NCBI RefSeq assembly: GCF_001685355.1
Contig: NZ_CP016438.1
Coordinates: 6,696,001 to 6,760,000 of the forward strand
Direction of reading: 5' to 3'
Length of the DNA: 64,000 nt
Source: Streptomyces lincolnensis
GTDB taxonomy: Bacteria; Actinomycetota; Actinomycetes; Streptomycetales; Streptomycetaceae
The notes beneath the pieces are model-generated. The model searched no databases. It worked only from the letters and a program-made list of their open reading frames with translations, and was not told the origin of the DNA. The first letter of the stretch is position 1; every line of letters starts with the position of its first letter. Shown here piece after piece: positions 1 through 64,000 of the stretch. Made by a program: the position numbers and the translations under genes.

Positions 1-853
1 CGTCCCCTACTACGCCGGCGGCCGCGTCGCCAACTGGCGCAAGGACGTCTTCGCCTCGGCCGGCGTCAAGTCCGCCCCGAAGACCTACGGCGAACTGACC
101 TCCGCCCTGGACAAGGTCCAGAAGGAGGAGGGCGACAAGTTCAGCGCCTGGTACCAGCCCACCCGTGACTGGTACGCCGCCATGTCCTTCGTCTACGACG
201 CCGGCGGCTCCATCGCCGTGGAGTCCGGCGGTCAGTGGAAGGGCAACCTCTCCTCGCCCGAGTCCGTCAAGGGCCTGAAGGAGTTCCAGAAGGTCGTCGA
301 CACCTACATGCACGGCGACAAGACCAAGGACGAGTCCGACCGCTACATCGTCTACGGCCAGGGCAAGTCCGGCATGATCTTCGCCCCCGCGTGGGAGGGC
401 GCGACCGCCGCGGCCAAGGAGAACGACAAGACCGGCAAGCTCGAAGGCAACGTCGAGAACTTCGTGATGCCCGGCCCGTCCGGCAAGAACCTGCCCGTCT
501 TCCTCGGCGGTTCCGACCTCGCCGTCCCGGTGAAGTCCGACGCCCAGGCCGTCGCCGCCGAGTGGATCAACGCCTTCACCGGCTCCTCCGGCCAGAAGGG
601 CCTGATCGCCAAGGGCAACCTGCCCAACAACAAGACCGACCTCGCCACGCTCAAGAACGACCCGGCGACGGCGGTCCCGGCCACCGCGGCCGAGTCCAAC
701 TGGTTTGTGCCCATGGCGCCCGGCTGGGGCCAGGTCGAGAAGGCCCAGGTCCTCCAGACCATGCTCCAGTCCATCGGCACCGGCAAGAAGTCCGTCGAGG
801 CCGCCGCGAAGGAAGCGGACGCCGCGATCGACAAGGTCATCAACACGAAGTGA
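1..853 (+). CDS. dasA: DasA-type sugar-binding lipoprotein of chitobiose ABC importer (5' truncated)
   Basis: This is the C-terminal part of an extracellular solute-binding protein (family 1) that would capture N,N'-diacetylchitobiose and deliver it to the DasB/DasC permease. The open frame runs from base 2 without a start, so the signal peptide and lipobox lie outside the window. About 283 residues are visible, rich in Trp and Tyr (NWRKDVF, SAWYQPTRDWYAAM, GMIFAPAWEG), as expected of a sugar-binding cleft. It ends 105 bases before dasB, with the same strand and order as known das clusters. The assignment to DasA rather than another sugar-binding protein rests on the dasBCD and nagB neighbours. 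DasR control is likely, but the box would be upstream of the window. Confidence 0.85.
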   Translation, partial: VPYYAGGRVANWRKDVFASAGVKSAPKTYGELTSALDKVQKEEGDKFSAWYQPTRDWYAAMSFVYDAGGSIAVESGGQWKGNLSSPESVKGLKEFQKVVDTYMHGDKTKDESDRYIVYGQGKSGMIFAPAWEGATAAAKENDKTGKLEGNVENFVMPGPSGKNLPVFLGGSDLAVPVKSDAQAVAAEWINAFTGSSGQKGLIAKGNLPNNKTDLATLKNDPATAVPATAAESNWFVPMAPGWGQVEKAQVLQTMLQSIGTGKKSVEAAAKEADAAIDKVINTK

Positions 854-957
854 CGTGAGAACGGGGTCCCGCCGACAGCGGGGCCCTGCTTCTCGTACGG
901 CCTGCCTCGTGCGGGTCTGCTTGCGTACGACCCGAGGGACCGCTGAGGAGCGCACGG

Positions 958-1944
958 ATGAGTGCCGATACCACCACCCCCGCCAAGGTGCCGCCGCCGC
1001 GGCAGGCACCCCCACCACCACCCGTGGGGGAGAAGCCGTCCCCGGGACGGCCCTCCGCCGGAGCCGGCACGCCCTGGCTGCTGCTCGCCCCCTGTCTGGG
1101 CATCCTGGCGCTCGTCCTCGGCTATCCGCTGGTCCGCCTGGTCACCCTGTCCTTCCAGAAGTTCGGGCAGTCCCAGCTGTGGGGCTTCCAGCCGGCCGAG
1201 TCGGTCGGGTTCGACAACTTCACGAAGGTGCTGGGCGACAGCGAGTTCTGGGCCGTCGTCGTCCGCACCGTCGTCTTCGCGGCCGGCTGCGTGATCTTCA
1301 CGATGGTCGCCGGCATGCTGATCGCGCTGCTGCTCCAGCGGGTCTCCGGCTGGGTGAAGATCCTCGTCAACATCGCGCTTGTGGCCAGCTGGGGCATGCC
1401 CATCATCGTCGCCACGACCGTCTTCAAATGGCTCTTCGACGCCGACTACGGCATCCTCAACGCGCTGCTCAGCAGGCTCCCGGGCGTGGAGATGATCGGC
1501 CACAACTGGTTCGCGAGCGGACCGCAGGGCCTGGCCGTGATCATGCTGCTGGTGGTCTGGGGCGCCGTGCCCTTCGTGGTCATCACCCTCAGCGCCGGCC
1601 TCACCCAGGTCCCCAAGGAAATGGAGGAGGCGGCCCGGCTCGACGGCGCGGGCGCCTGGGGCGTCTTCCGGTACGTCACCCTGCCCATCCTCAAGCCGAT
1701 CATCGTGATGCTCACGACCTTGTCGGTCATCTGGGACATGGGCGTCTTCCCCCAGGTCTTCGTGATGCGCAACGGCCATCCGGAGGCCGAGTTCCAGCTG
1801 CTGACCACCTACTCCTACGACCGTGCCTTCGTCGTCAACGACTACGCGCAGGGCTCGGCGATCGCCCTGCTCACCGTGGTGCTGCTGCTCGGGGTGGTCG
1901 CCGTGTACATGCGGCAGATGCTGAAGATCGGAGACGTCGAATGA
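958..1944 (+). CDS. dasB: DasB ABC transporter permease
   Basis: Integral membrane subunit of the chitobiose importer, 328 aa. The N-terminus is a Pro-rich cytoplasmic tail, followed by about six hydrophobic segments; the first covers LLLAPCLGILALVLGYPLV. The EAA loop that docks to the ATPase is visible as KEMEEAARLDGAGAWGVF. The ATG at 958 has GAGGAG seven bases upstream. Its stop overlaps the dasC start (ATGA at 1941-1944), so the two permeases are translationally coupled. No ATPase gene is present; in streptomycetes such sugar importers usually share the multi-purpose ATPase MsiK encoded elsewhere (family knowledge). Confidence 0.92.
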   Translation: MSADTTTPAKVPPPRQAPPPPPVGEKPSPGRPSAGAGTPWLLLAPCLGILALVLGYPLVRLVTLSFQKFGQSQLWGFQPAESVGFDNFTKVLGDSEFWAVVVRTVVFAAGCVIFTMVAGMLIALLLQRVSGWVKILVNIALVASWGMPIIVATTVFKWLFDADYGILNALLSRLPGVEMIGHNWFASGPQGLAVIMLLVVWGAVPFVVITLSAGLTQVPKEMEEAARLDGAGAWGVFRYVTLPILKPIIVMLTTLSVIWDMGVFPQVFVMRNGHPEAEFQLLTTYSYDRAFVVNDYAQGSAIALLTVVLLLGVVAVYMRQMLKIGDVE

Positions 1945-2780
1945 GTACGGTCACCGCCCCCCGCCGCAGGTCCAGGCTCGGCTGGAACCTCCTCGGCCTC
2001 CTCGTCTTCGTCACCGCCGGCTTCCCCGTCTACTGGATGCTGAACACGGCGTTCAAGCCGGCCGCGGACGCCATCGACCCGGACCCGAGCCTGCTGCCCA
2101 CGGGCCTGACCCTGTCCAACTTCGGCCGGGCACTGGACATCGCGGACTTCTGGGGCCCGGTCGGCCGCAGCCTGATCGTGTCCCTCGCGGTGGTCGTGAT
2201 CGGCATGGCCGTCGGCCTGCTGGCCGCGCTCGCCATCTCCCGGTTCGCCTTCCGCGGCCGCAAGATCGTGATCGTGGGCATCCTGGCCGTCCAGATGGTC
2301 CCGCTGGTCGCCATGATCATCCCGGTCTTCCTGCTGCTCAACGACCTGGGCCAGTACGACCGGCTGACCGGCCTGATCATCACCTACCTGACCTTCATCC
2401 TCCCCTTCACGGTGTGGACCCTGCGCGGCTTCATCGTCAACATCCCCAGGGAACTGGAGGAGGCGGCGATGGTCGACGGCTGCTCCCGCACCAGCGCCTT
2501 CATCCGGGTCGTCTTCCCCCTGCTCGCCCCGGGCATGGTCGCCACCTCGGTCTACGGCTTCATCCAGGCCTGGAACGAGTACCTCTACGCCCTCATGCTG
2601 CTCAGCCAGAAGAACCAGACCGCGACCGTCTGGCTCGGCAACTTCACCACCAAGCACGGCACCGAATACGCCCCGATGATGGCCGGATCCACGATGATGG
2701 CCGTGCCGATCGTGGTCCTCTTCCTCCTCGTCCAGCGCAAGATGGCCGCGGGTCTGACCGCAGGCGCCGTGAAGGGATAA
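1941..2780 (+). CDS. dasC: DasC ABC transporter permease
   Basis: Second membrane subunit of the chitobiose importer, 279 aa, of the MalG type. The chain starts with a short Arg-rich cytoplasmic stretch, then LLGLLVFVTAGFPVYWMLNT as the first membrane helix, and further helices follow. The EAA motif RELEEAAMVDGCSRTSAF lies near residues 170-190. The ATG at 1941 overlaps the dasB stop by four bases. The gene ends nine bases before the dasD start, so dasABCD probably forms one transcript ending at the hairpin at 4362-4417. Confidence 0.92.
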   Translation: MSTVTAPRRRSRLGWNLLGLLVFVTAGFPVYWMLNTAFKPAADAIDPDPSLLPTGLTLSNFGRALDIADFWGPVGRSLIVSLAVVVIGMAVGLLAALAISRFAFRGRKIVIVGILAVQMVPLVAMIIPVFLLLNDLGQYDRLTGLIITYLTFILPFTVWTLRGFIVNIPRELEEAAMVDGCSRTSAFIRVVFPLLAPGMVATSVYGFIQAWNEYLYALMLLSQKNQTATVWLGNFTTKHGTEYAPMMAGSTMMAVPIVVLFLLVQRKMAAGLTAGAVKG

Positions 2781-2789
2781 CGCCACCCG

Positions 2790-4304
2790 ATGACGACTTT
2801 CGCCAGGGGAACCGCTGGATCCAATCCGGCAAAAGATGGCCTCACGCGCGACGCGCTGACGGTCCTCCAGCCCGGCTTCACCGGTACCACCGCCCCCGAC
2901 TGGCTGCTGCGCCGCCTCGGCGAGGGCCTCGCCTCCGTCGGCCTGTTCGGCCGCAACATCGCCTCACCCGAACAACTCGCCGCCCTCACCGCACAGTTGC
3001 GCACCGAGCGCGCGGACGTCCTGGTCGCCATCGACGAGGAGGGCGGCGACGTGACGCGCCTGGAGGTGCGCACGGGCTCCAGCTTCCCCGGCAACAACGC
3101 GCTCGGCGCCGTGGACGACGTCTCGCTCACCCGCGAGGTGGCCGCGGAACTGGGCCGCCGCCTCGCGGCCTGCGGGGTCAACCTCAACTGGGCCCCGTCG
3201 GCGGACGTGAACTCCAACCCGTCCAACCCGGTCATCGGGGTCCGCTCCTTCGGTGCCGACCCCGACCTGGTCGCCCGGCACACCGCCGCCTATGTCACCG
3301 GCCTCCAGTCGGCCGGGGTCGCCGCCTGCACCAAGCACTTCCCCGGTCACGGCGACACCGCGGTCGACTCCCACCACGCCCTGCCGCGCATCGACGCCCG
3401 GGCCCCCGTCCTGTCGGCACGCGAACTCACCCCGTTCCGCGCGGCGATCGGCGCGGGCACCCGTGCCCTGATGACCGCCCACATCCTGGTCCCCGCCCTG
3501 GACCCGGACCACCCGGCCACCCTGTCCCGCCGCATCCTCACCGACCTGCTCCGCGGCGAACTCGGCTACGACGGCCTCATCGTCACCGACGGCATGGAGA
3601 TGCGGGCCATCGCCGGCACCTACGGCATCGAACGCGGCAGCGTCCTCGCCCTCGCGGCCGGCGCCGACGCCATCTGTGTGGGCGGCGGCCTGGCGGACGA
3701 CGAGACGGTACGCCGCCTGCGCGACGCCCTGGTCTCGGCCGTACGCTCCGGCGAACTCCCCGAGTCCCGCCTGGCGGACGCGGCGGAACGCGTCCGCTCC
3801 CTGGCCCGCTGGACCACGGCCGACGCCGCCGCCGACGGCCTCTCGGGCGAGGACATCGGCCTGCGCGCGGCCCGCCGTGCCCTCGGCATCACGGACGGCT
3901 CCACCGGCGGGGGCTCCTTCACCCCTCTCACCGAAGCCCCCTACGTCGCCGCCCTCACCCCCGTCGCCAACATCGCCGTCGGCGACGAGACGCCCTGGGG
4001 CGTCGCCGCCGAACTGGCCCGCCTCCTCCCCGGCACCGAGACCGGCAGCTACGCCGGCGACGACGCGGGAACGGCGGCCCTCACCGCGGCGGGCCCGCGC
4101 CGCATCGTCGCGGTCGTCCGCGACGAACACCGCCACTCCTGGATGGCCACAGCCCTCGACACCCTCCTCGCGGCCCGCCCCGACACGATCATCGTCGAGA
4201 TGGGCCTCCCTCAGTCCACCCCCCGTGGCGCCCTCCACATTGCCACGCACGGCGCGGCCCGGGTGTGCGGCCGGGCGGCGGCGGAGGTCATCGCGGGGGT
4301 GTGA
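2790..4304 (+). CDS. dasD: Glycoside hydrolase family 3 beta-N-acetylhexosaminidase (DasD)
   Basis: Predicted to cleave imported chitobiose into N-acetylglucosamine, 504 aa. The NagZ/GH3 signature KHFPGHGDTAVDSHHALPRI holds the Asp-His pair used as acid/base in this family, and VTDGMEMRAI holds the expected nucleophile Asp. No signal peptide is visible (MTTFARGTAGSNPAKDG), so it acts in the cytoplasm, fitting intracellular hydrolysis after uptake. The C-terminal 150 residues form an extra domain as in two-domain GH3 enzymes. It sits nine bases after dasC and is followed by a strong terminator. A role in peptidoglycan recycling (NagZ) is possible, but the operon argues for chitobiose. Confidence 0.88.
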   Translation: MTTFARGTAGSNPAKDGLTRDALTVLQPGFTGTTAPDWLLRRLGEGLASVGLFGRNIASPEQLAALTAQLRTERADVLVAIDEEGGDVTRLEVRTGSSFPGNNALGAVDDVSLTREVAAELGRRLAACGVNLNWAPSADVNSNPSNPVIGVRSFGADPDLVARHTAAYVTGLQSAGVAACTKHFPGHGDTAVDSHHALPRIDARAPVLSARELTPFRAAIGAGTRALMTAHILVPALDPDHPATLSRRILTDLLRGELGYDGLIVTDGMEMRAIAGTYGIERGSVLALAAGADAICVGGGLADDETVRRLRDALVSAVRSGELPESRLADAAERVRSLARWTTADAAADGLSGEDIGLRAARRALGITDGSTGGGSFTPLTEAPYVAALTPVANIAVGDETPWGVAAELARLLPGTETGSYAGDDAGTAALTAAGPRRIVAVVRDEHRHSWMATALDTLLAARPDTIIVEMGLPQSTPRGALHIATHGAARVCGRAAAEVIAGV

Positions 4305-4361
4305 CGGCAGGCGGTGACGCCACCGACGCCTCCGACGTCACCAGCGCCTCCGACGACACCC

Positions 4362-4417
4362 CTCATGACAAAGGTGCCGGTTCCCCTCCCCGGGGCAGCC
4401 GGCACCTTTGTCGTGAG
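4362..4417. terminator. Bidirectional terminator between dasD and nagB
   Basis: A near-perfect inverted repeat: left arm 4362-4380, right arm 4399-4417, 19 pairs with one T-G wobble, and an 18-base loop. It lies between the convergent dasD and nagB genes and can stop transcription from either side. No long T-run follows, which is common in Streptomyces. Confidence 0.85.
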
Positions 4418-4436
4418 CGGTGTCCGCGAGATCTCC

Positions 4437-5222
4437 TCAGATCCCCTGCCAGTCCGGCTTGTTGGCGTAGGTGTGGCGGAAGTAGTCGGCCAGCTTCAGC
4501 TTGGACGCGGCGGCCTCGTCGACCACGACCGTGGCGTGCGGGTGGAGTTGGAGGGCGGAGGCCGGGCACACCGCGGCGACCGGCCCCTCCACGGTCGCGG
4601 CGACCGCGTCGGCCTTGCCCTCGCCGGTCGCGAGGAGGACCAGGTGCCGTGCCTCCAGGATCGTGCCGATGCCCTGGGTGATCACGTGGTGGGGCACCTG
4701 CTCGATGTCACCGTCGAAGAAGCGCGCGTTGTCGACGCGGGTCTGCTGGGTCAACGTCTTGATCCGGGTCCGTGAGGCCAGCGAGGAACACGGCTCGTTG
4801 AACCCGATGTGCCCGTCGGTCCCGATCCCCAGCAGCTGGAGATCGACCCCGCCGGCCTCGGCGAGCGCGCTGTCGTACGCCCGGCACGCCCCCTGCACGT
4901 CCTCGGCCGTGCCGTCGGGCCCCATGAACGCGTCCATCCCGACCCCGAGCGGTTCCAGGACCTCGCGCCGCAGCACCGAACGGTAGGACTCCGGATGGTC
5001 GGCAGGCAGCCCCACATACTCGTCGAGCTGCGCGATCCGTGCCCGCGAGGCATCCACGGCACCGGAACGCACCGCCTCCGCCAGCGCCTCGTAGACGGGC
5101 AGCGGCGTCGAGCCGGTCGCCACACCGAGCAGGGCGTCGGGCTTGCGCCGGAGCAGCTGCGCCATGGCCTCGGCGATCAGCTCGCCACCCGACCTGGCAT
5201 CCGGAACGATGACAACTTCCAC
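4437..5222 (-). CDS. nagB: Glucosamine-6-phosphate deaminase
   Basis: Converts glucosamine-6-phosphate to fructose-6-phosphate and ammonia, the last step feeding GlcNAc into glycolysis. With the GTG start at 5222 the protein is 261 aa and begins MEVVIVPDA, the usual family start; an in-frame extension to 5252 is possible. Motifs include GVATGSTPLPVY (phosphate loop), LDEYVGL (catalytic Asp), GIGTDGHIGFNEP with the catalytic His, and VDNARFF. A DasR-like box sits 37 bases upstream of the start (5259-5274). It converges on dasD, placing import, hydrolysis and catabolism side by side. Confidence 0.95.
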   Translation of the reverse strand: MEVVIVPDARSGGELIAEAMAQLLRRKPDALLGVATGSTPLPVYEALAEAVRSGAVDASRARIAQLDEYVGLPADHPESYRSVLRREVLEPLGVGMDAFMGPDGTAEDVQGACRAYDSALAEAGGVDLQLLGIGTDGHIGFNEPCSSLASRTRIKTLTQQTRVDNARFFDGDIEQVPHHVITQGIGTILEARHLVLLATGEGKADAVAATVEGPVAAVCPASALQLHPHATVVVDEAAASKLKLADYFRHTYANKPDWQGI

Positions 5223-5258
5223 GCTGGGCCTGCCGTTCTCAAGGGGCTGCACGGGGTG

Positions 5259-5274
5259 TGTGGTTTAGACCAAT
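5259..5274 (-). promoter_or_regulatory. DasR-responsive element (dre) in nagB leader
   Basis: On the minus strand the sequence reads ATTGGTCTAAACCACA. The known DasR consensus is A(C/G)TGGTCTAGACCA(C/G)T, and the central TGGTCTA-ACCA core matches. DasR is the GntR-type GlcNAc repressor of Streptomyces, released by GlcNAc/GlcN phosphates, and nagB is an established target. Its place just upstream of nagB agrees. Confidence 0.85.
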
Positions 5275-5377
5275 CCAGCCTCCAATCTAACAGAACCTCG
5301 CCCGGCCTCCCAGGTCTGCCGGGTGTCCCGGAGATGACCGGAAACCCTCGGCGAGGGCACCCCTCGCCCCGCGGTCC

Positions 5378-6130
5378 CTACGTCAGCGAACCCCCTGTCA
5401 CATCCACCCAGCTCCCCGTCACCCACCGGCCCCCGTCCGACGCCAGGAACGCCACCACGTCGGCGACATCGGCCGTCTCGCCCACCGCGCCCAGGGCCGA
5501 TATCCCCGCCGCCCACGCCCACGCGTCCTCGCTCGCATGCAGCAGGTCATGGGTGTTGTCGGTGGCGATGATGCCCGGCGCCACCGAGTTCACGGTGATC
5601 TTCCGGGAGCCCAGCACCTTGGACAGGTCACGGGAGAGGACGTCCAGCGCGCCCTTGGTCATCGCGTAGGCCATGTTGTTCGGCATCGCGGCGGTCCGGG
5701 CCAGTCCCGACGAGACGTTGATGACCCGGCCGCCGTCGCGCAGCCGTGTCATGCCGTGTTTGACCAGGAAGAACGGGGCCTTCACATTCACCGCGAAGAC
5801 CGCGTCGTACTCCTTCTCGTCGATCTCGTCGATGGGCCGGGTGCTTCCGATCCCTGCGTTGTTCACCAGGATGTCCAGGCCGTCCGCGTGCCGGTCGAAC
5901 TCCTCCCAGAGGGTCTCGGCGTCGCCCGGCAGCCCGAGTTCGACCCCGATCGTGAAGGCCGAGCCGCCCGCCGCCTCGATGACGGCCACCGTCTCCTTCG
6001 CCGCCGCCTCGTTCCTGCCGTAGTGCACCCCCACCCGCGCGCCGTCCCGCCCGAGCCGCTCGGCGATCCCTCGACCGATACCCCTGCTCGCCCCCGTGAC
6101 CAGAGCCGTCCTGCCAGCAAGCACGCCCAT
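5378..6130 (-). CDS. SDR family oxidoreductase
   Basis: Classical short-chain dehydrogenase/reductase, 250 aa, substrate unknown. The Rossmann motif TGASRGIGRGIAERLG (residues about 13-28), the NNAGIG motif, and the catalytic Ser and Tyr-x3-Lys (NVSSGLARTAAMP, YAMTK) are all present, so it should be active. The Arg/His environment after beta2 (GVHYGRNEAAA) resembles NADPH-preferring members. ATG at 6130 has AAGGGGG eight bases upstream. It is divergent from a TetR regulator with shared operators between them, and is probably its target. Confidence 0.9.
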   Translation of the reverse strand: MGVLAGRTALVTGASRGIGRGIAERLGRDGARVGVHYGRNEAAAKETVAVIEAAGGSAFTIGVELGLPGDAETLWEEFDRHADGLDILVNNAGIGSTRPIDEIDEKEYDAVFAVNVKAPFFLVKHGMTRLRDGGRVINVSSGLARTAAMPNNMAYAMTKGALDVLSRDLSKVLGSRKITVNSVAPGIIATDNTHDLLHASEDAWAWAAGISALGAVGETADVADVVAFLASDGGRWVTGSWVDVTGGSLT

Positions 6131-6154
6131 GTCGGCGCCCCCTTTGCATTTTCC

Positions 6155-6213
6155 TAGTGGTCGCTACAGAAAGACCGTACAACAGGTCGCGGACATTTCT
6201 CTAGCACCCGCTA
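6155..6213. promoter_or_regulatory. Paired TetR operator candidates in SDR/TetR divergent promoter
   Basis: Two similar 12-base sites, TAGTGGTCGCTA (6155-6166) and TAGCACCCGCTA (6202-6213), lie in the 96-base gap between the SDR and TetR genes. The second is a clean palindrome of TAGC and GCTA arms; the first has one mismatch. The second site directly abuts TACAAT (6214-6219), a -10 element seven bases before the TetR ATG, suggesting a leaderless, self-repressed TetR gene. Confidence 0.6.
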
Positions 6214-6226
6214 TACAATTCACTCC

Positions 6227-6859
6227 ATGGTGAGCAGCGAGGACCCGAAGGCGCAGGTCAGGACCGCACCCAAGCCCCGCGGCCGACCGCGCTCCTTCGA
6301 CCGCGCCACAGCCCTGGAGAAGGCGCTCCTCGCCTTCTGGGAGCATGGCTACGAGGCCACGTCCGTCTCGGACCTCACACGCGTCATGGACATCGGCGCC
6401 CCGAGCCTCTACGCGGCCTTCGGCGACAAGCGCTCGCTGTTCGAGGAGGTCGTCCGGGAGTACGGCGTGAAGTACGGCTCCTTCGGCGACCGCGCCCTCG
6501 CCGAGGAGCCCACCGCCCGCGCCGCCGTCGAACGAACCCTGCGCGAGGCGGCCGTCGAGTACACCGACCCGGCCCACCCTTACGGCTGTCTCGTCGTCCA
6601 CGCGGCCACCAACTGCTCGACCCCCGAGGTCGAACAGTCGCTGCGGGAGCGGCGCAACGCCAACATCGCCGCGTTCGAGAGCCGTATCAGGGTCGGCATC
6701 GCCGCCGGTGAACTGCCGGCCGGCGCCGACGCCACCGCCCTCGCCCGGCATGTCGGAGCGATCATTCAGGGCATGTCCCAACAGGCGCGCGACGGCGCGA
6801 GCCGCGAGGAGTTGGAGGCGCTCGCGGAAATTGCCATGGCCATCTGGCCCCGCACATGA
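6227..6859 (+). CDS. TetR/AcrR family transcriptional regulator
   Basis: 210 aa regulator. After a basic N-terminal tail (KPRGRPRSFDRATA) comes the TetR helix-turn-helix, VSDLTRVMDIGAPSLYAAFGDK, around residues 44-65. The C-terminal ligand domain contains two Cys residues in a HPYGCLVVHAATNCS segment, resembling the TetR_C_7/NemR-like groups that may sense electrophiles. The divergent SDR is the obvious target. The -10-like TACAAT seven bases before ATG suggests a leaderless mRNA. Confidence 0.88.
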   Translation: MVSSEDPKAQVRTAPKPRGRPRSFDRATALEKALLAFWEHGYEATSVSDLTRVMDIGAPSLYAAFGDKRSLFEEVVREYGVKYGSFGDRALAEEPTARAAVERTLREAAVEYTDPAHPYGCLVVHAATNCSTPEVEQSLRERRNANIAAFESRIRVGIAAGELPAGADATALARHVGAIIQGMSQQARDGASREELEALAEIAMAIWPRT

Positions 6860-7221
6860 ACCCACACGCGTTAGGCTGCGTGGTGGATGCTAGGGCGTCC
6901 TAATAGGCGGAGCGCGACGGGAAAAGTCCCAACAACAAACAGCCTCCAACGCATGGACACACCGCAGTGGTCTAGTCCACAATCGTAAAGAGAACTGAAA
7001 ACGTACAGACTTCCGTCCTCCCCGCACAGGAGGACGGACGAGGAACCGGAGCTCTCTGCCCTGACTGCCCCGGATCCTCATCCTCGGCCGACCGGGACCG
7101 CACACCCCGCGGCCGATGTTGCTCCGGGCTGCGGTGCCGGGAGGGTTGAGGGTCCCTCTCAGGCGCCGCGGCCCGCGGGTGTTTTTAGGACGTCCACATA
7201 CCCCCAGGTACGCTCGCACCC
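6860..7221. other. Intergenic region between TetR and sensor kinase
   Basis: A 362-base gap with no convincing gene. It holds a DasR-like box at 6966-6981 (listed separately). TACGCT at 7209-7214 lies seven bases before the kinase GTG start and could be a -10 element of a leaderless transcript. Short frames on both strands lack ribosome sites and normal codon usage. Confidence 0.5.
6966..6981 (+). promoter_or_regulatory. Second dre-like (DasR) site upstream of sensor kinase
   Basis: AGTGGTCTAGTCCACA matches the dre consensus A(C/G)TGGTCTAGACCA(C/G)T at 14 of 16 positions, better than the nagB box. It lies 241 bases before the sensor kinase start and 107 bases after the TetR gene, so any effect on the kinase would need a long leader or looping. 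Confidence 0.6.
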
Positions 7222-8697
7222 GTGCCCTCCATGAACGAACTGGTCCGCCAGCACACCGCCCTCGACGACTCCGACCTCGAGTGGCTCCATCTGCTGGTCT
7301 CGGAGTGGCAGCTGCTCTCCGACCTCTCCTTCGCCGACCTGGTCCTGTGGGTCCCCACCCGCGACGGCACCCGCTATGTCTCCGTCGCCCAGATGCGGCC
7401 CAACACCGGCCCCACCTCCTACCAGGACGACATGGTCGGCCACCTGGTCCCGCGCGGCCGCCGCCCCATGCTGGACGCCGCGCTCGACGAGGGCCGGATC
7501 GTGCGCGAGGGTGACCCCGAGTGGCGCGAGGAGGTCCCGGTCCGCATCGAGTCGATTCCGGTGCGACGGGAGGGGCGCGTCCTCGGTGTCATCGCGCGCA
7601 ACACCAACCTCCTGACCGTGCGCACCCCGAGCCGTCTGGAACTGACCTACCTGCAGAGCGCCTCGGACCTCGCGCAGATGATCGCGGCCGGCGCCTTCCC
7701 GTTCGCGAACCAGCAGGTCGACATGGACGCCTCGCCCCGCGTCGGCGACGGCCTGATCCGCCTCGACGCGGACGGCCTCGTCCAGTACGCCTCCCCGAAC
7801 GCGCTCTCCGCCTACCACCGCCTCGGCCTCGCCGCCGACCTCGTCGGCCACCACCTCGGCGTCACCACCGCCGAACTCGCCCCCACCCACGGGCCGGTGG
7901 ACGAGGCGCTCGCCAAGGTCGCCAGCGGCTGGGCGCCGCGTGAGTTCGAGATCGAGTCCAGCGAGGGAGTCATCCAGTTCAGGGCCATTCCGCTCAAGCC
8001 CAAGGGCACCCGCATCGGTTCGCTGGTCCTCCTGCGCGACGTCACGGAACTGCGCCGCCGCGAGCGCGAGTTGATCACCAAGGACGCGACCATCCGGGAG
8101 ATCCACCACCGGGTGAAGAACAACCTCCAGACGGTGGCGGCCCTCCTCAGGCTCCAGGCCCGGCGTATCGAGTCCGACCGCGGCCGCGAAGCGCTGGAGG
8201 AGGCGGTACGGCGGGTCGGTTCGATCGCGATCGTGCACGAGACGCTGTCCCAGAACCTGGACGAGCGCGTCGAGTTCGACGAGATCGCCGACCGCGTCCT
8301 GGCGATGGTCGCCGAGATCTCCCCGGGCAAGGTCACCGGCCGGCGCACCGGCCGCTTCGGCATCCTGGACGCCGAGGTCGCCACGCCCCTGTCGATGGTG
8401 CTGACCGAGATCCTCCAGAACGCCCTGGAACACGGCTTCCGCGAGGGCGAGACCGGCACCGTCGAGGTCTCCGCCGTCCGCGGCGGCACCACCAAGGAGG
8501 GCCGCCTCCTGGTCACCGTCCAGGACAACGGCGTGGGCCTGCCCGAGGGATTCGACCCGCACACCGCGGGCAACCTCGGCCTCCAGATCGTACGGACGCT
8601 GGTGGAGGGCGAGTTGGGCGGCACGTTCGACATGGTCCCGGCACCGGAGGGAGGGACCCGGGTGATCCTGGACGTCCCGGTGCGCTCGCACCCATAG
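7222..8697 (+). CDS. PdtaS-type sensor histidine kinase (GAF-PAS-HisKA_2)
   Basis: Soluble 491 aa sensor kinase. The N-terminal 150 residues match the GAF-like domain of actinobacterial PdtaS kinases (LEWLHLLVSEWQLLSDLSFADL). A PAS region follows (residues about 175-275). The HisKA_2 phosphoacceptor is EIHHRVKNNLQTVAALLRLQ near residue 295. The ATPase has the N box TEILQNALEHGF and G boxes VQDNGVGLPEG and GNLGLQIV. There are no membrane helices. The partner of such kinases is an ANTAR response regulator that binds RNA; it is not in this window. The start is GTG 7222, with ATG 7231 as alternative. Confidence 0.88.
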   Translation: MPSMNELVRQHTALDDSDLEWLHLLVSEWQLLSDLSFADLVLWVPTRDGTRYVSVAQMRPNTGPTSYQDDMVGHLVPRGRRPMLDAALDEGRIVREGDPEWREEVPVRIESIPVRREGRVLGVIARNTNLLTVRTPSRLELTYLQSASDLAQMIAAGAFPFANQQVDMDASPRVGDGLIRLDADGLVQYASPNALSAYHRLGLAADLVGHHLGVTTAELAPTHGPVDEALAKVASGWAPREFEIESSEGVIQFRAIPLKPKGTRIGSLVLLRDVTELRRRERELITKDATIREIHHRVKNNLQTVAALLRLQARRIESDRGREALEEAVRRVGSIAIVHETLSQNLDERVEFDEIADRVLAMVAEISPGKVTGRRTGRFGILDAEVATPLSMVLTEILQNALEHGFREGETGTVEVSAVRGGTTKEGRLLVTVQDNGVGLPEGFDPHTAGNLGLQIVRTLVEGELGGTFDMVPAPEGGTRVILDVPVRSHP

Positions 8698-8733
8698 CAA
8701 CTCGCCTACATGGCAACGCGCACACACAGCAAA

Positions 8734-8764
8734 GAGCCCCAGCCCGTTCAGGGGGCTGGGGCTC
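8734..8764. terminator. Terminator between sensor kinase and wblE
   Basis: Perfect 12-pair stem, GAGCCCCAGCCC (8734-8745) with GGGCTGGGGCTC (8753-8764), loop of seven bases, lying between convergent genes. Confidence 0.85.
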
Positions 8765-8882
8765 AACATGCTCGTTGCCGGCATTCGCCGCGCATCGGGG
8801 GTACTGCGCGCTGCGGCTCGGGGGCGGGAGAAGCGTACGCGGTGTACGCGCCGCCAAGCTCAGGCTTGGTGGGGTGGGTGTG

Positions 8883-9140
8883 TCAGGCGGAGGCCTGACG
8901 GGCCCGGTTGCGGGCGGCACGGCGCTTCATGGCGCGACGCTCGTCCTCGCTGAGACCACCCCAGACGCCGGAGTCCTGGCCGGACTCGAGCGCCCACTGC
9001 AGACACTGATCCATAACGGGGCAGCGACGGCAGACGGCCTTGGCTTCCTCGATCTGCAGCAGCGCAGGACCGGTGTTGCCGATGGGGAAGAAGAGCTCGG
9101 GGTCTTCCTCGCGGCAAACGGCGTTGTGACGCCAGTCCAT
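8883..9140 (-). CDS. wblE: WhiB-family iron-sulfur regulator WblE
   Basis: 85 aa WhiB-like protein. Four Cys at about residues 9, 37, 40 and 46 (AVC, VCRRCPVMDQC) ligate a [4Fe-4S] cluster. GVWGGLSEDERR is the family turn that contacts the sigma factor, and a basic C-terminus (KRRAARNRARQ) binds DNA. Length and sequence fit WblE, the Streptomyces orthologue of mycobacterial WhiB1, which is nitric-oxide sensitive and essential there. The ATG at 9140 has AGGAGAGG seven bases upstream. The leader is long and has its own entry. Confidence 0.92.
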   Translation of the reverse strand: MDWRHNAVCREEDPELFFPIGNTGPALLQIEEAKAVCRRCPVMDQCLQWALESGQDSGVWGGLSEDERRAMKRRAARNRARQASA

Positions 9141-9461
9141 GGCTGCTACCTCTCCTTGGTATTACATGCACGTTGCTTGTGAATGTGAACGCTTTCACGA
9201 ATCCCTCAACAAGTGAAGGGCCGAACGCCGGACGCGCCAGCGTGGTCCTTGTGAATTGAAGAGGGGTTCCGGTGATCTTGTGGGGGCCGGTGTTGCGGGC
9301 CGCCCCGATCGCCACGTAGAGACTCGCAAACCTCAGCGGCGGATACAACCCCTTCTGGAAAGTTTTTTTTGATTCCTCGGTGTCGACTAGGTCACAGCCG
9401 TACTTCCATGGGGTGGATCCTGGCCTAAACGTTCGAGTGAAAGGACTTTAGCCCCTTCTGC
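9141..9461 (-). promoter_or_regulatory. Long upstream region of wblE with palindrome
   Basis: 321 bases without a gene. On the minus strand it contains the palindrome GTGAAAGCGTTCAC (9185-9198 on plus as GTGAACGCTTTCAC), 45 bases before the wblE start, and an unusual A8 run at 9363-9370. A GGAAT at 9372-9376 and GTT at 9347-9349 resemble the two halves of a SigR promoter, but the 22-base gap is too wide for that sigma factor. The promoter is not resolved. Confidence 0.4.
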
Positions 9462-10430
9462 TCACACAATCACACGCAGTGCACGGCGTACGCCTGTGAA
9501 CGTCACGCTGGTACGCAGTCCTAGGTGGTCGCCGTCCATCTGGAGGGGGAGCGGCACCTTCGAATGCAAGGTGAACCGGTCCAGGTCGTGCAGTGATACC
9601 GCGTGCTTGCCGTGGGGGCCGCGCTCGGGGGACGAAGTGAGCAACTGGGTGCCATACCGGGCAACCGCGGTCGTCGTCATACGGCTGAGACCGAGTACGT
9701 CGAGGCCTTTATCGAACGAGGCCTTAGGCGACGCGTACATCGGGTGATTGCCCAGGAAGGTCCACGGAGAGGTGTTCGAGACTATGGAAAGGACCAGATC
9801 GGTCACAGGTTCCACGTCCGGCCGCTCCAGCGTGATCGTCCCGTGCCGGCGGTGCGCCTCGCCGAAGAACTGGCGCAGCGCCTGGCGGACGTAGAGCGCG
9901 TGGGTGGATTTCCTGCCGCGCTCGCGCTGCTGCTCCACCCGTCCGACCACACCGGCGTCGAAGCCCAGTCCCGCGTTGAAGGTGAACCAGCGCGCCGGTA
10001 CGGCCTCGTCCTCCGTGCCCGGGGTGCCCGAGGCCAGGCCGAGTCCGACCGTCCGTTCACTGCCCTGGCGCAGGGCGTCCAGCAGGGCGCCGGTGGCCTC
10101 CACCGCGTCGTTGGGCAGGCCGAGGGCACGGGCGAAGACGTTGGTGGAGCCGCCGGGGACCACGGCCAGTCCGGGCAGCCGCCGGGGATCGGGGCCCGCG
10201 TGCAGGAGACCGTTGACGACCTCGTTGACGGTGCCGTCGCCGCCGAGGGCGACCACCAGATCGATGTCCGTGCTCTCGGCCGCCTGCCGGCCCAGGTCGC
10301 GCGCGTGGCCCCGGTACTCGGTGGTGACGGCCTCGAGTTTCATCTCGCTCGCGAGCGCGTGGATCAGTACATCGCGCGTACGTGCGCTTGTGGTGGTTGC
10401 CGCCGGATTGACCACGAGAAGTGCACGCAT
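9462..10430 (-). CDS. Diacylglycerol/lipid kinase family protein
   Basis: 322 aa YegS/BmrU-like lipid kinase. Starting at ATG 10430 it begins MRALLVVNPAATTTSART, the standard nucleotide-binding N-terminus; frames extending to 10676 add a low-complexity tail and are not used. Key motifs are ALGGDGTVNEVVNGLL and VVPGGSTNVFARALGLP. It probably phosphorylates diacylglycerol or a related lipid at the membrane. Monocistronic, upstream of a divergent membrane protein. Confidence 0.9.
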   Translation of the reverse strand: MRALLVVNPAATTTSARTRDVLIHALASEMKLEAVTTEYRGHARDLGRQAAESTDIDLVVALGGDGTVNEVVNGLLHAGPDPRRLPGLAVVPGGSTNVFARALGLPNDAVEATGALLDALRQGSERTVGLGLASGTPGTEDEAVPARWFTFNAGLGFDAGVVGRVEQQRERGRKSTHALYVRQALRQFFGEAHRRHGTITLERPDVEPVTDLVLSIVSNTSPWTFLGNHPMYASPKASFDKGLDVLGLSRMTTTAVARYGTQLLTSSPERGPHGKHAVSLHDLDRFTLHSKVPLPLQMDGDHLGLRTSVTFTGVRRALRVIV

Positions 10431-10600
10431 GAGTTGCAGGGTACCTACTGGGTGGTACCGGGCACAGGCCGAGGTAGGGATCACGTAAGACTTCGGTACG
10501 TGAACCTCGACACGGAGGTGTCGCTCAACCTCCTGGTGCACAGCCGCGTCTCCGGTGCCTGGCCGAGGGGGCGTCGCCGGGCGAGGGCTACGCTGCTGGG

Positions 10601-11050
10601 GTGAGCAGCGAGCAGACTCCCCCCACTCCCGATACCGCCGGTCCGCGCCCGCGGCGCCTGACGTACGCCGCCGCACTGGCCGGGCTCGAAGGGCTCGCGC
10701 TGGTCGCCGGCGGCGCTTGGATGCTCGTGGAGGGCTTCACCGGTGAGCCGGACGACCGGCGGTCGGCCGTCACCGGGGGCGTCACCCTGATCGTGCTCGC
10801 GCTGCTGCCGCTGCTCGCCGCGCGTGGGCTGCTGGGCCGGCGCAGCTGGAGCCGGGGGCCTGCCGTCATCACGCAGATCATGGCGCTGCCGGTGGCCTAC
10901 AACCTGTTGCAGGCCGACAGCATGGCGATTCCGGCGGGGATCGCGCTCGCGGCGGTCGCGATCGCCTCCCTGGTCCTGCTGGTCAATCCGGCGACGACCC
11001 AGGCCCTGGGGATCCAGGGGCCCGGTCGTCCGCAGGAACCGAAGCGGTAG
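10601..11050 (+). CDS. Small four-helix membrane protein, unknown function
   Basis: 149 aa with a GTG start at 10601. It has a short polar N-terminus (SSEQTPPTPDTAGPRPRR) and four hydrophobic segments: AALAGLEGLALVAGGAWML, VTLIVLALLPLLAARGLL, VITQIMALPVAYNLL, and AIPAGIALAAVAIASLVLLV. The loop DDRRSA separates helices one and two. No enzyme motif is visible. The family is conserved in streptomycetes to my knowledge, but I cannot name a function. It converges on sigH. Confidence 0.75.
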   Translation: MSSEQTPPTPDTAGPRPRRLTYAAALAGLEGLALVAGGAWMLVEGFTGEPDDRRSAVTGGVTLIVLALLPLLAARGLLGRRSWSRGPAVITQIMALPVAYNLLQADSMAIPAGIALAAVAIASLVLLVNPATTQALGIQGPGRPQEPKR

Positions 11051-11083
11051 TCCCGCCGCCGGGGCAGTGGCCCGATGATCGGG

Positions 11084-12208
11084 CTACTCCTCCACCAGCA
11101 GTTTCTCCCGCAGCTGGGCCAGGGTGCGGGCCAGCAGGCGCGAGACGTGCATCTGCGAGATGCCGACCTCCTGCGCGATCTGCGACTGGGTCATGTTGCC
11201 GAAGAAGCGCAGCAACAGGATCCGCTTCTCACGCGGGGGCAGGTCCTCCAGGAGCGGCTTGAGCGACTCGCGGTACTCGACCCCCTCCAGCGCCTCGTCC
11301 TCCGCGCCGAGGGTGTCGGCGACCGCGGGGGACTCGTCGTCGGTGTCGGGGACGTCCAGGGACAGCGTGGAGTACGCGTTGGCGGACTCCAGGCCCTCCA
11401 GGACCTCCTCCTCCGAGATGGCCAGCTTCTCGGCCAGTTCGTGCACCGTGGGCGAGCGGCCGTGCTGCTGGGACAGCTCGGCCGTGGCCGTGGTCAGGGC
11501 CAGGCGCAGTTCCTGGAGGCGCCGCGGCACCCGCACCGCCCAGCCCTTGTCGCGGAAGTGCCGCTTGATCTCGCCGACGACCGTCGGGGTCGCGTACGTC
11601 GAGAACTCCACGCCGCGGTCCGGGTCGAAGCGGTCGACCGACTTGATCAGGCCGATGGTGGCGACCTGGGTGAGGTCGTCCAGCGGCTCGCCGCGGTTGC
11701 GGAAGCGGCGTGCGAGATGCTCCACGAGCGGCAGGTGCATCCGGACCAGTTGGTTGCGCAGCTCCGCGTACTCCGGGCTGCCCTCCTTCAGGGCGCGCAG
11801 CTCGATGAACTTGGCGCGCGCCCCGCTGCGGTCCTGAGGGTCGTGCCGTGTGACCTGCACACGCTGCGCGCCCGTCGCGTCGTGCTCGGAGTTTCGCTCG
11901 TGCTCGCTCATCGTCCCGCCCGTAGCCCTTCCCCGAGCCCTCGCCTCGGCTCGGACAGGGGTGACCCCGATCCGTCCGTCCAGAGGAGTGCTCTGCACGG
12001 CACCTTCCCGATCTCGCTGCCCGCCGTCCAGGAACTCCGCCGCCGTGGTGCCGGCGTCGTCCTCCGGATGCGGCCGGGCCTGTTCGGGGATGCCGTCGAT
12101 GCCGTCCGCCATGCGTCGGGACGTGCTCGGACCGCCCGTGCCTTCGGCGGCCGGCAGCTCCCGTGTGCCGCGCTCTTCGTCCCGCACCGGCCCGTCCCCG
12201 TTCCTCAC
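11084..12208 (-). CDS. sigH: RNA polymerase sigma factor SigH (SigB/F/G family), long form
   Basis: Stress sigma factor of the SigB/SigF type. Regions 2, 3 and 4 are visible: LRNQLVRMHLPLVEHLARRF, TQVATIGLIKSVDRFDPDRG, KRHFRDKGWAVRVPRRLQEL and the region 4 helix TQSQIAQEVGISQMHVSRLL. The long frame starts at GTG 12208, overlapping the rshA stop (GTGA), and gives 374 aa. ATG 12112 and ATG 11911 give about 342 and 275 aa. The 275 aa form, starting MSEHERNSEHD, holds all sigma regions. S. coelicolor SigH is known to appear in several sizes, and these starts fit that. The roughly 100-residue N-terminal extension is acidic and Arg-rich with no recognised domain. Confidence 0.9.
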   Translation of the reverse strand: MRNGDGPVRDEERGTRELPAAEGTGGPSTSRRMADGIDGIPEQARPHPEDDAGTTAAEFLDGGQRDREGAVQSTPLDGRIGVTPVRAEARARGRATGGTMSEHERNSEHDATGAQRVQVTRHDPQDRSGARAKFIELRALKEGSPEYAELRNQLVRMHLPLVEHLARRFRNRGEPLDDLTQVATIGLIKSVDRFDPDRGVEFSTYATPTVVGEIKRHFRDKGWAVRVPRRLQELRLALTTATAELSQQHGRSPTVHELAEKLAISEEEVLEGLESANAYSTLSLDVPDTDDESPAVADTLGAEDEALEGVEYRESLKPLLEDLPPREKRILLLRFFGNMTQSQIAQEVGISQMHVSRLLARTLAQLREKLLVEE

Positions 12209-12618
12209 GCCGGCCCGGGTCCCGCGCCGCGCTGTTTGTAGAGGCTGATCGAAACGGTCTTGTCCTCGTCGACGGCCGACGAGACCTTGCCCGCGAGGGC
12301 CGACAGCACGGTCCAGGCGAAGGTGTCCCGTGCCGGAGCGTGACCGTCCGTAGTCGGAGCGGAGACGGTGACCTCCAGCGAGTCGTCGACGAGACGGAAC
12401 ACGCAGCTGAGTACGGAGCCCGGCACGGCCTGCTGAAGCAGGATCGCGCAGGCCTCGTCCACCGCGATGCGCAGATCCTCGATCTCGTCGAGGGTGAAGT
12501 CCAAACGGGCCGCGAGACCGGCCGTGGCCGTACGCAGCACCGACAGGTAGGCACCCGCAGCCGGCAGCCGGACTTCCACGAAGTCCTGGGTCGCGGGCTC
12601 GCCTGCGATCTGGGACAC
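12205..12618 (-). CDS. rshA: Anti-sigma factor RshA (RsbW/SpoIIAB-like kinase)
   Basis: 137 aa GHKL-fold anti-sigma factor predicted to bind and silence SigH. The GTG at 12618 (MSQIAGEPATQDFVEV) has an excellent GGAGGTGA five bases upstream; a TTG at 12630 would place that SD inside the gene, so 12618 is preferred. The N-box region is DLRIAVDEACAILL, lacking the usual Asn of active serine kinases (normally E-x2-x-N), so it may bind rather than phosphorylate. Its stop overlaps the sigH start, giving coupled, near-equal synthesis of the pair. Confidence 0.9.
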   Translation of the reverse strand: MSQIAGEPATQDFVEVRLPAAGAYLSVLRTATAGLAARLDFTLDEIEDLRIAVDEACAILLQQAVPGSVLSCVFRLVDDSLEVTVSAPTTDGHAPARDTFAWTVLSALAGKVSSAVDEDKTVSISLYKQRGAGPGPA

Positions 12619-12903
12619 CCTCACCTCCAAGGTGGTACAAGCTTTTCGGGGCCGAGGGTCGCCCCCCGGGGTAACGCGATACGTGGTTCAGCGGTGACGC
12701 TACCGCGCTCTGAACTTTCCTGTCCCCGGGACCCCAACCCCTTGCTGTCACTCATAGTAAACACACGGATACGCTCCGTGGCTAGGGGGTCTGCGGGCCC
12801 AATTGGGAAGAGCGCGCGCCGGGTTGACGTACCCAGGCGTCGGGCTGTCGAACCGTCCGGATCCGTGGTCGTCTCCGGGCCTACAGGGTCACACAGAACG
12901 GGC

Positions 12904-13164
12904 TCACACGAGGACGTGGTCGACGAAACACCAGCGCCACGCCTCGCCGGGCTCGAAAGTCCGCATGATTTCGTGACCGGAGTCCTTGTAGTGCTCCGTG
13001 GCGTGACGCCCCGGAGAGGAGTCGCAGCAGCCGACGTGGCCGCAGGTGAGGCACAGCCGCAGTTGTACCGGGTGGTGTCCGTCCGCCAGACACTCGAGAC
13101 AGGTCTCGCTGAGCGGTTCCGGTTCCGGGTGCGGCAGCGCGTCGGCGTGCGTGCACTGTTTCAT
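12904..13164 (-). CDS. UBP-type zinc finger protein
   Basis: 86 aa small protein made almost only of a zf-UBP domain: CLECL, CLTCGHVGCCDSSPGRHATEHY, GHEIMRTFEPGEAWRWC. These Cys/His sets bind three zinc ions. In eukaryotes the fold binds the ubiquitin C-terminus; the bacterial role is unknown. ATG 13164 starts MKQCTHADALP. No clear SD precedes it, so a leaderless mRNA is possible. It is divergent from the antiporter gene with an 83-base gap. Confidence 0.88.
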   Translation of the reverse strand: MKQCTHADALPHPEPEPLSETCLECLADGHHPVQLRLCLTCGHVGCCDSSPGRHATEHYKDSGHEIMRTFEPGEAWRWCFVDHVLV

Positions 13165-13247
13165 GATTGCCAGATTACGACGGGTGTGCGGGCGGCGCGG
13201 ACAAAAGGCCGCGGGCACGCGACGAGGAACGAGGGCGGGCGAGGACC

Positions 13248-14846
13248 ATGGACGTGATGCCACTGCTGTTGCTGGTGGCGGGCAGCGCGGTGATCGCCGC
13301 GGCCGCGCGGCGGACGCCCGTGCCGGCGCCGCTGCTGCTGGTCACGGCGGGACTCGTGATCAGTTACATCCCCGGGGTCCCCGACTACACCCTCGACCCC
13401 CATGTCGTACTGCCGCTGCTCCTGCCCCCGCTGCTGTACACGGCCGCCACCGACAGCTCCTACCTCGACCTGCGCGCGCAACTGCGGCCGGTGGCGCTGC
13501 TGTCGGTCGGATACGTCCTCTTCGCGACTCTGGCCGTCGGCTGGGCCGCCTATCTGATCGTGCCGGACCTGCCGCTGACCGCGGCGCTGGTGCTGGGCGC
13601 GGTGGTGGCGCCGCCGGACGCGGTCGCGGCCACGGCGGTCGCCCGCCGGGTGGGGCTGCCCTCCCGGATCACCACGATCCTCCAGGGCGAGTCCCTGGTG
13701 AACGACGCCACCGCGATCACCGCCTACCGGGTGGCCGTGGCGGCGGCCGTCGGCGAGGGCGCCACCTGGGCGGGCGGGATCGGCGAGTTCCTGCTCGCCG
13801 CGGTCGGCGGCATCGGGTTCGGGCTGGTGCTGATGGTGCCGCTGCACTGGCTGCGCACCCACCTCAAGGAGGCGCTGTTGCAGAACACGCTCTCCCTGCT
13901 CATCCCGTTCGTCGCGTACGCGGCCGCCGAGCAGGTGCACGCCTCCGGTGTCCTCGCGGTCGTCACCGTCGCGCTCTACCTCGGACACCGCGCGTGGGAG
14001 GTCGACTTCGCGACCCGCCTCCAGGAGGAGGCCGTGTGGAAGATGGTCGCCTTCGTCCTGGAGTCCGCGGTGTTCGCACTGATCGGACTGCAACTCCCGG
14101 TGATCCTCAAGGGCCTCGGCGAGTACGAGGGCGGCCGTGCCGCCCTGTACGCGGTCGCCGTCTTCCTGGTGGTGGTCGCGTCCCGGTTCGTGTGGGTGTA
14201 CCCGGCGACCTTCCTGCCGCGTCTGCTGTCGGCGCGGATCCGGGAGCGCGAGGTGAATCCGACCTGGAAGGGGCCGTTCGTCATCGCCTGGGCCGGGATG
14301 CGGGGCGTGGTGTCCCTGGCCATCGCCTTCTCCATCCCGCTGACCACGCACGGCGAAGGACCCTTCCCCGAGCGCAATCTCATCCTGTTCCTGACCTTCA
14401 CCACGGTCATCGGGACGCTGGTCCTCCAGGGCCTGACCCTGCCCCCGCTGATCCGCGTCCTGAAACTTCCCGGCCGCGACGCGCAGGCCGAGACGCTCGC
14501 CGAGGCCAACGCCCAGGCCCAGGCCTCCCGGGCCGCCGAACGCCGTCTGGACGACCTCCTCTCCGACGAGCACAACGTGCTCCCGCCCCCGCTGGCCGAC
14601 CGCCTGCGCAGCGTCCTGGAGCGTCGCCGCAACGCCGTCTGGGAGCGCCTCGGCCAGGTCAACCCCCTCACCGGCGAGACCGTCGACGACACCTACCGCC
14701 GGCTGTCCCGCGAGATGATCAGCGCCGAGCGCACCGTCTTCGTCAAGCTCCGCGACGGCCGCTACATCGACGACGAGATGCTGCGCACCCTGCTGCGCAG
14801 GCTGGACCTGGAGGAGGCGGCGGCTTACCGGGAGGCGACCCGGTGA
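13248..14846 (+). CDS. CPA1-family Na+/H+ antiporter
   Basis: 532 aa monovalent cation/proton antiporter, about 12 membrane helices. Conserved segments include APPDAVAATAVARR, with the ion-binding Asp of helix 5, and LQGESLVNDATAI. FVIAWAGMRGVVSLAIA carries the conserved Arg of the late helix. The C-terminal 130 residues are cytoplasmic and charged. ATG 13248 (MDVMPLLLL) is preferred over the upstream in-frame start at 13167, since it puts the membrane helix at the N-terminus and has GGGCGAGG ahead of it. Likely role: pH and sodium homeostasis. Confidence 0.9.
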   Translation: MDVMPLLLLVAGSAVIAAAARRTPVPAPLLLVTAGLVISYIPGVPDYTLDPHVVLPLLLPPLLYTAATDSSYLDLRAQLRPVALLSVGYVLFATLAVGWAAYLIVPDLPLTAALVLGAVVAPPDAVAATAVARRVGLPSRITTILQGESLVNDATAITAYRVAVAAAVGEGATWAGGIGEFLLAAVGGIGFGLVLMVPLHWLRTHLKEALLQNTLSLLIPFVAYAAAEQVHASGVLAVVTVALYLGHRAWEVDFATRLQEEAVWKMVAFVLESAVFALIGLQLPVILKGLGEYEGGRAALYAVAVFLVVVASRFVWVYPATFLPRLLSARIREREVNPTWKGPFVIAWAGMRGVVSLAIAFSIPLTTHGEGPFPERNLILFLTFTTVIGTLVLQGLTLPPLIRVLKLPGRDAQAETLAEANAQAQASRAAERRLDDLLSDEHNVLPPPLADRLRSVLERRRNAVWERLGQVNPLTGETVDDTYRRLSREMISAERTVFVKLRDGRYIDDEMLRTLLRRLDLEEAAAYREATR

Positions 14847-14858
14847 GGTGCCCGGGGC

Positions 14859-15752
14859 TCAGGGGAAGGGGCGGCCGGTGACGACGGCCGCGATCGTCGT
14901 CCCGCGCGCGAAGGCGCCCTCCTCCACCAGGGTGACAAGTCCGTACAGCAACTTGGCGACATAGAGCCGTTCGACGGGCAGGCCATGGCGGCTTTCGAAG
15001 TCGCGGGCGAAGGCGTCGAGTTCGGGGGGAGTACGGGCGTACCCCCCGAAGTGGAAGCGGTCGTCGAGGGACCAGGTGCCGCGGGGGCCGCCGAAGGCCT
15101 CCTCCTGGAGGGCCCGTATCTCCGCGTCGAGGAAGCCGCCCTTCAGGACGGGGACGCCGAGGGCGCGCTGGTCGGGGGCGAGTCCGGCGGCCAGGCCCGC
15201 GAGGGTGCCGCCGGTGCCGCAGGCGATCGCCACGACGTCGGCCCGCCCGGCCAGTTCCTCACCGAGCGCGCGGCATCCCCGTACGGCGAGCACGTTGCTG
15301 CCGCCCTCCGGGACGACGTACGCGTCCTCGGCGCGCGCCGCGCGCAACAGGGCGGCCAGGGTCTGCGGCTCGGTCTTGCAGCGATACGTCGATCTGTCGA
15401 CGAAGTGCAGACGCATGCCGTCGGCCGCGCACCGGGCCAGGGAGGGATTGAGTGGGCGGTCGGCCAGTTCGTCGCCGCGAACGACCCCGACCGTGGACAG
15501 GCCGAGGAGACGGCCCGCGGCGGCCGTGGCGCGCAGATGGTTGGAGTACGCGCCGCCGAAGGTGACGACGGTACGGCCGGCCGCCGCGGTGAGGTTCGGC
15601 GCGAGTTTGCGCCACTTGTTGCCGACGAGCTCCGGGTGGATCAGGTCGTCCCGCTTGAGGAGGAGGCGAATGCCGTGCCCGGCGAAGCGGGGATCCGACA
15701 CCTCCCGCAAGGGGGAGGGGAGTCGGGGCCGCAGGGCGTCGAGGCTGGTCAC
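14859..15752 (-). CDS. PLP-dependent D-cysteine desulfhydrase / ACC deaminase family enzyme
   Basis: 297 aa fold-type II PLP enzyme. The PLP lysine lies in ELVGNKWRKLAPNL and the phosphate loop in CGTGGTLAGLAAGL; TFGGAYSNHLRATAAAG carries the substrate loop. These features place it in the ACC deaminase/D-cysteine desulfhydrase group, but the choice between the two activities cannot be made by eye. GTG 15752 is chosen (VTSLDALRPRLPSP); an in-frame start at 15782 would add a Gly-rich tail. It converges on the antiporter with a 12-base gap. Confidence 0.85.
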   Translation of the reverse strand: MTSLDALRPRLPSPLREVSDPRFAGHGIRLLLKRDDLIHPELVGNKWRKLAPNLTAAAGRTVVTFGGAYSNHLRATAAAGRLLGLSTVGVVRGDELADRPLNPSLARCAADGMRLHFVDRSTYRCKTEPQTLAALLRAARAEDAYVVPEGGSNVLAVRGCRALGEELAGRADVVAIACGTGGTLAGLAAGLAPDQRALGVPVLKGGFLDAEIRALQEEAFGGPRGTWSLDDRFHFGGYARTPPELDAFARDFESRHGLPVERLYVAKLLYGLVTLVEEGAFARGTTIAAVVTGRPFP

Positions 15753-15792
15753 GGCTCCATTGTCCCCGCCGGCGCCCCGCACCCGTGCGGGC

Positions 15793-16395
15793 TCACTTCA
15801 GCCGGTCCCGGATGCGCCCCCGCATCGACGCCATCGTGAAGCCCCGCGGGTCCACCTTGCCCGGCTGCCACTCCAGGTGGCCGATGACCGACCGCTCCGT
15901 CCACCCGTGGCGCCTGCACACCGCCGCCGCGGCCTTCTCGATCGCCTCCAGCTGGACGGCCGGCCAGGGATCCTGGCCGTCGCCGAGGTTCTCGCACTCG
16001 AAGCCGTAGAAATGCCGGTTGCCGTCGGTGTTGGACTCGTTGTCGTGCGGCAGCGCCTTCTCGGCGATCACCGCGCGCAGGACGTCGTCGTCGCCGAGCC
16101 CCGCGTGGTTGGCGCGGCCGTAGCCGACGAGGTGGACCCTGCCGTCCTTGGTGATGACGCCGTGGCACAGCGGCCCCGGCAGGCTCGCGTAGCCGTCCCG
16201 GCAGAGCTTGACCGTGTGGGCACTGCCCTTGGTCACCGTGTGATGGATCATCACGCCGTGGACCGGGCCCCACGGGCCCTTGTGGTTGCGGTTGTGATGC
16301 TCCCAGTCACCGACCTCGACGACGGTGAGACCCTCCGCCTTCAGGGCGGCCAGGAAACTGCCCGCGGACATGGGTGAGGCCATGGGTGAGGCCAT
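15793..16395 (-). CDS. N-acetylmuramoyl-L-alanine amidase (Amidase_2/PGRP fold)
   Basis: 200 aa zinc amidase that would cut the bond between MurNAc and L-Ala in peptidoglycan. Ligand and catalytic motifs are VMIHHTVTKG, GRANHAGLGDD, YGFECENLGDG and VIGHLEWQPGKVDPRG. ATG 16395 has AAGGAGG six bases upstream; the start repeats MASPMASPMS, from a direct repeat of 14 bases. There is no signal peptide, so it is either released otherwise or acts on recycled fragments; phage endolysins share this layout. Confidence 0.88.
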   Translation of the reverse strand: MASPMASPMSAGSFLAALKAEGLTVVEVGDWEHHNRNHKGPWGPVHGVMIHHTVTKGSAHTVKLCRDGYASLPGPLCHGVITKDGRVHLVGYGRANHAGLGDDDVLRAVIAEKALPHDNESNTDGNRHFYGFECENLGDGQDPWPAVQLEAIEKAAAAVCRRHGWTERSVIGHLEWQPGKVDPRGFTMASMRGRIRDRLK

Positions 16396-16742
16396 GACCG
16401 CCTCCTTCGCGCTGCGCGTCGGCCGCCGTGCGCGGCCGTCTCGTACCGCTGCTTGTACCGGAGGGGGCCGATCCGGACTACTCCTTCGCACGGCGTGCGA
16501 GCCGATCCGGACAATGTCCTTCCGTTCGGGACGGGTGTCGGGGACGGGTGTGGGGACGTCGGGGACGGGTGTGGGGACGGGTGTCGGGGTTCGACGGAAA
16601 TCGCTCATGTGCCCCAGCTGGTGGTGATCCAATCCCGCTCTTTCGTGTAATAGCACCGGCACGTCCGGACTGGAAGGCTTGCCCGTGCACATCGATGCGC
16701 GGCGCACATCAGCGCCCCGCGCGACCGGGAGGGCAATTCTTT
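16396..16742. other. Intergenic region amidase/encapsulin, with GT-rich tandem repeat
   Basis: 347-base gap between divergent genes. It contains a GGGGACGGGTGT-type tandem repeat at 16528-16588 (separate entry). No gene is supported here. The encapsulin SD, GGGAGGG, is at 16727-16733. Confidence 0.5.
16528..16588. repeat. Short G-rich tandem repeat (unit about GGGGACGGGTGT)
   Basis: About 60 bases built from four or five copies of a 12-base unit GGGGACGGGTGT with small variations and a 6-base GACGTC interruption. Repeated G4/G3 runs could form a G-quadruplex on the plus strand. It lies upstream of both the amidase and encapsulin genes. Confidence 0.75.
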
Positions 16743-18149
16743 ATGTCGGTAGGCGAAGAGGTCCGCAGCGAGCAGGAACGGCCGCAGCAGAGTCTCGGCA
16801 CGGCGGCCGCGCGGAACCTGGCCACCACCACCAAGTCCGCACCTCAGATGCAGGAGATCAGCTCCCGCTGGCTGCTCCGCATGCTGCCCTGGGTGAACGT
16901 GCAGGGCGGTACGTACCGGGTCAACCGGCGACTGTCCTACGCGGTCGGGGACGGCCGGGTGACGTTCGTGAAGACCGGCGACCGCGTGGAGGTGATCCCC
17001 GCCGAACTGTGCGAACTGCCCGCACTGCGGTCGTACGAGGACGAGGAGGTGCTCACCGAGCTCGCCCGGCGCTGCGAGCAGCGTGAGTTCGGCCCCGGTG
17101 ACGTGATCGCCGAGTTCGGCAGCCCGACCGACGAGGTCCTCCTGCTGGCGCACGGCAGGGTGGAGAAGCTCGGCACCGGCCCGTACGGGGAGGACGAGTC
17201 CCTCGGGGTCCTCGCCGACGGCGCGTACCTGGGCGAGCGGGCGCTGCTCGACGCCGACGCCATCTGGGAGTACACGGCCCGGGCGATCACCGCCTGCACG
17301 GTCCTCGTCCTGCCCCGGAACTCCGTCGAGCAGGTCGCGGAGCGCACCGAGAGCCTGAGCGAGCACCTCCAGGAGCAGCGCGCCATCCCCTCGCAGCGCA
17401 CCAACAAGTACGGCGAGAAGGAGATCGACCTCGCGGCGGGCCACGACGGCGAGCCGGACATCCCGCACACCTTCGTCGACTACGAGGGCAGGCCCCGCGA
17501 GTACGAGCTGAGCATCGCCCAGACCGTGCTGCGCATCCACTCCCGCGTGGCCGACCTCTACAACCAGCCGATGAACCAGACCGAGCAGCAGATCCGGCTG
17601 ACGGTCGAGGCCCTGAAGGAGCGCCAGGAGCACGAGCTCGTCAACAACCGCGAGTTCGGGCTGCTCAACAACTGCGAGTACGACCAGCGGCTCCAGCCGC
17701 ACGACGGCGTGCCCAGCCCCGACGACCTGGACGAGCTGCTCAGCCGGCGGCGCGGCACCAAGCTGCTGCTCGCCCACCCGCGCGCGATCTCCGCGATCGG
17801 CCGCGAGCTCAACAAGCGCGGACTGGTCCCGGAGAGCATCGAGGTGGCCGGCAACCGCATCCCCACCTGGCGCGGTGTGCCGATCTACCCGTGCAACAAG
17901 ATCCCGGTCACCGAGGCCCGTACGACCTCGATCATCGCGATGCGTACCGGCGAGGCCGAGCAGGGTGTCATCGGTCTTCAGCAGGCCGGTATCCCGGACG
18001 AGATCGAGCCGAGCCTGTCCGTGCGCTTCATGGGCATCAATGAGCAGGCGATCATCAAGTACCTGGTGACGGCCTACTACTCGGCGGCGGTGCTCGTGCC
18101 GGACGCGCTCGGCGTCCTGGAGAACGTCGAGATCGGCCGCTGGAGGTGA
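16743..18149 (+). CDS. Family 2B encapsulin shell protein with cyclic-nucleotide-binding-like domain
   Basis: 468 aa, EshA-like. It has an HK97-type capsid fold interrupted by a CNBD-like domain. N-terminal arm: about residues 1-95 ([25 protein letters not shown]). CNBD-like domain: about 100-200. Capsid core: about 235-468, ending [18 protein letters not shown]. Such shells self-assemble into protein nanocompartments. The phosphate-binding cassette reads [18 protein letters not shown] (164-181); it keeps the Gly-Glu pair, but the usual Arg is replaced around IWEYT, so cAMP binding is uncertain. ATG 16743 has GGGAGGG nine bases upstream. The next gene, a prenyl synthase, is the expected cargo type. 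Confidence 0.9.
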
Positions 18150-18262
18150 CGTTTCCGCACCTGAAGGCCGTGTCCGCGCCCTTCGGGGCGGGTACACCCC
18201 GGTCGTACGCGCCCGGCCGCGGCGCGGACGCGACCGACCGCGGACTCTCCGAGGGGGATCCC

Positions 18263-19341
18263 ATGGCCGACTGCATGGGGGAGACGAAGCAGCGCTCCAC
18301 CGCCGGGCCGCCCGGGCCCGACGGGGACGAGGCGGCCGAGATCCTGGAGCGCACCCGGGCGTCGGTCGACCCCGAGCTGCGCTCCGCGATCGATTCGCTG
18401 CCCGCCTCCATGCGCCGGGTCGCGCGCTACCACTTCGGCTGGGAGCACGCGGACGGCACACCGGCGGCCGGCAACGCGGGCAAGGCGATCCGCCCCGCTC
18501 TCGTGCTCACCGCGGCCGCCGCGCTCGGCGGACCCGAGGCGCGGGCGGCGGCGGTCCCGGCGGCCGCGGCGGTGGAACTGGTCCACAACTTCACGTTGTT
18601 GCACGACGACGTGATGGACCGGGACGCCACCCGGCGGCACCGGCCGACGGCGTGGACCGTGTTCGGCGACGCCGACGCGATCCTCGCCGGAGACGCCCTT
18701 CAGGCGCTGGCCCTCAGGCTGCTCGCCGAGGACCCGCATCCGGCGTCCGCGCAGGCCGCCGCCCGGCTCGCCGACTGTGTCGTCGAGCTGTGCGCCGGGC
18801 AGCACGCGGACACGGCCATGGAGCGGCTCGGACCGCGGGACGTCACCCTCGACGAGGTGCTCGCCATGGCCGAGGCCAAGACCGGTGCGCTGCTCGGGTG
18901 CGCGTGTGCCCTCGGCGCGCTGTACGCGGATGCCGTGCGGGAGGACGTCGAGGCGCTGGACGCGTTCGGCCGGGAGGCCGGGCTCGCCTTCCAGCTCATC
19001 GACGACGTGATCGGCATATGGGGCGACCCGCGCAGCACCGGCAAGCCGGCCGGCGCGGACCTCGCCGCCCGCAAGAAGTCGCTTCCGGTGGTCGCGGCGC
19101 TCGCCTCGGGCACCCCGGCGGCCGCGGAACTGGCCGAACTGTACGAGGCGCCGTACGCGGAGGCGGACCTGGAGCGGACCACGCTGGCGGTGGACCGGGC
19201 CGGGGGCGGGAGTGGGCGCAGGGCCAGGCCGCCGACCGGATGGCCCGCGCGATGCACGAACTGTCCCGCGCGGTCGGCGATCCGGAGGCGGCGGGGGGTC
19301 TGCTCTCCCTGGCCGAGTTCGTGACGCGGCGCAGCAGTTGA
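18263..19341 (+). pseudogene. Polyprenyl diphosphate synthase, encapsulin cargo candidate; frameshifted in this sequence
   Basis: Trans-isoprenyl diphosphate synthase joining isoprenyl units. Both Asp-rich metal motifs are intact: DDVMD at residues 115-119 and DDVIGIWGD at 247-255; KKSLPVV follows. The reading frame breaks between 19196 and 19212, in a G-rich stretch. Upstream the frame reads TTLAVDRAG; downstream the normal C-terminus continues one frame back as REWAQGQAADRMARAMHELS...SLAEFVTRRSS to 19341. One missing G would restore a full enzyme of about 358 aa. The Pro/Gly-rich first 25 residues are disordered and could act as an encapsulation tag. Start ATG 18263 has GAGGGGG six bases ahead. 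The break may be an assembly error. Confidence 0.8.
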
Positions 19342-19344
19342 GCC

Positions 19345-19484
19345 GAGGCACCCGCCGAGGGGGGAGGGTGCCTCCGTAACCCGGGTGTTCCCGCAGTGCG
19401 GCTCCTGACTCCGCACGGCGGGAACACCCGGCAGGCAGGTCCCGCACATCCCCACGGTGTGCGGGCCCTGCCTTCTTTCTTTCG
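19345..19484 (+). terminator. Three stacked hairpins ending the encapsulin operon
   Basis: Three independent strong inverted repeats follow the synthase stop within 130 bases. HP1, 19345-19374: nine-pair stem GAGGCACCC/GGGTGCCTC. HP2, 19381-19431: 14-pair outer stem plus an inner GTGCGG/CCGCAC stem. HP3, 19436-19470: 12 positions with one mismatch, followed by TTCTTTCTTTC at 19473-19483. HP3 with its T-rich tail is the likely intrinsic terminator; HP1 and HP2 may protect the 3' end. Confidence 0.8.
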
Positions 19485-19564
19485 AGGTGTCCACTCTTCC
19501 GACCGGTCCCGTAATAGGGTCAACTCCCGTGTCATCAGTGGCTGTTGGGGACAAGGGGCGGGAC

Positions 19565-20155
19565 ATGGGTGTGGCGATACGTACGGCGGGCGCGGCGGAC
19601 CGGGAGCTGGTCGTCCGGCTGCTGGACACGGCGTTCCAGGACGATCCGGTCAGCGGCTGGGTGTTCCCGGAGGCGGAGCACCGTCGGCGGAAGCACCCCG
19701 CACTGATGGCCGCGTTCACCGACATCGTGCTGGCCGCGGGCCGGATCGACCTCACCGAGGACGGCAGCGCCTGCGCGCTGTGGCTGTCCGTGCCCGCGGG
19801 GCATGACGAGGACGAGGACGGCCCGGCCCAGGTGCGGGCGGCCGTCGACCCGGAGAACGAGCGGGTCGAGATGGTCGGCACCCTCACGGCCGGGATCCAT
19901 CCCGCCGACCGGGCCCACGAGTACCTCTGGATGATCGGCGTGGCACCCGAGCACCAGGGCGAGGGCCTCGGCACCGCGCTCATCGCCACGGTCCTCGACC
20001 GCTGCGACCGCGAGGGCCTGCCGGCCTATCTGGAGGCGAGCAGCGCCCGCAGCCGCGCCCTGTACGAGCGGCTCGGCTACGAGATCCTCGACCGCCCCCT
20101 CGACCTGCCGGACGGCCCTCAGATGTGGCCGATGTGGCGCGAGCCCAAGAGCTGA
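19565..20155 (+). CDS. GNAT family N-acetyltransferase
   Basis: 196 aa. The acetyl-CoA loop is APEHQGEGLGTALIATVL near residues 125-142, followed by LEASSARSRALYERLGYEIL, typical of GNAT motif B. The first half (AADRELVVRLLDTAFQDDPVSGWVFP) matches a Streptomyces GNAT subgroup with a conserved Trp and Phe. Substrate unknown. ATG 19565 (MGVAIRTAG) is preceded by AAGGGG; a GTG at 19529 would extend it by 12 residues. Converges on a TetR gene. Confidence 0.85.
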   Translation: MGVAIRTAGAADRELVVRLLDTAFQDDPVSGWVFPEAEHRRRKHPALMAAFTDIVLAAGRIDLTEDGSACALWLSVPAGHDEDEDGPAQVRAAVDPENERVEMVGTLTAGIHPADRAHEYLWMIGVAPEHQGEGLGTALIATVLDRCDREGLPAYLEASSARSRALYERLGYEILDRPLDLPDGPQMWPMWREPKS

Positions 20156-20226
20156 CCGGGACCCGGCGCCGGGACAGGCGGGAAGGGGCAGGCGGGAAGA
20201 GGCGGGCGGGAAGGTGACGACAGACC

Positions 20227-20820
20227 CTAGGGAGCCTCCGGTACGACCGTCGCCACGATCCGCTCGACCAGGCCCTCGGGCACGCTGACCCCGGGCAGTA
20301 CGCCGTCCAGGACGTCCGGCAGGGTCAGGTGTTCCAGGAGCAGGCCGAGCACCGCGAGGTAGAGCACGGTGACGGTCTCGTCGCCGCCGGGCAGCCCGGC
20401 GGCGCGGTGGAACTCGATGCCCTCCTCCAGGTCCCCGCGCACCGATTTGGTGTAGGAGGCGCGCAGTTCGGGGCGGCGGGTGGCTTCGAGGCGGAGCTCC
20501 AGCAGGGCCAGATAGCCGGTGCGGTCGCGGGTCGCGCGGGCCATCAGGTCGTGCATGAAGGCGGTGACCAGGGAGCGGTCCTTCGGTCGCGTCATCAGAT
20601 CGGCCACGACCTCGGGGTCGGGCGCGAGCCGTACATGAAGCCGGGTGTCGATCTGCCGCAGCAGGTCGTCCCGGCCGGTGAAGTAGTTGGAGGCCGTGCC
20701 CACCGGCACCCCCGCCTCGGTGTCCACCGCGCGGAACGTCAGCCCGCGCGCCCCCTCGCGCGCGAGCACCTCGACACCCGCGTCGACGAGCGCGGCCCGG
20801 CGCTCCGGATTGCTGACCAT
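20227..20820 (-). CDS. TetR family transcriptional regulator
   Basis: 197 aa. The helix-turn-helix is at residues about 24-46 (LTFRAVDTEAGVPVGTASNYFTG), where SNYF replaces the more common SLYYHF. The rest is an all-helical ligand domain without recognisable sensor residues. ATG 20820 has GGGAGGG upstream. It is divergent from the RibD/DHFR-like reductase across a 117-base gap with a clear inverted repeat, so it probably controls itself and that gene. Confidence 0.88.
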   Translation of the reverse strand: MVSNPERRAALVDAGVEVLAREGARGLTFRAVDTEAGVPVGTASNYFTGRDDLLRQIDTRLHVRLAPDPEVVADLMTRPKDRSLVTAFMHDLMARATRDRTGYLALLELRLEATRRPELRASYTKSVRGDLEEGIEFHRAAGLPGGDETVTVLYLAVLGLLLEHLTLPDVLDGVLPGVSVPEGLVERIVATVVPEAP

Positions 20821-20867
20821 GCGGAATCTGCCCTCCCAGTTGCGTCCTGTTCCGAAAATACCCTTGC

Positions 20868-20903
20868 AACCACTACAAGTGAAGCACTACAACTACAGTG
20901 GTT
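20868..20903. promoter_or_regulatory. TetR operator candidate between TetR and DHFR-like gene
   Basis: AACCACT (20868-20874) and AGTGGTT (20897-20903) form an inverted repeat with a 22-base spacer. Inside lies CACTACAAGTG (20871-20881), a second small palindrome, and the motif ACTACA occurs three times. The right arm overlaps TACAGT (20895-20900), a possible -10 element for the reductase gene. Confidence 0.6.
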
Positions 20904-20937
20904 CACGCGGAACGCAGCCTACGGAAAGAGGCCCGGC

Positions 20938-21522
20938 TTGCGAAAGCTCACCTACTTCATCGCCTGTTCGATCGACGGCTTCATCGGGGACGAGAGCGGC
21001 GACGCGTCGTTCATGTACCCCTTCGTGGACGAGGAGTTCTTCGACTTCCTCAAGACCGAGTACCCGGAGACCATGAGCACCGACGGCCGCCGGGCCCTCG
21101 GCCTCGACGACCTGGAGAACCAGAAGTTCGACACCGTCATCCAGGGCCGGGCCAGCTACGACGTGGGCCTGAGGGAGGGCATGACCAGCCCCTACGCCCA
21201 TATGCGCGAGTACGTCGCCTCGCGCACCCTGAAGGAGTCGCCCGACCCGCACGTCGAGATCGTCGCCGAGGACGTGGCCGCCAAGGTGCGCGCGCTCAAG
21301 GCGGAGGAGAGCGGGCTCGGCATCTACCTGTGCGGCGGCTCGGTGCTCGCGGGCGAACTGCTCGACGAGGTCGACGAGCTCGTCATCAAGACCTACCCCG
21401 TGGTCATCGGCACCGGCATGCCCATGTTCGGGTCCGGCTTCGCGGTCGAGGAGTTCACCCTCGACGACGTACGCGTCTTCAAGAACGGCGTCGTGGTGAG
21501 GACGTACAGCAGGAAGCGGTGA
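20938..21522 (+). CDS. Dihydrofolate reductase-like (RibD C-terminal domain) protein
   Basis: 194 aa with a TTG start at 20938, giving LRKLTYFIACSIDGFIGDESGD, the normal N-terminus of this family. An in-frame upstream extension runs into the TetR gene and is rejected. YLCGGSVLAGELLDEVDELVI is the NADPH-binding GG motif region. Such proteins are usually called DHFR family, but the true substrate is rarely known. Probable target of the divergent TetR. Confidence 0.85.
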   Translation: MRKLTYFIACSIDGFIGDESGDASFMYPFVDEEFFDFLKTEYPETMSTDGRRALGLDDLENQKFDTVIQGRASYDVGLREGMTSPYAHMREYVASRTLKESPDPHVEIVAEDVAAKVRALKAEESGLGIYLCGGSVLAGELLDEVDELVIKTYPVVIGTGMPMFGSGFAVEEFTLDDVRVFKNGVVVRTYSRKR

Positions 21523-21565
21523 CAGCGGGGCGGCGCCGACGCCCCGTTCGCCCTACTCTGAAGGC

Positions 21566-21781
21566 ATGGACAGCGACAAACATGCCTGTCCCGCCTGCGG
21601 ACAGCCTGTCGAAACGGTCGTCCGGCGTCACAAGACGCTGGGCGCGTGGGTGCCGGTGTGGGTGGCCGGCCCGTGCCACAACCCCCGGTGCGAGGCGTAC
21701 GCCGAAGAGGGCGCCGAGCCCGAACCCCAGAAGAAGTACGGCAGAGCGGCGGCCCGGAAGCCCGCCGCGAAGAAACCCTGA
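21566..21781 (+). CDS. Small Cys-rich (zinc ribbon-like) protein
   Basis: 71 aa. Four Cys in CPACGQP and GPCHNPRCEAY suggest a single zinc ribbon; the C-terminus is a lysine/alanine-rich tail (KKYGRAAARKPAAKKP). No known function. ATG 21566, with a weak SD (CTCTGAAGGC). The Cys pairs and good third-codon GC support a real gene. Confidence 0.7.
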   Translation: MDSDKHACPACGQPVETVVRRHKTLGAWVPVWVAGPCHNPRCEAYAEEGAEPEPQKKYGRAAARKPAAKKP

Positions 21782-21884
21782 GAAAAGTTCCCTAGTGGTG
21801 TCGAGCATCCAGGACCGGCTCCGACGTCCCCTGTGAAAGCCCCCGGACAAGGGGCACGACCCGAGGCAACGAAGGAGCGGAACA

Positions 21885-22304
21885 ATGGCGAAGTACCTGG
21901 TCATGGTGCAGGGCACGCAGGCGGACTACGAGGCGATGGGCGGCAAGGCGTCCCCCGGCTCCCCGGCCTGGAACCAAGAGGGGCTCCAGGCGATGTTCGC
22001 CTACATGAGCGCGATCAACGACGACCTGGCCGAGTCCGGCGAGCTCGTCGACGGACAGGGCCTGGCGGAGCCGGCGCAGACCCGGACGGTCACCCTCGGC
22101 AAGGACGGCAAGGCCGTGATCACCGACGGGCCGTACAGCGAGACCAAGGAGCTGATGGCGGGCTACTGGGTGCTGGACTGCGCGAGCCTGGAGCGGGTCA
22201 CCGAGATCGCCGAGCGCGTCGCCCGCTGCCCCCAGCCCGACGGCGCCCCCGACTACCCGGTGGTGATCCGGCCCATCATGGAGGGCGCCGGAGACATCGG
22301 CTGA
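21885..22304 (+). CDS. YCII/DGPF domain protein
   Basis: 139 aa. It begins MAKYLVMVQGTQADYEAMGG and carries TDGPYSETKELMAGYWVLDC, the DGPF-type motif (here DGPY). Proteins of this group are encoded next to ECF42 sigma factors and are thought to act with them. SD AAGGAGCGG precedes ATG 21885. The stop is four bases before the sigma factor start, so the two are one operon. Confidence 0.9.
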   Translation: MAKYLVMVQGTQADYEAMGGKASPGSPAWNQEGLQAMFAYMSAINDDLAESGELVDGQGLAEPAQTRTVTLGKDGKAVITDGPYSETKELMAGYWVLDCASLERVTEIAERVARCPQPDGAPDYPVVIRPIMEGAGDIG

Positions 22305-22308
22305 CACC

Positions 22309-23529
22309 GTGCGAGGCGCCACCGACGCGATCGAGGACCTGCTGCGCCACCACGCGCCGCAGGTCCTCGGCGCGCTCGTCAGGCGGTACGGCCATTTCGA
22401 CGCCGCCGAGGACGCCGTACAGGAGGCGCTGCTCGCCGCGGCCCGGCAGTGGCCCTCGGAGGGGCTGCCGGAGAACCCGCGCGGGTGGCTGATCCGGGTC
22501 GCCTCGCGGCGGCTGACGGACACGCTCAGGGCGGAGGAGGCGCGGCGGGCGCGGGAGGAGCGGGTGGCGGCGCTGACGCCTCGCGACGCGTTCGTCACTA
22601 CGGGCGACCGGGCGCCGCGGGAGGACGACACCCTCTCGCTCCTCTTCCTGTGCTGCCATCCCGACCTGACCGCGTCCGCGCAGATCGCGCTCACCCTGCG
22701 CGCGGTCGGCGGTCTGACCACGGCGGAGATCGCCCGCGCGCACCTGGTGCCCGAGGCGACCATGGCGCAGCGGATCAGCCGCGCCAAGCAGAAGGTGCGC
22801 GGGGTGCGCTTCGGGCGCCCCGAGGACTGGGGCCGGCGGCTGCCCGCCGTCCTGCACACCCTCTACCTGATCTTCAACGAGGGCCATACGGCGACCTCCG
22901 GCCCCAGCCTCCAGCGGCGCGACCTGGCCCGCGAGGCGATCCGGCTGACCCGCGAGGTGCACCGGCTGCTCCCCGACGACGGCGAGGTGGCCGGGCTGCT
23001 CGCCCTGATGCTGCTCACCGACGCCCGCCGGGACGCCCGCACCGGGGAGCACGGCGAGCTGATCCCGCTCGACGAACAGGACCGCGGCCGCTGGGACAAG
23101 GCCGCGATCGAGGAGGGCGTCGTACTGGTCACCCGGGCCCTCGGCAGCGGTCCCGCGGGCCCCTACCAGCTGCGGGCCGCCATCACCGCCGTGCACGACG
23201 AGGCCCCGTCCGCCGAGGCCACGGACTGGCACGAGATCCTCGGCCTCTACGACGTCCTGGTCCGCCTGCTGCCCGGCCCCGTCGAGCGGCTGGGCCGCGC
23301 GGTCGCCGTCGCCATGGTCCACGGACCCAGGGCCGGGCTCGCCGAACTCGACGTGCTGGAGGACGAGTTGAGCGCGGGGCACCGGCTGGACGCGGTCCGC
23401 GGGCATCTGCTGGAGCGCGCCGGTGCGTACGAAGAGGCCCGCGCCGCCTACGAGTCGGCGGCCGGCAAGACCCTCAGCGCGCCGGAGCAGCGGTATCTGC
23501 GGGCGCGGGCGACACGGTTGAAGGACTGA
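22309..23529 (+). CDS. ECF42-type RNA polymerase sigma factor with C-terminal TPR-like extension
   Basis: 406 aa, GTG start at 22309. Sigma-2 is DLLRHHAPQVLGALVRRYGHFDAAEDAVQEALLAA (about 10-45); the sigma-4 helix-turn-helix is LTTAEIARAHLVPEATMAQRISRAKQKV (about 138-165). After YLIFNEGHTATSG, a signature of this class, comes a long helical extension of about 200 residues (SnoaL-free, TPR-like). ECF42 factors need this extension and have no usual anti-sigma factor. The stop codon lies inside an 8-base tandem repeat, so the C-terminus may vary between strains. Confidence 0.9.
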   Translation: MRGATDAIEDLLRHHAPQVLGALVRRYGHFDAAEDAVQEALLAAARQWPSEGLPENPRGWLIRVASRRLTDTLRAEEARRAREERVAALTPRDAFVTTGDRAPREDDTLSLLFLCCHPDLTASAQIALTLRAVGGLTTAEIARAHLVPEATMAQRISRAKQKVRGVRFGRPEDWGRRLPAVLHTLYLIFNEGHTATSGPSLQRRDLAREAIRLTREVHRLLPDDGEVAGLLALMLLTDARRDARTGEHGELIPLDEQDRGRWDKAAIEEGVVLVTRALGSGPAGPYQLRAAITAVHDEAPSAEATDWHEILGLYDVLVRLLPGPVERLGRAVAVAMVHGPRAGLAELDVLEDELSAGHRLDAVRGHLLERAGAYEEARAAYESAAGKTLSAPEQRYLRARATRLKD

Positions 23530-23560
23530 AGGACTGAAGGACTGAAGGTCTGAAGGACTG
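23520..23560 (+). repeat. 8-base tandem repeat across the sigma factor stop codon
   Basis: Five copies of GAAGGACT (the fourth is GAAGGTCT) from 23520 to 23559. The stop TGA (23527-23529) lies in the first junction, so gain or loss of a unit would shift or extend the C-terminus of the ECF42 factor and change the spacing to the next gene. Confidence 0.85.
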
Positions 23561-23566
23561 GGGGAC

Positions 23567-23812
23567 ATGGGCTGGGAGCGGCGCCGGTTGTGGCGGTGGG
23601 TCGTCGTGGTGTGGGTGGTCCTGGTGGCCGTGGCGGGCGGAGTCACCCTGTGGCTCGACGGCTCGGTCGAGCCGCCGGGGCCGTACCGGTGGGAGGAGGC
23701 GCACCCCTCGGAGCCGCGGCTTCCCGACGGGTGGGAGACCCTGTGCCCGAGCCTCATGCCCGAGGAGAACGCCGACGGGTCCGGCATCTGCGCCTACAGC
23801 GTCATCCGCTAG
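23567..23812 (+). CDS. Small single-pass membrane protein
   Basis: 81 aa. The N-terminus is basic (MGWERRRLWR), followed by one helix (WVVVVWVVLVAVAGGVTLWL), then an exposed, Pro-rich tail with two Cys (TLCPSLMPEE and SGICAYS), which could be linked outside the cell. No known function. ATG 23567 has GGGGG just upstream. The 3' end overlaps the convergent VOC gene by 11 bases. Confidence 0.65.
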   Translation: MGWERRRLWRWVVVVWVVLVAVAGGVTLWLDGSVEPPGPYRWEEAHPSEPRLPDGWETLCPSLMPEENADGSGICAYSVIR

Positions 23813-24545
23813 CCGGCCGGCCCGTCTCCGGGTCCCGGCCCGTCAGGCAGTACAGGCCGCCCGCCGGATCACGCATCACCGTCCAGTTGGAGCCGACGGC
23901 CACCGCCGTGGCGCCCAGCCGCTCGTGCTCGGCGCGGGTCGCCTCGATGTCGGCGCAGGCCAGGTCGAGGTGGGCGGAGGCCGGGCGCTCCTCGCCGAGC
24001 CGTTGCAGCAGGAGGCGGATCGGCAGCCCGGGCGGCGGCGCGAGCACGTGGAACTCGGGGAGCGAACCGGGGCGGGACTCCCAGTCGGGCAGCAGTCCGC
24101 TCCAGAAGGCGACTTCGGCGTCGTAGGACGACGGCGGGACGTCGAGGCACACCTGGTCGAGGCGGCTGCCGCGCACCACCGGCGGCCGGACCGACCCGCC
24201 GTGCCACCGCACCGCGCAGAACGGCAGGCCGGCGGGGGAGCGCAGCACCACCAGGGTGTCCTCGTCGCTCAGCGTCCTGGCCCCGAGCCGCAGCGCCGAC
24301 GCCACGAACCGGGGCAGGTCGGCCACACCGAGGTCGAGATGCGCGCCGCCCTCGCCGTCGAGAAGCCCCTGGACCCGGACGCAGGCGTCGGCCCCGTCCG
24401 GCAGCAGGGTGACGAACTCCTGGCGTTCGCCCCGTCGCTCGGACAGCCGGGTGTCCGTGACCACGGTCCAGAAGTCGCAGGCCCGGCCGAACCGTTCGTA
24501 GGGACGGTCGATGAAGGCGTCGGTCCACAGCGCGGTTCGGCTCAT
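23802..24545 (-). CDS. Two-domain VOC/glyoxalase-like protein
   Basis: 247 aa. Two repeats of the vicinal-oxygen-chelate beta-alpha-beta fold: residues about 20-115 (HLDLGVADLPRFVASALRLGA) and 130-247 (HLDLACADIEATRAEHERLGA, then VMRDPAGGLYCLTGRDP). Such doubled proteins include dioxygenases and resistance enzymes; the metal-ligand set cannot be fixed by eye. ATG 24545 starts MSRTALWTDAFIDRP. Confidence 0.8.
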   Translation of the reverse strand: MSRTALWTDAFIDRPYERFGRACDFWTVVTDTRLSERRGERQEFVTLLPDGADACVRVQGLLDGEGGAHLDLGVADLPRFVASALRLGARTLSDEDTLVVLRSPAGLPFCAVRWHGGSVRPPVVRGSRLDQVCLDVPPSSYDAEVAFWSGLLPDWESRPGSLPEFHVLAPPPGLPIRLLLQRLGEERPASAHLDLACADIEATRAEHERLGATAVAVGSNWTVMRDPAGGLYCLTGRDPETGRPASG

Positions 24546-24588
24546 GGCGGTGATCGTAGAGCGGAGGAGCCCGGGAGGCCCGCGGATT

Positions 24589-24999
24589 TCAGGACCGCTG
24601 CATGAACCGCAGCATGTTCCCGGCGGGGTCCCGGAAGGCGCAGTCCCGTACGCCGTACGGCATGTCCGTCGGCTCCTGGATGACCTCGGCGCCGGCCTCC
24701 CGGACGCGGGCGAAGAGGGCGTCGACGTCGTCGGTGCTGAAGTTGACCCCGCGCAGCAGGCCCTTGGCCAGCAGCTGGGCCAGCGCCTCCCGGTCGGCGG
24801 GCGAGGTGTCCGGGTCCGCCGCGGGCGGCTCCAGCACGATCTCCACGTCCGGTTGCAGCGGCGAGCCGACGGTGACCCAGCGCATCCCCTCGAACCCGAC
24901 ATCGCCCCGCACCTGAAGACCCAGCACGTCCCGGTAGAAGGCGATCGCCTTGTCGTGGTCGTCGACGGCGATGAAGCAATGATGCAGTTTCACGTCCAT
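24589..24999 (-). CDS. VOC family protein
   Basis: 136 aa single VOC domain: LHHCFIAVDDHDKAIAFYRDVLGLQV at the start and FRDPAGNMLRFMQR at the end, the usual metal-site strands. The middle holds a longer loop (EPPAADPDTSPADREALAQ). Start ATG 24999, ten bases after the stop of the upstream AraC gene, so they probably share a transcript and the AraC protein may control it. Confidence 0.85.
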   Translation of the reverse strand: MDVKLHHCFIAVDDHDKAIAFYRDVLGLQVRGDVGFEGMRWVTVGSPLQPDVEIVLEPPAADPDTSPADREALAQLLAKGLLRGVNFSTDDVDALFARVREAGAEVIQEPTDMPYGVRDCAFRDPAGNMLRFMQRS

Positions 25000-25008
25000 A
25001 CGCTCACG

Positions 25009-25434
25009 CTAGGCGCCCCGGCCCGGTCGCGCAGCGCGTCTGGGCCGGGTGTACTTGCGGGCCACGCAGGGTGGGATCGTGGCGCTCGCCTCGTGGGAGC
25101 GGGACTTGTACGCGCTCGGGGTCTCGCCGACGAGTTCGGTGAAGCGGGAGCTGAAGGAGCCGAGGGAGGTGCAGCCGACGGCCATGCAGACCTCCGTCAC
25201 GGAGAGGTCGCCGCGGCGCAGCAGGGCCTTGGCGCGCTCGACACGCCGGGTCATCAGATAGCCGTACGGCGTCTCGCCGAACGCCTCGCGGAAGCTGCGC
25301 TGGAAATGGCCGGGTGACATCAGCGCGGTGCGCGCGAGGGCGGTGACGTCGAGCGGCTCGGTGTACTCGCGGTCCATCCGGTCGCGCGCCTGACGGAGCC
25401 GGACCAGGTCGTCGAGGTTCACACGGGTCAGCAT
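25009..25434 (-). CDS. AraC family transcriptional regulator (HTH only)
   Basis: 141 aa consisting mainly of the two AraC helix-turn-helix motifs: VTALARTALMSPGHFQRSFREAFG and VTEVCMAVGCTSLGSFSSRFTELVG. No separate ligand domain exists, a form seen in single-domain AraC regulators. ATG 25434 (MLTRVNLDDLVRLR) is used; longer frames reach into the promoter of the divergent phosphate permease. Ten bases upstream of the VOC gene. Confidence 0.85.
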   Translation of the reverse strand: MLTRVNLDDLVRLRQARDRMDREYTEPLDVTALARTALMSPGHFQRSFREAFGETPYGYLMTRRVERAKALLRRGDLSVTEVCMAVGCTSLGSFSSRFTELVGETPSAYKSRSHEASATIPPCVARKYTRPRRAARPGRGA

Positions 25435-25527
25435 CGCACGCGTCCCCTTCACTCGTGTGCGTGTTTCCTGGGACAGCCTTTGCCCCGGGTTCGCCTCGAC
25501 GTGGCCTGCGCTTGTTTGCATGGGGGA

Positions 25528-26688
<1,161 letters not shown>

Positions 26689-26705
26689 GCCAAGGGAGTT
26701 CACAC

Positions 26706-26939
26706 ATGAGCCTCGACTGGACCGCACTCGGCCAGGTCACCGCCGTGAGCATCGGAGTGACCATCGCCGTGGTCGTCGTCTTCGCCCTCGGAGTCCTCGG
26801 CCTCGCCCGCCTCGAAGGGGCCCGGGAGGAGGCGGGCGGCACCTCCGCCGTCGGCTTCGCACAGGCCACGCTCTGCTTCGCCGCATGCGCGGCGGTGGTG
26901 GCGTACGGCATCTACCTGATCGTGCCGCAGTTCCACTGA
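26706..26939 (+). CDS. Small two-helix membrane protein in phosphate operon
   Basis: 77 aa. Helix one is VTAVSIGVTIAVVVVFALGVLGL; helix two is ATLCFAACAAVVAYGIYLIV; between them lies a charged loop (ARLEGAREEAGGTSA). It follows the Pit gene by 17 bases with AAGGGAG as SD, so it is probably a permease accessory or an unknown partner. Small proteins of this shape sit next to Pit genes in streptomycetes to my knowledge. Confidence 0.75.
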   Translation: MSLDWTALGQVTAVSIGVTIAVVVVFALGVLGLARLEGAREEAGGTSAVGFAQATLCFAACAAVVAYGIYLIVPQFH

Positions 26940-26975
26940 CCGGGGTTCCACTGACCGGAGTTCCACCGACCGGAA
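26931..26975 (+). repeat. 15-base tandem repeat between small membrane gene and PPK2
   Basis: Three copies of TTCCACTGACCGGGG (26931-26945, 26946-26960, 26961-26975) with one or two changes each. The stop of the membrane protein (TGA 26937-26939) is inside the first copy and the last supplies GGAAGG, the PPK2 ribosome site. Confidence 0.85.
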
Positions 26976-26986
26976 GGCAGGCCCAG

Positions 26987-27886
26987 ATGGCGATGTCACC
27001 CCTTTTGTCCGAGCTGGCCGACCTGCGGGTCGACTACAGCGACCACGACGACCCCGTACTCCTGCGGCCGGACGGCAGCCCGGTCGACACCTGGCGGGAG
27101 AACTACCCGTACCCCGACCGCATGCAGCGTGCGGAGTACGACCTGCACAAACGGCTCCAGCAGATCGAACTGCTGAAGCTCCAGAGCTGGATCAAGGAGA
27201 CCGGGCGCCGGCTGGTCATAGTGTTCGAGGGCCGGGACGCGGCCGGCAAGGGCGGCACCATCAAGCGGTTCACCGAGCACCTCAACCCGCGCGGCGCCCG
27301 GGTGGTGGCCCTGGAGAAGCCGACCGAGCGCGAGCGCGGGCAGTGGTACTTCCAGCGGTACGTCGAACACCTGCCGACCGCCGGTGAGATCGTGCTCTTC
27401 GACCGGTCCTGGTACAACCGGGCCGGTGTCGAACGGGTCATGGGCTTCTGCACCGACGACGAGTACCAGCGCTTCACGCGCCAGGCACCGCTGTTCGAGC
27501 GGATGCTCGTGGACGACGGCGTCGACCTGGTGAAGTTCTGGTTCTCGGTGTCGCAGGGCGAGCAGCGCACCCGCTTCACGATCCGCCAGATCGACCCCGT
27601 ACGGCAGTGGAAGCTCAGCCCGATGGACCTGGCCTCGCTGGACCTCTGGGACGACTACACCGCCGCCAAGGTCGCCATGTTCCGGGCGACGGACACCGAC
27701 CACGCGCCCTGGACGGTGGTCAAGAGCAACGACAAGAAGCGGGCCCGCGTCGAGGCGATGCGCAGTGTGCTGGCCCGCTTCGACTACTCCGACAAGGACG
27801 AGGAGGTCGTCGGCGTCCCGGATCCCCGGATCGTGGGCGCGGCGGCGGGCCTGCTGGAGGCGGGGGAGGACGACACGGGGAGTTGA
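26987..27886 (+). CDS. ppk2: Polyphosphate kinase 2 (PPK2)
   Basis: 299 aa. PPK2 enzymes transfer phosphate between polyphosphate and nucleotides. Walker A is VFEGRDAAGKGGTIKRF (about 79-95), Walker B is IVLFDRSWYNRAGVERVMGF (about 132-152), and the lid carries RFTIRQIDPVRQWKLSPMD. The order and length fit the one-domain class I/III group; whether it prefers GDP/ADP or AMP is not visible. ATG 26987 has GGAAGG ten bases upstream. Context with the Pit permease suggests phosphate storage or energy salvage. Confidence 0.9.
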   Translation: MAMSPLLSELADLRVDYSDHDDPVLLRPDGSPVDTWRENYPYPDRMQRAEYDLHKRLQQIELLKLQSWIKETGRRLVIVFEGRDAAGKGGTIKRFTEHLNPRGARVVALEKPTERERGQWYFQRYVEHLPTAGEIVLFDRSWYNRAGVERVMGFCTDDEYQRFTRQAPLFERMLVDDGVDLVKFWFSVSQGEQRTRFTIRQIDPVRQWKLSPMDLASLDLWDDYTAAKVAMFRATDTDHAPWTVVKSNDKKRARVEAMRSVLARFDYSDKDEEVVGVPDPRIVGAAAGLLEAGEDDTGS

Positions 27887-27941
27887 CGGCCGGGCCCGGG
27901 CATCCCTCGACCGGGCCGGGTCATCCCTGCATCGATCCGCG

Positions 27942-28166
27942 TCATCCCTCCATCGTGTCCCTGATGTGCTCGCGCAGCGTCGTCTGTTCGCGGATGCTCA
28001 GTGCGGCGCCCTCGACGGTGTGGAGGGCCCACGGTGTCCCGCACGGGCCCTCATGGCCCGGGTCGGGGCACAGGACGTCCACGAAGCGGTCCGTGAGGGC
28101 CTCCACCTCGTCCGGCGTGGCCTCCAGGGCGATGACCACCTTCCACAGCCCGGATGTCTCAGTCAT
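27942..28166 (-). CDS. Small conserved protein, unknown function
   Basis: 74 aa, starting MTETSGLWKVVIALEATPDEVEALTDRFVDVLCPD. It has a CPDPGHEGPCGTPW segment with two Cys and one His that may bind metal. It reads like a small alpha/beta protein. It lies on the minus strand between PPK2 and sodN. No function can be assigned. Confidence 0.6.
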   Translation of the reverse strand: MTETSGLWKVVIALEATPDEVEALTDRFVDVLCPDPGHEGPCGTPWALHTVEGAALSIREQTTLREHIRDTMEG

Positions 28167-28192
28167 GCGCGGATCATGCCACGAGCGGCATG

Positions 28193-28232
28193 CCGAAGGG
28201 GCCCGGTCGACGTATCGACCGGGCCCCTTCGG
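28193..28232. terminator. Terminator downstream of sodN
   Basis: A perfect 18-pair stem (28193-28210 with 28215-28232), 4-base loop CGTA. It lies 58 bases beyond the sodN stop and just upstream of the small minus-strand gene. Confidence 0.88.
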
Positions 28233-28289
28233 ACGCCCTGCGGCCTGCGATGGTGCACCGATCGCGGGTCGCGGCGAACAGCCCCTGGA

Positions 28290-28685
28290 TCAGGCCTTCT
28301 TGGTCTCCCAGAAGATCTTGTCGATCTGGGCGATGTAGTCCAGCGCCTTCTGGCCCGTGGCCGGGTCGGTCGAACCCTTGGCGGCCGAGAGGGCCTTGAG
28401 GGCGTCGTTGACCAGCTGGTGCAGCTCGGGGTACTTCTCGAAGTGCGGGGGCTTGAAGTAGTCGCTCCACAGCACGGAGACGTGGTGCTTGGCCAGCTCG
28501 GCGCGCTGCTCCTTGATGACGGTGGCGCGTGCCTGGAAGTGCGGGTCGTCGTTGCCGGCCATCTTCTCCTGGACGGCCTTGACGGACTCCGCCTCGATGC
28601 GGGCCTGGGCGGGGTCGTACACGCCGCACGGGAGGTCGCAGTGGGCGCTGACCTTTACCTTGGGGGCGAACAGGCGGGAAAGCAT
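28290..28685 (-). CDS. sodN: Nickel superoxide dismutase precursor
   Basis: 131 aa precursor that dismutates superoxide in the cytoplasm as a homohexamer. Residues 1-14 (MLSRLFAPKVKVSA) are the leader removed by SodX, giving an N-terminal HCDLPCGVY, the nickel hook, in which His1, Cys2 and Cys6 bind nickel. The mature helical body follows (YDPAQARIEAESVKAVQEKM). Divergent from sodX with a 145-base gap. In S. coelicolor this gene is induced by nickel and silenced when nickel is low. Confidence 0.97.
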   Translation of the reverse strand: MLSRLFAPKVKVSAHCDLPCGVYDPAQARIEAESVKAVQEKMAGNDDPHFQARATVIKEQRAELAKHHVSVLWSDYFKPPHFEKYPELHQLVNDALKALSAAKGSTDPATGQKALDYIAQIDKIFWETKKA

Positions 28686-28830
28686 GGAGCAGTCCTTCCT
28701 CGTGATCGTCTTCTCAGGTGCGACATTACTCCCCGGGGGAGGGGATTTCGCGGGTGCCCCCATGGGCTTAGGACAAAAGTCCGGGGTCAGACTGAGACTG
28801 GTGGATGAACGGACCGGGGAGGTGCCGGAG

Positions 28831-29265
28831 ATGCCGGAGCTGTCGCAGGAGACCGAGCGCAGGGTTGCCCTGCTGCCGTTCGGGCCGGCGGAGGTGACCG
28901 GGCCGTCCATGGTGCCCACCCTCCATCACGGCGACCGGCTCCTGGTGCAGTGGGGGGCCAGGGTCGGACCGGGTGACGTGGTCGTCCTGCGCCATCCCTT
29001 CCAGCAGGACCTGCTCGTCGTCAAGCGGGCCACCGAACGCCGTGAGGGCGGCTGGTGGGTGCTCGGGGACAACGCGTACGCCGGTGGCGACAGCACGGAC
29101 TACGGCGTCGTGCCCGACGAACTGGTGCTGGGCAAGGTCCGCTTCCGTTACCGGCCGCGCCGGCCGGATCAGCGCTCGCTCTTCGCGGCGGTGCGCTGGG
29201 CGCTGTCGGCCGCCAGGCCCGTCTTCTGCGACCGGTCGGCCTCCAGGCGTTTGCGGGCGCGGTAG
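28831..29265 (+). CDS. sodX: Nickel SOD maturation protease (S26-type)
   Basis: 144 aa S26/LexA-like protease that trims the SodN leader. Catalytic Ser is in GPSMVPTLHHGDRLLVQWG and Lys in QDLLVVKRATERREG. No membrane helix at the N-terminus, unlike signal peptidases, fitting a cytoplasmic job. ATG 28831 (MPELSQETERR) has GGGGAGGTG upstream. Its 3' 97 bases overlap the convergent CGNR gene on the other strand. Confidence 0.92.
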   Translation: MPELSQETERRVALLPFGPAEVTGPSMVPTLHHGDRLLVQWGARVGPGDVVVLRHPFQQDLLVVKRATERREGGWWVLGDNAYAGGDSTDYGVVPDELVLGKVRFRYRPRRPDQRSLFAAVRWALSAARPVFCDRSASRRLRAR

Positions 29266-29798
29266 GCGGCCACGTTGGCGCGGGTGGCGCAGCGGTCGGA
29301 ACAGTAGCGCCGGGAGCGGTTGGTGGAGGTGTCCAGGTAGGCGTTGCGGCACGGTGACGCCTCGCACAGGCCGAGGCGGTCCACGCCGTACTCCGTGAGG
29401 TGGAAGGCCAGACCCATCGCCGCGATCGCCGCGTAGCCCGCGGTCGCGTTCGACGGGTGGTCCGCGAGGTGCATGTGCCACAGCGGGCGGCCGTCGTCGT
29501 CCCGGAAGTCGTGCCCGGAGATCTGGGGGCTGACCGGGAACTCCAGGAGCAGCGAGTTCAGCAGGTCCACGGCGAGCGTCTCGTCGCCGCCGTCCGCCGC
29601 CTCGAAGACCGCGCGCAGCCGCCCGCGGACCGAGCGGAACCGGGTCACGTCCGACTCGGTGGCGCGCCGGGCCGCCGAGGAGTTGCCGCCGAACAGATCG
29701 CGGACGGCCTCGACCGAGGTCAGCGTGTCCTTGCCCCGCGTCGGCTCCTCGCTGTTGACGAGACGTACCGCGTAGTCCGAGTAATAGGCCAGTTCCAC
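29169..29798 (-). CDS. CGNR zinc finger domain protein
   Basis: 209 aa, GTG start at 29798 with AAGGAC eight bases upstream. N-terminal ABATE-like domain (YYSDYAVRLVNSEEPTRGKDTL), then a C-terminal CGNR zinc finger, CEASPCRNAYLDTSTNRSRRYCSDRCATRANVAAYRAR. Proteins with this layout are stress-linked DNA-binding regulators. The last 33 codons lie over the sodX 3' end. Confidence 0.88.
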   Translation of the reverse strand: MELAYYSDYAVRLVNSEEPTRGKDTLTSVEAVRDLFGGNSSAARRATESDVTRFRSVRGRLRAVFEAADGGDETLAVDLLNSLLLEFPVSPQISGHDFRDDDGRPLWHMHLADHPSNATAGYAAIAAMGLAFHLTEYGVDRLGLCEASPCRNAYLDTSTNRSRRYCSDRCATRANVAAYRARKRLEADRSQKTGLAADSAQRTAAKSER

Positions 29799-29898
29799 TT
29801 GTAGTCCTTACGGAGGCGTTCTATGGTCGGGGGGCGGTCGGAGTAACAGCCGGTCGTGCATCCAGGGTATTACGTGACGTACGCGATGGAGGGGCTCG

Positions 29899-30669
29899 AT
29901 GACGGACACCGACCTCACGACGACGGCAGCCGACTGGCGGGCGTGGCAGGAGAGCTGGGACCGCCAGCAGGAGTGGTACATGCCCGACCGGGAGGAGCGC
30001 TTCCGGATCATGCTCGACATGGTCGAGGCACTCGTCGGCACCGCCCCGCGCGTCCTCGACCTCGCCTGCGGCACCGGCAGCATCACCGCCCGCCTGTTCG
30101 ACCGGTTCCCCGGGGCCACCAGCACCGGCGTCGACCTCGACCCGGCCCTCCTCGCCATCGCCGAGGGCACCTTCGCGGACGACGAGCGCGTCACCTTCGT
30201 CACCGCCGACCTCAAGGACCCCGGCTGGCCCTCGAAGCTGCCGTACGACTCCTACGACGCCGTCCTGACCGCCACGGCCCTGCACTGGCTGCACAGCGAA
30301 CCCCTCGCGGCCCTCTACGGCCGGCTCGCGGAACTCGTCCGCGACGGCGGTGTGTTCATGAACGCGGACCACATGATCGACGAGACCACGCCCCGGATCA
30401 ACGCGGCCGAGCGCGCCCAGCGGCACGCCCGCATGGACCAGGCCAAGCGGGACGGCGCCCTCGACTGGGCCGAGTGGTGGCAGCTGGCGGGCAAGGACCC
30501 CGTCCTCGCCGGACCGACCGCCCGCCGCTTCGAGATCTACGGCGAGCACGCGGAGGGCGACATGCCCGCCGCCGCCTGGCACGCGCGCGTGCTGCGGGAG
30601 AAGGGGTTCGGGGAGGCGCGGCCGGTGTGGTGCTCGCCGTCGGACACGCTGTTGCTGGCGCTGAAGTAG
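29899..30669 (+). CDS. Class I SAM-dependent methyltransferase
   Basis: 256 aa. SAM-binding motif I is VLDLACGTGSITARLF near residue 50, motif II area VDLDPALLAIAEG, then FVTADLKDPG and the motif IV-like DAVLTATALHWLHSEPLAALYGRLAELVRDGG. Substrate unknown. ATG 29899 is reached by GGAGGGGC. A perfect terminator follows. Confidence 0.9.
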   Translation: MTDTDLTTTAADWRAWQESWDRQQEWYMPDREERFRIMLDMVEALVGTAPRVLDLACGTGSITARLFDRFPGATSTGVDLDPALLAIAEGTFADDERVTFVTADLKDPGWPSKLPYDSYDAVLTATALHWLHSEPLAALYGRLAELVRDGGVFMNADHMIDETTPRINAAERAQRHARMDQAKRDGALDWAEWWQLAGKDPVLAGPTARRFEIYGEHAEGDMPAAAWHARVLREKGFGEARPVWCSPSDTLLLALK

Positions 30670-30683
30670 CGCACCGGGAAAGA

Positions 30684-30720
30684 GCGAAAGGGCGGCACGG
30701 AATTCGTGCCGCCCTTTCGC
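30684..30720 (+). terminator. Intrinsic terminator after methyltransferase gene
   Basis: A perfect 16-pair stem, 30684-30699 with 30705-30720, loop GAATT. Confidence 0.9.
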
Positions 30721-30962
30721 GGATGGCGGCTTTACGTCAACCGTCCCAGGAACCCCATGAACCCCTTGAGCCCGCCACGAACCCGAGGCTACGTTTGCGG
30801 CCGCGTCCAGGGGATCTCGACCGCTCCGGCGAGGCGCGCGTAGTCAACGACCGGGGGCAATCGTCGCTACGGGGGTGGGGTTTCGTCATGCCGCGATGCC
30901 GGCGACCCGTGCATGCCACGACTGCGCCCGCGTGCTTCGCTCCCTCCTGAAGGGAAAACGCA

Positions 30963-31424
30963 GTGAGAATGAAGGTTCCTGCCCTCGCGGCAGCAGTGGT
31001 GGCGCTGGGGATCGGTATGGCCACTCCCGCCCAGGCGGACGGATTCGACAACCATTTCAGCCCCGAGGCCTGTGAGAAGTCCCAGGCGGCATCGGACTTC
31101 AAGTACGCGATCTACTACAACTCCGACTTCGGCGGCGCCTACCGGAACATCGGCTACAGCGTCTGGGACTTCGCCGACGAGCGCATCGGCGGCGCCCCGC
31201 AGGGCGGCACCCAGCCGCTCAACTTCTGCCACGGCGGAAACGGCAACGGCCAGGGCATCAAGAACAACGCCGCGTCGGTGAAGAACAAGCACAGCACCTA
31301 TTACGCCGTGACGTACTACAACAGCGGCTACAAGGGCTCCGCGAACTGGACCACCCCCCGCACGGGGCACAACCTCACGGTGGTCAAGAACGAGAACGCC
31401 TCCTTCGCCTGGCAGACCCTCTGA
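30963..31424 (+). CDS. Secreted protein, unknown function
   Basis: 153 aa. GTG 30963 or ATG 30969 starts a signal peptide (VPALAAAVVALGIGMATPAQA, cut after AQA-D). The mature part is rich in Asn, Tyr and Gly (YYNSDFGGAYRNIGYSVWDF, CHGGNGNGQGIKNN, YYAVTYYNSGYKGSANW) and has two Cys, probably one disulfide. Length and shape recall the small secreted inhibitor-like proteins of streptomycetes, but no family match is certain. Confidence 0.7.
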   Translation: MRMKVPALAAAVVALGIGMATPAQADGFDNHFSPEACEKSQAASDFKYAIYYNSDFGGAYRNIGYSVWDFADERIGGAPQGGTQPLNFCHGGNGNGQGIKNNAASVKNKHSTYYAVTYYNSGYKGSANWTTPRTGHNLTVVKNENASFAWQTL

Positions 31425-31509
31425 CCTGCCCCTGGACCGCTGCCGCGCCCCGACGGGCGGCAGCGGTCACGCCCATTTCCGACAGCGGGTCCGACAGCGG
31501 GAACATGGA

Positions 31510-32427
31510 ATGCTGAGAAGAATCAAGCGCATTGGCCCCGGGGCACTCGTGGTCGCGATCTCGGTGATATCGGCCACCGGCTGTTCGGCCGACGGAGCCG
31601 CGGGAAACCACGCGATCGTCACCCCGAACCCGACCCTTCCCTTCAACGCGGCCGACCCCGCCACCTGGGTCCTGCCCATCGAGGGATATCTGCCCTCGGA
31701 CAGCGAGAGAAAGCAGGTCTCGCAGGCGCGCAAGACCGTGGCCGGCGACTGCATGAAGAGATTCGGCCTCACCTGGCAGCCCGCCCAGGACCTGCCGCGC
31801 CTCGGCCCCAAGACCCTCGTCGACTGGCGCTACGGCATCCACGACATGGCCCTCGCCCAGGAGCGCGGCTACAAGCCCGCCGCCGCGGAGCAGGAGGCCT
31901 ACGACCGGGCCGCCCAGGTGGGCGCGCTGGACCGCACCTCGGACACCGGCCCGCAGGCTCGGGTGCTCCAGGGCGGCATCAAGGAGGTGGGCGGCAGGTC
32001 CGTCCCCGAGGGAGGCTGCCTCGGCGAGGCCGAGCGGAAGGTCTCCGCCGACGCCTTCGACACCACGGTCGCCCAGACGCTCAGCAACGAGGCCTTCGCG
32101 GAGTCCCAGCAGAGTCCCGAGGTCATGAAGGCGTTCAAGACCTGGTCGTCCTGCATGAAGGCGAGCGGGTTCGCCTACGAACGGCCGCTGGACGCCAGCG
32201 ACGACCCCCGTTTCGGCACCCAGGAGGTCACCCCGCTGGAGATCAGGACGGCGACCGCCGACATCACCTGCCGGGACAAGAGCGATGTCGCCAAGGTCTG
32301 GTTCGACGCCGAGGTCGCCATCCAGCACGACAGGATCGAGGCACAGGCCGAGCGGCTGAACAAGGAACGCGAGTCCCTGGACGACGCCGTGAAGAAGGCC
32401 GCCGACGTCGTGGTCGGCTCCTCATGA
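31510..32427 (+). CDS. Lipoprotein of an ABC efflux operon
   Basis: 305 aa. Lipobox ISATGC at residues 20-25 follows a basic N-terminus and hydrophobic core. Later Cys residues (GDCMKRFG, GGCLGEAE, SSCMKASG, ITCRDKSD) suggest two disulfides. The C-terminal 40 residues form a helix (QAERLNKERESLDDAVKKAADV). No domain known to me. Its stop overlaps the next start by four bases, so it belongs with the adaptor and ABC genes. Confidence 0.8.
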   Translation: MLRRIKRIGPGALVVAISVISATGCSADGAAGNHAIVTPNPTLPFNAADPATWVLPIEGYLPSDSERKQVSQARKTVAGDCMKRFGLTWQPAQDLPRLGPKTLVDWRYGIHDMALAQERGYKPAAAEQEAYDRAAQVGALDRTSDTGPQARVLQGGIKEVGGRSVPEGGCLGEAERKVSADAFDTTVAQTLSNEAFAESQQSPEVMKAFKTWSSCMKASGFAYERPLDASDDPRFGTQEVTPLEIRTATADITCRDKSDVAKVWFDAEVAIQHDRIEAQAERLNKERESLDDAVKKAADVVVGSS

Positions 32428-33608
32428 GCGGCCTCGTACGGCGCCGCCGGGCCCTCGGTGCCCTCGTCCTCGCCTCTCTCGTGTGCACCGGGGCCGGGGT
32501 GGGGGCGGCGCTGGTCGTCAAGTCGCCCGCGCAGGCCGCCGCGGACACGGCACCGCCGGCACCGTCCGTCCTCACGGCGGCGGTCGAGCAGCGGGTCATC
32601 TCCCAGTCCCTGATCACCCGGGGAGAGGTCACCGCCTCCCAGCACATGGACGTCTCCGCCGGGCCCCAGGCCGACAAGGACATCGCCCGGTCCGTGGTGA
32701 CCAGGGTCGACGCGACCCCGGGACGGAAGATCAGCGCCGGGCAGGTCCTGCTGGAGGTGTCCGGACGTCCGCTGTTCGTCCTCAAGGGTGCCGTGCCCGC
32801 CTATCGCGACCTCGCCCGGGGCAAGCGGGGGGAGGACGTCGCCCAGGCGCAGGCCGCGCTGCGGGCCTCCGGCCATCCCACGGGAACCGACCCTTCCGGT
32901 GTCTTCGGCGCCGGCACGGAGAAGGCCGTGGCCTCCTTCTACCGTTCCATCGGATACGAAGCGCCCACTGTCGAGGCGCCGGGGACGAGGGCGCCGTCCC
33001 CCGTCCCCGTCCTGCCGATCTCGGAAGTGATGTTCGTGCGGTCCTTCCCCGCCTACGTCGACGACGTGCGCGCCAAGGTCGGCGACGAGGCCGGGGAGGG
33101 CCTGATGTCCCTGTCGGCCGGCGCGCTGACCGTCGAAGGGTCCGTGACCTTGCAGCAGAAGGGGATGATCCGCCCGGGCCAGGAAGTACGCGTCTACGCG
33201 GAGACGACAGGGCGCCAGTTCACCGGAACGGTGACATCCGTGGGCAGGGAGAGCGACTCGGCGAAGGACGCCGGCCAGGACACCGGGGCGGAGAAGTACA
33301 CCGTCAAGGTCACGCCGTCCCGGCCCCTGCCGACCGAACTGAACGGCGAGAACGTGCAGTTGACGGTCGTGGCGGCCTCCTCGAAGGGCAAGGTCCTCGC
33401 CGTGCCCTCGTCGGCCGTGTCCACCGGCGCCGACGGCCTGACCAGCGTCACCGAGCGCAAGGACGGCAGGGAACGCCGGATCCCCGTCACCGTCGGAGTG
33501 TCCGGGGACGGCTTCGTCCAGGTCACCCCGCGCAAGGGGGCGCGACTGGCGGCCGGCGCCGAGGTGGTCGTAGGAGTGCAGCCGCGAGCGGGTGTGGGCG
33601 GGTCGTGA
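32424..33608 (+). CDS. Peptidoglycan-binding / HlyD-like periplasmic adaptor
   Basis: 394 aa. One N-terminal membrane helix (LGALVLASLVCTGAGVGAAL). A barrel-like HlyD part surrounds an inserted PG_binding_1 domain (AQAQAALRASGHPTGTDPSGVFGAGTEKAVASFYRSIGY). The C-terminus has the adaptor beta-barrel (VTGRESDSAKDAG region onward). Such proteins link an ABC exporter to the cell wall in Gram-positive bacteria. ATG 32424 overlaps the lipoprotein stop; its own stop overlaps the ATPase start. Confidence 0.85.
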   Translation: MSGLVRRRRALGALVLASLVCTGAGVGAALVVKSPAQAAADTAPPAPSVLTAAVEQRVISQSLITRGEVTASQHMDVSAGPQADKDIARSVVTRVDATPGRKISAGQVLLEVSGRPLFVLKGAVPAYRDLARGKRGEDVAQAQAALRASGHPTGTDPSGVFGAGTEKAVASFYRSIGYEAPTVEAPGTRAPSPVPVLPISEVMFVRSFPAYVDDVRAKVGDEAGEGLMSLSAGALTVEGSVTLQQKGMIRPGQEVRVYAETTGRQFTGTVTSVGRESDSAKDAGQDTGAEKYTVKVTPSRPLPTELNGENVQLTVVAASSKGKVLAVPSSAVSTGADGLTSVTERKDGRERRIPVTVGVSGDGFVQVTPRKGARLAAGAEVVVGVQPRAGVGGS

Positions 33609-34318
33609 CCACCTCCACCGACGGCACCCCCGTCATCGAGTTCCGGGACGTCGAGCTGACCTACCCCGGGCCTCCCGCCGTGCACGCCCTGCGCCCCTGC
33701 GATCTGCGCATCGACAGCGGGGAGTTCATCACCGTGATGGGGCCGTCGGGGTCGGGCAAGTCCACCCTGCTGAACATCGCGGGCCTGCTGGACGCGCCCA
33801 CGCGGGGCCGCTACCTGCTGAACGGCATCGACACCAGGGCCATGGGCGCCTCCCGCCTGGCCGCGCTCCGCGGGGAGCACATCGGGTTCGTCTTCCAGGC
33901 GTTCCATCTCCTGCCCCACCGCAGCGCGCTGGAGAACGTCGAGCTGGCCATGCTCTACCAGTCCGTCCCCCGCGGACAGCGGCGTCTGCGGGCCACGGCC
34001 GTGCTGGAACGCGTGGGCCTCGGGCACCGGGCGACAGCCCTGCCGACCCAGATGTCGGGCGGCGAGCGCCAACGCGTCGCGGTCGCCCGCGCCCTGGTCG
34101 GCGAGCCCTCGCTGCTGCTCTGCGACGAGCCGACCGGGAACCTCGACTCCGACACCGCCGCGTCCCTGCTCGCCCTGCTGGACACCCTGCACCGCGACGG
34201 CATGACCCTCGTGGTCATCACCCACGACGCCCAGGTCGCGCGGCACGGACAGCGCACGGTCACCATCCGCGACGGCGTGCTGTCGGAACCCGCGCGGCAA
34301 CGGACGGGGGCGGCATGA
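33605..34318 (+). CDS. ABC transporter ATP-binding protein (MacB/LolD type)
   Basis: 237 aa, GTG 33605 overlapping the adaptor stop. Walker [13 protein letters not shown]-loop FVFQAFHLLPHRSALENVELAM, signature MSGGERQRVAVARAL, Walker B LLLCDEPTGNLDSDTA, H-loop VVITHD. The FHLLPHRSALENVELAM segment is typical of the MacB/LolD exporter group. Overlaps the permease start (ATGA at 34315). Confidence 0.95.
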   Translation: MTTSTDGTPVIEFRDVELTYPGPPAVHALRPCDLRIDSGEFITVMGPSGSGKSTLLNIAGLLDAPTRGRYLLNGIDTRAMGASRLAALRGEHIGFVFQAFHLLPHRSALENVELAMLYQSVPRGQRRLRATAVLERVGLGHRATALPTQMSGGERQRVAVARALVGEPSLLLCDEPTGNLDSDTAASLLALLDTLHRDGMTLVVITHDAQVARHGQRTVTIRDGVLSEPARQRTGAA

Positions 34319-35598
34319 CCAAGTCCACGTCCCGCCTCACTCCGGGACGGTTCCACCCCGGCCCGGGGGCCTCCTGCCCAGGCCAGGGACGGTCCCGGCT
34401 GGCCGTCCGCGACCTGTTCTCCGAAGCCGTGGCCGGCATTCTCCAGCGACCGGCCCGGTCCGTCCTCACCGCGCTCGGCACCGTCCTCGGAGTCGGGGCG
34501 TTCATCTCGGTCCTGGGGCTCACCGGCACCGCCGCGTCCCAGATCGACGCGCGGTTCAACCTGCTCACCGCGACCGAGGTCGACGTCACCGACGTCGGAC
34601 CCCGCAACGCCGCCGCCCCCGAGGTCGCCTTCCCCGACGACGCCGACGCGCGGATCACCCGGCTCAACGGCGCGCTCGCCGCCGGGGTGTACTGGGACGT
34701 CCGGCTCGGTCCCGAGGAGGCGGTGCGAGCCGCTCCCGCGGGCACGGCCGACCGCGTCGACTCCGGCACCCAGGTGGTCGCCGCCTCCCCCGGGATCTGG
34801 TCGGCGACGGATGCCCGGTTCGTCCAGGGACGGGCCTTCGACGGCTTCCACGAGAGCCGACGCCAGGCGGTCGCCGTGATCGGTGAGGGGACCGCGCGAC
34901 GCCTCGGCATCACCACGCTGCGCACCCACCCCGCCGTCTTCATCGGCGGCACCGCGTTCACCGTGATCGGCATCCTGGAGGACGTCGAGCGGAAACCGGA
35001 GCTCCTGCTGTCCGTCACCGTCCCGCGCTCCGTAGCCGAACGGACCTGGGGAGCACCGGCCGACGAGGGGGCCCGGATGCTCATCGCCACCCGCCTCGGC
35101 GCGGCCGGTCAGCTCGCCCACGAGGCGGCCGTCGCCCTGCGGCCGGAACACCCCGAGTACTTCAAGGTGACACCGCCCCCGGACCCGCGGTCGCTGCGCG
35201 GCGCGGTCGGCGACGACCTGAACCAGCTGTTCCTGCTGCTCGCCGGGGTGTGCCTCGTCGTCGGAGCGGTCGGCATCGCCAACACCACCCTGGTCGCCGT
35301 GATGGAACGCACCGGAGAGATCGGGCTGCGCCGCGCGCTGGGGGCCCGGGGGATCCACATCACCCTCCAGTTCCTGGCCGAGTCCGCGGCACTCGGCCTC
35401 GTCGGCGGTCTGGTGGGCACCTCCGTCGGCACCGTGGTCGTCGTCTCCGTCTCGGCGGCGCGGCAGTGGACACCGGTCCTCGACCCCACCGCCCTCGCCC
35501 TGGCCCCGGCCCTCGGCCTGGCCGCCGGCCTGCTCGCGGGCCTCTACCCGGCCTGGCGGGCCTCCCGCATCCCACCCGTGGAAGCGCTGCGCCGGTAG
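34315..35598 (+). CDS. MacB-like ABC permease (FtsX fold)
   Basis: 427 aa. A basic N-terminus of about 30 residues, one helix (RSVLTALGTVLGVGAFISVLGLTGTAAS), a large external MacB-type domain (residues about 70-290), then three helices, including LLAGVCLVVGAVGIANTTLVAVMERTGEIGLRRALGARG, the FtsX signature. Together with the ATPase, adaptor and lipoprotein it forms an export or mechanotransmission complex of unknown substrate. Terminated by a 28-pair stem. Confidence 0.93.
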   Translation: MTKSTSRLTPGRFHPGPGASCPGQGRSRLAVRDLFSEAVAGILQRPARSVLTALGTVLGVGAFISVLGLTGTAASQIDARFNLLTATEVDVTDVGPRNAAAPEVAFPDDADARITRLNGALAAGVYWDVRLGPEEAVRAAPAGTADRVDSGTQVVAASPGIWSATDARFVQGRAFDGFHESRRQAVAVIGEGTARRLGITTLRTHPAVFIGGTAFTVIGILEDVERKPELLLSVTVPRSVAERTWGAPADEGARMLIATRLGAAGQLAHEAAVALRPEHPEYFKVTPPPDPRSLRGAVGDDLNQLFLLLAGVCLVVGAVGIANTTLVAVMERTGEIGLRRALGARGIHITLQFLAESAALGLVGGLVGTSVGTVVVVSVSAARQWTPVLDPTALALAPALGLAAGLLAGLYPAWRASRIPPVEALRR

Positions 35599-35611
35599 CC
35601 GGGCGTCGGCA

Positions 35612-35671
35612 CCGGATCACGACGAAGGGGCGGTACGGGAATCCCCGTACCGCCCCTTCGTCGTGGTCCGG
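35612..35671. terminator. Long bidirectional terminator
   Basis: 28-base arms, 35612-35639 and 35644-35671, pair with one mismatch around a 4-base loop. It separates the converging ABC exporter operon and the amino acid importer genes. Confidence 0.9.
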
Positions 35672-35700
35672 ATCCCGTACGACGGATCCCGTACGCCGGG

Positions 35701-36474
35701 TCAGAGCACCTTGGACAAGAACGCCTGCGTCCGCTCGTGCTGCGGGTTCGTCAGGACCTCGCGCGGGTCGCCGGCCTCGACGACCACACCGCCGTCCATG
35801 AAGACCAGGCTGTCGCCCACCTCGCGGGCGAAGCCCATCTCGTGGGTGACGACGACCATCGTCATGCCGGACTCGGCGAGGTCGCGCATGACGTCGAGGA
35901 CGTCACCGACCAGCTCCGGGTCCAGGGCCGAGGTCGGCTCGTCGAACAGCATCAGCTTCGGGTCCATGGCGAGGGCCCGGGCGATCGCCACGCGCTGCTG
36001 CTGGCCGCCGGAGAGCTGCGAAGGGTAGGTGGCGGCCTTGTCGGCCAGGCCCACGCGGTCCAGCAGCTCCCGGGCGCGCTCCCGGGCCTGGGTCCTGCCG
36101 ACACCCTTGACCTGGACCGGCGCCTCCATGACGTTCTCCACGGCCGTCATGTGCGGGAACAGGTTGAAGCGCTGGAAGACCATGCCGATGTCCCGGCGCT
36201 TCAGCGCGACCTCACTGTCCTTCAGCTCGTACAGCTTGTCGCCCTTCTGGCGGTAGCCGACCAGCTCGCCGTCGACGTACAGCCGACCGGCGTTGATCTT
36301 CTCCAGGTGGTTGATGCAGCGCAGGAAGGTCGACTTGCCGGAGCCGGAGGGGCCGATGAGGCAGAACACCTCGCCGGTCCTCACCTCCAGGTCGATCCCC
36401 TTGAGAACCTCGACGGGGCCGAAGGACTTGTGGACGCCCTCGGACTTGACCATGGCGGGGGAGGGCTGCGTCAT
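35701..36474 (-). CDS. Polar amino acid ABC transporter ATPase
   Basis: 257 aa. Walker [20 protein letters not shown]-loop [22 protein letters not shown], signature [19 protein letters not shown], Walker [16 protein letters not shown]-loop [26 protein letters not shown] marks the glutamate/glutamine/basic amino acid (GlnQ-like) subfamily. The start ATG 36474 overlaps the permease stop. Confidence 0.95.
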
Positions 36475-37409
36475 GCCGTGACTCCCTTGGGACGGCGCGT
36501 GGGAAGAACGGCGGCCCTGAGGCGCTGCATCGGCGTCGGCGGCAGCGTGCGGCTGGAGCCGCGCGCGTAGTACCGCTCGATGTAGTACTGCCCCACGCTC
36601 AGGATCGAGGTCATGATCAGGTACCAGGCGGCGGCGAGGAAGAACATCTCGACGATCGAGCCCGCGTTCTGGCCGATGTCCTGGGCCTGCTTGAAGAGGT
36701 CGGCGAACTGCACCGCCGAGACCAGCGAGGTGGTCTTCAGCATGTTGATGACCTCGTTGCCCGTCGGCGGCACGATCACGCGCATCGCCTGCGGGATGAC
36801 GATCCGGCGCAGCGTCTTGGTGTGGCTCATGCCCAGGGCGTGCGAGGCCTCCGTCTGGCCCTCGTCGACCGAGAGCAGACCGGCACGGCAGATCTCCGCC
36901 ATGTACGCGGCCTCGTTGAGGCCCAGGCCGAGCAGCGCCGTCAACAGCGGCGTCATGAAGGACGACCAGTAGTCCTTGTAGATCGGGCCCAGGTTGATGT
37001 ACTCGAAGACCAGACCCAGGTTGAACCAGACGAAGAGCTGGACCAGGACCGGCGTACCGCGGAAGAACCAGATGTAGAACCACGCGATGGACGAGGTCAC
37101 CGGGTTCTTCGACAGGCGCATCACCGCGAGCATGATGCCGCCGGCGATGCCGATCACCATCGACAGCACGGTGAGCAGCAGCGTGTTCCAGACACCCTTG
37201 AGAATGCGGCTGTCGAAGAAGTACTCGGGGATCGCACCCCAGTTGATCTTGCCTTGGGCGAAGGCGTAGACGACCGCGCCCAGCAGGGCGAGGGCGACGA
37301 CCGCGGACACGTACCGCCCCGGGTGCCGGACCGGGATGGCCTTGATGGCCTCCGGTCCGGCGGGGGGCTTCGCGCCCGAACCGTCCGACTTGTGGACGTC
37401 AACAGTCAC
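36471..37409 (-). CDS. Polar amino acid ABC transporter permease
   Basis: 312 aa, GTG start at 37409. A hydrophilic head of 40 residues, then about five helices; the EAA loop is [38 protein letters not shown] and [13 protein letters not shown] are hallmarks of the HisM/GlnP family. Only one permease gene is present, so the transporter may be a homodimer. Confidence 0.93.
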
Positions 37410-37447
37410 GTGTGGAGCCTTTCAGAGCCGAGTCGAACGGGGCCGGT

Positions 37448-38407
37448 TCAGGAACCGCCGTTGATCTTGGCCTCGGTGATCGCGCCGTCCGCGACACCCC
37501 ACTTCTCGACGATCTTCTTGTACTCGCCGCTGTCGATGACCGCCTGGACGGCCGCCTGGAGCGCGTCACGCAGCTGGGTGTTGTCCTTGGCGACGGCGAT
37601 GCCGTACGGGCCGGCCTCGACCTGGTCGCCGACGATCTCGAAGTACTTGCCGCCACCGGCGTTCTTCACGGAGTACGCGGCGATCGGGAAGTCCGCGGAG
37701 ACGACGTTCGCGCCCTTGGAGCGCATCCGGGTCTCGGCCTCGGGGTTGGTCGCGAAGTCCTCGATCTTGAGGGTCCCCTTGCCGTCCTTCTTGCACTTCG
37801 CCGCCTGGTCCTTGGCGAGGTCGTGGGAGAAGGTGTTGCGCTGCACGGCCATGGTCTTCCCGCACAGGTCGTCCCAGGTCTTGATGCCCTGGTCGTCGCC
37901 CTTGTTCGTGTAGAGGGAGACACCCGCGGTGAAGTAGTCGACGAAGTCGACGCCCGCACCGACCTTCTTGCCGGTGTCGGAGTCCACGCCCTCCTGGCGG
38001 TCCTTCGTGTCCGTCATGGCCGACATGGCGATGTCGTAGCGCTTGGACGCCAGACCACCGATCAGGGTGTCGAACGTGGCGTTCTGGAACTCGAACTTCA
38101 CCCCGAGCTGCTTGCCCATGGCGGCCGCAAGGTCCGGGTCGATACCGGCCGTCTTGCCGGAGCTGTCCTTGAACTCGACCGGCGCGTACGCGATGTCGGA
38201 GCCGACCTTGATGACGCCCTTGTCGCGGACCGCCTGCGGCAGCTTGTCGGCCAGCGGGGCCGAGTTCGTGGACGCGCCGCCCGAGTCCTTGTCCTTGGTC
38301 TGGTCACCGCAGCCGGTGAGCAGCAGGGCGCCTGCGACCGCGATCGCACCGACCGCTGCCAGGCGGTTGTGCGTGGCGGTCGAACGACGGGTGGAGCTTG
38401 CGGTCAT
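37448..38407 (-). CDS. Polar amino acid ABC transporter substrate-binding lipoprotein
   Basis: 319 aa. Signal peptide with lipobox LLLTGCGDQ (Cys33). The mature protein has the SBP_bac_3 pattern: GVIKVGSDIAYAPVEFKDSSGKTAGIDPDLAAAMG, then NATFDTLIGGLASKRYDIAMSAMTDTKDRQEG. ATG 38407 has GGAGGA eight bases upstream. Ligand probably glutamate, glutamine or a related amino acid. Confidence 0.93.
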   Translation of the reverse strand: MTASSTRRSTATHNRLAAVGAIAVAGALLLTGCGDQTKDKDSGGASTNSAPLADKLPQAVRDKGVIKVGSDIAYAPVEFKDSSGKTAGIDPDLAAAMGKQLGVKFEFQNATFDTLIGGLASKRYDIAMSAMTDTKDRQEGVDSDTGKKVGAGVDFVDYFTAGVSLYTNKGDDQGIKTWDDLCGKTMAVQRNTFSHDLAKDQAAKCKKDGKGTLKIEDFATNPEAETRMRSKGANVVSADFPIAAYSVKNAGGGKYFEIVGDQVEAGPYGIAVAKDNTQLRDALQAAVQAVIDSGEYKKIVEKWGVADGAITEAKINGGS

Positions 38408-39059
38408 GGTGGGTTCCTCCGGCGGATGGGTGGAGTTGCCGATGGGGCGGACGGCCACCGATGGGTTCGGCGGTCGCCTTGGCTTCTGGGTCGACGAGAG
38501 CACACGTCTTCGAGTGTCGCGACCTCGTGTGATGACGGCATCCTGCCATTCGGACGGAGGCGTTCGAGGTGCCGACCATGTCAAAATCGGATAACGGGTG
38601 ACCCCCGAACCGCATCAGGTCGGTACATCCCGACCGCACCATCTGCGGGAATCTGTGCTTCCGGCCGGAAGATCTTCGGCATATTCCGGGAAGCGGGCGA
38701 GGGGGCGGGGTGCCGTCCGCCGGGTCGAGCGCCTCTGGCGCGGTCGTCAAGGAGTTCTTGAGGACCTTGTCCGGATATTTCGTCATGATTCATGTCACCG
38801 GCTTGGAGCCCTCCGGGCCCCGGTGTGTGACCTTGCACGTATTGCACTCGTCGGCGGGGAATCGGACTCGTCCTCGGTGGCGTCCGTCCGGTAAGAAGGT
38901 TCTTTACACCCCTCATCCGGGGCTCAGGGCGCGTGTGCGGCGCGCCCGTCGCGTACCGGTCCGTACGCATCACACGGCCAGGGCTGTACGCGGTGCCCGC
39001 CCACTTCTCAACCAGGAGTGGCCACCCTCAAACCATGAAGACCTAAGGGGTAGAACAAA
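38408..39059. other. 652-base intergenic region, importer promoter and malic enzyme leader
   Basis: No gene is supported between the divergent importer and malic enzyme genes. The short frames have poor codon use and no SD. No clean -35/-10 pair was recognised on either strand; TTGACA occurs on the minus strand at about 38580, but no -10 follows at the right spacing. Confidence 0.4.
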
Positions 39060-40283
39060 GTGGCAGCGGAGATCGTCAATCCTCGCAGCGACAGTGATAC
39101 GGGCCAGGACGGCGGGGCGGAGCCCCTCGATTCCTTCGACCCGGCGTTTGCGCTGCACCGCGGGGGCAAGATGGCCGTGCAGGCCACCGTGCCCGTCCGC
39201 GACAAGGACGACCTGTCCCTCGCGTACACGCCCGGCGTGGCGAAGGTGTGCAGCGCCATCGCCGAGAACCCGGAACTCGTCCACGACTACACGTGGAAGT
39301 CGTCGGTCGTGGCCGTCGTGACGGACGGTACGGCTGTGCTGGGGCTCGGTGACATCGGGCCCGAGGCCTCCCTCCCTGTGATGGAGGGGAAGGCGATTCT
39401 GTTCAAGCAGTTCGGTGGGGTCGACGCCGTGCCGATCGCGCTCGACTGCACCGACGTCGACGAGATCGTCGAGACCGTGGTGCGGCTCGCGCCGTCGTTC
39501 GGCGGCGTCAACCTGGAGGACATCTCGGCGCCTCGGTGCTTCGAGATCGAGCGTCGGTTGCAGGAGCGGCTGGACATCCCGATCTTCCACGACGACCAGC
39601 ACGGGACGGCTGTCGTGACGCTGGCCGCCCTGCGGAACGCTGCGCGGCTGAGCGGGCGGTCCATCGGGGATCTGCGGGTCGTGATCTCCGGGGCCGGGGC
39701 CGCCGGTGTCGCCATCGCGAAGATGCTCGTGGAAGCGGGGATCGGGGACGTCGCCGTCGCCGACCGCAAGGGTGTCGTGTCGGGCGACCGGGACGATCTG
39801 ACGTCCGTCAAGCGGGAGCTGGCCGGGTTCACGAACAAGGCCGGTCTCAGTGGGTCGCTGGAGGCCGCGCTGGAAGGCGCCGACGTCTTCATCGGGGTGT
39901 CCGGCGGTACGGTGCCGGAGCCTGCTGTCGCGTCCATGGCGGAGGGGGCCTTCGTGTTCGCGATGGCCAACCCGAATCCGGAGGTGCATCCGGATGTGGC
40001 GCACAAGTACGCGGCCGTCGTCGCCACCGGGCGGTCGGACTTCCCGAACCAGATCAACAACGTGCTGGCGTTCCCGGGGATCTTCGCGGGGGCCCTTCAG
40101 GTGCGGGCCTCTCGGATCACCGAGGGCATGAAGCTCGCGGCCGCGGAGGCGCTGGCGTCTGTCGTGGGCGACGACCTCGCCGCCGATTACGTCATCCCGT
40201 CGCCGTTCGACGAGCGCGTGGCTCCTGCCGTGACCGCGGCCGTGGCCGCGGCGGCTCGGGCCGAGGGCGTGGCTCGCCGCTGA
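39060..40283 (+). CDS. Malic enzyme
   Basis: 407 aa, GTG start at 39060. Oxidatively decarboxylates malate to pyruvate. Malic N-domain: YTPGVAKVCSAIAENPEL, GLGDIGPEASLPVMEGKAILFKQFGG, catalytic Lys in that last stretch, metal-ligand FHDDQHGTAVVT. NAD-binding domain: ISGAGAAGVAIAKMLVEAGIGDVAVADRKG. The cofactor (NAD or NADP) is not decided by sight. Standalone gene with its own terminator. Confidence 0.95.
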   Translation: MAAEIVNPRSDSDTGQDGGAEPLDSFDPAFALHRGGKMAVQATVPVRDKDDLSLAYTPGVAKVCSAIAENPELVHDYTWKSSVVAVVTDGTAVLGLGDIGPEASLPVMEGKAILFKQFGGVDAVPIALDCTDVDEIVETVVRLAPSFGGVNLEDISAPRCFEIERRLQERLDIPIFHDDQHGTAVVTLAALRNAARLSGRSIGDLRVVISGAGAAGVAIAKMLVEAGIGDVAVADRKGVVSGDRDDLTSVKRELAGFTNKAGLSGSLEAALEGADVFIGVSGGTVPEPAVASMAEGAFVFAMANPNPEVHPDVAHKYAAVVATGRSDFPNQINNVLAFPGIFAGALQVRASRITEGMKLAAAEALASVVGDDLAADYVIPSPFDERVAPAVTAAVAAAARAEGVARR

Positions 40284-40293
40284 CGTTCGTGGT

Positions 40294-40327
40294 GGCCCCG
40301 TCCTTGGTGGGCGGGGCCATTTCTTTA
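40294..40327 (+). terminator. Malic enzyme terminator
   Basis: TGGCCCCGTCC (40294-40304) pairs with GGGCGGGGCCA (40310-40320), loop TTGGT, followed by TTTCTTT at 40321-40327. Classic intrinsic terminator. Confidence 0.9.
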
Positions 40328-40882
40328 CCTTTGGGTGCGGCTGTTTGGGTGGCGGGGTGTCGGATGCCTCGCGGCGCGGTGTGCGGGTTCGGTGGGGGCG
40401 TGTGTAGCGCCTTGTGTCCGGTGGGTGGGTCGGGGCCGGGTCGGGGGGTCTCCGTCCTCGGTCCGGCGGTGCTGTCGGGCCAAGAGGTACTCCGTGTCGG
40501 ACGCCGGCCGCTGCGGGCGGACACCCCCCGCCCCGTCCCCTTACCGCCGTGGGCGGCCAGGGCGCCCACCGCCCGGAGGGTGCCTCATGCCCGACGGCGA
40601 CTTCCGCTTTTCAGGGGCGCGGGGAACTGCGCGACCAGCCACGACGGACCCGCAGCCGCCATACGACCGAACAAGGCACCCCAGACGGCGAAACCCGCAC
40701 GCCAGACCCAGGGCAACCACACCCACCCAAGGGGCGCGGGGAACTGCGCGACCAGCCCCCACCTACCCGCAGACGCCATACGACCTCACACCGCACCCTC
40801 TGGGCGGAGCCCCTGGCAAGAGGGCGTGTGTCACAGGGGCGCCTGGTTCCGTGAGGAAGAGGCGACGCCTATCGTCGTCCGC
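40328..40882. other. Intergenic region with G-rich sequence and two repeat copies
   Basis: Some 555 bases between malic enzyme terminator and the oxidoreductase gene. The first half is G/T-rich without clear signals. The second half holds two 56-base direct repeats at 40612-40667 and 40729-40784. Frames across it are shared by repeat copies and have no SD. Confidence 0.5.
40612..40784. repeat. Two direct copies of a 56-base Streptomyces intergenic repeat
   Basis: Copies at 40612-40667 and 40729-40784, 61 bases apart, share AGGGGCGCGGGGAACTGCGC followed by GACCAGCC, a variable stretch, ACCCGCAG(C/A)CGCCATACGACC. This GGGGAACTGCGCGA-type element is, from memory, frequent in intergenic regions of streptomycete chromosomes; its role is unclear. 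Confidence 0.85.
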
Positions 40883-41848
40883 ATGTTCGCTGCCTACGCC
40901 GCTCGAATCGATCGTGACCAGCCGCTCTCCGGCCTGGAGTTGGGGGAGAGGCCGGCTCCCGGGCCCCGTGAGGGATGGAGTGTGGTCGATGTCAGGGCCG
41001 CCTCGCTGAATCATCACGATCTCTGGTCGCTACGAGGGGTGGGGCTGTCCGAGGACAAGCTGCCGATGATCCTTGGGTGTGATGCGGCCGGGGTGGACGA
41101 GGACGGCAACGAGGTCGTTCTGCACTCGGTGATCGGGCAGAGCGGGCACGGGGTCGGGCCGAAGGAGCCGCGGTCCATTCTCACCGAGCGCTACCAGGGG
41201 ACGTTCGCCGAGCAGGTGGCCGTGCCGACGTGGAACGTGCTGCCGAAGCCCAAGGAGTTGTCGTTCGCGGAGGCCGCGTGCCTGCCGACCGCTTGGCTGA
41301 CGGCGTACCGGATGCTCTTCACCAACGCGGGAGTGCGGCCCGGTGACTCCGTGCTGGTGCAGGGTGCGGGAGGCGGGGTCGCCACCGCGGCCATCGTGCT
41401 GGGGAAGGCCGCGGGGCTGCGCGTGTTCGCGACGAGCCGGGACGAGGCGAAGCGGAAGCGGGCCGTGGAGTTGGGGACCGTGGAGGCGCTGGAGTCCGGG
41501 GCCCGGCTGCCGCAGCGGGTGGACGCGGTGATCGAGACCGTGGGGGCGGCCACGTGGTCGCACTCGGTCAAGTCGCTGAAGCCGGGCGGCACGCTCGTCA
41601 TCTCGGGTGCCACGAGCGGGGATCGGCCCTCGCATGCCGAGCTGACCCGGATCTTCTTCCTGGAGCTCAAGGTCGTGGGGTCGACCATGGGGACCAAGGA
41701 CGAGCTGGAGGATCTGTTGTCCTTCTGTGCCGCTACTGGCGTGCGGCCCGTCATCGATGAGGTGCTGCCGTTGGATCGGGCGCGGGAGGGCTTTGAACGG
41801 CTGGCGTCCGGTGAGCAGTTCGGCAAGATCGTGCTCACCAGCGGGTGA
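40883..41848 (+). CDS. Zinc-type/quinone oxidoreductase-like MDR protein
   Basis: 321 aa. GroES-like domain: ASLNHHDLWSLRGVG and GCDAAGVDEDGNEVV. NAD(P)-binding: VLVQGAGGGVATAAIVLGKAAGLRVFATS. It lacks the zinc-binding Cys set (no GHE-x2-G) and so belongs to the quinone oxidoreductase branch. ATG 40883. Substrate unknown. Confidence 0.88.
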   Translation: MFAAYAARIDRDQPLSGLELGERPAPGPREGWSVVDVRAASLNHHDLWSLRGVGLSEDKLPMILGCDAAGVDEDGNEVVLHSVIGQSGHGVGPKEPRSILTERYQGTFAEQVAVPTWNVLPKPKELSFAEAACLPTAWLTAYRMLFTNAGVRPGDSVLVQGAGGGVATAAIVLGKAAGLRVFATSRDEAKRKRAVELGTVEALESGARLPQRVDAVIETVGAATWSHSVKSLKPGGTLVISGATSGDRPSHAELTRIFFLELKVVGSTMGTKDELEDLLSFCAATGVRPVIDEVLPLDRAREGFERLASGEQFGKIVLTSG

Positions 41849-41875
41849 GTGTGCTTCCTCTTTTGTTTTGGTCTG

Positions 41876-41901
41876 CGGCCGGTCCTGGATGGGGCCGGCC
41901 G
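41876..41901 (+). terminator. Terminator after oxidoreductase gene
   Basis: CGGCCGG-TCC (41876-41885) with GGG-CCGGCCG (41892-41901), followed by TTTGTGTT. Confidence 0.75.
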
Positions 41902-41948
41902 TTTGTGTTCGGCGGTTGGTGGGTGGTGGTCGGTCGCTGTCAATCGTG

Positions 41949-41982
41949 GTTGACATGTGGGGGGTGTCAACGTAGGTTGACA
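41949..41982 (+). promoter_or_regulatory. Leaderless promoter with overlapping GTTGACA inverted repeat
   Basis: TTGACA at 41950-41955 and TAGGTT at 41973-41978 are separated by 17 bases, a good vegetative promoter. The ATG (41985) is only six bases after the -10, so the mRNA starts at or near the start codon. GTTGACA (41949-41955) and TGTCAAC (41965-41971) form an inverted repeat over the -35/spacer; another GTTGACA (41976-41982) covers the -10/start. It is the likely binding site for the HTH protein encoded just downstream. Confidence 0.75.
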
Positions 41983-41984
41983 TC

Positions 41985-42194
41985 ATGACCGAAGCAACGG
42001 ATCTCGCCGAGCGGGCGGGTGATCGCGATCCTCGGATCGGGCTGCGGGCCGTCGCCGCGCTGCGCAGGCTGCTGGAGCAGTTGGAGGCGGTGCAGGTGCG
42101 CAGTGCGCGCAATCAGGGGTGGTCGTGGCAGGAGATCGCCGCGGAACTCGGTGTGAGCAGGCAGGCCGTGCACAAGAAGTACGGGAGGCATTGA
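41985..42194 (+). CDS. Small helix-turn-helix protein
   Basis: 69 aa, mostly one C-terminal helix-turn-helix: QGWSWQEIAAELGVSRQAVHKKYGRH. The N-terminal half is helical (RIGLRAVAALRRLLEQLEAVQVRSA) and suits dimerisation. Starts six bases after a -10 box and thus lacks an SD. Its stop overlaps the ClpN gene (TGATG at 42192-42196), so the two are co-translated, and it probably controls both. Confidence 0.85.
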   Translation: MTEATDLAERAGDRDPRIGLRAVAALRRLLEQLEAVQVRSARNQGWSWQEIAAELGVSRQAVHKKYGRH

Positions 42195-42757
42195 TGTTCG
42201 AGCGGTTCACGAAGGACGCCCGGGACGTGGTGCGCGGGGCGGTCGAGCACGCGGAGGGGGCCGGCGAGCGGACGGTGAGTGCGGAGCATGTGCTGCTTGC
42301 GCTGCTCGACCGGGAGGGCAGTCGCGCCTCGTTCGCGCTGGCCGCGCTCGGGCTTGTGGAGCGGAGGGACGCGGTCCGGGACGCGCTCGGGCTGGCGCGG
42401 CGGCGGGCCGGGCTGTCCCAGGCCGAGGCCGACGCGCTGGCGGGGCTGGGGATCGACGTCTCGGAGATCGTCGCCCGGGTGGAGGAAGTGCACGGTGTCG
42501 GGGCGATGTCCGGCGACAGGAAGGACAGGGGGTGGTGGTCGGGGCGCCGTTCCTTCGGGCGGGATGCCAAGGATGTGCTGGAGAGGGCGTTGCGCATCGC
42601 CCTGTCCCGGCGTGACCGTCACGTCGGTGACGAGCACATCCTGCTGGCCCTGGCCGCCCGGCCCGGCGTCCCCGCCGAGGTGCTCGCCGACCATGGTGTG
42701 ACCTACGAGTCGGTGGTGCGGGTGTTGTACGGGGAGGGGCAGGCCAAGGCCGGCTGA
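42194..42757 (+). CDS. Clp N-terminal domain protein
   Basis: 187 aa with two ClpC/ClpB N-domain repeats: residues about 1-75 (MFERFTKDARDVVRGAVEHAEGAGERTVSAEHVLLALL) and 120-187 (FGRDAKDVLERALRIALSRRDRHVGDEHILLALAARPG). There is no ATPase, so it may bind substrates or Clp partners. The middle region has WWSGRR. GGGAGG precedes the ATG. Confidence 0.9.
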   Translation: MFERFTKDARDVVRGAVEHAEGAGERTVSAEHVLLALLDREGSRASFALAALGLVERRDAVRDALGLARRRAGLSQAEADALAGLGIDVSEIVARVEEVHGVGAMSGDRKDRGWWSGRRSFGRDAKDVLERALRIALSRRDRHVGDEHILLALAARPGVPAEVLADHGVTYESVVRVLYGEGQAKAG

Positions 42758-42762
42758 GGGGC

Positions 42763-43905
42763 TCAGGGCTTCGGGGCGCGCAGCAGCGCTCCGATGTGTG
42801 CCGCCGCCGTCGAGAGGTGGCGGCGGGTGTCGCGGAGTTGGTCGGCTGTGACGCCGTGGTCCCGGGACGCGTCGCGGATGTCGTCGCGGAAGCGGTCGAG
42901 GAGGCGGTCCAGGTCGCGGGCGGGGTCGCCGGTGGAGTCCTCGTGGGCCCATGCCGGTTCGTACTCGGCTGGGAAGTCCTCCGGTGTCTGCGAGTACTCC
43001 GGGCTCTGCGAGTACTTCGGGGTGTGCGAGTACTTCGGTGAGTGCTTCGGGGGCTGCTCTCCGGTGGGGGTGGCTGCCCCGGTCTCAGTCGTTTCTGCGG
43101 GTGTGGTGGTGCCTCGGCCGAAGCCGAAGTCCTTGCCGAACTCCTTGCCGTAGTCCTTTCCGAACTCGCCGAACTCCTTGGCCAGTTCGGTCAGGCCCTC
43201 TCGGACGCCCGTGGGCCAGTCGCCCCGGGCGAAGTGGTCCTGTACCTGTTCCTGGACGCGGCGGGCGATGCGCTGGACCTCTTCCTGGGCCTGCTCCCTG
43301 GCGCGGTCCTGGGCCTCCTTGGCCTGGCGGCGGGCTCGCTGGGCCTCCTCGCGGGCCCGGCGGCTCTCGTCCTTGGCGCGCCTGGCCTGCTCCTTCCACT
43401 CCTGCTTGACACGGCGCATCTCCTCCTTGGCGACACGCCAGGCTTCCTTGTCGGTGTGGTCCGTGAAGTCGCCGAACGGGCCGCCCGGTTCGCCGGAGGG
43501 CTTGGCGCCGGTGCCCCGGCGAGCCTCGGAGGCCGCCGCACGCATCTCGCGTCGCAGGTCACCCGCCGCGCCGCGCACATCCGCCCGGATCTCCGCGGCT
43601 AGCTCCGCGACCGACTCCCTGATCTCCAGCTCCAGGTCGGCCAGTTCGCCGCTGCGGTCGGCCAGTTCGGCGCGGCCGGCGTCCGTGATGGCGTACACCT
43701 TGCGGCCGCCCTCGGTGGTGTGGGTGACCAGGCCCTCGGCCTCCAGCTTGGACAGGCGGGGGTAGACCGTGCCCGCGGAGGGGGCGTAGAGCCCCTGGAA
43801 GCGTTCCTCCAGGAGGCGGATCACCTCGTAGCCGTGGCGCGGGGCCTCGTCCAGCAGCTTCAGCAGGTAGAGGCGGAGGCGGCCGTGGGCGAAGACGGGG
43901 GGCAT
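42763..43905 (-). CDS. PadR family regulator with long coiled-coil extension
   Basis: 380 aa. PadR winged helix: LYLLKLLDEAPRHGYEVIRLLEERFQGLYAPSAGTVYPRLSKLEAEGLV (about 10-60). Beyond residue 110 is a charged coiled coil, KEEMRRVKQEWKEQARRAKDESRRAREEAQ; then GKDYGKEFGKDFGFG; a repeated SPKYSHTPKYSQSPEYSQTPED; and a C-terminal helical domain DLDRLLDRFRDDIRD. The start ATG 43905 lies one base after the stop of the DUF4097 gene. Length is three times a usual PadR. Confidence 0.88.
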   Translation of the reverse strand: MPPVFAHGRLRLYLLKLLDEAPRHGYEVIRLLEERFQGLYAPSAGTVYPRLSKLEAEGLVTHTTEGGRKVYAITDAGRAELADRSGELADLELEIRESVAELAAEIRADVRGAAGDLRREMRAAASEARRGTGAKPSGEPGGPFGDFTDHTDKEAWRVAKEEMRRVKQEWKEQARRAKDESRRAREEAQRARRQAKEAQDRAREQAQEEVQRIARRVQEQVQDHFARGDWPTGVREGLTELAKEFGEFGKDYGKEFGKDFGFGRGTTTPAETTETGAATPTGEQPPKHSPKYSHTPKYSQSPEYSQTPEDFPAEYEPAWAHEDSTGDPARDLDRLLDRFRDDIRDASRDHGVTADQLRDTRRHLSTAAAHIGALLRAPKP

Positions 43906-43906
43906 G

Positions 43907-44887
43907 TCAGAGCACCTTCTTGTCGGTCGTGCCGTCGGCCGGGGCATCGGTGGCGCCCTCGCCCCGGCCGGAAACGGAATTGTCCCCCGAGGTGTTCCGC
44001 ACGCCGTCCGCCGGGTCGTCGGCGACCGGCACGGTGTCCTGCGCCGGCGGTGGCGCAGCGTCCCACGGCTCTTCCTCGTCCTCCCGGGGCGGGCGGCCCA
44101 GGAGGGCGATGGAGCCCGAGATGGTGGTCGCGCGCAGCTTGCCGGTGCCCGCGCCGAGTCGGCCGGTGACCTTGTGGGCACCCCACTGGCCATGGACCCG
44201 CAGGCCGTCGAAGGCGTTGGAGATGGTGCCGCTCGCGGTGTTCGCCTCGACCTCGGCGTCGGCGGGCTGAGGAAGCCGGATGGCGATCTCGCCCGAGACG
44301 CTGGTCAGCCTGATGTCCGTGGGTCCCTCCGGATCCAGGTCGACGATCATGGAGCCGCTGACCGAGTCGGCCCGCACCGAGGGGCCCGAGCCCTCGACGA
44401 CCGTCAGGTCCCCGGAGACGGAGTTGAAGCGGAGGTCGCCGGTGACGGCCTGGGCCTCCAGATTCCCGGAGACCGTGTCGGCGCGCACCGGGCCGGAGAG
44501 CCCCACGAGGGTGGTGTCGCCGGTGACGCCCTTGACGACCGACTGCCCGCGCAGGCCGGAGACGACGGCGCCCGCGTCGACCACACCCACCTCGACGCGC
44601 GTCTCGGCCGGTACGGCGAGGGAGACGACCGCGCTCCGGCGCCAGCCCTTGCGGTCGAGCCACTTGAGGAAGCCCTTCCAGGGCAGGTCCTCGTACGCCA
44701 CGGTGAGCGTGCCGCCCTCCTGGGTCACCACCAGGGGTGGGCCCTCGATCTCGGAGACCTCCAGGCGTGCGGAACCTTCGTCCGTGCCCACCACGTTCAC
44801 CGTTCCACTGACGATGCGTACGTGAAGGGTCGTGACGGGATCGTCGAACGTGAGCTTCGTGGGCTCCGTGACGGACCACTCGGACAT
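43907..44887 (-). CDS. DUF4097 family beta-strand repeat protein
   Basis: 326 aa. Repeated short beta strands: VRADTVSGNLEAQAVTGDLRFNSVSGDLTVVEGSGPSVRADSVSGS, a pattern of the DUF4097 beta-helix/adhesin-like family. The C-terminal 80 residues are acidic and disordered (REDEEEPWDAAPPP). No signal peptide. ATG 44887 has GGGGAGG nine bases upstream. It precedes the PadR gene in the same operon. DUF4097 genes are often next to PadR or sigma regulators. Confidence 0.88.
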   Translation of the reverse strand: MSEWSVTEPTKLTFDDPVTTLHVRIVSGTVNVVGTDEGSARLEVSEIEGPPLVVTQEGGTLTVAYEDLPWKGFLKWLDRKGWRRSAVVSLAVPAETRVEVGVVDAGAVVSGLRGQSVVKGVTGDTTLVGLSGPVRADTVSGNLEAQAVTGDLRFNSVSGDLTVVEGSGPSVRADSVSGSMIVDLDPEGPTDIRLTSVSGEIAIRLPQPADAEVEANTASGTISNAFDGLRVHGQWGAHKVTGRLGAGTGKLRATTISGSIALLGRPPREDEEEPWDAAPPPAQDTVPVADDPADGVRNTSGDNSVSGRGEGATDAPADGTTDKKVL

Positions 44888-44915
44888 GGTGCAGACCTCC
44901 CCGTCGCAACGCGCC

Positions 44916-44950
44916 ATATCGCGTCTTCGTGTAATTCACGATATATCGCG
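44916..44950. promoter_or_regulatory. PadR operator candidate upstream of DUF4097-PadR operon
   Basis: CGATATATCG (44939-44948) is a perfect 10-base palindrome and ATATCGCG occurs twice (44916-44923, 44943-44950). It is an AT-rich island in very GC-rich DNA, located 29-63 bases ahead of the operon start, a usual place for an autoregulatory PadR site. Confidence 0.65.
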
Positions 44951-45036
44951 GACACGGAAAGTCAAGACACTCTTTCTGGGGACGTCCGGGTCCTCAAAAG
45001 TGCTCAAACAGGGGCGAATCGCCCTAATGTGTGATC

Positions 45037-45897
45037 ATGCCCCCGGAAGCCTCCCGTCCTGGTCCCGCCCCCGGCGCCCTGCTGCTCTGCCGGTCGGAGC
45101 CGGACTCCGTCGCCTCCGTCGCCCAGCTGCTGCGCGAACGCATGCTGCTCACGCCGGCGGGCGAGGGGTGGAGCGTGCTGGTGCCCGAGGGCAAGCCGTG
45201 GCTGCACGGCGAGGAGCCCGTCGACCGCGTGCTCACCGGCTGGGCCACCGCTCTCGCCGTCGGTGCCCCGTGGCCCGTCCTGGCCCTGTGGTGGGACGCC
45301 GACCGGGCCGGCTACACCCTCGTCTCCGGCTTCCGCCGCCCCGTCGGCTACGTCTGGCTCGCCAACGGCACCCCGGCCGGCGAGGACGAGGCCATGCGCA
45401 CCTTCGCCACCCGCCTCGGCCTCGACCTCCAGTCCCGGGACGAACTGGACCGACTGGACGGACTGGACCGACTGGACCGACTGACGAAGCCGGACCCGGG
45501 CGCCGACGCCCGCGCCCGCCTGCGCGGCCTGCTCGCCGTCCTCACGCGCGTGGGGGTCGCCCTCCCGGCCGGCCTCGCCCCCGGCGAGCCCGCCGACCGC
45601 CTCCGCGAGGTCGCCCGCGTCCAGCCGGACGCCCGCCCGATCGAGCCTGTGGCCCGGCGCGCCATGGCTCGCGCTGAACCGGACGCCGTCGAGGGCAGCC
45701 CCGCCACCACCCCCTGGCTCCCCCGGACGGGCGGCCCCGGATTCCGTGCCCTGGCCCTCGCCCAGGTCGCCGTCGGCCTCCCCCTCGCCGCCTGGGGCGT
45801 ACGACGGCACAGCGGCGGCTGGATCACGGCAGGGGCGCTCCTCGTGGCCCACGGCGCGCTGGGACTGGCGTACGGCCTGGCCGTCCCGCGCGACTGA
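45037..45897 (+). CDS. Conserved protein with C-terminal membrane helices
   Basis: 286 aa. N-terminal domain ALLLCRSEPDSVASVAQLLRERM, then WSVLVPEGKPWL and PVLALWWDADRAGYTLVSGFRRP. A short DNA repeat gives DELDRLDGLDRLDRLT. Two C-terminal helices (ALALAQVAVGLPLAAWG and WITAGALLVAHGALGLAYGL) end the protein. No function known to me; conserved in streptomycetes by memory. TAATGT at 45025-45030 is six bases before ATG 45037, suggesting leaderless transcription. Confidence 0.8.
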   Translation: MPPEASRPGPAPGALLLCRSEPDSVASVAQLLRERMLLTPAGEGWSVLVPEGKPWLHGEEPVDRVLTGWATALAVGAPWPVLALWWDADRAGYTLVSGFRRPVGYVWLANGTPAGEDEAMRTFATRLGLDLQSRDELDRLDGLDRLDRLTKPDPGADARARLRGLLAVLTRVGVALPAGLAPGEPADRLREVARVQPDARPIEPVARRAMARAEPDAVEGSPATTPWLPRTGGPGFRALALAQVAVGLPLAAWGVRRHSGGWITAGALLVAHGALGLAYGLAVPRD

Positions 45898-46009
45898 CGG
45901 GGACGGGCGCGCGGGGTGCGTCGTACGAGGGACGCGCGCGTGAAGGACGTACACGAAGAGCGGGACACCCGAAGGCGCCCCGCTCGACAACCACTCTCCG
46001 GGAGAGGGC

Positions 46010-46189
46010 CTACTCCTCGTCCTCGTCGTCCAGCCGCGCCAGCCACGTCGCCAGCCGCTCCACCGGCACCTCGAAGTCCGGGTTCAGATCGACGAAGGTC
46101 CGCAGCTGCTCGGCGAGCCACTCGAAGGTGACCTCCTCCTCGCCGCGCCGCTTCTCCAGCTCTTCGATGCCACGGTCGGTGAAGTACAT
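46010..46189 (-). CDS. Small conserved DUF6104-like protein
   Basis: 59 aa. MYFTDRGIEELEKRRGEEEV, then FEWLAEQLRTFVDLNPDFEVP, then a very acidic end (ARLDDEDEE). The start ATG 46189 has GGAG seven bases upstream. The sequence is strongly conserved in actinobacteria by memory. Function unknown. It lies at the border of the FxsA cluster and transcribes away from it. Confidence 0.85.
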   Translation of the reverse strand: MYFTDRGIEELEKRRGEEEVTFEWLAEQLRTFVDLNPDFEVPVERLATWLARLDDEDEE

Positions 46190-46400
46190 GGACGGTGCTC
46201 CAGAAGTTTCGAACGAAGGTCGGAGGAAGGAATGGTCCTGGGACAAGGATAGAAGCGCCTGACGCGGCCGGACGCGCGAGTCGGCGCTGTCCTGAGGAGA
46301 CGTGCGCAGGCGGGCCGCTCACTGGGTATGTCCTACGAGATGGTGGCGCACCCGGCACGGGAACGGGGGTGCGTGGGGGATACGGGGAGGGAGACGGTGG

Positions 46401-46595
46401 ATGGGCGAATTGGATGATCTGCCCGACAGCGAGCAGCCGCCTTCCGGTCCCGCCGAACTTCCCGATCTCCTGGCACTGAACCTCGCGGACCTGCGGACCA
46501 TTCAACACCCGGTTCTCGCCGAGGTGCTGGAGGAGCTGAGGGACCGGGCGGTCGAGCCGACCGAAATGCTGTGGGGTTTCAACAACTCGTTCTGA
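46401..46595 (+). CDS. fxsA: FxsA: FxSxx-COOH-type RiPP precursor peptide
   Basis: 64 aa precursor. The leader contains LPDLLALNLADLRTIQHPVLAEVLEELRDR, typical of FxsA precursors, which are recognised by FxsB. The C-terminus reads MLWGFNNSF, ending right at the stop, so the core is the last few residues. Canonical FxsA ends F-x-S-x-x; here F-N-N-S-F shifts the Ser by one, a variant. W-G-F and F-N-N are aromatic-x-x units that could form cyclophanes. ATG 46401 is chosen because GGGAGG lies nine bases upstream; frames from 46302 lack an SD. Next gene is FxsB. Confidence 0.85.
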   Translation: MGELDDLPDSEQPPSGPAELPDLLALNLADLRTIQHPVLAEVLEELRDRAVEPTEMLWGFNNSF

Positions 46596-46729
46596 TGCCT
46601 TCTCCCGTCGGGGATGGATGGTTCCGGCCGTTCCGTCAGTCGAACAGGACACCTTCCGACGCGCGCGTTTGTGGCGCGGAGAGTGCAGGGAAGGGCGCCT
46701 TGGACGGCCGTGCACAGGGGGGTGCTCAG

Positions 46730-47974
46730 GTGTCCGACATGGTGATCGCTGGATCGACGCCAGTGCCGAGCCCTACCCCCCTTCGCCAGTTCATCGTAAA
46801 AATGTACGGAATATGTAACCTTTCGTGTCGGTATTGCTACTTATATGCCGGTCCGGATCGCACCTGGCAGGATCGTCCCGCGGCCGCGTCGCCGGTAACC
46901 CTGGAGCGCACTGCCGGTCGTATCGCCGAACACGCGGCGACACACCGCCTGCGATCGGCCTCGCTGGTCATGCATGGCGGGGAGCCCCTGCTCGCCGGAG
47001 CGCACACGCTCGCTCGGTTCGCGGCTGACGTACGGCGCGTAGTTCCCGGTTCGTGTGTCGTGCACCCGATCGTCCAGACCAATGCCACCTTGCTGACCGA
47101 GCGCCGCATCGCCGTCCTCGCTCGTCAGGGCATACGCGTGGGCATCAGCCTCGATGGCGGACGCGCCGACCACAACGCACAGCGGGTCGATCACGCAGGG
47201 CGTCCGTCATGGCCCGCCGCAGTGCGCGGCGCGAGGCTGTTGGCCGACCGGTTTCCGGAGTCGTACGCCGGCATCCTCACGGTCGTGGATCCGACGACCG
47301 ATCCCGTCGAGCTGTACGAGTCGCTCCTGGAGCTGCGCCCACCCGCCCTGGATCTGCTGCTGCCCCACGGGAACTGGTCCGCCCCGCCGCCGCATGTGGC
47401 TGCGACGCTCACGGACAGGGGAAGGGCCCTCTACGGCGACTGGCTCTGCGCGGTCTTCGACCGGTGGTGGCGAGGATCGCGGCAAGAGACCGGAGCGCGG
47501 AAAGAGACCAGAGTGCGGTTGTTCGAGGAGTGCATCGCGCTGCTGCTGGGGCTGCCCGCGGGCACGGAGTCGCTCGGGCTCGCGCCCTTTGACGCGGTCG
47601 TCGTCGAGACGGACGGTTCCATCGAGCAGGTGGATTCCCTCAAGTCCGTTGCGGCCGGCGCTTCTCGGACCGGCTTTGATGTCTTTCAGCACAGCTTCGA
47701 CGACGCGTTGCGCCACCCCGGCGTCGCCGCACGGCAGGCCGGAGCCGCCGCTCTGGGGGCGCGGTGCCGGGCATGTCCGCTGGTGTCGGTGTGCGGCGGC
47801 GGTCACTACGCCCACCGCTACCGGGCCGGGCACGGCTTCGCCAATCCCTCGGTCTACTGCGCCGACCTACAGAGGTTCATCCGGCACGTCGCCGCGAGGC
47901 TTGTCGAGGCTGCGGACGCATCGGGAGCCGCCGTGCCGGTCGGAACTCGCCTCACCCGAGGAGACTCCCGGTGA
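46730..47974 (+). CDS. fxsB: FxsB: radical SAM/SPASM cyclophane-forming maturase
   Basis: 414 aa. The radical SAM cluster motif C-x3-C-x2-C is CNLSCRYC (Cys29, 33, 36), followed by MHGGEPLL. The C-terminal SPASM-type Cys set is CRACPLVSVC, then VYC at residue 377. Predicted to join aromatic side chains to a nearby residue in FxsA, making a three-residue cyclophane. GTG 46730 has AGGGGGG seven bases upstream, so it is preferred to ATG 46739. FxsB proteins often carry a C-terminal HExxH domain; here that is a separate downstream gene (GTGA overlap). Confidence 0.9.
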   Translation: MSDMVIAGSTPVPSPTPLRQFIVKMYGICNLSCRYCYLYAGPDRTWQDRPAAASPVTLERTAGRIAEHAATHRLRSASLVMHGGEPLLAGAHTLARFAADVRRVVPGSCVVHPIVQTNATLLTERRIAVLARQGIRVGISLDGGRADHNAQRVDHAGRPSWPAAVRGARLLADRFPESYAGILTVVDPTTDPVELYESLLELRPPALDLLLPHGNWSAPPPHVAATLTDRGRALYGDWLCAVFDRWWRGSRQETGARKETRVRLFEECIALLLGLPAGTESLGLAPFDAVVVETDGSIEQVDSLKSVAAGASRTGFDVFQHSFDDALRHPGVAARQAGAAALGARCRACPLVSVCGGGHYAHRYRAGHGFANPSVYCADLQRFIRHVAARLVEAADASGAAVPVGTRLTRGDSR

Positions 47975-49464
47975 TATCGGCGGTCCTTCCCGAGGCTTCG
48001 TTGCGTGAACTGGGGCGTACGGCAGGCAGTCCCGACACGCTCGCCCTGCTTGTCCGCGATCAGCACACGCGTCGGCTGCTTCTGCTGCGAGCCGTGCTGG
48101 ATACCGTCGAGGCTGCCGATACGCGTGTCTGTCCGGAGCCTGTGCGTGCCCGTCTTCGGGAGGACTGGGCCTTGCTGGAGGCCGCGGACCGGGCGGGAGA
48201 GAGAGCCGGTGCGGGGGCGTGGCCGGGGGCGGGCATCCGGGCCTCGGCTGCTCTGGATCGGCTGCTCTACCCGCTGGTCGGGCCGTGGGCTCGGAACTGC
48301 CTGCGTTTGTTGGGGGGCGGGGTGGTGGGGGGCGACGGCGTGGTTGAAGAGGGGACGAGGCGAGTGTGGCTGCTTGAACGTGACCTCGCTCATTTCAGTG
48401 CGCTCGCGGTGGCGGCGGCTGTCCGGGCGCGGGTGCCGTTCGCGGTGCGGCTCGTGGCGCGTGACGGGGTTCTGGTCATTCCCTCGCTGGGGGTGCTGCG
48501 GACGGCCGATGCGGGGGAGGTGCCGGTCGATGTCGCCCTTCGGGGGGAGCGGATGACGTTTCGGCAGCAGGGCGCGGCAGCGGCAGACGCCTCGGTCCGC
48601 CTGAACGCGGATGGCACGTCCGCGCGGTCCGATACGCCAGCGTGGACCCCGGCGAAGGTCTTGCCTGGCCTGGTGCCCGGCGCTGAGGCCGTTCCGCTCG
48701 ACGATGCCGATCCCTACCGTGTCGCCGGCCCTCAGGCCCGTCAGCAGGACCCGAGCGGTCCCGCGAACGTCGATGGAGCGGGGTGGGCCGGGTGGCTGCG
48801 CTCCTGGACGGGTACTGCGGCACTGCTGCGGCTCGGGGGTGAGCATCGGGTGGCGGAGGCCGTGGCTGTTCTGCGGTGTGTGGTGCCGTTGGCCACGCCC
48901 GACGTCTTGACCGCACAGACGCGCAGTACCGGGAGTTGCAGTGGGACCCGGAGGGAGGCCTTCGGCGCCGTTCTCAGCAGTCTTCCGCCCAATCCGGTCG
49001 CCTTCGCCGCGACTTTGGTGCACGAGATACAGCACGCCAAACTGGCGGCATTGAGCGAGATGGTGGTGTTGCATCACGCGGGGCCGGAGGAACGGTTCTT
49101 CGCTCCTTGGCGTCCCGGGCCGAGAAGGCCGTACGAAGCTCTCCTGCATGGGGTGTACAGCCACCTCGCACTTTCGGACTTCTTCCAGCGATGCGCTCTC
49201 GCCACTGCCATGTCGCCCCTCCAGCGGGAGTTCGCATGGGACAGGCACGCGCGCCACCGGGAGCAGGTGAGAGCGGTGCTCCCGGCGATCACCGAAGTGG
49301 ATCACTTGACGCCCACGGGGCGCCTTCTGGTCGACATGCTCACCGAAGAGGGTGTGCGCATGGACGCGGACCCACCACCTGCGAAGGCCCGGGAGAACGC
49401 CCGGACGTACGTAGATCGGCTGCATCGGCAGTGGAGGCTGAAAAATGCTGCGCCAAGTGGGTGA
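47971..49464 (+). CDS. HExxH-motif peptide-modifying protein (FxsB C-terminal-type domain)
   Basis: 497 aa, GTG start overlapping the fxsB stop. The HExxH motif is HEIQH at residues 351-355, inside LVHEIQHAKLAALSEM. Proteins of this domain are placed with aKG-HExxH peptide beta-hydroxylases of RiPP clusters, so it may hydroxylate the FxsA core rather than act as a protease. The first 250 residues include LWLLERDLAHFSALA-like helices. Splitting it from FxsB is unusual. Confidence 0.85.
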   Translation: MISAVLPEASLRELGRTAGSPDTLALLVRDQHTRRLLLLRAVLDTVEAADTRVCPEPVRARLREDWALLEAADRAGERAGAGAWPGAGIRASAALDRLLYPLVGPWARNCLRLLGGGVVGGDGVVEEGTRRVWLLERDLAHFSALAVAAAVRARVPFAVRLVARDGVLVIPSLGVLRTADAGEVPVDVALRGERMTFRQQGAAAADASVRLNADGTSARSDTPAWTPAKVLPGLVPGAEAVPLDDADPYRVAGPQARQQDPSGPANVDGAGWAGWLRSWTGTAALLRLGGEHRVAEAVAVLRCVVPLATPDVLTAQTRSTGSCSGTRREAFGAVLSSLPPNPVAFAATLVHEIQHAKLAALSEMVVLHHAGPEERFFAPWRPGPRRPYEALLHGVYSHLALSDFFQRCALATAMSPLQREFAWDRHARHREQVRAVLPAITEVDHLTPTGRLLVDMLTEEGVRMDADPPPAKARENARTYVDRLHRQWRLKNAAPSG

Positions 49465-49671
49465 TGGGGGGTGCCCTCACGTTTCTTTGATCGTTCCCGC
49501 GCGCATGCAAGATCACGAACAATGACGCGGGTGGACGGACGGGAGGGCTGTGGAGGCGCGGGCAGGAGCACCGCGCAACTCCACGGGTGCTGAAAGCGCC
49601 CTGTTCCGGCACTCTGCCCGCCTCTACACTCACGCACGGGCACCGAGTGCCTCGACGGGGGAGGTCGATGC

Positions 49672-52600
49672 ATGTCTGGCATCCGCACGTCAGTTGCGCC
49701 GCCTGACGGGCGTGCGACCAGAGAGACTGTCACGATCAGTTTCGCCGGGTTCAACAGGGCTTGGGCGGCTTGGATCGGGGACCGATTGGAGCGGCGCGGT
49801 CGCCGTGTCGTGTACGCGCGGTGGGACGCTCCGCCGGAAGTTCCGCTCATCGATCTCCTGGAGTCCCTGAAGCTTGCTCAGGGGCGGATTCTGATCGTCG
49901 TCAGCGAGTGGTATTTCCAGCTGGGGCCGCGTACGCACGAGGAGTGGAACAACGCGCTCCGGCAGGTGGTGGCACCCGACCCGGAGAAGTTCGCGGCAGT
50001 GTCCGTCACTACGGCTCCGGTGCCGACGGCCACCGCTGTCCTTGCTGCCTTCGACCTGATCAATGTGGGGGCTGAGGAGGCCGAGCGGCGTCTGCTGGAC
50101 CGGCTCGACATGCTTGGTGAACCTGTGCTGGAGCCGGTTGGTGGCGTGCGGCGCGGACCACGTTTTCCGGCGGCCATGCCGGAGGTCTGGGGCCGGGTCC
50201 CTCGGCGCAACACTCGGTTCACGGGCCGTGAATCGCTGTTGAACGACGCTTATCACCTGTTGCAGAGCGCCGAACCGGGAGCCGGAGTCCTGACCCTCCA
50301 TGGGATGCCAGGAGTGGGGAAGACCCAGCTCGGGGCGGAGTATGTGTATCGCTTCGGGTCGGAATACGACGTCGTGTGGTGGGTCAATTCGGAGACGCCG
50401 GCCACGTATCGGCGTCGTCTCGCCGAGCTTGCGCCGAGGCTCGGTTTATCGACAGGGGCCGATTACGGCGAGCGGCTGCGTGCGGTCGCTGACGCGCTGC
50501 GTCGAGGTGAGCCTTATGCCCGGTGGTTGCTGATCCTGGACGGTGCGGATGAACCGGGGCAGATCTCGAACCTTGTTCCTACCGGACCGGGGAACGTCCT
50601 GATCACCTCGCGGAATCCGGATTGGCGGCAGTACAACAGTCAGTTGATGGAGGTGCCGGTCTACTTGCGCGATGAGTCTGTGGCCTTCATTCGTCGGAGG
50701 GCTCCGCGATTGACGGATTTGGACGCCGGTCAACTGGCCGAGGCGTTGGAGGATCTGCCGCTGCTTCTGGACCAGACGGCCGGCTGGCTGGACGACTCCG
50801 AATTGTCGGTGCCGGACTACATCGCAATGCTGGAGGGTGGCATCGACCGAAGCATGGTGAGGGTTTCAGAGGACTCTCCTACGGCGTTCCAGCAGGCCTG
50901 GTCGATCCTTTTGAGGAAGCTGAGGCAGACCGTTCCGGAGTCGGTCGACTTGTTGAGGTTGTGTACGTTCTTTGCGCCTGGCTTTGTTCCTGTTGGGCTG
51001 CTGAGGAAGTTGCCGACGGAGGAACTGCCCGAGCGGCTTGCTGGATTGCTTGGTGATCCCTCCCTGTGGATCAGGGCGATAAATCAGTTGCGCCAGTATT
51101 CGGTGGTGCGCCTGGAGTCGCATGAGACGGTCACTGATGAGGATGCCTCGACTGGGCAATCTTTCTATTTGCATCGCATGGTGCATCAGATCGTTCATCA
51201 GGGCATGTCGGATGAGGACAGCCGGGTTTTTGTTGATGTCGTACGGCGGGCGCTGGTGGCTGCTGATCCCCGGAGTCCCCAGGACACTCGGTCGTGGGAC
51301 AAGTACGCGGAGATCGTGCCGCACCTCAAGTATGCGGATGTACTCCAGAGTGAGGATCGTTCAGTTCAGCGACTGGTTCTCAATTGCCTTTCCTACATGT
51401 GCCAGTCGGGCGAGTATGCGGCAGGACTCAAACTCGGTGGACTTGCTATGAAGGCCTGGCGGGCCCTACTGAGTGATGGGCATCCAAATTTCTGGGAATT
51501 GGCTCATCACTACGCCAACCTTCTGCGGGCAGTGGGTGACTACCGGCGTGCGGAGGAGGTAGGGCGTTCGGTTGTCGAATCCCTGCGGAGGCATGGTAGG
51601 GATCAAGGCCTGGAGGTAATGCGCGCAACCAATGGTCTGGCGGCTGACCTGCGTGGTCTTGCTCGCTATAAGGAAGCTCTGGAGCTCTCCGAGTGGCTCG
51701 TCCCGGCATGGCACGACCTTCTTGGTGAATCGGATCGCGTGACCCTGCGTGCGCAGAACAACCTGGCGGTTTCGTTGAGGCTTCTGGGGCGCTATGAAGA
51801 AGCCTTGGCGGTGGATCGGGAAACTCTGCGACTGCGTACGGAGGGTTTCTCAGCGAGAGATTCAGATACTCTGTATTCGGCAACCTTCTATGCCCTTGAT
51901 TTGCGTCTTCTGGGGCGCTATGGCGCAGCCGAGTCCATCCAGAGGGATGCCCTGAGTGAGTTGCGCAGAGTCCTTGGACCTGACCGGACCTTGACGTTGT
52001 TCGGAGAATATAACTTGGCGTTGTGCCTCTACCGCGGTGGTGGCCGGAGTCAAGCTGGCCCGTTGCTTGCCCGGGTGTTAGAACGTGGGGAGCGCGTACA
52101 CGGGGAAACACACCCGTGGACGTTGATCTTTGCCGCAGCTCTCGCCTGCTTCACTCGCGAGCACGGCGATATCGACCAGGCACGGGCGGTCAGCGAGTCC
52201 GTGCTTGCGCGTTATGAGTCGGCGCACTCGGAAGGGCATCCGTATGTCGCCGGAAGCCAGTCCAACCATTCCTTGATCCTCTGCAATGTCGGAGAGCGGG
52301 ACCAGGCACGCACAACGGCCGAACGAGCCCTCACTGACATGACTGCAACAGTCGGAGAGGGTCATCCCTGGACCCTCGGCTGTGCCATCAACGCATCCTT
52401 CATCCGAAACCTCTCCGGTGACCCCGAAGCCGCCGCAGACCTCAGCAAGAGCACCATCGCCGGAGCCACCGAGACACTGGGGCGCACCCACCCTCTGACC
52501 CTCTCCGCTCGCATCGCTCTCGCAGCCGATCTCCGAGACCTGCGGGGTCGAAAGCAGGCCGAAAAAATCGAACAGGAAGCGTTGGCGGACCTGTCCGAGA

Positions 52601-52683
52601 CTCTTGGTCCTCAGCATGTCCACACGGTCGCTGCCCGTTCCCGTAAGCGCCCCTACTGGGACTTCGAGCCTTTGACTGTGTGA
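49672..52683 (+). CDS. fxsT: FxsT1: TIR-like / NB-ARC / TPR protein
   Basis: 1003 aa NLR-like protein. TIR-like domain: about residues 20-145 (TISFAGFNRAWAAWIGDRLERRG, HEEWNNAL, with a possible catalytic Glu in the latter). NB-ARC ATPase: P-loop GMPGVGKT (211-218), Walker B RWLLILDGADE (284-294), sensor GNVLITSRN (307-315), then LEDLPLLLDQTAGWL. TPR array from about 560 to 980, ending YWDFEPLTV. ATG 49672 has GGGGGAGG seven bases upstream. Base use is lower in GC than neighbours (30 of 60 at 51121-51180). Belongs to the FxSxx-COOH system TPR protein family. Confidence 0.9.
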   Translation: MSGIRTSVAPPDGRATRETVTISFAGFNRAWAAWIGDRLERRGRRVVYARWDAPPEVPLIDLLESLKLAQGRILIVVSEWYFQLGPRTHEEWNNALRQVVAPDPEKFAAVSVTTAPVPTATAVLAAFDLINVGAEEAERRLLDRLDMLGEPVLEPVGGVRRGPRFPAAMPEVWGRVPRRNTRFTGRESLLNDAYHLLQSAEPGAGVLTLHGMPGVGKTQLGAEYVYRFGSEYDVVWWVNSETPATYRRRLAELAPRLGLSTGADYGERLRAVADALRRGEPYARWLLILDGADEPGQISNLVPTGPGNVLITSRNPDWRQYNSQLMEVPVYLRDESVAFIRRRAPRLTDLDAGQLAEALEDLPLLLDQTAGWLDDSELSVPDYIAMLEGGIDRSMVRVSEDSPTAFQQAWSILLRKLRQTVPESVDLLRLCTFFAPGFVPVGLLRKLPTEELPERLAGLLGDPSLWIRAINQLRQYSVVRLESHETVTDEDASTGQSFYLHRMVHQIVHQGMSDEDSRVFVDVVRRALVAADPRSPQDTRSWDKYAEIVPHLKYADVLQSEDRSVQRLVLNCLSYMCQSGEYAAGLKLGGLAMKAWRALLSDGHPNFWELAHHYANLLRAVGDYRRAEEVGRSVVESLRRHGRDQGLEVMRATNGLAADLRGLARYKEALELSEWLVPAWHDLLGESDRVTLRAQNNLAVSLRLLGRYEEALAVDRETLRLRTEGFSARDSDTLYSATFYALDLRLLGRYGAAESIQRDALSELRRVLGPDRTLTLFGEYNLALCLYRGGGRSQAGPLLARVLERGERVHGETHPWTLIFAAALACFTREHGDIDQARAVSESVLARYESAHSEGHPYVAGSQSNHSLILCNVGERDQARTTAERALTDMTATVGEGHPWTLGCAINASFIRNLSGDPEAAADLSKSTIAGATETLGRTHPLTLSARIALAADLRDLRGRKQAEKIEQEALADLSETLGPQHVHTVAARSRKRPYWDFEPLTV

Positions 52684-52787
52684 AAGGCGCGGTGTCGGTT
52701 CCCGGTGCGCATGATCTCTCGCGCGCCGGGGAATGACCCAGTTCTCTCAACTGCCGCACGCTATACGAGAGTTAGTCAGGGGGACGT

Positions 52788-53198
52788 GTGGTGATTTTGG
52801 TGGGACCCGTTCCGGAGGGGGCCGACGGGCCCATTCCGGTCGTAGTCGAAGCAGATCTGGTCGGAGAGTCGCTCGACGACCTGGATGCCATCTACGGCGA
52901 CGAGAAGACCAGAGACGGCGGCTCCGCCCGGCGAGTCGTCCAGGTCGCTCAAGACGCCTATACCGAGGGCCTTGACCTGGCTCGGCGCTGTGCGGCCCAA
53001 GCCGTGCGGCGGTTCGGGGAGATGGCGGAGGAACTGCGGCCGGACGAGATCGAGATGCAGTTGGCCATCAAGGTCGACGCCGGCGTGGTGGCGTTGGTCA
53101 GGAGCGGAGCAGAGGCTCAGCTCCAGGTCACCTTCAGGTGGCGGACCGCGGGTGCCTCCGGGGCGTTATCGGGCAGCGGAGGGGGAAACGACTCGTGA
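52788..53198 (+). CDS. Trypco1 (CU044_2847-like) conflict-system protein
   Basis: 136 aa. VVVEADLVGES, RRVVQVAQDAYTEGLDLARRC and DEIEMQLAIKVDAGVVALVRSG, then EAQLQVTFRWR, match the trypsin-co-occurring domain 1 pattern. This small domain links effector proteases to NTPase switches in predicted bacterial conflict systems. GTG 52788 (or 52791) follows AGGGGGA. Its stop overlaps the ATPase start (GTGA at 53195-53198). Confidence 0.82.
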   Translation: MVILVGPVPEGADGPIPVVVEADLVGESLDDLDAIYGDEKTRDGGSARRVVQVAQDAYTEGLDLARRCAAQAVRRFGEMAEELRPDEIEMQLAIKVDAGVVALVRSGAEAQLQVTFRWRTAGASGALSGSGGGNDS

Positions 53199-54139
53199 GT
53201 CGTGCGGCGGAAGGCGTGCACATCCTGCCCTACAGCCGGGTCGTGGGGCAGGACGATCTCAAGCTGGCACTGGAACTCAACTACGTGTCGCCCCCCATCG
53301 GGGGTGTGCTCATGGCGGGAGCGCGGGGCACCGCCAAATCCACTCTCGTACGGGCTTTCGCCCTCATGGTGCATGAGGAACTGCCCGTCACGCTTCCCAT
53401 CAACGCCACCGACGACCGGGTGGTCGGTGGCTGGGAACTCGACGCTCTGATGCGGGGCGAACCCCGGCCGCAACCGGGGCTGTTGGAGGAGGCCGCGGAG
53501 AAGGGGCTGCTCTACATCGACGAGGTGAACCTCCTTGACGACCACCTGGTCAACATCATCCTCGACGTCGTCTCGACAGGGGTGCTGTCGGTGCAGCGGG
53601 AGGGGCTGGCCACCGCCAAGCATTTGTCCTTCGGGCTGGTGGGGACGATGAATCCTGAAGAAGGCGGTCTTCGGCCGCAGTTGCTGGACCGGTTCGGGCT
53701 CATGGTCGCCGCGAGTCAGCTGGACACGGACGCCCGTCATCGGACGATCCGGACCGTGCTCGACTTCGAGGGGGAGCTGACACGGAAGGAGTCCGTCTGG
53801 CTGGAGCAGGCGGCGCGGGACGACAACGCGCGGCGGGACCAGCTGGAGCAGGCCAGAGACCGGGTGTCCGGCACGCCGATCCCCGAAGACGTGGTGCGGC
53901 TGTGCGCCCGGGCCGCCGAGCGCGTCGCGGCCGTCGGTCAGCGTGGCGAGATCGTGGCGACGCTGGCGGCTCGCGCGTTGGCCGCGTTGGAGGGCGCGGA
54001 CGAGGTGGTGCCCGGCCACCTGCTGCGGGTTCTGCCCATGGCCTTTCGGCATCGTCGGCCGGAGACTGCCCATGGGGGAACGTTCGAATGGGGGCCCGAG
54101 GACGAGTCCCGCGTTGAGGACCTCTTCGAGCCGGCCTGA
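53195..54139 (+). CDS. ChlI/MoxR-like AAA+ ATPase
   Basis: 314 aa, GTG start overlapping the Trypco1 stop, with GGAGGGGG ahead. Walker A GARGTAKST (42-50), Walker B LLYIDEVNLL (105-114), sensor GTMNPEEGG (150-158), Arg finger LDRFG (164-168). Mg-chelatase ChlI-like: SPPIGGVLMAGARGTAKST, DDHLVNIILDV. A true chelatase is unlikely, since no tetrapyrrole genes are nearby. It should form a motor with the next vWA protein. Confidence 0.92.
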   Translation: MSRAAEGVHILPYSRVVGQDDLKLALELNYVSPPIGGVLMAGARGTAKSTLVRAFALMVHEELPVTLPINATDDRVVGGWELDALMRGEPRPQPGLLEEAAEKGLLYIDEVNLLDDHLVNIILDVVSTGVLSVQREGLATAKHLSFGLVGTMNPEEGGLRPQLLDRFGLMVAASQLDTDARHRTIRTVLDFEGELTRKESVWLEQAARDDNARRDQLEQARDRVSGTPIPEDVVRLCARAAERVAAVGQRGEIVATLAARALAALEGADEVVPGHLLRVLPMAFRHRRPETAHGGTFEWGPEDESRVEDLFEPA

Positions 54140-54145
54140 GCCGCC

Positions 54146-56068
54146 ATGTCCACCGAGCCGCCCCATGGGGCCGACATGCCTGCCGAGAATGTGCCGTCGA
54201 CGGAAGTCGAGGAGCCCGACGAACTCGCTGTGAGGCTGTGCCGTGCCCTCGTCTGTGCCGCCGTCGACCCAGCGCTGTCCGGAGTGCTGCTCTTCGACCT
54301 GGAACCGCAGTTGCTCGACCCGGTGGCGCGTCTCTTCGCGCGGATACTGACCGGCGATCCTCACTCTCCCGGGCCGCCGGTCATGCTGAGTGCCGCCAGC
54401 CGGGACGAGGACCTGTGGACACGCCCCGTGCTCCAACGGGAGGACGGCGGCATCTCGTTCCGCATGGAGCCAGGCCCGCTGATCGAGACGGACGGGCGGT
54501 CCGGGCCGCCCTCGCTGGTCGTCGTGCCGGACCTGACCAGGCTCAGCGTCGCCGGGATGCGGGCCGCGGTCCAACTGCTGGGCGCCGACGTGACCGTGGT
54601 GGAGTACGGGGGGCTGAGCCATCGCGCTCGACCGCGGGCTCGTTGGCTGGCCGCCTGCCGATCCGCCGACGCGGGACGTCCCACGGGTCATCTACTCGAC
54701 AGGTTCGCCCTTCGTCTGCCTACCTGCGGTCTCCGGCTGCCAACGGCCGATCACCTGCTCGGGATGCTTCCACCGTCCTGGCTGGACATCGCACGCGACG
54801 CCCAGGAGGCGTTGGTGCCGACCGCTGCCGTCAGCGACGAAGCCCTGGACCGCGTACACGAGTTGCTCGGGCCGGAGAGCAATATGCGCAGGGAGCTCTC
54901 CCTTGCACGACTCGCCCGTGCCCTGGCCACGCTCGATGGTGAGGGGACGGCCACCAGTGAGCACTGTGCGGCGGCGGCCCGGCTGATGGGGCTTGCCGTT
55001 GCGGAGGGGGCCGGGCGTGCGGAACCGACCGGCGGTGCCTCGGGCTCCGCGTCGCGGTCGCCCCACCCGAGCAACCGTCCGTCGGAAGGCATGGGAGAAC
55101 GGCGGCATACAGGACAGGACATTCCCGGTGCCGCTGAAACCGGGCAGCCGCTGCTGGAGACCGAGCCGGCCGAAGGGGTCGGAGCGGGGCGTGGCGGCGT
55201 TCAGACCGTTCTCGCCACTCCGTATCCGGAGGACGAGGCCGAGGCGTTGCGGGACTTCGCTCCGTTGCGCAGCCCTTGGCAGCGTACGGCCGGGTCGGCC
55301 TCCCTGCGCGGGGTGGTGATCGGGACGCGGCGGGCCACGGACCTGAGCGACATCGCCCATGTGCGTACCGTGCGGGAGGCCGCCGTGCACCAGCGCATCC
55401 GGCGGACAGAGCAGTTCACGGTCTCGCCCGTCGACCTGCACAGCCATGTCCGTGCCAGTTCCCCGGAACACATGCTCGTACTGCTTCTCGACCACACCTG
55501 TCGGGGCGGTGACTGGGACTGGCAGGACACGCTCACGCCGTTCTTGGAATGGGCGTACACCAGACGCGCCGCAGTCCACATCATCGAGGTGGGGAGTGCG
55601 GAGACCGGCAATGAACTGCGTGCCGAGTCCTTCGCGGCACGCAGTGTCCTCGATCCCAGGATCCTGCCCGCGCTGTACCGGCCGGTGGGGCGGGCGAGCC
55701 CGCTCGCGGACGGTGTGGAGCAGGCGGTCCAGGCACTGCGTAGGTCCTTCCGGCAGCACGGCAACAGCCTCACCGAGGCATGGCTGGTCGTGGTGACGGA
55801 CGGCAGGGGCAATGTGCCACTGAGGGCTAGCCGCACAGGGAGGTTGAGGAGTCCGGTGGGGACCGAGGGCGTGGAGGACACCCTGAAGGCCGCCGCGGGT
55901 GTCAGCGCCATGGACCGGACGCGGCTGCGGGTCGCCGTGATCGACGCGGGGCGGGAGCCGTACGGGAGCTTGCCGTTCTCGCTCGCGGAGGCGCTGGGCG
56001 GCGTGGTGCTGGAAGGGCCGTCGGCGCGCGTCCGGACGCGCGGGGGAGGCGGTGCCGGTGAGCGGTGA
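54146..56068 (+). CDS. ChlD-like pseudo-AAA and vWA protein
   Basis: 640 aa. N-terminal degenerate AAA domain (residues 30-280) with no Walker A, but with RARWLAACRSADAGRPTGHLLDRFALRLP and a helical lid, LSLARLARALATLDGEGTATSEHCAAAARLM. Linker 290-400 is Pro/Gly-rich. vWA domain about 440-600: HMLVLLLDHTCRGG with a partly changed MIDAS (D-x-T rather than D-x-S-x-S), and TDGRGNVPL at 551-559. Mirrors ChlD, the partner of ChlI, pairing with the ATPase just upstream (7-base gap). Confidence 0.88.
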   Translation: MSTEPPHGADMPAENVPSTEVEEPDELAVRLCRALVCAAVDPALSGVLLFDLEPQLLDPVARLFARILTGDPHSPGPPVMLSAASRDEDLWTRPVLQREDGGISFRMEPGPLIETDGRSGPPSLVVVPDLTRLSVAGMRAAVQLLGADVTVVEYGGLSHRARPRARWLAACRSADAGRPTGHLLDRFALRLPTCGLRLPTADHLLGMLPPSWLDIARDAQEALVPTAAVSDEALDRVHELLGPESNMRRELSLARLARALATLDGEGTATSEHCAAAARLMGLAVAEGAGRAEPTGGASGSASRSPHPSNRPSEGMGERRHTGQDIPGAAETGQPLLETEPAEGVGAGRGGVQTVLATPYPEDEAEALRDFAPLRSPWQRTAGSASLRGVVIGTRRATDLSDIAHVRTVREAAVHQRIRRTEQFTVSPVDLHSHVRASSPEHMLVLLLDHTCRGGDWDWQDTLTPFLEWAYTRRAAVHIIEVGSAETGNELRAESFAARSVLDPRILPALYRPVGRASPLADGVEQAVQALRRSFRQHGNSLTEAWLVVVTDGRGNVPLRASRTGRLRSPVGTEGVEDTLKAAAGVSAMDRTRLRVAVIDAGREPYGSLPFSLAEALGGVVLEGPSARVRTRGGGGAGER

Positions 56069-57380
56069 GCCGCCGCGTGCCGCCCGCTGGCTCACGGGCA
56101 CCGGCACCGCGATACGGCGGGCCGCGTTCCCCGCGTTGCAGTCGGCCGCCAGGCGAGAATCCGCCGCCGTACTCCACTTACGCCGCCCGTCCGGGCCGCC
56201 CTCGGGAACGGGCAGCGGTCCAGGGCGGCCGTACGAGCGCCTGGAGGACGGTTGTGCCGTGCTGCGGGTGGTCCGGGCCGTGGGCGCGGGCGGGTACGAC
56301 GGGTACCAGCTCCAGGGAGCCTGTGGCGACCTCACGGTCACCTGCCGGACCGGACCGACCCGGCTCATGGCGCCCGCCGTCAGTCTGGGCATGCTCCAGG
56401 AGAAGGGCGAGTTCCCGTCCGAGACCCTGCGAGCGATCCAGCACTGGTCGGCGAACCAGGGCGAACTCGCCGAGTGGATCAACCGAATACGCCAACGGCA
56501 CGGCGAAGGACTGCGCCTCATCGTGTGGGACGACACCGGATTCGAGCTGCCCTGGGAACTGTTCTGGGTGCCCGCCGACGAACAGCACGGATTGGGCGGC
56601 GGGTTGCTGGGCGCCCTGCTCGTCATGGCTCGCTGGACCACCGTCCATGGTGAGGACGAGGGGTTGCCGCGCGAGACCGGCCCCTGCCGCGGCCGGGTCC
56701 TCGCCTACCTTCACGAGGACATGACCGATGACGGCAGCGTCTTCTCGCCGTACGACCACGCGGTGCACGACACGATGACACCGTTCCTCCAGGCGCTGGA
56801 CCTTCCCATGCCCGACGATCGCACCGGGCTCGTCTACATGGGGTGTCATGGCACATACGGCGAGGTCGTCATGCGACTGACGCTCGGAGACCGGACGTGG
56901 GCAGAGTTCAACACCCGGGACATGCACGTGCTGCGCGAGGACCGCTCGCTGGTCTGCCTCAACGCCTGTCACTCGGGCCGCTTCGTGCCCAACCACGTCC
57001 AGGGCGAGGAGGCGCTGCGCGGATTCGCCGAACTCTTCCTGCGCAAAGGCGCGGGTGGCTGCATCGTCACAGCCGGCAAGGTCGGGGACCAGGAGGCGCG
57101 GGCGTTGGTGCGCCGCCTCCTCAAGGAGGTCGCGGCCCGCCCCGACCTCCCCATCACCGAGACACTGCGGGACTTCCGTGCGCGCGCGGTCCACGACTTC
57201 GGCACACTGGCGGCCATCCCCACGACGCGCAACGATGACGGACAGGTCGACAAAGTCGGACAGAAAAGGGTCCTGCGGCTGCTTTACGCGTTCATGTTCC
57301 ACTACTACGGGCATCCGCGCACCACTCTGCGGCTCGTCGCCGGCGAGGAGCACAGTGCCGGGGGAGGGGACCCATGGTGA
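56058..57380 (+). CDS. CHAT-domain caspase-like protease
   Basis: 440 aa. CHAT domain from about 150 to 400. Catalytic His264 is in GLVYMGCHGTYGE and Cys304 in LVCLNACHSGRF, with the normal 40-residue spacing. The N-terminal 145 residues are an unknown domain (GDLTVTCRTGPTRLMAPAVS). Start GTG 56058 lies eight bases after GGAGG; GTG 56052 is possible. It overlaps the ChlD-like stop by 11 bases and the next ATG by 7 bases, so its synthesis is coupled to both. Probable effector. Confidence 0.9.
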   Translation: MSGEPPRAARWLTGTGTAIRRAAFPALQSAARRESAAVLHLRRPSGPPSGTGSGPGRPYERLEDGCAVLRVVRAVGAGGYDGYQLQGACGDLTVTCRTGPTRLMAPAVSLGMLQEKGEFPSETLRAIQHWSANQGELAEWINRIRQRHGEGLRLIVWDDTGFELPWELFWVPADEQHGLGGGLLGALLVMARWTTVHGEDEGLPRETGPCRGRVLAYLHEDMTDDGSVFSPYDHAVHDTMTPFLQALDLPMPDDRTGLVYMGCHGTYGEVVMRLTLGDRTWAEFNTRDMHVLREDRSLVCLNACHSGRFVPNHVQGEEALRGFAELFLRKGAGGCIVTAGKVGDQEARALVRRLLKEVAARPDLPITETLRDFRARAVHDFGTLAAIPTTRNDDGQVDKVGQKRVLRLLYAFMFHYYGHPRTTLRLVAGEEHSAGGGDPW

Positions 57381-60300
57381 ACCTCGACGAGCACCCGCTC
57401 CTCATCGAACCGGTCGTGGCCTGGCCACGGGTCGCCGAGACGGAATGCGACTACCTCGTCACCGTCGATCTGCGCGGCCCGCTCCCGGAGGGCTCGGACC
57501 CCGAACGGGTGTGGCCCTACCCGGAGGAGGAGTTCACCTTCACCGTCGCCCTCGACGGTTCCCCGTACTTCGTGTGTACCGTCCTCGACGAGCCCAGTGT
57601 CGTCCTGCACCGCTTCGGCGGCACCTACGGCCCCGCCCATTTCAAGGTCTCCACGGGGCGGGCCACCGGCCACGGCGCCCTGTGGCTCACGGTCAGCAAC
57701 CAGTGGGGCGTGCCCGTCCGTAAGGCCGAACTGCGGTCTGAGGTAAGGGAACGCGAGCCGGGGCAGGCACCGGCGGCCCGACTGGCCGAGGTGATGCGAC
57801 AACGAGCCTCGTCGGTACGGCCGTCGGAGCGGACGGGTGACATCCCGTGGAGTCAGGAGCCGACGACAGGGACGCGAGTCACTGACATCCGGTCTACGAC
57901 AACACCCGGCGTAGACAAGCCATCAAGTCCGACGCAACGGCGACCGCGCCTCGGCCGGCAGACGATCACCATCAGCTTCACCCCCTTCGACCAGGACTGG
58001 GCCGACTGGATCGGCCACCGCCTGGAACAACGTGGGCACCGGGTCGTGCTCCAGAGGTGGGACCCACCGCCGGGCGCTTCTTTGGAGGAGTCGCTGCGCG
58101 ACCTGCTCCTCGCCCCGGGCCCGGTTCTGTTGCTCCTCAGTGACCAGTACCTCCTGTCCGGCGCGCACACCGAAGGGGAGTGGGACGCGGCCTTGCGCGA
58201 GGTACTGATTCCTGAAGCCGAGCGAGTCGCTGTGGTGATGGTGGCTCCTTCGCAGCAGTCGACATACGGCCTTGACATCAGCAGCCTGTACGACGTCAGC
58301 GCCGATGAGGCCGAACGCCGACTCCTGGGCCGACTCGCGTTGTCCGCCGAACCCGAACCGCGCGCCACCACCGGCGCCGTCGACGAGCCGCCCTTCCCGG
58401 TGCACACGCTTCGGGTGTGGGGCAGGATCCCGGAACGCAACGAGCGGTTCACCGGCCGGGTCGCCTTGCTGAACACGGCGTACGAGCGACTTCAACGCGA
58501 GAGCAGGGTCACTCTGTGCGGCCTGTCGGGCGTCGGCAAAACGCAGCTGGCCGCCGAATACGCCTATCGTTTCGCGTACGGATACCACGTCGTCTGGTGG
58601 ATCAATGCGGGCAGCCGCGCCGCCTTCCGGCAGGGCCTCGCCGACCTGGCGCCGGCGCTGGGACTGTCGACCGGTACCGGCCACGGTGAGCGATTCCGCG
58701 CGGTCCGCGAGGCGCTGCGCAGAGGGGAGCCGTATGAGCGCTGGTTGCTGATCCTGGACGGTGCGGACGATCCGGATCAGGTCCGGGACCTCGTACCGAA
58801 CGGACCGGGCCATGTGCTCATCACGTCCTGCAACCAGGACTGGGGCGATCACAACAGCGCGCTGGTCCAGGTAGCCGCCTACGATCGTGCCGAGTCGGTG
58901 GACTTCATCCGCCGGCGTGCACCACGGCTGACCGATGATGACGCCTGCCAACTCGCGGAGGCTCTGGCGGACCTGCCGCTGGTTCTCGACCAGACGGCCG
59001 GGTGGCTGGACGAGTCGGGCATGTCCGTGGCGGAGTATCTGGAACTCCTTGCCAGGGACTCCGTCACGGACGACCTCGTGGTGTCCTCCGATTTCCCCAT
59101 GACGTTCCGGGCGGCCTGGGCGGTACTGCTGGAGAGGCTGCGGGCGGGTTGTCCGGACTCCGTGCTGCTGCTGCGGTTGTGCACGTTCTTCGCACCTGAC
59201 GCCGTGCCTCTGCGGTTGCTGCGGGAGACGCCGGTCGACGGTCTGCCGCCTGCCGTGGCCCAGTTGCTCACGGATCCCGGGCGGTGGAGCGAAGCTGTAC
59301 AGCAACTGCGCACGTACTCGGTGGTCCGCATTGAGAATCCGGCGCAGGGCTCCTCAGGTGACGTCCTGGCCATGCACCGGATGGTGCACCAGACCGTCCG
59401 GGACGACATGTCTGAAGAGGAGAAGTGGGAACTCGCTGATGTGGCCTGGCGAGCACTGGTGGCTGCCGATCCCGGTAACCCGAACGAGGCCGGAACGTGG
59501 TCGCGTTACGCCGAGTTGGTCCCGCACCTGGAGTACACGGACGTGCTGTTCCGCGATGCCGAGGCAGCCCAGCAACTGGTCTTCAACTGCCTGCGGTACC
59601 TCTACGTTTCGGGCGAGTACGAGACGGGCATCCGGCTGGCCGAGCAGACCATGTCCGTCTGGCAGCAACTTCGGGACGGGAACGCGGACCTGCTCTGGGA
59701 TCTTGGGCATCACTACGCCAACCTGCTGCGCGTCGTGGGCGACTACCGGAACAGCGAGGCTGTGAGCCGAGCGGCGGTGGAGCAGTTCCGCTCGGTGGGC
59801 GGGGTGGGAGACAGCCGGTACCTGCGCGCTGCCAGCGGTCTCGCCGCTGATCTGCGAGCGTTGGGTCGTTTCGAGGAGGCGCTCGATCTGTCGCGGGAGG
59901 TCCATGAGAGCTATCGAGTGCTTCGTGGTGAACTACATGAGGACACCTTGGCGGCCGTGAACAACGTGGCTGTTTCACTCAGGCTGCTCGGCCGCTATGG
60001 CGAAGCTGCCGAGATCAACCAGCGTGTGTTCCAGGCCCGCGAGCGGGTGTTGGGGGCCGACCACTTCTGGACCCTGCTTTCAGAGGTCCACTGGGCGACC
60101 GATCTACGGCTCATGGGCCGCTACGAGGAAGCCCAACATCGGCAGAGGGCCAACGTGGGCAAGTACCGGGAGGCATTGGGGGACAACCACCCCTATTCCT
60201 TCCAAGCGCTCTACAACCTGGCGCAATGCGAGTACCGGACCGGCGACACCGTGAGTGCCGGAGAGCGGTTCGCCACGGTACTGGCCAGGTGCGAAAGGCT

Positions 60301-60769
60301 TCTCGGCAAGGACGACCCTCTTACCCTCATGTTCGCGGTCGCGCGCTGCTGTTACGCACGTGAGCACGGCGATGTCGATCACGCCCGTCGGCTGAGTGAG
60401 GCCGTCGTGGACAGGTACGAGCGCCGACTCGGCTCCGCACACCCGTACTCGGCGGGAGCGCGGGCCAACCACGCCCTCATCCTCCGCACCGTCGGCGAGC
60501 ACAGGCAGGCGCGCGCATTGGGGGAACGGGCACTCGCCGACATGACACAGGCCGTGGGGGCGGCTCACCCCTGGACGCTCGGCTGTGCCGTGAACGTCGT
60601 CGCCAGCAGCCCTGACCGTGCTGTCGTAGCCGAACTCGGCCGGGAGACCGTAGCGCGGGCCACTGAGTGCCTCGGTGGCGATCATCGCCTCACCCGCGTC
60701 GCGCGGGCCGCGCTCGACGAGGACAACGGCCGCCGCATCTACTGGGACTTCGAACCGCAGACCACCTGA
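57374..60769 (+). CDS. fxsT: FxsT2: beta-domain / TIR-like / NB-ARC / TPR protein
   Basis: 1131 aa. A beta-rich N-terminal domain (12-120: EPVVAWPRVAETECDYLVTVDLR, VVLHRFGGTYGPAHFKV) is absent from FxsT1. Then a 60-residue linker, TIR-like domain (195-285, TISFTPFDQDWADWIGHRLEQRG, TEGEWDAAL), NB-ARC with GLSGVGKT (383-390) and RWLLILDGADD, and TPRs from about 690. Ends YWDFEPQTT, like FxsT1. ATG 57374 overlaps the CHAT stop and has GGGGGAGGGG. Base use is normal for the host (42 of 60 GC at 59341-59400). Confidence 0.9.
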   Translation: MVNLDEHPLLIEPVVAWPRVAETECDYLVTVDLRGPLPEGSDPERVWPYPEEEFTFTVALDGSPYFVCTVLDEPSVVLHRFGGTYGPAHFKVSTGRATGHGALWLTVSNQWGVPVRKAELRSEVREREPGQAPAARLAEVMRQRASSVRPSERTGDIPWSQEPTTGTRVTDIRSTTTPGVDKPSSPTQRRPRLGRQTITISFTPFDQDWADWIGHRLEQRGHRVVLQRWDPPPGASLEESLRDLLLAPGPVLLLLSDQYLLSGAHTEGEWDAALREVLIPEAERVAVVMVAPSQQSTYGLDISSLYDVSADEAERRLLGRLALSAEPEPRATTGAVDEPPFPVHTLRVWGRIPERNERFTGRVALLNTAYERLQRESRVTLCGLSGVGKTQLAAEYAYRFAYGYHVVWWINAGSRAAFRQGLADLAPALGLSTGTGHGERFRAVREALRRGEPYERWLLILDGADDPDQVRDLVPNGPGHVLITSCNQDWGDHNSALVQVAAYDRAESVDFIRRRAPRLTDDDACQLAEALADLPLVLDQTAGWLDESGMSVAEYLELLARDSVTDDLVVSSDFPMTFRAAWAVLLERLRAGCPDSVLLLRLCTFFAPDAVPLRLLRETPVDGLPPAVAQLLTDPGRWSEAVQQLRTYSVVRIENPAQGSSGDVLAMHRMVHQTVRDDMSEEEKWELADVAWRALVAADPGNPNEAGTWSRYAELVPHLEYTDVLFRDAEAAQQLVFNCLRYLYVSGEYETGIRLAEQTMSVWQQLRDGNADLLWDLGHHYANLLRVVGDYRNSEAVSRAAVEQFRSVGGVGDSRYLRAASGLAADLRALGRFEEALDLSREVHESYRVLRGELHEDTLAAVNNVAVSLRLLGRYGEAAEINQRVFQARERVLGADHFWTLLSEVHWATDLRLMGRYEEAQHRQRANVGKYREALGDNHPYSFQALYNLAQCEYRTGDTVSAGERFATVLARCERLLGKDDPLTLMFAVARCCYAREHGDVDHARRLSEAVVDRYERRLGSAHPYSAGARANHALILRTVGEHRQARALGERALADMTQAVGAAHPWTLGCAVNVVASSPDRAVVAELGRETVARATECLGGDHRLTRVARAALDEDNGRRIYWDFEPQTT

Positions 60770-60780
60770 CACGACACGAC

Positions 60781-60820
60781 GGAAGGGCCCGCCCCCGGAA
60801 TCCCGGGAACGGGCCCTTCC
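60781..60820. terminator. Terminator between FxsT2 and kgd
   Basis: GGAAGGGCCCG (60781-60791) pairs with CGGGCCCTTCC (60810-60820), 11 perfect pairs, with an inner CCCGG stem. Marks the end of the conflict cluster and serves both convergent genes. Confidence 0.85.
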
Positions 60821-60845
60821 AACAGTGCCGTCAGGCCTCAGAGGC

Positions 60846-63800
60846 TCACGCCTCGAACACCTCGCGCACCAGCTGCTCCTGCTCCGCCTGGTGCCGCTTC
60901 GCGGAACCGACGGCCGGGGACGAGCTGTGCGGGCGGGAGATGCGGCGCAGGCGCTCGCCGTGGGGGACCTCCGCGCCGACCGCCAGGTCGAGGTGGTCGA
61001 TGAGGTTGAGGGCGATGAACGGCCAGGCGCCCTGGTTGGCCGGCTCCTCCTGGGCCCACAGGTACTTCTCGGCGTTCGGGTACTTGGCGATCTCGGCCTG
61101 GACCTCGGCACCCGGGAGGGGGTACAGGCGCTCCAGGCGGATGATCGCCGTGTCCGTGACGCCGCGCTTCTTCCGCTCGGCGTCGAGGTCGTAGTAGACC
61201 TTGCCGGCCGTGAAGACGACCTTCTTGACCGCGGCCGGGTCGACCGAAGCGTCGCCGATGACCGGGCGGAACTGGCCGGTGGTGAACTCGTCCGCCGAGG
61301 ACGCCGCGGCCTTCAGACGCAGCATCGACTTCGGGGTGAAGACGATCAGCGGCTTGTGGTGCGGGTTGTGCACCTGCCAGCGCAGCAGGTGGAAGTAGTT
61401 CGACGGCGAGGTCGGCGTCGCGACCGTCATGTTGTTCTGGGCGCAGAGCTGGAGGAAGCGCTCCGGGCGGGCCGAGGAGTGGTCCGGGCCCTGGCCCTCG
61501 TAGCCGTGCGGCAGGAGCAGGACGACGCCGGAGGTCTGGGACCACTTCTGCTCGGCCGACGAGATGAACTCGTCCACGACCGTCTGGGCGCCGTTGACGA
61601 AGTCGCCGAACTGGGCCTCCCACATCACCAGCGCGTCGGGACGCGCCAGCGAGTAGCCGTACTCGAAGCCCATGACCGCGTACTCGGAGAGGAGGGAGTT
61701 GTAGACGTTGTAACGCGCCTGCTCCTCCGAGAGGTACATCAGCGGCGTGAACTCCTCGCCCGTCTCACGGTCGATGATCACCGCGTGGCGCTGGCCGAAC
61801 GTACCGCGCTGGGAGTCCTGGCCGGACAGCCGGACCGGGACGCCCTCCAGCAGGAGGGAGCCGACCGCGAGGGTCTCGCCCATGCCCCAGTCGATCGTGC
61901 CGTCCTCGACCATCGACGCCCGGCGCTGGAGCTGCGGCAGCAGACGCGGGTGGACGGTGATGTGGTCGGGGACGTTGACCTGGGACTCGGCGATCCGCTT
62001 GACGACCTCCGCGGTGACCGCGGTGTTCACGGCGACCGGGAACTCGGCCTGCGGGTCGGACGGCTCGGCCGACGCCGGCTGGGAGGTGGCCTCGCGGACC
62101 TCCGTGAAGACCTTCTCCAGCTGGCCCTGGTAGTCCTGGAGAGCCTGCTCGGCCTCTTCCAGGGTGATGTCGCCGCGACCGATGAGGGACTCGGTGTAGA
62201 GCTTGCGCACCGAGCGCTTCTTGTCGATCAGGTCGTACATCAGCGGCTGGGTGAAGGCCGGGTTGTCCGACTCGTTGTGACCGCGGCGGCGGTAGCAGAT
62301 GAGGTCGATCACCACGTCCTTGTTGAACGCCTGGCGGAACTCGAAGGCCAGCCGGGCAACGCGGACGACCGCCTCGGGGTCGTCGCCGTTCACGTGGAAG
62401 ATCGGGGCCTCGATCATGCGGGCCACGTCGGTCGAGTACATGGAGGAGCGCGAGGACTCGGGCGCCGCCGTGAAGCCGACCTGGTTGTTGATGACCACGT
62501 GGACCGTGCCGCCGGTGCGGTAGCCGCGCAGCTGCGACATGTTCAGCGTCTCCGCGACCACGCCCTGGCCCGCGAAGGCCGCGTCGCCGTGCAGCGCCAC
62601 CGGCAGGACCGTGAAGTCCGTGCCGCCCTTGTTGATGACGTCCTGCTTGGCGCGGACGACACCCTCCAGGACCGGGTCGACCGCCTCCAGGTGGGAGGGG
62701 TTGGCGGCCAGCGAGACCTTGATCTGCTCGCCGTCCAGACCGGTGAACACGCCCTCGGCGCCCATGTGGTACTTCACGTCGCCGGAGCCGTGCATCGACT
62801 TCGGGTCGAGGTTGCCCTCGAACTCGCGGAAGATCTGGGCGTACGACTTGCCGACGATGTTCGCCAGGACGTTCAGCCGGCCGCGGTGGGCCATGCCGAT
62901 GACGACCTCGTCGAGGCGGGACTCCGCCGCGCTGTCGATGACCGCGTCCAGCAGCGGGATGACCGACTCGCCGCCTTCGAGCGAGAAGCGCTTCTGGCCT
63001 ACGTACTTCGTCTGGAGGAAGGTCTCGAAGGCCTCCGCCGCGTTCAGGCGGCGCAGGATGCGCAGCTGCTCCTCGCGCTCCGGCTTGGTGTGCGCGCGCT
63101 CGATGCGGTCCTGGATCCACTTGCGCTGCTTGGGGTCCTGGATGTGCATGAACTCGACGCCGGTGGTGCGGCAGTACGAGTCGCGCAGCACGCCGAGGAT
63201 GTCGCGCAGCTTCATCAGGGACTTGCCGGCGAAGCCGCCGACGGCGAACTCGCGCTCCAGGTCCCACAGCGTCAGACCGTGCTCGGTGATGTCGAGGTCG
63301 GGGTGCTTGCGCTGGCGGTACTCCAGCGGGTCGGTGTCGGCCATGACGTGGCCGCGGACCCGGTAGGAGTGGATCAGCTCGAAGACGCGCGCGGCCTTGG
63401 TGACGTCGTCGTCGTGCGAGGCGTCGATGTCCTTGAGCCAGCGGACCGGCTCGTAGGGGATGCGCAGGGCCTCGAAGATGTCGTCGTAGAAGCCGCCCTC
63501 GCCGAGGAGGAGGTTCGCGACGATCCGCAGGAACTCGCCGGAGGCGGCACCCTGGATGACCCGGTGGTCGTAGGTCGACGTGAGCGTCATGACCTTCGAG
63601 ATGCCGAGCTTGTTGAGCGTGTCCTGGCTGGTGCCCTGGAACTCCGCCGGGTAGTCCATCGAGCCGACGCCCATGATGACCGACTGGCCGGGCATCAGAC
63701 GCGGCACCGAGTGGACGGTGCCGAGGCCGCCGGGGTTGGTCAGGGAGACCGTCACACCGGTGAAGTCGTCCATGCCCAGCTTGCCGTCGCGGGCGCGGCG

Positions 63801-64000
63801 GACGATGTCCTCGTAGGCCTGCCAGAACTCGAAGAAGTTCAGCGTCTCGGCCTTCTTGATGCCCGCGACGACCAGCTGACGGTCGCCGTTGGGCTTCACC
63901 AGGTCGATGGCGAGGCCGAAGTTGATGTGCTCCGGCTTGACCAGGGTCGGCTTGCCGTCCTTCTCCGCGAAGGAGTAGTTCATCGACGGCATGGCCTTGA
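60846..64000 (-). CDS. kgd: Multifunctional 2-oxoglutarate metabolism enzyme KGD (5' truncated)
   Basis: At least 1050 residues visible; the start is beyond base 64000 (codons for Lys-Ala precede Met at 63992 with no stop). First part is an E2-type acyltransferase domain ([38 protein letters not shown]). Then the thiamine-dependent E1: [55 protein letters not shown], and the transketolase-like C-terminal region with [19 protein letters not shown]. The fused E2-E1 form is typical of actinobacteria. Central TCA enzyme for 2-oxoglutarate decarboxylation. Confidence 0.96.

What the first reader, a model, noticed from the sequence alone, without database searches (positions are those of the whole stretch)
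46401..60769. FxsA/FxsB RiPP, paired NLR-like FxsT proteins and an AAA-vWA-CHAT module in one 14 kb block
Nine same-strand genes run from an FxsA precursor to a second FxsT. FxsB-HExxH, Trypco1-ChlI, ChlD-CHAT and CHAT-FxsT2 overlap by a few bases, so most are co-translated. Families: FxSxx-COOH RiPP, radical SAM/SPASM, HExxH hydroxylase, TIR-like/NB-ARC/TPR, Trypco1, MoxR/ChlI, pseudo-AAA/vWA and CHAT protease. Each is linked to predicted bacterial NTP-driven conflict systems, such as the vWA-MoxR associated class. The whole suggests a sensor-switch-protease chain with a modified peptide inside. The combination may not have been studied as one system.
Basis: partly seen in the sequence, partly recalled or inferred. 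Interest (0 to 1): 0.95.

Follow-up and report, generated by a model that had tools for sequence, protein, structure and literature searches.

The report
Peptide-receptor block with plug-in protease cassette
Nine neighbouring Streptomyces genes, matching families for a chemically modified peptide, two immune-receptor-like proteins and a caspase-like protease, form a block that recurs in the same order at one chromosomal site in related species, and they are predicted to act together as a switch that would kill or halt an infected cell.

Summary
In detail: nine same-strand genes at 46401-60769 match the families named, and four junctions overlap. In 12 of 12 related loci not cut by a contig end the same nine genes lie in the same order beside kgd.

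The block is two modules. One is FxsA-FxsB-HExxH-FxsT1, the peptide/receptor set that Kaur et al. 2020 tied to VMAP-MoxR-vWA systems. The other, which my literature searches did not find in print, is Trypco1-ChlI-ChlD/vWA-CHAT plus a gene beginning with an unnamed Ig-like domain. That domain lies directly behind CHAT in 21 of 21 Streptomyces places, has no Pfam match, and elsewhere precedes caspase, trypsin, VMAP-C, STAND, phospholipase or GlgX regions. In Nonomuraea and on a Streptomyces megaplasmid the module occurs without Fxs genes nearby. Here its cargo is a second FxsT.

Eleven relatives carry the VMAP module and this module on either side of one peptide/receptor core; the window keeps only this one. 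The peptide ends FNNSF, not FxSxx.

Most likely an abortive-infection switch; function is untested. New variant of a known kind.

The parts
46401..46595 (+). FxsA precursor, 64 aa, core F60-N-N-S-F64 at 46578-46592
   Evidence: TIGR04268 46.7 bits; core read
46733..47974 (+). FxsB radical SAM/SPASM maturase, CNLSCRYC at residue 28
   Evidence: TIGR04269 416 bits; motif
47971..49464 (+). aKG-HExxH-type peptide hydroxylase family protein, HEIQH at 49021-49035
   Evidence: TIGR04267 143 bits; motif
49672..52683 (+). FxsT1: TIR_2, NB-ARC, TPR
   Evidence: NF040586 810 bits; Pfam domains; Walker A at residue 211
52788..53198 (+). Trypco1 protein, 136 aa
   Evidence: PF19493 53.9 bits
53195..54139 (+). 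ChlI-like AAA+ ATPase, Walker A GARGTAKS at residue 42
   Evidence: TIGR02442 270 bits, below cut-off; AAA_5, AAA_lid_2
54146..56068 (+). ChlD/vWA-like protein without a Walker A
   Evidence: TIGR02442 66 bits, TIGR02031 50 bits, below cut-off; alignment
56058..57380 (+). CHAT protease, His264 at 56847-56849 and Cys304 at 56967-56969
   Evidence: PF12770; predicted fold
57374..57748 (+). Ig-like carrier domain, FxsT2 residues 1-125, signature HRFGGTYG
   Evidence: No Pfam or NCBIfam match; alignments; model pLDDT 85.6
57374..60769 (+). FxsT2: carrier domain, TIR_2, NB-ARC-like, TPR
   Evidence: NF040586 776 bits; 49% identical to FxsT1
60846..63992 (-). kgd-like gene, constant right edge of the site
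   Evidence: Matches in 149 of 150 Streptomyces genomes; right edge of the mapped loci
46010..46246 (-). small ORF, left edge of the site in most mapped genomes

Best explanation
The block joins two separable modules, a peptide-maturation and receptor set (FxsA-FxsB-HExxH-FxsT1) and an AAA-vWA-CHAT set (Trypco1-ChlI-ChlD/vWA-CHAT) whose last gene puts a predicted Ig-like carrier domain in front of a second receptor (FxsT2), and together they are predicted to act as an infection-triggered, protease-driven switch that would kill or halt the cell. Shown by sequence: the parts, their order, their recurrence, and the reuse of the carrier domain in front of many unrelated protein regions. Inferred, step by step: FxsB likely cross-links Phe60 to Asn62 of FxsA; the HExxH enzyme likely hydroxylates the same peptide; with no transporter among the nine genes the modified peptide likely stays in the cell and is likely read by the TPRs of FxsT1 and FxsT2; the ChlI ring with its ChlD/vWA partner likely sets a threshold by remodelling the complex with ATP; the carrier domain likely docks FxsT2 on CHAT; and after a trigger CHAT would cut its target and the TIR domains would likely consume NAD+.
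Against: No experiment. No PADLOC model beyond weak superfamily matches. 94 of the 113 FxsB genomes have no CHAT match, so the peptide set does not need this module, and the module exists without the peptide set. No CHAT match in the phage collection and two in the plasmid collection, so no sign of ordinary mobility. dN/dS between the window and its nearest relative is below 0.4 for all nine genes: no sign of positive selection in that pair. The Glu taken for the TIR catalytic residue (assignment recalled) is not kept in every row (30 of 33, 19 of 21 and 13 of 15 rows in three sets that share some rows). The vWA metal motif looks partly degenerate (motif recalled). The link between CHAT and an Asn core did not survive a tree-based test with enough power. 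Docking of the carrier domain on CHAT rests on gene adjacency alone.
Confidence: 0.55

Rival explanations
1. Two unrelated systems that happen to share a chromosomal hotspot beside kgd; their order is inherited, not functional.
For: Each module occurs without the other. CHAT presence changes at least 5 times on well-supported branches of the FxsB tree, 13 times on the best tree. The site also holds other systems: of 40 sampled kgd sites without CHAT, 19 hold VMAP-type systems with an FxsT, 15 are empty, 6 are other.
Against: FxsT2 physically joins the two, a carrier domain of one and the receptor body of the other; frames overlap; 18 of 20 CHAT genomes keep FxsB within about 10 kb, one of them (G068) away from kgd.
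Confidence: 0.15
2. A developmental or metabolic regulator rather than a defence: the block sits beside kgd, and its HExxH enzyme belongs to an aKG-dependent family.
For: Fixed chromosomal place next to a 2-oxoglutarate gene. TTA codons in FxsB (1), FxsT1 (2), Trypco1 (1) and CHAT (1), which in Streptomyces suggest late-growth control (recalled).
Against: Present in only 20 of 392 Streptomyces by CHAT, with repeated gain or loss and exchanged alleles: dS 0.35 and 0.26 for the receptors against 0.03-0.05 for ChlI, ChlD and CHAT in one close pair.
Confidence: 0.15
3. A RiPP natural-product cluster whose peptide is exported, with FxsT and CHAT as control or self-protection.
For: FxsA, FxsB and HExxH are RiPP families.
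Against: No transporter and no dedicated leader peptidase family among the nine genes; many relatives of the set lie with AAA-vWA and receptor genes.
Confidence: 0.07
4. A degenerate VMAP-ternary system that lost its VMAP half and no longer works as a whole.
For: 11 relatives keep VMAP-MoxR-vWA upstream; the window and five others (L001, L002, L003, G014, G109) lack it, G070 keeps only the vWA-TPR gene. In G040 the CHAT half is decayed instead.
Against: All nine remaining frames are open, motifs are kept, dN/dS stays below 0.4, and CHAT/ChlI are the best-kept genes between the window and L001.
Confidence: 0.08

Closest known systems
VMAP-ternary conflict systems with FxSxx peptide processing (Kaur, Burroughs, Iyer, Aravind 2020, PMC7159879; sections 8 and 24 and the first part of section 9 read, passages elsewhere)
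   Same: FxsA-like peptide, radical SAM/SPASM, HExxH protein, separate TIR-AP-ATPase-TPR gene, Trypco1, an AAA-vWA pair; the same kgd site holds such systems in 19 of 40 sampled sites without CHAT
   Different: No VMAP-C and no trypsin in the window; AAA and vWA proteins are chelatase-like and do not align with the VMAP-type pair of L045; CHAT takes the protease place; the effector rides on a separate carrier domain. The paper calls the FxSxx type strictly associated with VMAP systems, while also noting standalone peptide-processing systems
Craspase Csx29/TPR-CHAT and separase
   Different: No CRISPR part among the nine genes; neighbours are an AAA-vWA pair and a receptor with a carrier domain
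iSTAND2 and TERNS3 MoxR-vWA systems (PMC8195603, section 6 read)
   Same: AAA-vWA pair, a variable third component and separately encoded effectors
   Different: Third component there is an inactive STAND or the TERNS3 domain with EAD or bDLD adaptors; here it is CHAT with a beta-sandwich carrier
Effector-associated domains (PMC8195603, passages)
   Same: A constant adaptor fused to many effectors
   Different: No EAD model matches the carrier domain; it lies at the N-terminus and is tied to CHAT
Apaf-1/caspase-9 and plant TIR-NB-ARC receptors (recalled)
   Same: NB-ARC switch with a front region that would recruit a caspase-like protease, or a TIR domain
   Different: Recruitment here is inferred from adjacency only

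Membership tests
VMAP-ternary system | VMAP-C protein in the set | tested here: not met
   No VMAP-C in the nine proteins; no VMAP match between the left edge ORF and FxsA in the window
VMAP-ternary system | MoxR of the VMAP type and, for FxSxx peptides, a vWA protein with fused TPRs | tested here: not met
   ChlI and ChlD show no significant BLASTP similarity to the VMAP-type MoxR and vWA-TPR of L045 (E 0.72 and 0.074)
VMAP-ternary system | FxSxx-type peptide set with radical SAM, HExxH and a separate TIR-AP-ATPase-TPR gene | tested here: met
FxSxx-COOH (FxsA) peptide | Score over the curated cut-off | tested here: met
   46.7 bits, cut-off 28
FxSxx-COOH (FxsA) peptide | Ser two residues after the core Phe | tested here: not met
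   FNNSF. Asn also in 25 of 25 CHAT-linked cores examined. Described as an FxN variant
FxsB radical SAM/SPASM maturase | Curated cut-off and CxxxCxxC | tested here: met
   416 bits, cut-off 370; CNLSCRYC
aKG-HExxH peptide hydroxylase | Curated cut-off and HExxH motif | tested here: met
   143 bits, cut-off 40; HEIQH. Activity not testable
CHAT protease | Pfam cut-off, His/Cys pair, caspase-like fold | tested here: met
CHAT protease | Proteolytic activity | not testable with these tools
   Needs a bench assay
FxsT (TIR-NB-ARC-TPR of FxSxx systems) | NF040586 over cut-off with TIR, NB-ARC and TPR | tested here: met
   FxsT1 810 and FxsT2 776 bits, cut-off 300; in FxsT2 Pfam shows the ATPase only as sub-threshold AAA matches, Walker Lys kept in all rows
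Magnesium/cobalt chelatase subunits I and D | Score over curated cut-offs | tested here: not met
   ChlI 270 against 779 and 224 against 467 bits; ChlD 66 against 779 and 50 against 500
Known anti-phage system in PADLOC-DB 2.0.0 | Strong match of its models | tested here: not met
   Only weak superfamily matches: pVip to FxsB, RtcR-like to ChlI, PbeC to FxsT1
Effector-associated domain (EAD) | Pfam EAD model matches the carrier domain | tested here: not met
   EAD2 matches only the C-terminal part of P0121 and of the L212 protein; no match in FxsT2 1-125
CATRA caspase systems | CATRA domains | tested here: inconclusive
   No Pfam match in the nine proteins; the paper thought to define them was not held

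The most novel reading that the evidence does not exclude
A further type of AAA-vWA conflict system, built on chelatase-like ATPases and a CHAT protease, in which one Ig-like carrier domain plugs any of a dozen or so effectors (NLR, caspase, trypsin, VMAP-C, STAND, SIR2-like, phospholipase, even a glycogen enzyme) into the same protease switch; in Streptomyces the cargo is a receptor shared with a peptide-guarded system, giving a bacterial apoptosome that reads a cross-linked peptide, framed in some species by two different protease switches around one receptor core.
Probability: 0.4. Interest if true: 0.9.

Novelty: new variant of a known kind. Interest (0 to 1): 0.78.

Why it matters
If right, it adds a type to the AAA-vWA conflict systems, names the domain through which effectors are plugged into a caspase-like protease, and ties an intracellular modified peptide to NLR-like receptors, which makes the open question of what FxsA peptides do directly testable. 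Species that keep both protease modules, one of them, or neither, at one site are natural knock-outs. It also qualifies the published statement that FxSxx peptides go strictly with VMAP systems.

Tried and rejected
Chance assembly: rejected by conserved order.

Plain VMAP membership: rejected.

CHAT module as a replacement of the VMAP module: my first reading; dropped when upstream DNA showed both modules together in 11 relatives.

A strict code between peptide core and CHAT: 25 of 25 CHAT-linked cores have Asn at the third place against 12 of 26 without CHAT (Fisher p 1.1e-5), but relatedness is not controlled and the independent-pairs test had too few informative pairs (about 1 the same way, 0 the other way, 4 without difference). 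I keep it as a lead. Dropped before the count: 7 loci with no recognisable FxsA, G198 (unclear core) and G068. Only FxsB loci of about 61% identity or more were examined (52 of the 113 FxsB genomes, plus named loci).

Remnants of the CHAT module in CHAT-less loci: none found by tblastn in 20 of 20; one clear remnant in G040.

Deletion by recombination between FxsT1 and FxsT2: three pairs compared. G279 has an FxsT1-like body followed by the FxsT2-kgd spacer, which fits recombination and also an ancestral state without the cassette. Undecided.

Positive selection on the receptors: not seen (dN/dS 0.13 and 0.18); high dS points to allele exchange instead.

FxsT tail mimicking the FxsA core (both W-x-F near the C-terminus): tails stay W-x-F in systems without FxsB and differ in other FxsT paralogues, so not pursued.

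GlgX cargo as a dead enzyme: nucleophile Asp (recalled) is Ala in N. gerenzanensis but Asp in 3 of 4 relatives, so not general.

Literature searches for the CHAT/chelatase half: (open-licence PMC only; figures and supplements not seen).
Full report
Check of the finding. Nine + strand genes at 46401-60769 were confirmed with curated models. The window is part of a 10.3 Mb single-contig genome; the nearest named relative found is Streptomyces lincolnensis L4 (CHAT 99% identical). The peptide is over the FxSxx-COOH cut-off but ends FNNSF.

Conservation and place. The one genome-contig scan with CHAT gave 14 Streptomyces loci. L008 and L011 are cut by contig ends; the other 12 hold all nine genes in the same order with kgd next to FxsT2. 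In a sample of 392 Streptomyces genomes CHAT occurs in 20 and FxsB (E 1e-110 or better) in 113; 19 of the 20 CHAT genomes have FxsB, 18 of them within about 10 kb. In the smaller sample of 150 genomes CHAT was found in 8, next to kgd in 6 of them; in G068 the block lies elsewhere and in G049 only CHAT and its neighbour lie in both chromosome ends.

The kgd site. I read 40 further kgd sites without CHAT at the site, chosen from the 150 genomes mainly for long contigs and closeness of kgd. Nineteen hold VMAP-type systems with FxsT (with FxsB, HExxH or both), one holds a VMAP system without FxsB, two hold only an HExxH-like piece, one other genes, two short unassigned inserts, and fifteen are empty. 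Pfam scans of two of these systems confirmed trypsin plus VMAP-C (L045, L058) and Trypco1 (L058). So this is a fixed site where related systems come and go.

Two modules around one core. Upstream DNA of the named loci showed that nine of the 12 carry Trypco1-VMAP/trypsin-MoxR-vWA/TPR directly before FxsA; G118 and G744 do too, making 11. The window, L001, L002, L003, G014 and G109 have only the CHAT side; G070 keeps the vWA/TPR gene without VMAP or MoxR matches. G040 keeps the VMAP side and only the last 796 bases of FxsT2. On a tree of 51 FxsB proteins CHAT presence changes 13 times, at least 5 of them forced by well-supported branches. The CHAT side therefore behaves like a cassette.

The CHAT module. 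ChlI keeps its Walker A in 19 of 19 rows; ChlD lacks one; CHAT keeps His and Cys in 34 of 34 rows, at least five of them repeats of a genome, and in 20 of 20 rows of a wider alignment. The AlphaFold model of CHAT (pLDDT 80.2) is nearest Csx29 and separase. ChlI and ChlD do not align with the VMAP-type MoxR and vWA proteins.

The carrier domain. FxsT2 differs from FxsT1 (49% identical) by about 190 extra N-terminal residues, of which 1-125 form a domain with no Pfam or NCBIfam match. It models as a beta-sandwich (pLDDT 85.6, 20 sequences); the structural matches are generic Ig-like. In the 392 genomes it occurs in the same 20 as CHAT, 21 of 21 places within 51 bp of it; in 394 genomes sampled over the class it was found in 3. 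Protein searches found it at the N-terminus of proteins with TIR-NB-ARC-TPR, caspase, trypsin-EAD2, VMAP-C, STAND-like, lipoxygenase, GlgX, phospholipase C, trypsin with WD40, and others listed by accession such as PF13289 and PF09286, whose names (SIR2-like, kumamolisin pro-domain) I recall. The HRFGG signature lies at residues 44-90 in 164 of 176 proteins; 12 lack the strict signature. Whether CHAT precedes it in those proteins is known only where DNA was read: Nonomuraea gerenzanensis and the NBC_01483 megaplasmid (Trypco1-ChlI-ChlD-CHAT-[carrier::GlgX] and [carrier::trypsin-EAD2]) and G595 of another family (ChlI-ChlD-CHAT-[carrier::unassigned]), besides G049 (trypsin-EAD2, CHAT shortened at its start).

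Peptide. The FxsB class is annotated as cyclophane-forming, and a review (PMC11002830, passages) reports Phe-to-Asn and Phe-to-Ser links two residues apart, so F60-N62 is the likely link. HExxH enzymes hydroxylate RiPP precursors and some cut them oxidatively (PMC12636437, passages), whereas Kaur et al. called them peptidases.

Evolutionary tempo. Between window and L001, dS is 0.35 (FxsT1), 0.26 (FxsT2), 0.19 (FxsB), 0.14 (HExxH), 0.13 (Trypco1), 0.10 (kgd) but 0.03-0.05 for ChlI, ChlD and CHAT, and 0.07 for FxsA (4 changes only); dN/dS is 0.07-0.36. This suggests exchange of receptor and maturase alleles around a steady core, from one pair of genomes only.

Literature. Kaur et al. 2020 (PMC7159879; sections 8 and 24, first part of section 9, and passages) describe FxSxx peptide processing with radical SAM and a TIR-AP-ATPase-TPR gene beside VMAP-MoxR-vWA cores, say the FxSxx type is strictly tied to them, and list four AAA-vWA subsystems; chelatases appear there only as a MoxR sub-clade, as the known Mg-chelatase, and with GUN4 among the passages shown. 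PMC8195603 (section 6 and passages) adds iSTAND2 and TERNS3. PMC10907252 (passages) places a CHAT-TIR target near Trypco2. Figures and supplements were not seen, so the combination could be drawn there.

Verdict. Real and conserved; half already predicted, half apparently undescribed; function and mechanism inferred.

Noticed in passing
window 46247-60845 and its counterparts in 40 genomes (L024-L063): The gap between a small ORF and kgd is a Streptomyces site that is empty or holds one of several AAA-vWA/peptide/receptor systems.
   Followed up: partly
window 52650-52680 and 60737-60766, C-terminal tails of FxsT1 and FxsT2: The last residues of FxsT keep W-x-F (mostly WDFEP); W and F are kept in all complete rows (sets of 21, 21 and 15 that share some rows). 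Other FxsT paralogues in the genome end differently. Unexplained.
   Followed up: partly
genome G000, 1.78, 3.31, 6.75 and 7.61 Mb: Five FxsT, two FxsB and four VMAP-C matches over cut-off in the same genome, so several such systems coexist.
   Followed up: no
window 49672-52683: FxsT1 has lower G+C (0.617) than its neighbours and the highest dS to L001.
   Followed up: partly
L010, L014 and L039, HExxH gene: The HExxH match is split in two with extra DNA between the pieces; insertion or frame break not examined.
   Followed up: no
L087/L088 (G068): A CHAT block away from kgd holds two FxsB genes around one FxsT.
   Followed up: no
L089 (G049, both chromosome ends): A CHAT gene shortened at its start next to a carrier-trypsin-EAD2 gene in a terminal repeat; ChlI and ChlD not found beside it.
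   Followed up: partly
L211:13017-15515: GlgX-like protein behind the carrier domain with Ala where the aligned GlgX structure has Asp.
   Followed up: partly
window FxsB, FxsT1, Trypco1, CHAT: TTA codons (1, 2, 1, 1), possibly bldA-dependent (recalled).
   Followed up: no
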